A stretch of 18,001 nt of DNA from Defluviicoccus sp. (GTDB lineage Bacteria > Pseudomonadota > Alphaproteobacteria > MPNO01). How positions within the stretch are numbered: the first letter of the stretch is position 1; the number at the start of each line of letters is the position of its first letter. The stretch covers positions 1 to 18,001 of the forward strand of contig JAPPHW010000020.1 of assembly GCA_028820945.1 (NCBI GenBank). The letters run 5' to 3'. Below, one piece after another: positions 1 to 18,001 of the stretch. The position numbers were made by a program, and so were the translations under genes. The notes below the pieces were generated by a model that saw only the letters and a list, made by a program, of their open reading frames with translations, did no database searches and was not told where the DNA came from.

Positions 1-307
1 CGGGCGCAAGAAGGACATGATCCTGCGCGGCGGCTACACCGTGGCGCCGGGCGAGGTCGAGGCGGTGCTGATGACCCACCCGGAGGTCGCCGAGGCCGCG
101 GTGATCGGCATCCCGGACGACGATCTCGGCGAGGACATCGCCGCCTTCGTCAGCCTCAAGCGGCCCGGCGCGGCGGCGGCCGAGGACATCGTCGCGTTCT
201 GCCGCGACCGGATGGCGGGCTACAAATACCCCCGCCACGTCCGCATCGAGCCCGCGCTCCCCAGGGGTCCGGCCGGCAAGGTGTTGAAGGCAAGGCTCAG
301 GTTTTAG
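1..307 (+). CDS. AMP-forming acyl-CoA ligase, C-terminal fragment (cut by window edge)
   Basis: This is the last ~100 residues of an ANL-superfamily enzyme (acyl-/aryl-CoA synthetase) that adenylates a carboxylic acid and transfers it to CoA. The frame is open from base 2. It begins with the hinge motif GRKKDMILRGG, equivalent to GRxKDxIxxGG, where the small C-terminal domain starts. It then shows the PGEVEAVL helix and ends with PRGPAGKVLKARLR, which carries the motif A10 catalytic lysine (PxxxxGKxxKxxLR). The substrate-binding N-terminal domain lies outside the window, so the acid it activates cannot be told. It ends 68 bp before the toxin gene and is probably a separate unit. It could supply the CoA-activation step of the catabolic genes to the right, but that is inference. 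Confidence 0.9.
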   Translation, partial: GRKKDMILRGGYTVAPGEVEAVLMTHPEVAEAAVIGIPDDDLGEDIAAFVSLKRPGAAAAEDIVAFCRDRMAGYKYPRHVRIEPALPRGPAGKVLKARLRF

Positions 308-329
308 GGGGTATCGTTCATACGGACCC

Positions 330-341
330 TTGCCGCGGCAA
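330..341. repeat. 12-bp perfect palindrome TTGCCGCGGCAA
   Basis: TTGCCGCGGCAA is its own reverse complement. It lies between the ligase stop and the toxin operator. Its left half (TTGCCG, 330-335) could also be the -35 element of the toxin promoter. With almost no loop it is a poor terminator hairpin, so a protein-binding site is the likelier reading. Confidence 0.4.
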
Positions 342-357
342 TTAAAAATAGTAACAT
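330..357 (+). promoter_or_regulatory. Putative sigma70-type promoter of the toxin-antitoxin operon
   Basis: TTGCCG (330-335) and TAACAT (352-357) are separated by 16 bp. This would place transcription start near 364, about 12 nt before the toxin ATG. The -10 falls inside the 348-369 palindrome, so a repressor bound there would block the polymerase. TATAAG at 367-372 is an alternative -10, but it would start transcription inside the gene. The box matches are moderate. Confidence 0.4.
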
Positions 358-369
358 GTATGTTACTAT
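348..369. promoter_or_regulatory. 22-bp palindromic operator upstream of the toxin-antitoxin pair
   Basis: Two perfect 10-bp arms, ATAGTAACAT (348-357) and its reverse complement (360-369), flank a 2-bp centre. This AT-rich element ends 6 bp before the toxin ATG and stands out from the GC-rich surroundings. HigA-like antitoxins typically autorepress through such palindromes in their own promoter, so this is the probable antitoxin-binding site. Confidence 0.75.
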
Positions 370-375
370 AAGACG

Positions 376-720
376 ATGATTGCGCTCCGGGAGTATGTCG
401 ATCGCGATGGCCGAAGCCCCTTCGCCCGATGGTTCGATCGGCTCGACGCTCAGGCCGCCGCCAGGGTGGCGACGGCCCTGATCCGGATGGAGCAGGGAAA
501 CCTGTCCGGCATCAAGAGTGTCGGTGCCGGCGTGTCGGAATACAGGATCGATTTCGGTCCCGGCTACCGGCTCTATTTGGGCAGGGATGACGAAGCACTC
601 GTCGTCCTGCTTGGCGGCGGCACCAAACGACGCCAGCGACAGGACATAGAGACCGCGCGAGATCGGTGGCGGGACTACAAGCAGCGCAAGAAGCGGGAGA
701 CCAGGAAACCATGCCCCTGA
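376..720 (+). CDS. HigB/RelE-superfamily toxin (addiction-module killer, Gp49-like)
   Basis: A 114-residue basic protein matching the Gp49/HigB-like addiction-module killer family (TIGR02683-type). Members are ribosome-associated or free mRNA endonucleases of the RelE fold. Recognisable features are the N-terminal REYVDRDGRSPFARWFDRLD, the central GAGVSEYRIDFGPGYRLYLG beta-strand region, VVLLGGGTKRRQ, and a C-terminal helix with RWRDYKQRKKR. Usual members are about 95-110 residues, so it looks full length with a short extra basic tail. The ATG at 376 lies 6 bp after the palindromic operator. No strong Shine-Dalgarno is visible, so low translation is possible. It overlaps the antitoxin by 10 bp, giving toxin-first order as in higBA. 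Confidence 0.85.
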   Translation: MIALREYVDRDGRSPFARWFDRLDAQAAARVATALIRMEQGNLSGIKSVGAGVSEYRIDFGPGYRLYLGRDDEALVVLLGGGTKRRQRQDIETARDRWRDYKQRKKRETRKPCP

Positions 721-1028
721 CGCGCGATTTCAAGGAAACGGTGCAAGCCCGGATCGAGCGGGATCCCGCCTTCCGCGAGGAATTGCTGAAGTTAGGGGTC
801 GAATTCCTTCTGTCCGGCGACGTGGATGCCGGCAAAGCGATCCTGCGCGACTACATCAACGCAACCGTCGGATTTCGGGAGCTCGGCGGGCTGACGTCGA
901 AATCGCCGAAAAGCCTGATGCGCATGTTCGGTCCCGGCGGCAATCCGCAGGCGCGGAACCTCTTCGACGTCATCGACCGGCTTCAGGAACGCGAAGGACT
1001 TCGGCTGAAGGTCCACGCGGTTCGATAG
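711..1028 (+). CDS. HigA-like antitoxin, HTH DNA-binding addiction-module antidote
   Basis: A 105-residue partner of the upstream toxin, matching the putative addiction-module antidote family (TIGR02684-type). It is expected to bind and neutralise the toxin and repress the operon. The N-terminal half (FKETVQARIERDPAFREELL) contacts toxin in relatives. Residues ~52-90 form the helix-turn-helix, with VGFRELGGLTSKSPKSLMRM followed by GPGGNPQARNLFDVIDRLQ. The ATG at 711 is chosen because it gives the family N-terminus, overlaps the toxin end by 10 bp (translational coupling) and has purine-rich GGGAGACCAGG upstream. The open frame reaches further 5', but only as a shadow of the toxin gene. It converges on the MetE-like gene across 24 bp. 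Confidence 0.85.
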   Translation: MPLTRDFKETVQARIERDPAFREELLKLGVEFLLSGDVDAGKAILRDYINATVGFRELGGLTSKSPKSLMRMFGPGGNPQARNLFDVIDRLQEREGLRLKVHAVR

Positions 1029-1052
1029 GACATCCCGAACGGTTCCTGGCGC

Positions 1053-2093
1053 TCAACCGCCCTCCAGCGCGATGCGGTGGCTGTCGAGCAGGCCCGGCGC
1101 GCGGGCGGGGTCGCCGCGGCCCCAGCCGCATTCGGTGGCGATGCCGAACTCGGAGACCGTCCGCGATGCGGCTGCGATGCGGCGCCGGTCGCCCTCGCGG
1201 TCGTCGTGGTGGATGACGCCGAGATAGAGCTCGCATTCCTCCGGCAGACGGAGACCGGCGAGCGGCGCGTAATAGGCCGTGTCGTCGCGGTGTTTCGGCG
1301 CCGGCATGTGGACGAATTGCAAGGAGCGCGTGAGCCTGGCGAGGATGCCGTGGATCATCTCGACCGCGTTGGCGAGGTCGGCCGGCATCACCACATGCTC
1401 GTCGTTGGGCGTGCCGTAGCAGAGGTGGTAGCCGAGCTCGGCCGGCTCCGGCACCGCGTCGCCGAGCCTCGCCAGCATGCCGGTTATGTCCTCCTTGTAG
1501 CTCTCCGGCCGGTTCGGGAAATAGCCCTCCCAGGCCAGCACCTCCTGGCACACGTCCCACTGGATCGCGAGGTCGCCGTGCGGGATCGCGGCGCGGATCT
1601 TCGCGAGATCGGCCTTGAAGGCACGCTCGTAGGCGGCGAAGAAATCGGGCCGCGAGGCGGGCGAGACGAACCAGTAGCCGACCGCCATCGGCGTCGGCAG
1701 GCAGACCTGGAAGCGAACCCCGTCGCGCAACTTTCCCGCTTCCCGCATCCCGACGAACCGGGCGTAGGAGGCGATGGCTTCCGGCGCGTAGCCGGGATCG
1801 AAGTCGACCGTCGCCGGATCGATGCCGGGCTTGAAGCGGAACAGCTCCCATTCGCGGATCAGCTTGCCGTCCCACTGGTGGATCCGCGCCTTGTCCTCGT
1901 CCGCCGCGACCTCCATCGCCGGGTGGTTCGCCACCTTCGCGCGCTGCCAGAAGATCCACCGCGCCCGCTCCCCGGTCTCGCCGTCCGGTATTCGCTTCAG
2001 ATGCCCGCCGAGGCGAGCGACGGTCTCGGCAAACGCCGTGTCGGCGTCGGGATAGGGCAGGCTGCCGACGAGATGGGCGCAGGTGAGCGGCAT
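1053..2093 (-). CDS. MetE-like (cobalamin-independent methionine synthase superfamily) zinc enzyme
   Basis: A 346-residue single-barrel protein of the UROD/MetE-like fold. Known members move methyl or alkyl groups to thiols using zinc (MetE, MtaA, epoxyalkane:CoM transferase). The zinc motif His-x-Cys-Xn-Cys is visible as H223-L-C225 (in GYHLCYG) and C322 (in ATECGWG). The MetE glutamate ligand is not obvious. QWDVCQE (178-184) resembles the MetE QIDEP strand. The N-terminus has LVGSLPYP and DGETGE. It is half the size of full MetE and lacks its N-terminal folate-binding duplicate, so it is unlikely to be housekeeping methionine synthase. The start at 2093 has AAGGA about 7 nt upstream. The open frame continues further upstream, but only across the hydrolase gene. 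Last gene of the minus-strand run; the substrate is unknown. Confidence 0.75.
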   Translation of the reverse strand: MPLTCAHLVGSLPYPDADTAFAETVARLGGHLKRIPDGETGERARWIFWQRAKVANHPAMEVAADEDKARIHQWDGKLIREWELFRFKPGIDPATVDFDPGYAPEAIASYARFVGMREAGKLRDGVRFQVCLPTPMAVGYWFVSPASRPDFFAAYERAFKADLAKIRAAIPHGDLAIQWDVCQEVLAWEGYFPNRPESYKEDITGMLARLGDAVPEPAELGYHLCYGTPNDEHVVMPADLANAVEMIHGILARLTRSLQFVHMPAPKHRDDTAYYAPLAGLRLPEECELYLGVIHHDDREGDRRRIAAASRTVSEFGIATECGWGRGDPARAPGLLDSHRIALEGG

Positions 2094-2132
2094 GGCAGGA
2101 TCCTTCGAAGGGGAAATGAAGCGATTTTCGAC

Positions 2133-2151
2133 AACCGGGGCCTGCCCGGTT
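2133..2151 (-). repeat. Stem-loop in the hydrolase/MetE-like gap
   Basis: Perfect 7-bp arms AACCGGG and CCCGGTT around a 5-nt loop, in the 65-bp gap between hydrolase stop and MetE-like start. No U-tract follows on the minus strand, so it is probably an mRNA processing or stability element, not a true terminator. A separate 10-bp palindrome, CCTTCGAAGG (2102-2111), covers the Shine-Dalgarno region of the MetE-like gene. Confidence 0.5.
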
Positions 2152-2158
2152 CCGGCGC

Positions 2159-2950
2159 TCAGACGCCGGCCAGGAATTCCGTTATCGCCTCCGCCACCTC
2201 GTCGGGGCGATCGAACTCGGCCGTATGGCCAGCGCCGGGGACGGTCGCGACGGTAGCGGGTCCGGCGATCGCGTCGGCGATGCGCGCGGCGTAGGATTCG
2301 GGCATCACCCGGTCGTCCCCGCCCCGGATCAGCAGCGTCGGGCAGGCGATGCGCTCGAGCCGGGTCGCGAGCCTGGTGTCGCCGAGCGGCCACAGCAGCC
2401 GCGCCGCGGCGTTGTTGGCGCGCTGCATCATGATGTCCCATTCCATCGTCTCGTCCGCGTCGTCGGTGCCCGACGCGGTCCAGGCGTCGAAATCGTCCGG
2501 ACGGTTGGTCAGCAGCGGCGAGCGTTCGGCGGGGCGCTGGGCGAACACGTCGGCTATCGGCTCGGCCTCGTCGAACAGGCCGAACGGCGCGATCAGCACC
2601 AGACGTCCCACCGAATCGGGCCAGACAGCGGCAATGTCGGCGGCGAGCGCCCCGCCGGAAGATGCGCCGACCAGCGCCCCGCCCTCGGCATCCGCGGCGC
2701 GATGGGCGTCGCGCGCCGCCAGCAGCCAATCGACATGCTCGTCCAGCATATCGGCGGAATGCCCGCCCGGCGCGCCGGGGAGCGACGGCGCGGCGACGCG
2801 GTGGGATTCGGCGAGCCGGTCGAGCACCGGCAGCCAGCGGGGCAGTCCGGGGAGACCCGCGAACCAGCAGAGTCCGGGCCCCTCCCCCTTTTCCCAGATC
2901 CGCAATTCTCCGCCGGCGACCGTGGCGCTGCGTTCGCTGTAACCGGTCAT
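2159..2950 (-). CDS. Alpha/beta hydrolase
   Basis: A 263-residue alpha/beta-hydrolase-fold protein without a signal peptide, so cytoplasmic. The triad can be read directly: nucleophile S97 in the elbow GASSG (95-99), acid D213 in RGGDDRVMP, and H242 in PGAGHTAEF. The region after FAGLPGLPRWLPVLDRL resembles esterases, C-C hydrolases and RutD-like amide hydrolases. The start at 2950 forms an ATGA overlap with the stop of the upstream luciferase-like gene (2947-2950), so the two are almost certainly translationally coupled and functionally paired. A hydrolase coupled to a luciferase-like monooxygenase suggests it acts on the oxidation product, such as an ester, lactone or amide; this is inference. 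Longer in-frame starts fall inside the upstream gene and are not favoured. Confidence 0.85.
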   Translation of the reverse strand: MTGYSERSATVAGGELRIWEKGEGPGLCWFAGLPGLPRWLPVLDRLAESHRVAAPSLPGAPGGHSADMLDEHVDWLLAARDAHRAADAEGGALVGASSGGALAADIAAVWPDSVGRLVLIAPFGLFDEAEPIADVFAQRPAERSPLLTNRPDDFDAWTASGTDDADETMEWDIMMQRANNAAARLLWPLGDTRLATRLERIACPTLLIRGGDDRVMPESYAARIADAIAGPATVATVPGAGHTAEFDRPDEVAEAITEFLAGV

Positions 2951-4194
2951 ACGGCGACCGGCTCCGGCACCGCGCGGCTCTGGCTCGGCATCGGGTTCGG
3001 CCACCAATGGTCTTCCCACTCGTCGTCGAACAGATCGGCAATCTGGGGCAGCACCTTCTCGGCGAAGAGCTGGGTGTTATGGCGGGTGAGGTCCTTCGAC
3101 ATGTTGCCGAAATGGAGCAGCAGCATCAGGTGGCCGACATTGAGGTCGATCGCCACCTCGCGGAGCTGATCGGCGACCTCGTCGGGGCTGCCGATGATGA
3201 CATGGCCCTGTTCGAGAACGTTATCCGTGTTCGCCTGGAACGGGCGCGCGGCGATCGCCTGGTCGGCTGCCTTCGTGACCTGCGAGGTGAGGCGCGCGCG
3301 CACCGTCGCCTCCGAGATATAGCCCGGCGGGCGCGCGAACTTGGGGTCGAGGTGGAGGCAGCGATCGTAGAAATAGCTCGCCGGCTCGGCGTAGAGGTCG
3401 ACCGCCTCGGCCCGGCTCTCGGCGACGCCGACCGCCTGCAGGAAGCCCGCGTGATAGGGGTTGGGCTCGGCCCCCATCGCCTTCATCTCCTCCCAGAAGC
3501 CCTTCATCACGCCGAGCCCCGCCTTGTAGCCCCAGTAGGACAGGTAGGCGTAGACGAAGTCGTTCTCGTAGCACATTCGCCAGGTCTCGACCGAGCCGGA
3601 GCCCGGCACCCAGACCGGCGGGCGCGGCTTCTGGATCGGCCGGGGCCACGGGTTGACGTAGCGCATCCGGTTGAAGCGACCGTTATAGGGGAACGGCTTT
3701 TCCTCCCGCCAGGCGCGGACGATCAGGTCGATCGCCTCGTAGTAGCGAGGCCTGAGCAGGCTCGGGTTCTGGCTGTAGGCGTAGCACGTATCCATCGGCG
3801 TGCCGACCGGGAAGCCCGCGATCAGCCGCCCGCCCGACATGCAGTCGATCATCGCGAACTCCTCGGCGACCCGGACCGGCGGGTCGTAGAGCGCGACCGA
3901 GCTTCCCATCACGCAGATCGCCGAGTCGCGCGTACGCCTGGCAAGCGTGGAGGCGATCAGGTTGGGCGACGGCATCAGCCCGTAGCCGTTGGAGTGGTGC
4001 TCGTTGACGCAGATCCCGTCGAACCCCTGCTCGGCGGCGAATTCGAGCTCGTCCATGAAGTCGTTGTACATGACGTGCGCGCGCTCGGGATCGAACAGCG
4101 CCGGGTCGATCTCGACCCAGACGCCCGGATGCCGCTCCTTGAAGTCGTCGGGGAGCTCGGTATAGGGCATCAGGTGGAACCACAGCACCTTCAT
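2947..4194 (-). CDS. LLM-class (bacterial luciferase-like) flavin-dependent oxidoreductase
   Basis: A 415-residue TIM-barrel protein of the luciferase-like monooxygenase family, which uses FMNH2 (or F420) to oxidise small molecules. Diagnostic parts are MKVLWFHLMPY at the N-terminus, ICVNEHHSNGYGLMPSPNL (61-79, the conserved EHH region), and DCMSGGRLIAGFPVG (117-131, the SGGRLxxGxG-like flavin phosphate region). Length is within the range for two-component monooxygenases. No flavin reductase gene lies in the window, so reduced flavin would have to come from elsewhere. The ATG at 4194 has a purine-rich GGAAAGGCGG upstream. It overlaps the hydrolase start by 4 nt. The substrate is unknown; the protein is only distantly similar to the second LLM protein at 5671-6738. 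Confidence 0.85.
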   Translation of the reverse strand: MKVLWFHLMPYTELPDDFKERHPGVWVEIDPALFDPERAHVMYNDFMDELEFAAEQGFDGICVNEHHSNGYGLMPSPNLIASTLARRTRDSAICVMGSSVALYDPPVRVAEEFAMIDCMSGGRLIAGFPVGTPMDTCYAYSQNPSLLRPRYYEAIDLIVRAWREEKPFPYNGRFNRMRYVNPWPRPIQKPRPPVWVPGSGSVETWRMCYENDFVYAYLSYWGYKAGLGVMKGFWEEMKAMGAEPNPYHAGFLQAVGVAESRAEAVDLYAEPASYFYDRCLHLDPKFARPPGYISEATVRARLTSQVTKAADQAIAARPFQANTDNVLEQGHVIIGSPDEVADQLREVAIDLNVGHLMLLLHFGNMSKDLTRHNTQLFAEKVLPQIADLFDDEWEDHWWPNPMPSQSRAVPEPVAV

Positions 4195-4328
4195 CGCGGG
4201 GTCCGCCTTTCCGATAGGGTAGATCCAGGTATCGGTCGCCAGGCAGGATAGCGCCCACCGCTCACCGCTGCCAGCCGGTCGCCGGCGAACGGCAACCGCT
4301 CAGGGGTGCGAACGCAGTCCCATCTGTG
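4195..4328. other. 134-bp gap upstream of the luciferase-like gene
   Basis: Noncoding on both strands as far as I can tell. It holds a weak stem-loop, GCCGG-TCG-CCGGC (4274-4286), and no convincing -35/-10 pair. It may be the 3' end of the coiled-coil gene's transcript plus a leader for the luciferase-like gene, or just a spacer within one operon. Confidence 0.4.
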
Positions 4329-4640
4329 TCAGGGAACCAGCTTGAGCGCGGCGAACAGCAAACCGCCGACACCGAACACGGCGGCATACATGCGCCGTTC
4401 GCCTGACTGCATCCGGTCCACAAGCTCCACCCTGAGCGAGGAGATGTCCGCCTTGAGCTCCGCCTTGACCGCCGTCAGATCGCTCTTCACCACCGCCACA
4501 TCCGTCTTGGTCGCCAGATGCTCGAGGTCGGCCTCCGCGGCCGAGCGGACTGCTTCGGCGACGGCTTCCGCCTGCTCGCGCTTCATGCCCGCCTTTTCCA
4601 TGCGGCGGGCGGCGGTCAGGGTGTCGAAAGCGGCGGTCAT
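4329..4640 (-). CDS. CCDC90/DUF1640-like coiled-coil protein with C-terminal membrane anchor
   Basis: A 103-residue protein resembling the CCDC90/DUF1640 group common in alphaproteobacteria. MTAAFDTLTAARRMEKAGMK begins the conserved 'AxxLxxAGxxxxQAEA' helix. Heptad-like coiled coil follows at about 35-78 (EHLATKTDVAVVKSDLTAVK). A short hydrophobic C-terminus (MYAAVFGVGGLLFAALKLV, ~84-102) is a single membrane span. The mitochondrial relatives are MCUR1/CCDC90B; bacterial function is not established. It sits 47 bp after DUF3891 on the same strand. It has no obvious link to the metabolic neighbours and may be an independent insertion in the operon. Confidence 0.75.
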   Translation of the reverse strand: MTAAFDTLTAARRMEKAGMKREQAEAVAEAVRSAAEADLEHLATKTDVAVVKSDLTAVKAELKADISSLRVELVDRMQSGERRMYAAVFGVGGLLFAALKLVP

Positions 4641-4652
4641 CGTTCGAGCCTA

Positions 4653-4682
4653 GCCAGGACCGGATGGTTATACAATCCTGGC
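4653..4682. repeat. Inverted repeat in the DUF3891/coiled-coil gap
   Basis: Perfect 7-bp arms GCCAGGA (4653-4659) and TCCTGGC (4676-4682) around a 16-nt centre that is AT-richer than its surroundings. On the minus strand the centre contains TTGTATAAC. It occupies most of the 47-bp gap. It could be an mRNA stem-loop, or an operator over an internal promoter for the coiled-coil gene (TATAAC as -10); I cannot decide which. Confidence 0.4.
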
Positions 4683-4687
4683 GTGCA

Positions 4688-5530
4688 TTACCCTTTCACG
4701 AGGGTGTAGGTCTGCATCTCGGTGGGCAGGCCGGCAAGCGCGGCGGCGAGGTCTTCCGGCGCCCCGTCCTCGGCGTAGGCCGCGAGGTAGCGCCCCGAGC
4801 ACGCCGTCTCAAGCCGGTCGCCCGCGAAGGGGAACGGATCGAGCGCGTAGACGCCCCCGCCCTTCGGCGTCACCGTCACCTCGGCGTCGGTCTCGGCGTC
4901 CCTCGGCACGCAGGCGAAGGTCTCGACGCCGCGGTCGGTCTCGTGGCGCAGGTTGAAATAGAGCGCCAGCGTGTCGAAGAACTGGAGCTGCTTGTAGTTC
5001 TGGACGATATGAGCTTCCTCGACCCACGCGGCGGTCTCCGGGTCGGCGGCGAGCGTCCCCCTGATCCTCTCCTGGCGCGCGATCTCGCCCGACAGCATCC
5101 GGTCGACTTCCTCGCGGTCGGCGGGCCCGACCGGGATCGAGGTCGACCCGCCGGGGCGCACGCGGAACTCGGAGAAGCCGTAGCGCGCGTTGTAGAGCCC
5201 CCAGGAATGCATCGAGGAAATCAGCCCGCAATAGAGGTGGCGGGCCTCGTTGACGTCGGCCGAGCGCCTGCCGGTATCGGTCCCGCCCGGCACCGGCGCG
5301 TTGCCGACGCCGCAGGGAAGTCCGGTCCGGTCGTCGAGCACAGCGGCGGCGTCGAATTCGTCCCAGCCGTAGTCGTGGTGGCTCACCACATAGACCATTT
5401 CTTCATGGGGCTCGCAGCGTTCGAACTCGTCGTTGCCGAAGGCGCGCGCGAACTGCCCGCAAAGCGCGTTGTGCTCGCGCATCGAGCAGAGGAAATGAGG
5501 CTCGCCCGGCGGGGCGGTCTGGATCATCAT
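4688..5530 (-). CDS. DUF3891 family protein
   Basis: A 280-residue cytoplasmic protein of the uncharacterised DUF3891 family. The N-terminal part (CSMREHNALCGQFARAFGND) corresponds to the family's 'Q..H..L.GQLA..WG' start. VVSHHDYGWDEFDAA (48-62) is the conserved HHDxGWxxxD block. YCGLISSMHSWGLYNARYG is the conserved 'GLLVSxH...LY' strand. The paired histidines and aspartates suggest an HD-like metal site, which is inference. No reaction is known to me for the family. Two ATGs in tandem (5530 and 5527) follow a good GGGAGG; 5530 is taken. It is divergent from the second LLM gene across 140 bp and may head the operon ending at 1053, giving it a plausible role in the same pathway. Confidence 0.75.
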   Translation of the reverse strand: MMIQTAPPGEPHFLCSMREHNALCGQFARAFGNDEFERCEPHEEMVYVVSHHDYGWDEFDAAAVLDDRTGLPCGVGNAPVPGGTDTGRRSADVNEARHLYCGLISSMHSWGLYNARYGFSEFRVRPGGSTSIPVGPADREEVDRMLSGEIARQERIRGTLAADPETAAWVEEAHIVQNYKQLQFFDTLALYFNLRHETDRGVETFACVPRDAETDAEVTVTPKGGGVYALDPFPFAGDRLETACSGRYLAAYAEDGAPEDLAAALAGLPTEMQTYTLVKG

Positions 5531-5670
5531 CGCCTGGTCCCTCCCGCGGAATGCGATGGAGTCCGTTCATTTAAGCGGAAACCGCGCGCGGCGGATACCG
5601 AAAGGCGCGGCTTGTTGGCGCCTGTGCGTTTGGGCACGGTTGGAACCCGGTGCCGGAGAGGAGAAGCGCG
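5531..5670. promoter_or_regulatory. Divergent promoter region between DUF3891 and LLM genes
   Basis: A 140-bp gap that must hold the start signals for both directions. The Shine-Dalgarno sequences are clear: GGGAGG for the minus gene and GGAGAGGAG for the plus gene. An inverted repeat, AGGCGC-N9-GCGCCT (5603-5623), lies in the middle and could be a regulator site. TTAAAT, on the minus strand near 5570, is a possible -10. No full consensus promoter is convincing. Confidence 0.45.
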
Positions 5671-6738
5671 ATGGATCTGGGACTGAGTCTGCCGACGAAA
5701 GCCAATTCCTGGGAGATCTGCAAACGGGCGGAGGAGCTGGGCTATTCGTACGCCTGGTTCTACGACACCGTGTTGCTCAACGCGGAGGTCTTCGCGGCGA
5801 TGGGCGCGGCGGCGGTGAAGACCAGCAGGATCAAGCTCTGCGCCGGCGTCATCATCCCCTCCAACCGGATCGCTCCGGTGACGGCGTCGGGGCTGGCGAC
5901 GCTCAATGCGCTCGCGCCGGGGCGTATCGTGTTCGGCGTCTCGACCGGGTTCACCGGGCGCCGGACGCTCGGGCTCAAGCCAGTCACCCTGGCGCGCATG
6001 GAGAAATACATCGGGGTCGTCCACGGGCTGCTCGCCGGCGAGACCGTCGAGTGGGACGAGGAGGGCGCGGTTCGCAAGATCCGGTTGATCGACCCCGGGC
6101 GCGGGCTGGTCAACGTCGAGGACCCGATCCCGACCGTCCTGTCCGCGTTCGGTCCGAAGGCGCGGCGGCTGACGGCTAGGCTCGGCGCCGGCTGGATCGG
6201 ACCCGCATGCTGGCCGGAGAAGGAGGAGGCCGATCTGGAGGAATACCGCGCCGCGTTCGGGGAATTCGGCCACGACATGGGAGACCATTACGCGATCCTG
6301 GGCGCCGGCGGGTGCGTGCTCGACGAGGGCGAGCCGGCCGACGGTCCCCGCGCCATGGCGCATGCGGGGCCGTTCGCCGCGATCGCCTTCCACAACCTCG
6401 CGGAGGAGGAAGAGTTCGGCTCGCTGTTCGGCTCGTCGGACCACTTCCCCTTCCAGGAGGAGCTCGCCGCCTACAGGAAGGTGTACGAGGCCTACGAGCC
6501 CGCGGACGCGCGCTATCTCAGCAACCATCGCGGCCATCTGATGTATGTCCGCCCGGACGAGAAGCACCTGAATGAGCGGGTGATACGGGGCCTCTCCCTG
6601 ACCGGAACTAAGGCCGAGCTGGTCGAGCGTCTTCGCGGCATCCGGGACGCCGGCTATCGCCAGGTCATGCACCACACCATGCCCGGCCACGAGAACGAGA
6701 TGCTGGAACGCTGGGCCGACGTGATGGCGGCGGTTTAG
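5671..6738 (+). CDS. LLM-class oxidoreductase, possibly F420-dependent (Mer-like)
   Basis: A 355-residue luciferase-like family protein whose start MDLGLSLPTKANSWEICKRAEELGYSYAWFYDT resembles methylene-tetrahydromethanopterin reductase and other F420-dependent members more than the FMN monooxygenase at 2947-4194. LAPGRIVFGVSTG (81-93) is the conserved phosphate-binding segment. Whether the cofactor is FMN or F420 cannot be decided here; no F420 biosynthesis gene is in view. The ATG at 671 of this kilobase (5671) is chosen over an upstream GTG at 5650 because GGAGAGGAG sits immediately before it and the family N-terminus begins there. Its stop overlaps the convergent livF-like gene by 4 bp. 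The C-terminal GYRQVMHHTMPGHENEMLERWADVM is typical of the family. Confidence 0.82.
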   Translation: MDLGLSLPTKANSWEICKRAEELGYSYAWFYDTVLLNAEVFAAMGAAAVKTSRIKLCAGVIIPSNRIAPVTASGLATLNALAPGRIVFGVSTGFTGRRTLGLKPVTLARMEKYIGVVHGLLAGETVEWDEEGAVRKIRLIDPGRGLVNVEDPIPTVLSAFGPKARRLTARLGAGWIGPACWPEKEEADLEEYRAAFGEFGHDMGDHYAILGAGGCVLDEGEPADGPRAMAHAGPFAAIAFHNLAEEEEFGSLFGSSDHFPFQEELAAYRKVYEAYEPADARYLSNHRGHLMYVRPDEKHLNERVIRGLSLTGTKAELVERLRGIRDAGYRQVMHHTMPGHENEMLERWADVMAAV

Positions 6739-7454
6739 GGCGCGGACGCGGCTCCGAGATAGGCGGCCTGGACTGAGGGGTCGTTGGCGAGGTTCGCCGC
6801 GCTGTCCTCGCCGGTGATGCAACCGTTCTCCAGCAGATAGCCGCGGTCGGCGATGGCGAGGCTCTGCTTGGCGTTCTGTTCCACCAGCAGAATGCCGACC
6901 TGCGTCTCGCGAACCCTGGCCAGGGTCCTGAACAGCTCGGTGCAGAGCATGGGCGAAAGGCCCAGCGAGGGCTCGTCCAGCATCAGCATGGAGGGCGCCG
7001 ACATCATCGCGGTGCCGATCGCCACCATCTGCTGCTGGCCGCCGCTCAGGGTGCGCGCGACCTGCCGGCGCCGCTGGGCGAGCACGGGGAACAGATCGAG
7101 CACGCGCTCCAGGTTTTCGGATTCCGAAGCCCGCGCCCGCCTGGGATACGCGCCGAGGGTAAGGTTCTCGATCACCGTCAGGTCGTCGAAGAGCCCCCGC
7201 CCCTCGGGCACCAGCGCGATGCCGCGCTCCACGATCTCGTGCGGCGGGAGCGCGCCGATCTGGTTTCCGTCGAGGGCGACGCCGCCGCCCGCGTCCTTCG
7301 CCACCAGTCCGGCGACGGCCTTCAGAAACGTGCTCTTGCCGGCGCCGTTGGCGCCCAGCATGGCGACGATTTCCCCCGCCGCCACGGTGACGGAGACGTC
7401 TTCCAGCGCCCGGTGCTTGCCATAGGCGACCGAGATATGGCGCGCCTCAAACAT
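6735..7454 (-). CDS. livF: Branched-chain-type ABC transporter ATP-binding protein, LivF-like
   Basis: A 239-residue ATPase, one of the two nucleotide-binding subunits of a HAAT-family importer. It has Walker A GANGAGKST (34-42), signature LSGGQQQM (136-143), Walker B LMLDEPSLGL (D160, E161), and LivF-type ILLVEQN after it. The length is normal for LivF (about 235). It begins inside the end of livG (8-nt overlap), so it is the distal gene of the transporter operon. The name reflects family and operon position; such systems carry many substrates besides leucine, including amides, urea and aromatic acids. The 3' end overlaps the convergent LLM gene by 4 bp, leaving no room for a separate terminator. 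Confidence 0.93.
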   Translation of the reverse strand: MFEARHISVAYGKHRALEDVSVTVAAGEIVAMLGANGAGKSTFLKAVAGLVAKDAGGGVALDGNQIGALPPHEIVERGIALVPEGRGLFDDLTVIENLTLGAYPRRARASESENLERVLDLFPVLAQRRRQVARTLSGGQQQMVAIGTAMMSAPSMLMLDEPSLGLSPMLCTELFRTLARVRETQVGILLVEQNAKQSLAIADRGYLLENGCITGEDSAANLANDPSVQAAYLGAASAP

Positions 7455-8187
7455 GGGCGTCTCCCAGATAGGCGGCGATCACGGCCTCGTCGGCCAGAAC
7501 TTCCCGCGGCGTCCCGTCGGCGATCATGGCGCCCGAGTTCATCACCACGCAGCGGTCGCACAGGCTTCGGATCGCGTCCATCACGTGCTCGACGATGACG
7601 ATGGTGCGGCCCTCGTTCCGGAGATCCTCGACCAGCTCGATGCCGGTCTGAAGCTCCGTCGGGTTGAGCCCCGCAAGCCATTCGTCGAGCAGCAACAGCC
7701 TGGGATCGGCGGCGAGCGCGCGGGCGAGCTCCACCCGTTTCTGGTCGATATAGGTGAGCGCGCCGACCGGCTCGTCCTCCTTGCCGGCCAGCCCAACGCG
7801 CGCCAGGTTGTGCCGCGCGTGGTCGCGAAGCTCGGCCCCCCAGCGCCGGACATGGCCGAACACCCCGCCGGCCTCGACGTTTTCCAGCGCCGACATCGAC
7901 TCCAGCATCCGCACCAGCTGAAAGGTCCGGGCGACGCCCCGGCGGGCGATGGCGTGGGCGGATTCGCCGGCGACGTTCTCGCCGAACAGCACGATCTCGC
8001 CGCCGCTCGCCCTGAGCGCGCCCGAGATCAGGTTGATCATCGTCGTCTTGCCGGACCCGTTGGGGCCGATCAACCCGAGCACCTCGTGCTCCGCGAGTTC
8101 GAAGCTCATGTTGTCGACCGCGACCAGGCCACCGAAGGTCCTGGTCACGCCGCGCACGCTGAGCGCCGTATCGGGCTCCGCCGCCAT
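7447..8187 (-). CDS. livG: Branched-chain-type ABC transporter ATP-binding protein, LivG-like
   Basis: A 246-residue ATPase subunit. Walker A is GPNGSGKTT (41-49), Walker B LLLLDEWLAGLNPTE (from 164), and the LivG-type VIVEHVMDAI follows. The ABC signature reads LTYIDQKR (144-151) in place of the usual L-S/P-Y-G-Q-Q/D-R-R, so the central glycine is an isoleucine. It otherwise looks intact. It starts 1 nt after the livM stop and overlaps livF by 8 nt, so the subunits are translated as a block. It pairs with LivF to power the LivH/LivM channel at the inner membrane. Confidence 0.92.
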   Translation of the reverse strand: MAAEPDTALSVRGVTRTFGGLVAVDNMSFELAEHEVLGLIGPNGSGKTTMINLISGALRASGGEIVLFGENVAGESAHAIARRGVARTFQLVRMLESMSALENVEAGGVFGHVRRWGAELRDHARHNLARVGLAGKEDEPVGALTYIDQKRVELARALAADPRLLLLDEWLAGLNPTELQTGIELVEDLRNEGRTIVIVEHVMDAIRSLCDRCVVMNSGAMIADGTPREVLADEAVIAAYLGDAHV

Positions 8188-8188
8188 G

Positions 8189-9118
8189 TCAGCTCGCCAG
8201 CAGGGGCCGGCGGCGGATCAGGTTCTCGATCAGGCCAGCGAAGCCGTTGGGGACGATATAGACGATCAGAAGGAAGCAGAGTCCCAGCATCAGCGCGGTC
8301 TGGTTGGGGAAAGTCGCCGTCACCACGTCCCACAGGAAGGTAAACGGGATTACGCCGAGCAGCGGGCCCCAGAGCCGGTGCACGCCGCCCAGCAGCGCCA
8401 TGATGACGACCAGGAAGGACAGCATGGGGCTGAAGGCGATCACCGGCTCCACATAGGTCCAGCGCGGCGCCAGGATCGCGCCGGTCAGCGCCGCAACGGC
8501 GCCCGATATCACGAACAGCGCGATCTTCGCGTGCGCGGTGTTGATCCCGCTATGGGCGGCGACCACCTCGTCGCCCCCGATGATGCGGAGCGCGAAGCCG
8601 AGCCGCGAGCGGCCGATGCGCCAGCTCGCCAGGTAGACCGCCGCGGCGAGAGCGAGCAGCTGCCAGTAGATCATCGGCTCGTCGATACTTGTCAGCACCA
8701 CGAGCCCGCTCGACGTCCCCATGGTGGTCTGCACCCAGGTGACGAGCTGGCGGACCATCTCGGCGAGGCCGAGCGTGAAGATCACGAAATAGACGCCCGA
8801 CAGGCGGAGCGTCGCCAGCCCGATCAGCGCCGCCAGCACCGCGCCCACGATGGTCGCCATGACCAGCAGGACGGGATAGGGAAAGACCTCGATCAGCGCC
8901 GCCACCGTGTACATGCCGAGCCCGAAAAAAGCCGCCGTGGCGAGCGAGATGTAATGGGTCGGACCCGAGAAAAGCGTCCAGGACGTGGTGAGCACCGCAT
9001 ACATCACCACCGTCACCGCCAGTGACAGGCCGTAGCCCTCGCTCAGCATCGGCACGAACGCGGCAGCCAGGAAGATCGCCGCCCCGACCGCCAGCCCCCG
9101 TCTCTCTCCCGCCGTCAC
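8189..9118 (-). CDS. livM: Branched-chain-type ABC transporter permease, LivM-like
   Basis: A 309-residue, very hydrophobic inner-membrane permease with roughly eight to ten membrane segments, for example AIFLAAAFVPMLSEG near the start and MLGLCFLLIVYIVPNGF at the end. YISLATAAFFGLGMY (~56-70) is the conserved LivM 'SLGHAAFFGIGAY' motif. The cytoplasmic loop with LGFALRIIGGDEVVAAHSGIN is the ATPase-coupling EAA-like region. Translation starts at a GTG whose GTGA overlaps the livH stop (9115-9118). This is the second half of the channel, paired with LivH. Confidence 0.92.
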   Translation of the reverse strand: MTAGERRGLAVGAAIFLAAAFVPMLSEGYGLSLAVTVVMYAVLTTSWTLFSGPTHYISLATAAFFGLGMYTVAALIEVFPYPVLLVMATIVGAVLAALIGLATLRLSGVYFVIFTLGLAEMVRQLVTWVQTTMGTSSGLVVLTSIDEPMIYWQLLALAAAVYLASWRIGRSRLGFALRIIGGDEVVAAHSGINTAHAKIALFVISGAVAALTGAILAPRWTYVEPVIAFSPMLSFLVVIMALLGGVHRLWGPLLGVIPFTFLWDVVTATFPNQTALMLGLCFLLIVYIVPNGFAGLIENLIRRRPLLAS

Positions 9119-9981
9119 GCCGCCCGCCTGCCGAAGATGCCCTGGGGCCGGAACAGCAGGACCAGGATGAACACGACATAGGCGGCCGCCAGGGTGAGGC
9201 CGGGATCGATCAGGCTGGCCACGGCGGTTTCGGTGAGGCCGAGGACGAAGGCGGCGACGATCGAGCCCCTTATGTCCTTGAGCCCGCCCATGATGACGAT
9301 GACCAGCGCCTTCATGGTGAAGATGATGCCGATCGAGGCGTCGAATACGAGGAACGTGGACAGGAGCCCGCCGCCCGCGGCCGTGATCGCGCCGCCGAGG
9401 CCGAAGGCCAGCGCGGAAGCGCCCGCGACGTCGATTCCCACCCGGCGGGAAGCGTCGGGCGAAATCGAGACGGCGCGGAGCGTCAGCCCCATTCGCGTCC
9501 GGTGCAGCCAGACATAGAGGCCGACGCAGAACGCGGCGGCATAGAGAAACGCCACCAGCCGGTTCTGCTCGTAGGGCTGGCCCAGGATGTCGAAGGGCTT
9601 TTCGAGGAAGGAATAGCTGAAGAACTCGCCGCCGAAGAGGGCCAGCATGACGCCGACTAGGATGAAGCTGAGACCGAAGGTGGCGAGGATGCTGTCGACC
9701 TCCAGATGGCCCTCGCTCTTCGAGCGCCGGACCAGCGGCAGCATCAGGTAGCGGTAGATCGCCCAGTTGACGGCGAACGCCACCGGCGCATAGCCGATAA
9801 CGGTGATCAGCGGACTGACCTGGGAGCCGGTGAAGAACCAGAACGCGCCGAACGCGCCCGCAACCAGGATCTCGCCGTTGGCGAGGTTCATGATGCGGGC
9901 GACGCCGTATTGCAGCTGCAGCCCCACCGCCATCAGGGCGTAGGCGCCGCCCAGCAGAACACCGATGATCAGGATGTCCAT
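9115..9981 (-). CDS. livH: Branched-chain-type ABC transporter permease, LivH-like
   Basis: A 288-residue multi-spanning permease. The N-terminus ILIIGVLLGGAYALMAVGL and VARIMNLANGEILVAGAF match the LivH pattern (GLxLIYGVxRxxNxAHGExxMxGAY). LRAVSISPDASRRVGID is the conserved cytoplasmic coupling loop. Length is typical (about 290). No good Shine-Dalgarno precedes the ATG at 9981. A strong stem-loop lies 27-58 nt upstream, in the gap after the binding-protein gene, so its translation may be limited relative to livJ. It overlaps livM by 4 nt. Confidence 0.92.
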   Translation of the reverse strand: MDILIIGVLLGGAYALMAVGLQLQYGVARIMNLANGEILVAGAFGAFWFFTGSQVSPLITVIGYAPVAFAVNWAIYRYLMLPLVRRSKSEGHLEVDSILATFGLSFILVGVMLALFGGEFFSYSFLEKPFDILGQPYEQNRLVAFLYAAAFCVGLYVWLHRTRMGLTLRAVSISPDASRRVGIDVAGASALAFGLGGAITAAGGGLLSTFLVFDASIGIIFTMKALVIVIMGGLKDIRGSIVAAFVLGLTETAVASLIDPGLTLAAAYVVFILVLLFRPQGIFGRRAA

Positions 9982-10008
9982 GCCGTCGACTACACGTTCG
10001 GAGGAGAG

Positions 10009-10039
10009 GCCCGGCGCGGGCTGTGCCCCCGCGCCGGGC
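10009..10039 (-). repeat. Perfect 12-bp stem-loop between livJ-like and livH-like genes
   Basis: GCCCGGCGCGGG (10009-10020) and its exact reverse complement (10028-10039) flank a 7-nt loop in the 67-bp gap. All but two of its 12 pairs are G-C. There is no U-tract on the minus strand. Such hairpins after a binding-protein gene usually protect the upstream mRNA from 3' exonucleases or partly terminate it, giving more binding protein than permease; this role is inferred. Confidence 0.7.
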
Positions 10040-10048
10040 TATCGCGGC

Positions 10049-11251
10049 CTACTTCCAGGCCGGCTTTTCCTTGACCGGCTTGGCGCCCGGAATGTTCAGC
10101 GAGTTGACGCCGTGGAACTTCCCGCCCTGCCACTGGCCGACCGTCCAGAACTTGTTCGAGATCCCGGTCGAGAGGTCCATCTCGCCGACCACGGTCTTGA
10201 ACTTGTTCTTCTTGATGTATTCGGTGACCTTCTTGCGGTCGAGCTCGCCGACCCCCTCGATCGCCTGTTCGAGCACCTGGAAGGTCGCGTAGACCACCGG
10301 GCTCGCCCAGTAGTCCGGCGATTTGCCGGTGACCTTCTTGTGGGCCTCGAAATAGGCCTTCATCTCCGGCGAATCGACGTAGACCCCGCCGCCGCCCAGG
10401 ATACCCTCGGCCGCCGCGCCGAACTTGCCCACAAACGCCGGGAAGGCGGTGGCGACGGCGGTGTAGAACGCCTTGGTGTCGAGACCCTGGACCTTGGCCT
10501 GCGCGGTCAGCCCGAACGTGTCGGGCGGGTAGGACCAGGCGACGAAGGCATCGGGGTTCGCCGCCTTGGCGCCCCGGATCACCGGCGACAGGTCCTGCGT
10601 GCCGAGCGGATAGGACTTGTCGTAGACGATCTCGAATCCGGCCTTCTTGAAGACCGGGCGCGCGGCGTTGGCAAGCTCGATGCCGAAAGCGTCGGCGACG
10701 TTCACCATGGCGACGCGGGTACCGATCTTGCCTTCGTCGCGCATCTTCTTGAGCACGTCGGCGACCCCTTCCGAAAACGCGCTGGTCGAGCCCAGCGTGA
10801 AGAAGATCCCCGGGTACCGCTTGACCAGCTCCTCCTGCTTGTCGGTGATCGAGGTCGACGTGACCATCGGATAGCCGAACTTGGCGAAGATCGCCGCGGT
10901 GGCGAGATTGAAGCCGGTCCCGTAGGGCGGCAGGATGAAATCGGCCTTGTCCTGGGTGGCGAGCCGCGTGACGTTCTTGATCGCCTCGCCCGGGGTGGTG
11001 CGGTCGTCGTACTCGATCAGCTCGATCTTGCGCTGGCCGTCCTTCAGCTTCAGGCCGCCGCGCCCGTTGACCGTCTCGACCCAGAGCTTGACGTTGGGCC
11101 AGTGCGTGATGGAGGCGCCGACCGCCAGCGGCCCGGTCTTGGGCGCCGAGGCGCCGATCTTCACGGTTTGCTGCGCCTGCGCGACGCCGACCGACAGCGC
11201 GCCGGCGACCGTCCAGGCGAGCGCCGCTGTCAGATAAGATCGCATTTTCAT
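10049..11251 (-). CDS. Periplasmic substrate-binding protein of a branched-chain-type ABC transporter
   Basis: A 400-residue type I periplasmic binding protein (Peripla_BP_6/LivJ type). Residues 1-26 are a signal peptide: MKMR, a hydrophobic core, and a VAQA cleavage site before QQTVKIGAS. The mature protein opens with TVKIGASAPKTGPLAVG, the family start. Later come GRGGLKLKDGQRKIELIEYDD, the lobe-1 hallmark, and VAMVNVADAFGIELA. It captures the solute for LivHMGF. The sequence resembles the broader amide/aromatic-acid binding group, so the ligand is not necessarily an amino acid. The start has GGGAG 7 nt upstream; a second ATG two codons on is less favoured. First gene of the transporter set; 168 bp separates it from the NMT1-like gene. 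Confidence 0.92.
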   Translation of the reverse strand: MKMRSYLTAALAWTVAGALSVGVAQAQQTVKIGASAPKTGPLAVGASITHWPNVKLWVETVNGRGGLKLKDGQRKIELIEYDDRTTPGEAIKNVTRLATQDKADFILPPYGTGFNLATAAIFAKFGYPMVTSTSITDKQEELVKRYPGIFFTLGSTSAFSEGVADVLKKMRDEGKIGTRVAMVNVADAFGIELANAARPVFKKAGFEIVYDKSYPLGTQDLSPVIRGAKAANPDAFVAWSYPPDTFGLTAQAKVQGLDTKAFYTAVATAFPAFVGKFGAAAEGILGGGGVYVDSPEMKAYFEAHKKVTGKSPDYWASPVVYATFQVLEQAIEGVGELDRKKVTEYIKKNKFKTVVGEMDLSTGISNKFWTVGQWQGGKFHGVNSLNIPGAKPVKEKPAWK

Positions 11252-11419
11252 GAACGTCTCCCGTCTCTTCGATCCGTGGAGGACCGTCGCCGCCGTCCGC
11301 TCCCGTCGGACGCGGGGTTACGGTTCGCGCGGCCGGCCTTCTCCATCCGGTGAGCCGGCGCGGATGCTAGCAGACGGGTTTGGGCGACTCCACCGGCAAG
11401 GCCGCGACGAGACTCCGCC
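11252..11419. other. 168-bp gap upstream of the binding-protein gene
   Basis: The longest gap in the window; I see no gene in it. It contains two inverted repeats: CGTCCG-N7-CGGACG (11294-11312) and CATCCG-N11-CGGATG (11344-11366). It may combine the 3' end of the NMT1-like transcript with a promoter or leader for livJHMGF. No convincing -35/-10 pair is visible on the minus strand. Confidence 0.4.
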
Positions 11420-12307
11420 CTACTCCGCCGGCGGCGGGGCGCAGGCGCGGTCGTAGGGGAAGCGCTCCCGGATCAGCCCGTTATAGGCGAAGATGTCGAG
11501 GGTCGCCTCGTACGCCTCGCGGGTGATCTCGACGTGCGGCGTCCAGCAGCCGAGCTCCTGGTAGCTCGCGATGCAGCGTTCGAGGACGGCGAGATCGATA
11601 TCCGGGAAATAGGCCGCCTCGGCGAGGGCGATCTCCGCCGCCGGGGTTCGGTTCAGCCAGAGGCGCGCCTTGCGGTAGGCGCGGGCGAACGCGCGCGCCA
11701 TCCCGGTTTCCAGCCAATCCGGGAGGGCGCACAGGCTGGAGAAACCGCAGCGCCCGATCTGCCGGCCGACCTCGGCCACCACATGACCGACCCCGTCGGC
11801 CTCGAGCTGCTGGGGGAACGGCCCCTGCTGCTGCACGTAGGCGCCCTCGCCGGCGCGGAAGGCGGCGTCGACCTCGGCGGCGTTGCCGGGATGGATCGCC
11901 TCGATCCGGCCGTAGTCGATGCCCGCCTTGTGGCAGGCGTATTTGAACATGGCGAGCGGCTGGCCGCCGCCGAACAGGACGACCGGGGCGCCTTCCAGCT
12001 TGCGCCAGTGGAAATCGGGATCGGGATCGCGCGCGGTGAGGAAGAACCCGTCCATCTCGTTGATCTGGGCGAAATGGACCGCGCCCGGATCCTCGCCCCG
12101 CGACAGCGGCCCGAACGCCTGGCTCAACGCCGACTGCACCACGTGCGCGGTGCCGTCCTTGAGCGCGGCGATGGCCGACACCCCGGGCGGCGCAACCGAC
12201 CACTCGACGTCCAGCCCCTCCTCGTCCAGGAACCCGCCCGCCATCGTTGCGATCAGCGGCGAATAGAACGCGGAGAACATGGTGAACTGGATGTCTATCC
12301 GGGTCAT
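11420..12307 (-). CDS. NMT1/THI5-like protein without signal peptide
   Basis: A 295-residue type II binding-protein fold of the NMT1/THI5 family (relatives: SsuA, TauA, ThiY and yeast THI5). Signs are IDIQFTMFSAFYSPLIATMAGGF at the start (substrate-binding and 'GFFxxEGL' region), then EEGLDVEW and the hinge APVVLFGGGQPLAMFKYACH. The protein starts straight at the first beta strand; there is no signal peptide or lipobox, and the codons upstream of the ATG at 12307 encode none. It is therefore predicted cytoplasmic, unusual for a transport component. No matching SsuB/SsuC-type permease is nearby. It could be an enzyme, a ligand sensor, or a protein exported by an unseen route. AAGGGA lies about 9 nt upstream. 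It is divergent from the DapA-family gene. Confidence 0.75.
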   Translation of the reverse strand: MTRIDIQFTMFSAFYSPLIATMAGGFLDEEGLDVEWSVAPPGVSAIAALKDGTAHVVQSALSQAFGPLSRGEDPGAVHFAQINEMDGFFLTARDPDPDFHWRKLEGAPVVLFGGGQPLAMFKYACHKAGIDYGRIEAIHPGNAAEVDAAFRAGEGAYVQQQGPFPQQLEADGVGHVVAEVGRQIGRCGFSSLCALPDWLETGMARAFARAYRKARLWLNRTPAAEIALAEAAYFPDIDLAVLERCIASYQELGCWTPHVEITREAYEATLDIFAYNGLIRERFPYDRACAPPPAE

Positions 12308-12446
12308 GGGCGGGATCCCTTGCGCGTGAGCGAGACGATGGCGCCCCTGCTAGCCCGCCGCGCCCGCGCCGTCCATCGTTTTGTTGTTGGCGCGCGGGAT
12401 CGGGGCATAAGATGACCGAGCGTCCCCACAACGCGACGAGAGGCAC
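12308..12446. promoter_or_regulatory. Divergent promoter region, NMT1-like and DapA-family genes
   Basis: A 139-bp gap between divergent genes. For the plus gene, TTGTTG (12384-12389) and CATAAG (12406-12411) are 16 bp apart, a plausible but imperfect sigma70 promoter. It would start transcription about 30 nt before the ATG. The ribosome-binding site is GAGAGG just before 12447. Nothing convincing is seen for the minus direction. Confidence 0.45.
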
Positions 12447-13379
12447 ATGGTTGCGAAGCACGGATTCTGGTCCCGCGTTTTTACCTTCGTTCCGACACCG
12501 CTCGAACTCGACGGCGAAGCCATCGACGAGGACGGCCTCCGCCGGGTGCTCGATCACCAGATCGAGAACCGCGTGGACGGGGTCTGCGTGTTCGGCTCGA
12601 CCGGCGGCAACGGCTCGTTCTCGGAAGACGAGATGAAGCGCGGCATCGAGGTCGCGGCGCGGCACGTCGACGGGCGCATCGCTGTAATCGCGGGCACCGG
12701 GGCGCGCACCACGTCCGCCTGCACGCGGCTGTCGCGGCACGCGGAGGCGGTGGGCTGCGACGGGGTGATGATCCTCCCCATGACATACTGGCCGCTGACG
12801 CTGGACGAGGTGCGGGCGCACTACGAGCGCGTCGCCGATGCGATCAGGCTGCCGATCTGCGTCTACAACAACCCGTGGACCACCGGCATCGACATGCCGC
12901 CGGCGTTTCTGGCGGAGCTCGCGCGACACGAGAACATGCGCTGCGTCAAGGAAAGCACCGGCGATCTGACACGGATCAGCCAAATCCGCGCGCTGACCGG
13001 CGACGACGTGGCGATCGTCGCGGGCTGGGAGTCGACGAGCCTCCAGGCGTTCAGCGCCGGCGCGACCGGCTGGGCGCCGGTGGTGACCAATTTCCTGCCG
13101 GCCGAGGCGATGGCGTTCTTCCGCGCCGCGGTCTACGACGACGATGTGGCCAAGGCGCGCGAAATCTGGGACCGGCTGTTCCCGATCTGCGACATGATCT
13201 GCACTAAGTCGCATATCCGGGTGGGCCATACCGGGCTCGACATCCTGGGCCGCCCGGTCGGCCCGCCGCGTCGGCCGCTCGGAATGCTCGGCGACGAAGA
13301 CCGCGAGGCGCTGCGCGCGGCCCTCGAAGCCGCCGGCGCGATGGGGGCGGAGGCCGGGGCGAGCATCGCGGCGCAGTAG
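12447..13379 (+). CDS. DapA/NanA-family (class I aldolase) lyase or synthase, not a true DapA
   Basis: A 310-residue TIM barrel of the dihydrodipicolinate synthase family. These enzymes form a Schiff base with pyruvate or a keto acid on a lysine. The catalytic pair is visible: Y140 in ICVYNNP and K168 in RCVKEST. The upstream motif reads FGSTGGNGSF in place of GTTGE. At the position of the DHDPS arginine that binds aspartate-semialdehyde (YNVPSRTG) this protein has Thr145 (YNNPWTTG). It is therefore unlikely to make lysine and more probably cleaves or forms a keto-acid aldol product in catabolism. The ATG at 12447 follows GAGAGG. It converges on the PanE-like gene across 11 bp. Confidence 0.85.
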   Translation: MVAKHGFWSRVFTFVPTPLELDGEAIDEDGLRRVLDHQIENRVDGVCVFGSTGGNGSFSEDEMKRGIEVAARHVDGRIAVIAGTGARTTSACTRLSRHAEAVGCDGVMILPMTYWPLTLDEVRAHYERVADAIRLPICVYNNPWTTGIDMPPAFLAELARHENMRCVKESTGDLTRISQIRALTGDDVAIVAGWESTSLQAFSAGATGWAPVVTNFLPAEAMAFFRAAVYDDDVAKAREIWDRLFPICDMICTKSHIRVGHTGLDILGRPVGPPRRPLGMLGDEDREALRAALEAAGAMGAEAGASIAAQ

Positions 13380-13390
13380 GGCGGGCGCGC

Positions 13391-14431
13391 TCACCCCCGC
13401 GCGTATCGTTGGGCGAGGTCGTTCAGCAAAGCGAGGTTCCCGGCGCCGGGTTCGAGCTCGCCGCGCTCGATGCGCCGCGCGACCTCGGACACCGCCTCGC
13501 AGGCCGGCGCGGCGATTCCCGCCTCGCGCGCGGTCCGGGCGACGTGGCCGTTGAGGTTATCGAGCTCGCTTTTCCGCCCCTTCTCCCAGTCCTGGAGAAT
13601 GACACCCTTGGTGTTGGGCAGGATGAAGCCCTCCATCAGGCGGTCGAGCATGGTTTCGACGAGGCGGTTCGAATCCCGCACGTCCCGTTCCGTCATCCCG
13701 AGGATGGGCCGACGACGGTGTCCGATCGCGGCGCCGACGTCGAGTGCCTCCTGGCCCGCGCGGAGCATGAACTCGCGCATCCCGGGCACGGATTCCGCGT
13801 CCACGATCGATTTGCCCAGGCAGGCCGTGGTCGCCAGCGTGGTGCAGTTGCTGACCAGCTTCATCCACTTGGCCGCGAGGATGTCGTCGACGATCTCGCA
13901 GGCGCCGGCATGCGCCAGGAGCTCCGCCACCTCGCCCTCGCGTCCCTTCGTCGCCGGATGGAAGCTGCCCACCGCGAACCAGGACCGGGAGGGCGGCGAG
14001 TGGCGCTCCACGGTGCCGGGCGCGAACAGCCCGGACGAGATCTCGATCACGCAGCCGAGCGTGCGCTCGGGCCCCACCACCTCGGCGACGGTTTCGGCCG
14101 TCATGCCGTTCTGGACCGCGACCAGCAGCCCGTCGTCCTTCAACCAGGGTTCGATGAGCTGGCTCGACCAGTGGGCGTCGTAAGCCTTGGTCACCACCAG
14201 CACGATGTCGAAGGGCTCCTTCAGCGTGCAGACCTCGCAGAGATGGAGCGCGTTCACCTGCTGGACGACGGTTTCCTCCGGCATCGAGATCGTGGCGCCG
14301 TTCCTGCGCATCACCTCGACATGGGCGGGCCACTGGTCGATCAGCGTCACGTCGTGGCCGGCGCGCGCAACGTCGACGCCGATCGAGGTGCCGTTGGCGC
14401 CGCTTCCGACGATTGCGATCTTCCGCGACAT
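13391..14431 (-). CDS. Ketopantoate reductase (PanE/ApbA) family NAD(P)H-dependent reductase
   Basis: A 346-residue 2-dehydropantoate-2-reductase family protein. The N-terminal Rossmann motif is IVGSGANG (7-14). The expected catalytic lysine is K191 in AAKWMKLVSN, and the C-terminal helical domain has SELDNLNG with the conserved Glu289. VVTKAYD (79-85) and VAVQNGM match the family. It is about 40 residues longer than E. coli PanE, with extra sequence around 235-270. That fits the many catabolic paralogues reducing other alpha-keto acids, so pantothenate synthesis is not assumed. Start at 14431 with GGGAGG 8-9 nt upstream. It is divergent from the DUF1194 gene. It could act on the product of the aldolase whose gene faces it. 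Confidence 0.83.
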   Translation of the reverse strand: MSRKIAIVGSGANGTSIGVDVARAGHDVTLIDQWPAHVEVMRRNGATISMPEETVVQQVNALHLCEVCTLKEPFDIVLVVTKAYDAHWSSQLIEPWLKDDGLLVAVQNGMTAETVAEVVGPERTLGCVIEISSGLFAPGTVERHSPPSRSWFAVGSFHPATKGREGEVAELLAHAGACEIVDDILAAKWMKLVSNCTTLATTACLGKSIVDAESVPGMREFMLRAGQEALDVGAAIGHRRRPILGMTERDVRDSNRLVETMLDRLMEGFILPNTKGVILQDWEKGRKSELDNLNGHVARTAREAGIAAPACEAVSEVARRIERGELEPGAGNLALLNDLAQRYARG

Positions 14432-14529
14432 TGCCGAGCCCTCCCCACCTGTCCGGTTCCGATCCGACCGACCCTGCTATTCTATCCCCCTCGCCGCGGC
14501 GGGCGATGGGGTCGAACGGGGAGAACGCA
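14432..14529. promoter_or_regulatory. Divergent promoter region, PanE-like and DUF1194 genes
   Basis: A 98-bp gap. On the plus strand TATTCT (14478-14483) is a possible -10 for the DUF1194-otsB pair, with only a poor -35. Shine-Dalgarno sites are good on both sides (GGGGAG before 14530, GGGAGG before 14431). Confidence 0.35.
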
Positions 14530-15279
14530 ATGCCGGAAAGACCGTTCCTTTCGACCGCACTGGTCCTGCTCTGCATCGCCTGGCCCGCGCACGCGCAGCG
14601 CGCGGCGGTGGACCTGGAGCTCGCCTTCGTCGTCGACGCCTCGGGCAGCATCGACGAGGCCGAGACCCGGTTGCAGCGCCAGGGCTACGCCGACGCGCTC
14701 GCCAACCCGCGCGTGATCGGCGCGATCGGGAGCGGATTCCTGCGCGCCGTCGCGGTGGCCTATATCGAGTTCGCCGGTCCGGGCTGCGAACGCGTCAGCG
14801 TCGGGTGGACCCGGGTCTCGGACAGCGCCAGCGCACGATCCTTCGGCGGCAAAATCCTCGCCCTGCCCCCGATGTTCTGCCCCGGGGGAAACGCCATCGG
14901 CGATGCCGTGGCGCTCGCGACCGCCTCGATCGCGGGCAACGGGTTCGAGGGCACGCGGCTGGTGATCGACGTCTCGGGCGACGGACCCAACACGATAGGC
15001 CTGCCGGTCGAAATCGCCCGCGATTCGGCGATCGCGGCCGGGATGACGGTCAACGGGCTGGTGATCGAGCGCCCGTCGATGCCCGACCTCGACGAATACT
15101 ACCGGGCGGCGGTCACCGGCGGCCCCCGCTCGTTCGTGATCAAGGCCGACGACAGGAGATCGTTCGCCGACGCGATCCTCAAGAAGATGATCCTTGAGAT
15201 CGCCGGGCGCGAGGGAGAGGCGCTTCGCACGAGCCGGCTCCCGGGAAGGCTGGCGCGCGAGATGCCGGATCTTCGGTAG
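14530..15279 (+). CDS. Secreted DUF1194 (von Willebrand A-like) protein
   Basis: A 249-residue exported protein of the alphaproteobacterial DUF1194 family. Residues 1-22 form a signal peptide (hydrophobic LSTALVLLCIAWP, cleavage after AHA). The mature part begins VDLELAFVVDASGSIDEAE, whose DASGS (36-40) is a MIDAS-type metal site of a vWA fold. VIDVSGDGPNT is the second conserved loop. These domains bind protein or surface ligands through a divalent ion; the partner is unknown. The ATG at 14530 is preferred because it gives a proper signal peptide and follows GGGGAG; an in-frame start at 14413 would add ~39 residues without family similarity. OtsB follows after 8 bp. Confidence 0.85.
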   Translation: MPERPFLSTALVLLCIAWPAHAQRAAVDLELAFVVDASGSIDEAETRLQRQGYADALANPRVIGAIGSGFLRAVAVAYIEFAGPGCERVSVGWTRVSDSASARSFGGKILALPPMFCPGGNAIGDAVALATASIAGNGFEGTRLVIDVSGDGPNTIGLPVEIARDSAIAAGMTVNGLVIERPSMPDLDEYYRAAVTGGPRSFVIKADDRRSFADAILKKMILEIAGREGEALRTSRLPGRLAREMPDLR

Positions 15280-15287
15280 GAGCGAGG

Positions 15288-16040
15288 GTGCAGCCCCCCG
15301 CCCTTCCCGAGCCGCGCGCGCACTGGGCGCTGTTTCTCGATTTCGACGGCAGCATCGTCGAAATCGCGCCGACGCCGGACTCGATCGTCGTGCCGGAAAC
15401 CCTGCCGCCGCTGCTGACTGCCCTGCGCGGGGCGCTGGGCGGCGCGGTCGCGATCGTCACGGGCCGGCCCATCGCGCAAATCGACGCCTACCTCGGCGCC
15501 GCCGTCCCGGCCGTCGCGGGACTGCACGGGCTGGAGCGGCGCGGCGCGGACGGCGCGATCGTCCGTCCGCCGCCGAACGACGACCTGCGGCGTGCCCGGG
15601 CGCCGCTGGAAGCGTTCGCCGCAGCGCATCCCGGGATCCTCTTCGAGGACAAGGAATATTCCCTCGCCCTACATTACCGTCTCGCCCCCTCCCTAGAGGA
15701 CGCCTGCAGGGATGTCGTGGACTCCGTGCTCGGGGACGGCGCGGAGGGCTGGGAAATCCTCGAAGGCAAGATGGTCTTCGAAATCAGGCCGCGCGGTCTC
15801 GCCAAGGGCGCCGCGATCGAAGCGTTCATGGGCGAAGCGCCATTCGTCGGACGGATACCCGTGTTCTGCGGCGACGACATCACGGACGAAGACGGTTTCG
15901 CGGTCGTCAACGCGCGGGGAGGCGTGAGCGTCCGCGTCGGCGAGCGCGCGGCCACCCGGGCGGCGGTCCGGGTCGATACGGTCGCGGATTTGCTGGACTG
16001 GCTGGTGCGGGTAGCGGGTTCGGCGCGGCTATCCGCCTGA
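15288..16040 (+). CDS. otsB: Trehalose-6-phosphate phosphatase
   Basis: A 250-residue HAD-superfamily phosphatase that removes phosphate from trehalose-6-phosphate, the second step of the OtsAB trehalose pathway. HAD motif I is LFLDFDGS (nucleophile D18, acid D20). TGRP is motif II. KGAAIEAFMG carries the motif III lysine. GDDITDEDGF, near residue 200, is the motif IV metal site, very close to the OtsB consensus GDDxTDE. Translation starts at GTG 15288; the preceding TAGGAGCGAGG means its Shine-Dalgarno overlaps the DUF1194 stop, so it is probably co-translated with it. It is convergent with otsA, leaving a 7-bp gap, in contrast to the usual otsBA operon. Confidence 0.92.
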   Translation: MQPPALPEPRAHWALFLDFDGSIVEIAPTPDSIVVPETLPPLLTALRGALGGAVAIVTGRPIAQIDAYLGAAVPAVAGLHGLERRGADGAIVRPPPNDDLRRARAPLEAFAAAHPGILFEDKEYSLALHYRLAPSLEDACRDVVDSVLGDGAEGWEILEGKMVFEIRPRGLAKGAAIEAFMGEAPFVGRIPVFCGDDITDEDGFAVVNARGGVSVRVGERAATRAAVRVDTVADLLDWLVRVAGSARLSA

Positions 16041-16051
16041 ACCCGCGCTAC
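16011..16051. terminator. Possible bidirectional hairpin at the otsB/otsA junction
   Basis: GCGGGTTC (16014-16021) pairs perfectly with GAACCCGC (16039-16046). Inside it GCGG-CTAT-CCGC (16025-16036) forms a second stacked stem. The structure contains the otsB stop and ends at the otsA stop. Only a short TTT follows on the plus strand, so it is a terminator-like element without a proper U-tract. Confidence 0.45.
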
Positions 16052-17430
16052 GTTTCGGCGAGGCGGGAAACGAACCGTTCGTACCAGGCCTCGACGCTGT
16101 TCGACCGTAGCACCTGCATCGACCCCTCCCAGCGCTCCCGCCGTTCCTTCAGCGGCATCGCCAGCGCCGCCTGAATGGCGCCGGCCACGCCTTCGACGTC
16201 GTAGGGGTTCACGATCAGCGCGTCCGGCAGGTACCGGGCCGCGCCGGCGAAGCGCGAGAGCACCAGAACGCCCGGATCGTCCGGCGGCTGGGATGCGAGA
16301 TACTCCATCGCGACAAGGTTCATCCCGTCCCTGAGCGGCGTCACCAGCCCGATCCGCGCGAGACGCAGGAAGCCGAACAGGGTGCGCCGGCTGAAGCTCT
16401 TGTTCAGATAGCGGATCGGCACCCAGTCGACGTCCGCCATCTCGCCGTTCACGTGTCCGGCGAGCGTCTCGAGCGTCCGGCGGGTTTCGGAATACTCGGC
16501 GATGCCGCCGCGGGTGGGCGGCGCGACCTGCATCAGCGAGACGCGGTTGTGATGCTCGGGACAGGTCCGCAACAGATGCGCGAAGGCATCGAAGCGCTGC
16601 GGCAGGCCCTTGGAATAGTCGAGCCGGTCCACGCCGACGATCAGCCGGCGGCCGGCGAGGCTCACCTTGAGGCGCTCCACCTCGCGGATGCCCGCGGTGT
16701 TGGCCGCGCTGCGCTCGACATGGGCGGTGTCGATGCCTATGGGGTGGGCCTCGACCCTGAACGTGCGCTGGAACGCCCGAACCGTGGCCCCGTCCCCGGT
16801 TTCCCGCACGCGGGCGTCGGCCTCGACGATGAGATAGCGGCAGAAATGCCCGCGGTCCGTCTCCGTCTGGAAGCCGACGAGGTCGAACGAGGCAAGACCG
16901 CGCATCAGCTCGTCGTGCACCGGCAGGGTCGCCACCAGCTCCCGGGGCGGCAGGGGGGTGTGCAGGAAGAAGCCCATCCGGTTCGGGAGGCCGAGCCGCC
17001 GCAACTCCTCGGCGAGGGGAATCAGGTGGTAATCGTGGGCCCAGATCACGTCGTCGGGCTCGAGCAGACGGGCCAGCTTGCGGGCGAATTCGGCGTTGAC
17101 GCGCCGATAGCCGACGTAATTTCCGCGGTCGAAGTTGACCAGATCGACGCGGTAATGGAACAGCGGCCAGAGCGTCGCGTTGGCGAAGCCGTTGTAATAC
17201 TCCTCGTGGTCGCGCTCGCCGAGATCCACGGTGGCGCGGGCGAGCCGGCCACTCTCGGTCAGCTCCACGGTCTCGCCGGGGTCGGGGACGACCTTGCCGC
17301 TCCAGCCGAACCAGATGCCCCCGGAACGCCTCAGCGCGGCAAGGACGGCGACGGCCAGACCGCCCGCGGCGGCCCTGCCTTCGTCGATCGGCGCGACCCG
17401 GTTGGACACGACGACGATGCGGTCGGTCAT
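16048..17430 (-). CDS. otsA: Alpha,alpha-trehalose-phosphate synthase (UDP/NDP-glucose), GT20
   Basis: A 460-residue GT20 glycosyltransferase that joins nucleotide-activated glucose to glucose-6-phosphate, giving trehalose-6-phosphate in the cytoplasm. It has VVVSNRVAP and AGGLAVAVL at the N-terminus (G6P/donor loop), FGWSG, VIWAHDYHLIPLA (the HDYH motif), GFFLHTPLPP, VGVDRLDYSKGLP (R/K phosphate contacts) and TPLRDGMNLVAMEY (donor-binding DGMNLV). Length matches E. coli OtsA (474). The ATG at 17430 gives the conserved MTDRIVVVSNR start but lacks a good Shine-Dalgarno. A short upstream reading frame overlaps it, and a hairpin sits in the leader. It is downstream of the GH15 gene (122-bp gap), likely a trehalose or alpha-glucan module induced by osmotic or stationary stress. 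Confidence 0.95.
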   Translation of the reverse strand: MTDRIVVVSNRVAPIDEGRAAAGGLAVAVLAALRRSGGIWFGWSGKVVPDPGETVELTESGRLARATVDLGERDHEEYYNGFANATLWPLFHYRVDLVNFDRGNYVGYRRVNAEFARKLARLLEPDDVIWAHDYHLIPLAEELRRLGLPNRMGFFLHTPLPPRELVATLPVHDELMRGLASFDLVGFQTETDRGHFCRYLIVEADARVRETGDGATVRAFQRTFRVEAHPIGIDTAHVERSAANTAGIREVERLKVSLAGRRLIVGVDRLDYSKGLPQRFDAFAHLLRTCPEHHNRVSLMQVAPPTRGGIAEYSETRRTLETLAGHVNGEMADVDWVPIRYLNKSFSRRTLFGFLRLARIGLVTPLRDGMNLVAMEYLASQPPDDPGVLVLSRFAGAARYLPDALIVNPYDVEGVAGAIQAALAMPLKERRERWEGSMQVLRSNSVEAWYERFVSRLAET

Positions 17431-17456
17431 GCGGTCCGAGGCAGCTGGCCAGTCAT
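17427..17456 (-). CDS. Possible 9-codon leader peptide overlapping the otsA start
   Basis: An ATG at 17456 opens a frame encoding MTGQLPRTA and stopping at a TGA that shares ATGA with the otsA start codon. OtsA lacks a clear Shine-Dalgarno of its own, so termination-reinitiation is conceivable. AAGGGA lies about 14 nt upstream of this ATG, rather far. This short frame could easily be chance. Confidence 0.2.
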   Translation of the reverse strand: MTGQLPRTA

Positions 17457-17552
17457 GTCGGCCAGCGTATCCCTTCGGCGGAACTACGACGATACAGATT
17501 TACGAATGGCCCGGTACATGCTCGATCAGATTTTGTCTTGTTGAGCGCGACC
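17431..17552. other. 122-bp gap between GH15 gene and otsA
   Basis: It holds the leader hairpin and short frame described separately. The half nearer GH15 is AT-richer than its neighbours, which would suit an internal otsA promoter, but I cannot identify a convincing -35/-10 pair. Confidence 0.4.
17444..17466 (-). repeat. Inverted repeat in the otsA leader
   Basis: Perfect 7-bp arms GCTGGCC (17444-17450) and GGCCAGC (17460-17466) with a 9-nt loop, 13 nt upstream of the otsA ATG. It covers the start of the putative leader peptide. It could be an mRNA hairpin controlling otsA translation or an operator. Confidence 0.4.
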
Positions 17553-18001
17553 CTAGAACGCATCCTCCCACGGGCGGGAGAGCCGCATCGCCGAGGTGAT
17601 CAGCCCGACCATGCTGTAGGTCTGCGGGAAGTTGCCCCAGAGCTCCCCGGTCCTGGTGTCGAGGTCTTCCGACAGGAGCCCCATCGAGTTGCGCGAGGCG
17701 AGCATGTTCTCGAACAGCCGCCGCGCCTCCTCCCGCTGGCCGCACGCGGCGAGCGCGTCGATGTACCAGAAGGTGCAGATGTTGAACGCGTTCTCGGGCG
17801 CGCCGAAATCGTCGGTCTCGACGTAGCGGAACACATGGTCGCCGCGGCGCAGCTCCCGCCCGACCGCGGCGACGGTGCCGATGAAGCGCGGTTCCAGAGG
17901 GTCGCAGTACGAAATCTCGTGCATCAGCAGCAATGCCGCGTCGATTTCGCTGCCGCCGAAGGCGCTGACATAGCTCTGCTTTTCCTCGTTCCAGGCCTCG
18001 C
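17553..18001 (-). CDS. GH15 family glycoside hydrolase, C-terminal part (cut by window edge)
   Basis: The last ~149 residues of a GH15 enzyme (glucoamylase/trehalase type, (alpha/alpha)6 barrel). The frame is open to the window end, starting EAWNEEKQSYVSAFGGSEIDAALLL. It continues with DDFGAPENAFNICTFWYIDAL, then LLSEDLDTRTGELWGNFPQTYSM. The Glu in LLSED is at the position of the catalytic base of GH15 enzymes, and the GNFPQTYSMVGLI tail is characteristic. This subgroup often neighbours otsA/otsB in alphaproteobacteria, where it may hydrolyse trehalose or alpha-glucans; the substrate cannot be told from this part. The N-terminal catalytic acid lies beyond the window. Confidence 0.88.
   Translation of the reverse strand, partial: EAWNEEKQSYVSAFGGSEIDAALLLMHEISYCDPLEPRFIGTVAAVGRELRRGDHVFRYVETDDFGAPENAFNICTFWYIDALAACGQREEARRLFENMLASRNSMGLLSEDLDTRTGELWGNFPQTYSMVGLITSAMRLSRPWEDAF

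Follow-up and report, generated by a model that had tools for sequence, protein, structure and literature searches.

A probable patchwork of gene modules around a luciferase-like monooxygenase–hydrolase pair in an uncultured relative of Defluviicoccus

We analysed a stretch of 18,001 nucleotides (the window) and conclude that its genes very probably form several modules rather than one pathway, as these are set apart in close relatives. The explanation that we favour overall, with a probability of about 0.7, is a patchwork locus that contains a luciferase-like monooxygenase (LLM)–hydrolase pair and a Liv-type importer for a ligand other than a standard amino acid. The patchwork would be recent; the bacterium is uncultured, and its relatives include MAGs titled Defluviicoccus sp. 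and Rhodospirillaceae. In it, a core of DUF3891, CCDC90-like, LLM1 and alpha/beta hydrolase (ABH) genes, shared at clade level, would stand between a cassette of LLM2, Liv and solute-binding protein (SBP) genes and an extra MetE-like gene, with unrelated genes (NMT1, DHDPS, PanE and trehalose genes) adjoining core and cassette. The module boundaries, the presence or absence of the modules and the coupling of LLM1 to ABH are seen directly in the genomes compared. Record titles such as Spongia_Bin9 suggest a marine or sponge setting; no title among the matches listed from the sponge-symbiont literature concerned this locus.

All genes named in an earlier note on this DNA are present in the window, and its inventory overlooked the CCDC90-like gene. 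That note had read the genes as a single uptake-and-oxidation island, a reading that is supported in part. Liv with LLM2, the MetE-like gene, NMT1 and DHDPS are each placed elsewhere, or missing from this place, in one or more of G003, G008, G012 and G001, and such scattering of modules in related genomes is what the note itself had set against its reading. The locus illustrates how a pathway-looking neighbourhood can be a recent patchwork.

Distribution of the modules in related genomes

With genes on both strands, the locus has at least three transcription units and is not one operon. The closest relative of the window is a MAG titled Defluviicoccus sp. (G001), with nucleotide identities of 88.7–96% by piece and the same arrangement of Liv and LLM2, the MetE-like gene and the core. 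Most of the relatives are draft MAGs in short contigs, and those of G008, G011 and G006 end near relevant genes. Gene calling used a model trained on the window, and some genes in lower-GC loci were missed; loci L202–L207 and L209 were re-called by ORF length. An Rfam search was uninformative, and a scan for Shine-Dalgarno patterns gave 52 matches against 42 expected, with as many reached in 14 of 200 shuffles.

LLM2 and the Liv operon are one cassette (5649–11295, no strand assigned), collinear with contig C187 of G012 (L239) at 90.8% identity over 5684 columns. In G012 this contig is not the one that carries the core, and in both G003 (L111) and G012 (L200) the positions equivalent to 5588 and 11416–11418 of the window are only about 195 bp apart, between NMT1 and DUF3891. 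The core occurs in G003, G008 and G012 without adjoining Liv, LLM2 or MetE-like genes. LLM2 stays with Liv in the window, G001 and G012, and both are absent beside the core in G003 and G012.

The MetE-like protein (1053–2093, minus strand, 346 aa) has the MetE catalytic-domain fold. The zinc ligands of MetE are HxC, Glu and Cys; H223-x-C225 and C322 were present in 23/23 aligned rows, H262 was also invariant, and an equivalent of the Glu was not located. Pfam returned no MetE family up to E 1 (the sole match was Dimer_Tnp_Tn5 at 0.099), a PDB sequence search was uninformative, and the profile had one PDB match, at E 0.57. The MetE-like gene was found in 10/10 genomes searched, and the window copy is an extra copy of a widely held gene: G001 has a second one elsewhere, the best copies in G003 and G008 are on another contig, and none directly follows ABH in G003, G008 or G012 (in G008, only 1.1 kb is visible before the contig ends). 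The LLM/hydrolase/MetE-like trio, whose co-occurrence with liv genes the earlier note had suggested looking for, is rejected as a conserved unit, being seen only in the window and G001.

Beyond the cassette, the NMT1/THI5-like protein (11420–12307, minus strand) lacks a signal peptide; the earlier note had called it cytoplasmic. It belongs to a widespread 295-aa family, with members in 18/97 relatives at E ≤ 1e-90 and on another contig in G008; a role specific to the island is rejected on these grounds, and NMT1 is probably independent of the rest of the locus. NCBIfam was uninformative for this protein, as for the MetE-like and DUF3891 proteins. The aldolase and keto-acid reductase that had been noted as flanking genes are both present in the window. 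The former, a DHDPS/NanA-superfamily aldolase or lyase (12447–13379, plus strand), scored 176.8 bits against the TIGR00674 cut-off of 206 bits, short of assignment as DapA, and G001 lacks the segment 12396–13381 that carries it at this place. In G003, 3.8 kb of extra sequence separates it from the latter, an ApbA/PanE-family 2-ketoacid reductase (13391–14431, minus strand).

The LLM1–hydrolase pair and the conserved core

LLM1 (2947–4194, minus strand) and ABH (2159–2950, minus strand) are the firmest unit of the locus and its only reliably linked pair. Their genes overlap by 4 nt (ABH start, LLM1 stop), and at 30/34 places a same-strand ABH lies no more than 400 bp from LLM1, with LLM1 matches below 28% identity or 60% coverage left out of the count. 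At LLM1 identities of at least 49%, ABH is directly downstream at 17/18 places in related genomes that are not all independent. The analysis covered 17 of 20 LLM1 places listed and one more from G005. Of the coherent route envisaged earlier, the oxidation–hydrolysis pair is conserved, and the MetE-like, NMT1, DHDPS and Liv+LLM2 genes each lie apart or are missing in one or more relatives.

LLM1 contains a Bac_luciferase domain (PF00296, 7.7e-32), and its best reading is an FMN monooxygenase of the alkanal/type II Baeyer-Villiger branch, as suggested by profile scores. The profile matched 7bip best (1.8e-37), followed by 8cbb, 2i7g, PuwE and LuxA (2.4e-21) and 3,6-diketocamphane monooxygenase (2.7e-17), with weaker matches to the alkanesulfonate monooxygenases 7jv3 (1.1e-14) and 1m41 (1e-9) and to RutA (1e-5) and NtaA (1e-3). 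In this ranking of scores, which is not a tree, LuxA/DKCMO-type enzymes come before the alkanesulfonate, RutA and NtaA enzymes. The ABH of the window has the features of a serine alpha/beta hydrolase, with Ser97 in a GASSG elbow, Asp213 and His242. Across 17 aligned rows the nucleophile position is Ser in 12, Gly in 3 and Cys in 2, and this replacement in some rows means that hydrolysis may not be general. We tentatively favour Baeyer-Villiger oxidation followed by an esterase step, at somewhat under even odds. LLM1, with reduced FMN and O2, would add a single oxygen atom to a ketone, aldehyde or alkene. The ester or lactone so formed would then be opened by ABH; the pair may be one of many LLM–hydrolase pairs for diverse alicyclic or aromatic organic matter.

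The core order DUF3891–CCDC90–LLM1–ABH is retained in 4/4 relatives that have a close DUF3891 copy. The CCDC90-like coiled-coil protein (4329–4640, minus strand) has one copy in the window and two or three matches at the same place in G001, G003, G008, G011 and G012. The DUF3891 protein (4688–5530, minus strand) appears HD-domain-like by motif (H20..H51H52D53..H108..D186) and by a weak fold match. H20, H52, D53 and D186, conserved in 31/31 rows (including P0139 and P0143, seemingly frame-broken), form the H..HD..D motif of the HD-domain superfamily and are predicted to bind metal. H108 and H98 occur in 30/31 and 27/31 rows and are only 10 residues apart, with reference to the PhnZ/MIOX-type six-ligand motif H..HD..H..H..D. 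A PDB search with the DUF3891 profile gave no match, and no mention of DUF3891 was found in the open-licence literature searched. Among 17 other loci examined, DUF3891 lies between two thiamine-diphosphate enzymes in 7. A tblastn search of all 17 loci outside the window clade (G012:C196 left out) found an LLM1 or ABH match at none, and general partnership of DUF3891 with LLM1 is rejected. We speculate, with a low degree of belief, that the DUF3891 proteins might be a so far unrecognised group of HD-superfamily metalloenzymes, perhaps O2-using di-iron enzymes, repeatedly recruited into oxidative catabolic loci and acting here in series with LLM1 and ABH. This gives the family a metalloenzyme hypothesis open to testing, and it and the recurrent LLM–hydrolase pair are the parts singled out as worth testing.

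The Liv-type importer and its predicted ligand

As the earlier note had stated, the window encodes a complete Liv-type (HAAT) ABC importer with its binding protein. One gene run on the minus strand comprises LivF-like (6735–7454) and LivG-like (7447–8187) ATPases, LivM-like (8189–9118) and LivH-like (9115–9981) BPD_transp_2 permeases, and a Peripla_BP_6 SBP (10049–11251) whose N-terminus is signal-peptide-like by eye. LLM2 (5671–6738, plus strand), an LLM oxidoreductase nearest to F420-dependent families, is convergent with livF and overlaps it by 4 nt. LLM2 was not found in the fetched flanks of four Liv orthologues (G002, G035, G041 and G139; binding proteins 58–71% identical). Flanks were annotated for G012, G041 and G035, and not for G139, G126 or G075. 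The G012 copy is surrounded by a molybdopterin oxidoreductase, an amidohydrolase and a CoA transferase (Pfam), with an RNase G/E-like gene (by eye) on the other side; the G041 orthologue lies near an enoyl-CoA hydratase (Pfam) and an acyl-CoA ligase and CoA transferase (by eye), and that of G035 near aldehyde dehydrogenases (by eye).

No Liv or Urt equivalog cut-off was reached (LivF 225/441 bits, UrtE 195/286, PRK15404 84/477), the permeases and LivG falling likewise below theirs. Glu226 of LIVBP, which we take to be the ligand for the ammonium group of the amino acid, aligns with Val266 of the SBP, a Val in 10/10 rows, and Thr102 aligns with Ile; at 54 bits the similarity is low, so the register is uncertain. 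Among ten loci supplied for the rows, L254 contributed none at E 1e-20. In the PDB, the SBP sequence matches LIV-binding proteins best (8e-14), and 4f06, 4ey3 and 4dqd, presumably R. palustris Liv-type SBPs for aromatic compounds, match more weakly (1.8e-7 to 2.6e-4). We predict that the ligand is probably not a standard alpha-amino acid, a point on which the earlier reading holds. The importer would take up an organic acid or similar, for catabolism differing by genome.

Alternative explanations and known systems

An ordinary importer of branched-chain amino acids or urea, incidentally placed, is an unlikely reading of the Liv cassette, if the least unlikely of the alternatives: its ATPases are of LivF and LivG type and its SBP resembles LIV-binding proteins, but the equivalog cut-offs are unreached, the Glu226 and Thr102 positions carry an invariant Val and an Ile (in the same uncertain register), and acyl-CoA, aldehyde or molybdenum enzymes neighbour the three annotated orthologues. 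We consider it distinctly improbable that a new pathway was recently assembled in the lineage of the window and G001, with Liv uptake, oxidation by LLM2 and LLM1, opening by ABH and alkyl or thiol transfer by the MetE-like protein. The same arrangement in G001 and the occurrence of LLM2 with Liv in two surroundings (window/G001 and G012) would fit it. Against it, G001 is a single close relative whose gene order is common to the window because of shared ancestry, the core of G003, G008 and G012 has no Liv, LLM2 or MetE-like gene next to it, the fetched flanks of the four Liv orthologues lack LLM2, and both strands are used; a new pathway is not shown.

Still less probable is an epoxidase role for LLM1, with the epoxide opened by either ABH or the MetE-like protein on the model of epoxyalkane:coenzyme M transferase, a relative of MetE. 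Alpha/beta-fold epoxide hydrolases have Asp at the nucleophile elbow, where ABH of the window has Ser, and the MetE-like gene was found next to LLM1–ABH in the window and G001 only. The MetE-type fold with HxC and Cys speaks for this reading, as does 7bip (RslO1), the solved structure that the LLM1 profile matches best, which is described as proposed to form epoxides (PMC8093152). Several points weigh against the explanation that we prefer, among them this match to RslO1, the nucleophile replacements in ABH and the short contigs. The window arrangement also exists in G001, and in this sub-lineage the combination may have been selected for. A chance pairing of two LLM genes 1.5 kb apart, as for LLM1 and LLM2, is not wholly expected; the chance of two LLM genes is 0.18 within 10 kb and 0.06 within 3 kb, and we reject their proximity as telling by itself.

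LLM genes number 45–65 in each of four genomes, against 3–12 in the other six. These counts resemble the SAR202 expansion of FMN/F420-dependent monooxygenases (FMNO), described as reaching 114 LLM paralogues per genome and including many predicted type II BVMOs, with lactone opening after oxygenation proposed to be spontaneous or esterase-catalysed (PMC5395668, PMC6946804). The genomes here are, unlike SAR202, mostly titled Alphaproteobacteria. In the LLM-rich relatives the LLM–hydrolase pair is repeated several times within a genome, a parallel with SAR202; as a difference, the recurrence of an adjacent hydrolase gene was checked here (30/34). LLM1 shares with the diketocamphane monooxygenases, type II BVMOs, a profile match to 3,6-diketocamphane 1,6-monooxygenase (4uwm), but scores higher against RslO1, 8cbb, 2i7g, PuwE and LuxA; in that system, camphor lactones are described as opening spontaneously, with lactone hydrolase activity undetected (PMC6352141). 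ABC SBPs of R. palustris have been reported to bind aromatic acids (PMC3223731). The window SBP matches their presumed counterparts 4f06, 4ey3 and 4dqd, more weakly than the LIV-binding proteins. For DUF3891, the closest known systems include the HD-domain oxygenases PhnZ and TmpB (PMC8177086).

Gene content and arrangement

Gene calling by codon usage, with the window itself as training set, yielded 21 genes. Beyond the terminal part of an AMP-binding ligase at the left edge and an overlapping RelE/ParE-family toxin-like gene and small partner (376-1028; TIGR02683, 93.6 bits), the latter two also present in the closest relative, the minus strand carries a MetE-like gene (1053-2093), an alpha/beta hydrolase (ABH, 2159-2950), a luciferase-like oxidoreductase (LLM1, 2947-4194), a CCDC90-like gene (4329-4640) and a DUF3891 gene (4688-5530). 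A second luciferase-like oxidoreductase, LLM2 (5671-6738, plus strand), meets LivF tail to tail with a 4-nt overlap; LivF, LivG, LivM, LivH and a Peripla_BP_6 solute-binding protein (SBP) occupy 6735-11251 on the minus strand. These are followed by an NMT1/THI5-like gene (NMT1, 11420-12307, minus), a DHDPS/NanA-superfamily aldolase/lyase (DHDPS, 12447-13379, plus) and an ApbA/PanE-family 2-ketoacid reductase (PanE, 13391-14431, minus). To the right of PanE lie a DUF1194 gene and then, at 15288-17999, genes for trehalose phosphatase and trehalose synthase and the final part of a GH15 protein that shows a weak resemblance to trehalase models; trehalose genes adjoin the locus in three relatives too (G001, G003 and G012). 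ABH and LLM1 overlap by 4 nt, LivF and LivG by 8 nt, and LivM and LivH by 4 nt; LivG and LivM are spaced by 1 nt, and LivH and SBP by 67 nt.

Locus organization in related genomes

The earlier note had read 1053-12307 as a candidate uptake-and-oxidation island. The genes it named are real; gene-by-gene and blastn comparisons with relatives leave the single pathway unsupported. The closest relative found, a MAG titled Defluviicoccus sp. isolate p16x60bins.37 (G001; L001/L114), is 88.7-96% identical in nucleotides across matching pieces and keeps the gene order, except that DHDPS is missing and window positions 12396 and 13381 are adjacent. Just beyond the window equivalent, G001 encodes an AMP-binding ligase in its full length, together with a UbiD-family decarboxylase (L001:11849-14611).

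Two further genomes, G003 and G012, share the trehalose genes, DUF1194, PanE, DHDPS, NMT1, DUF3891, two or three CCDC90-like genes, LLM1 and ABH, with only 195 bp between NMT1 and DUF3891 in place of window 5589-11415. After ABH, where the window has the MetE-like gene, both carry a 341-aa gene (302/341 residues identical), assigned by Pfam to the Fic family in G003. Contig C187 of G012 holds LLM2 (94%) with LivFGMH and SBP (95%), collinear with window 5649-11295 (blastn, 90.8% over 5684 columns). This block is flanked at one end by a molybdopterin oxidoreductase, iron-sulfur protein, amidohydrolase and family III CoA transferase, and at the other by a gene judged RNase G/E-like by eye. Because LLM2, Liv and SBP are missing at the G012 locus and collinear on C187, they are one cassette occupying different sites.

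DUF3891, the CCDC90-like gene, LLM1 and ABH occur together on a 6.2-kb contig of G008, preceded by the end of an acyl-CoA dehydrogenase, and NMT1 sits on a separate contig. In G011, which yielded no close DUF3891 copy, LLM1-ABH and two CCDC90-like genes sit where a contig ends, and LLM2 (88%) lies 451 bp from a contig end, so this genome bears on neither link. Between DUF3891 and LLM1, the window has one CCDC90-like gene; two or three matches occur in G001 (L114), G003 (L111), G012 (L200), and G008 and G011 (together L112 and L241).

The proposed conserved grouping of LLM, hydrolase and MetE-like genes likewise did not hold. We kept 80 of 173 confirmed MetE-like loci, 34 of the 80 with full flanks, and L001 of G001 alone has an ABH or DUF3891 match or a close LLM1. 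Five others have weak LLM1 matches (22-31%), and ten have Liv-type matches (25-47%), mostly a lone ATPase, with a permease match as well in three (L026, L048, L053). The MetE-like family is large (6346/7998 scored candidates at E <= 0.001), and a copy of 77-96% occurs in 10/10 genomes searched; G001 holds two, one at this locus (96%) and one elsewhere (89%). The protein is predicted to have the MetE catalytic-domain fold. H223-x-C225 and C322 are invariant in 23/23 aligned rows. MetE zinc ligands include a glutamate, whose equivalent was not located in this 23-row alignment.

The oxygenase-hydrolase pair and its neighbors

At 30/34 LLM1-like places, LLM1 has an ABH relative no more than 400 bp away on its own strand; several of these places are orthologues in sister genomes, so not all are independent. 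Where LLM1 identity is at least 49%, ABH immediately follows LLM1 at 17/18 places (the exception is L255). The remaining 16 are paralogues of 30-39%, of which 10 have ABH upstream, 3 have it downstream and 3 lack it. The solved structures nearest to the LLM1 profile are 7bip, 8cbb, 2i7g, PuwE and LuxA, then 3,6-diketocamphane monooxygenase, with alkanesulfonate and RutA enzymes ranking below. ABH carries Ser97, Asp213 and His242; among 17 aligned rows, 3 have Gly and 2 have Cys in place of the elbow Ser. One paralogue locus (L121, G001:C154) combines an LLM1 paralogue, ABH, an isochorismatase-family hydrolase and ABC genes accompanied by an NMT1-type binding protein, a set similar in kind to RutA/RutB/RutD.

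The most likely chemistry is that of an oxygenase paired with a hydrolase, in a genome rich in LLM genes and next to an importer cassette whose location varies. PF00296 (Bac_luciferase) genes at E <= 1e-10 number 50 in G001, 49 in G003, 65 in G005 and 45 in G008, and 3-12 in each of the other six genomes searched. CofD, for F420 synthesis, is above cut-off in 7/7 genomes searched and LLM2 is similar to Mer-type and other F420 enzymes, so that LLM2 may use F420.

Of all these features, DUF3891 offers the most novel lead. In L202-L207 and L209, DUF3891 sits between two thiamine-diphosphate enzymes, with five or six such genes per locus, forming a putative conserved catabolic cluster; L203 adds FMN_dh, TauD and Amidohydro_2 genes as well as one judged CoxL-like by eye. 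A UbiD gene adjoins DUF3891 in L201. The NMT1-like protein belongs to a strikingly conserved 295-aa family without a signal peptide (at least 72% identity among the 120 matches listed).

Comparison with known catabolic systems

None of the window transporter genes reached curated Liv or Urt cut-offs. In a low-similarity alignment of uncertain register, Glu226 and Thr102 of the E. coli LIV-binding protein correspond to Val266 and Ile135 of SBP; Val266, Thr112 and Tyr241 are invariant across the window and nine aligned relatives. LLM2 was not found in the fetched flanks of Liv orthologues (58-71%) of G002, G035, G041 and G139. Flank annotation, covering G002, G012, G035 and G041, placed the G041 copy near an enoyl-CoA hydratase (Pfam), acyl-CoA ligase and CoA transferase (both by eye), and the G035 copy between two aldehyde dehydrogenases (by eye). 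Near the G002 copy are relatives of the AMP-binding ligase, CoxLMS-type genes assigned through protein clusters with Pfam run on other cluster members, and, by eye, a short-chain dehydrogenase. A precedent for SBP is offered by Rhodopseudomonas palustris solute-binding proteins, which bind aromatic acids (PMC3223731).

The locus is a further instance of an already known kind of catabolic expansion. Papers on SAR202 report LLM-type expansions, with many predicted type II Baeyer-Villiger enzymes, and propose that lactone opening is spontaneous or esterase-catalysed (PMC5395668, PMC6946804). The LLM-rich genomes studied here, with record titles mostly of Alphaproteobacteria, resemble that expansion.
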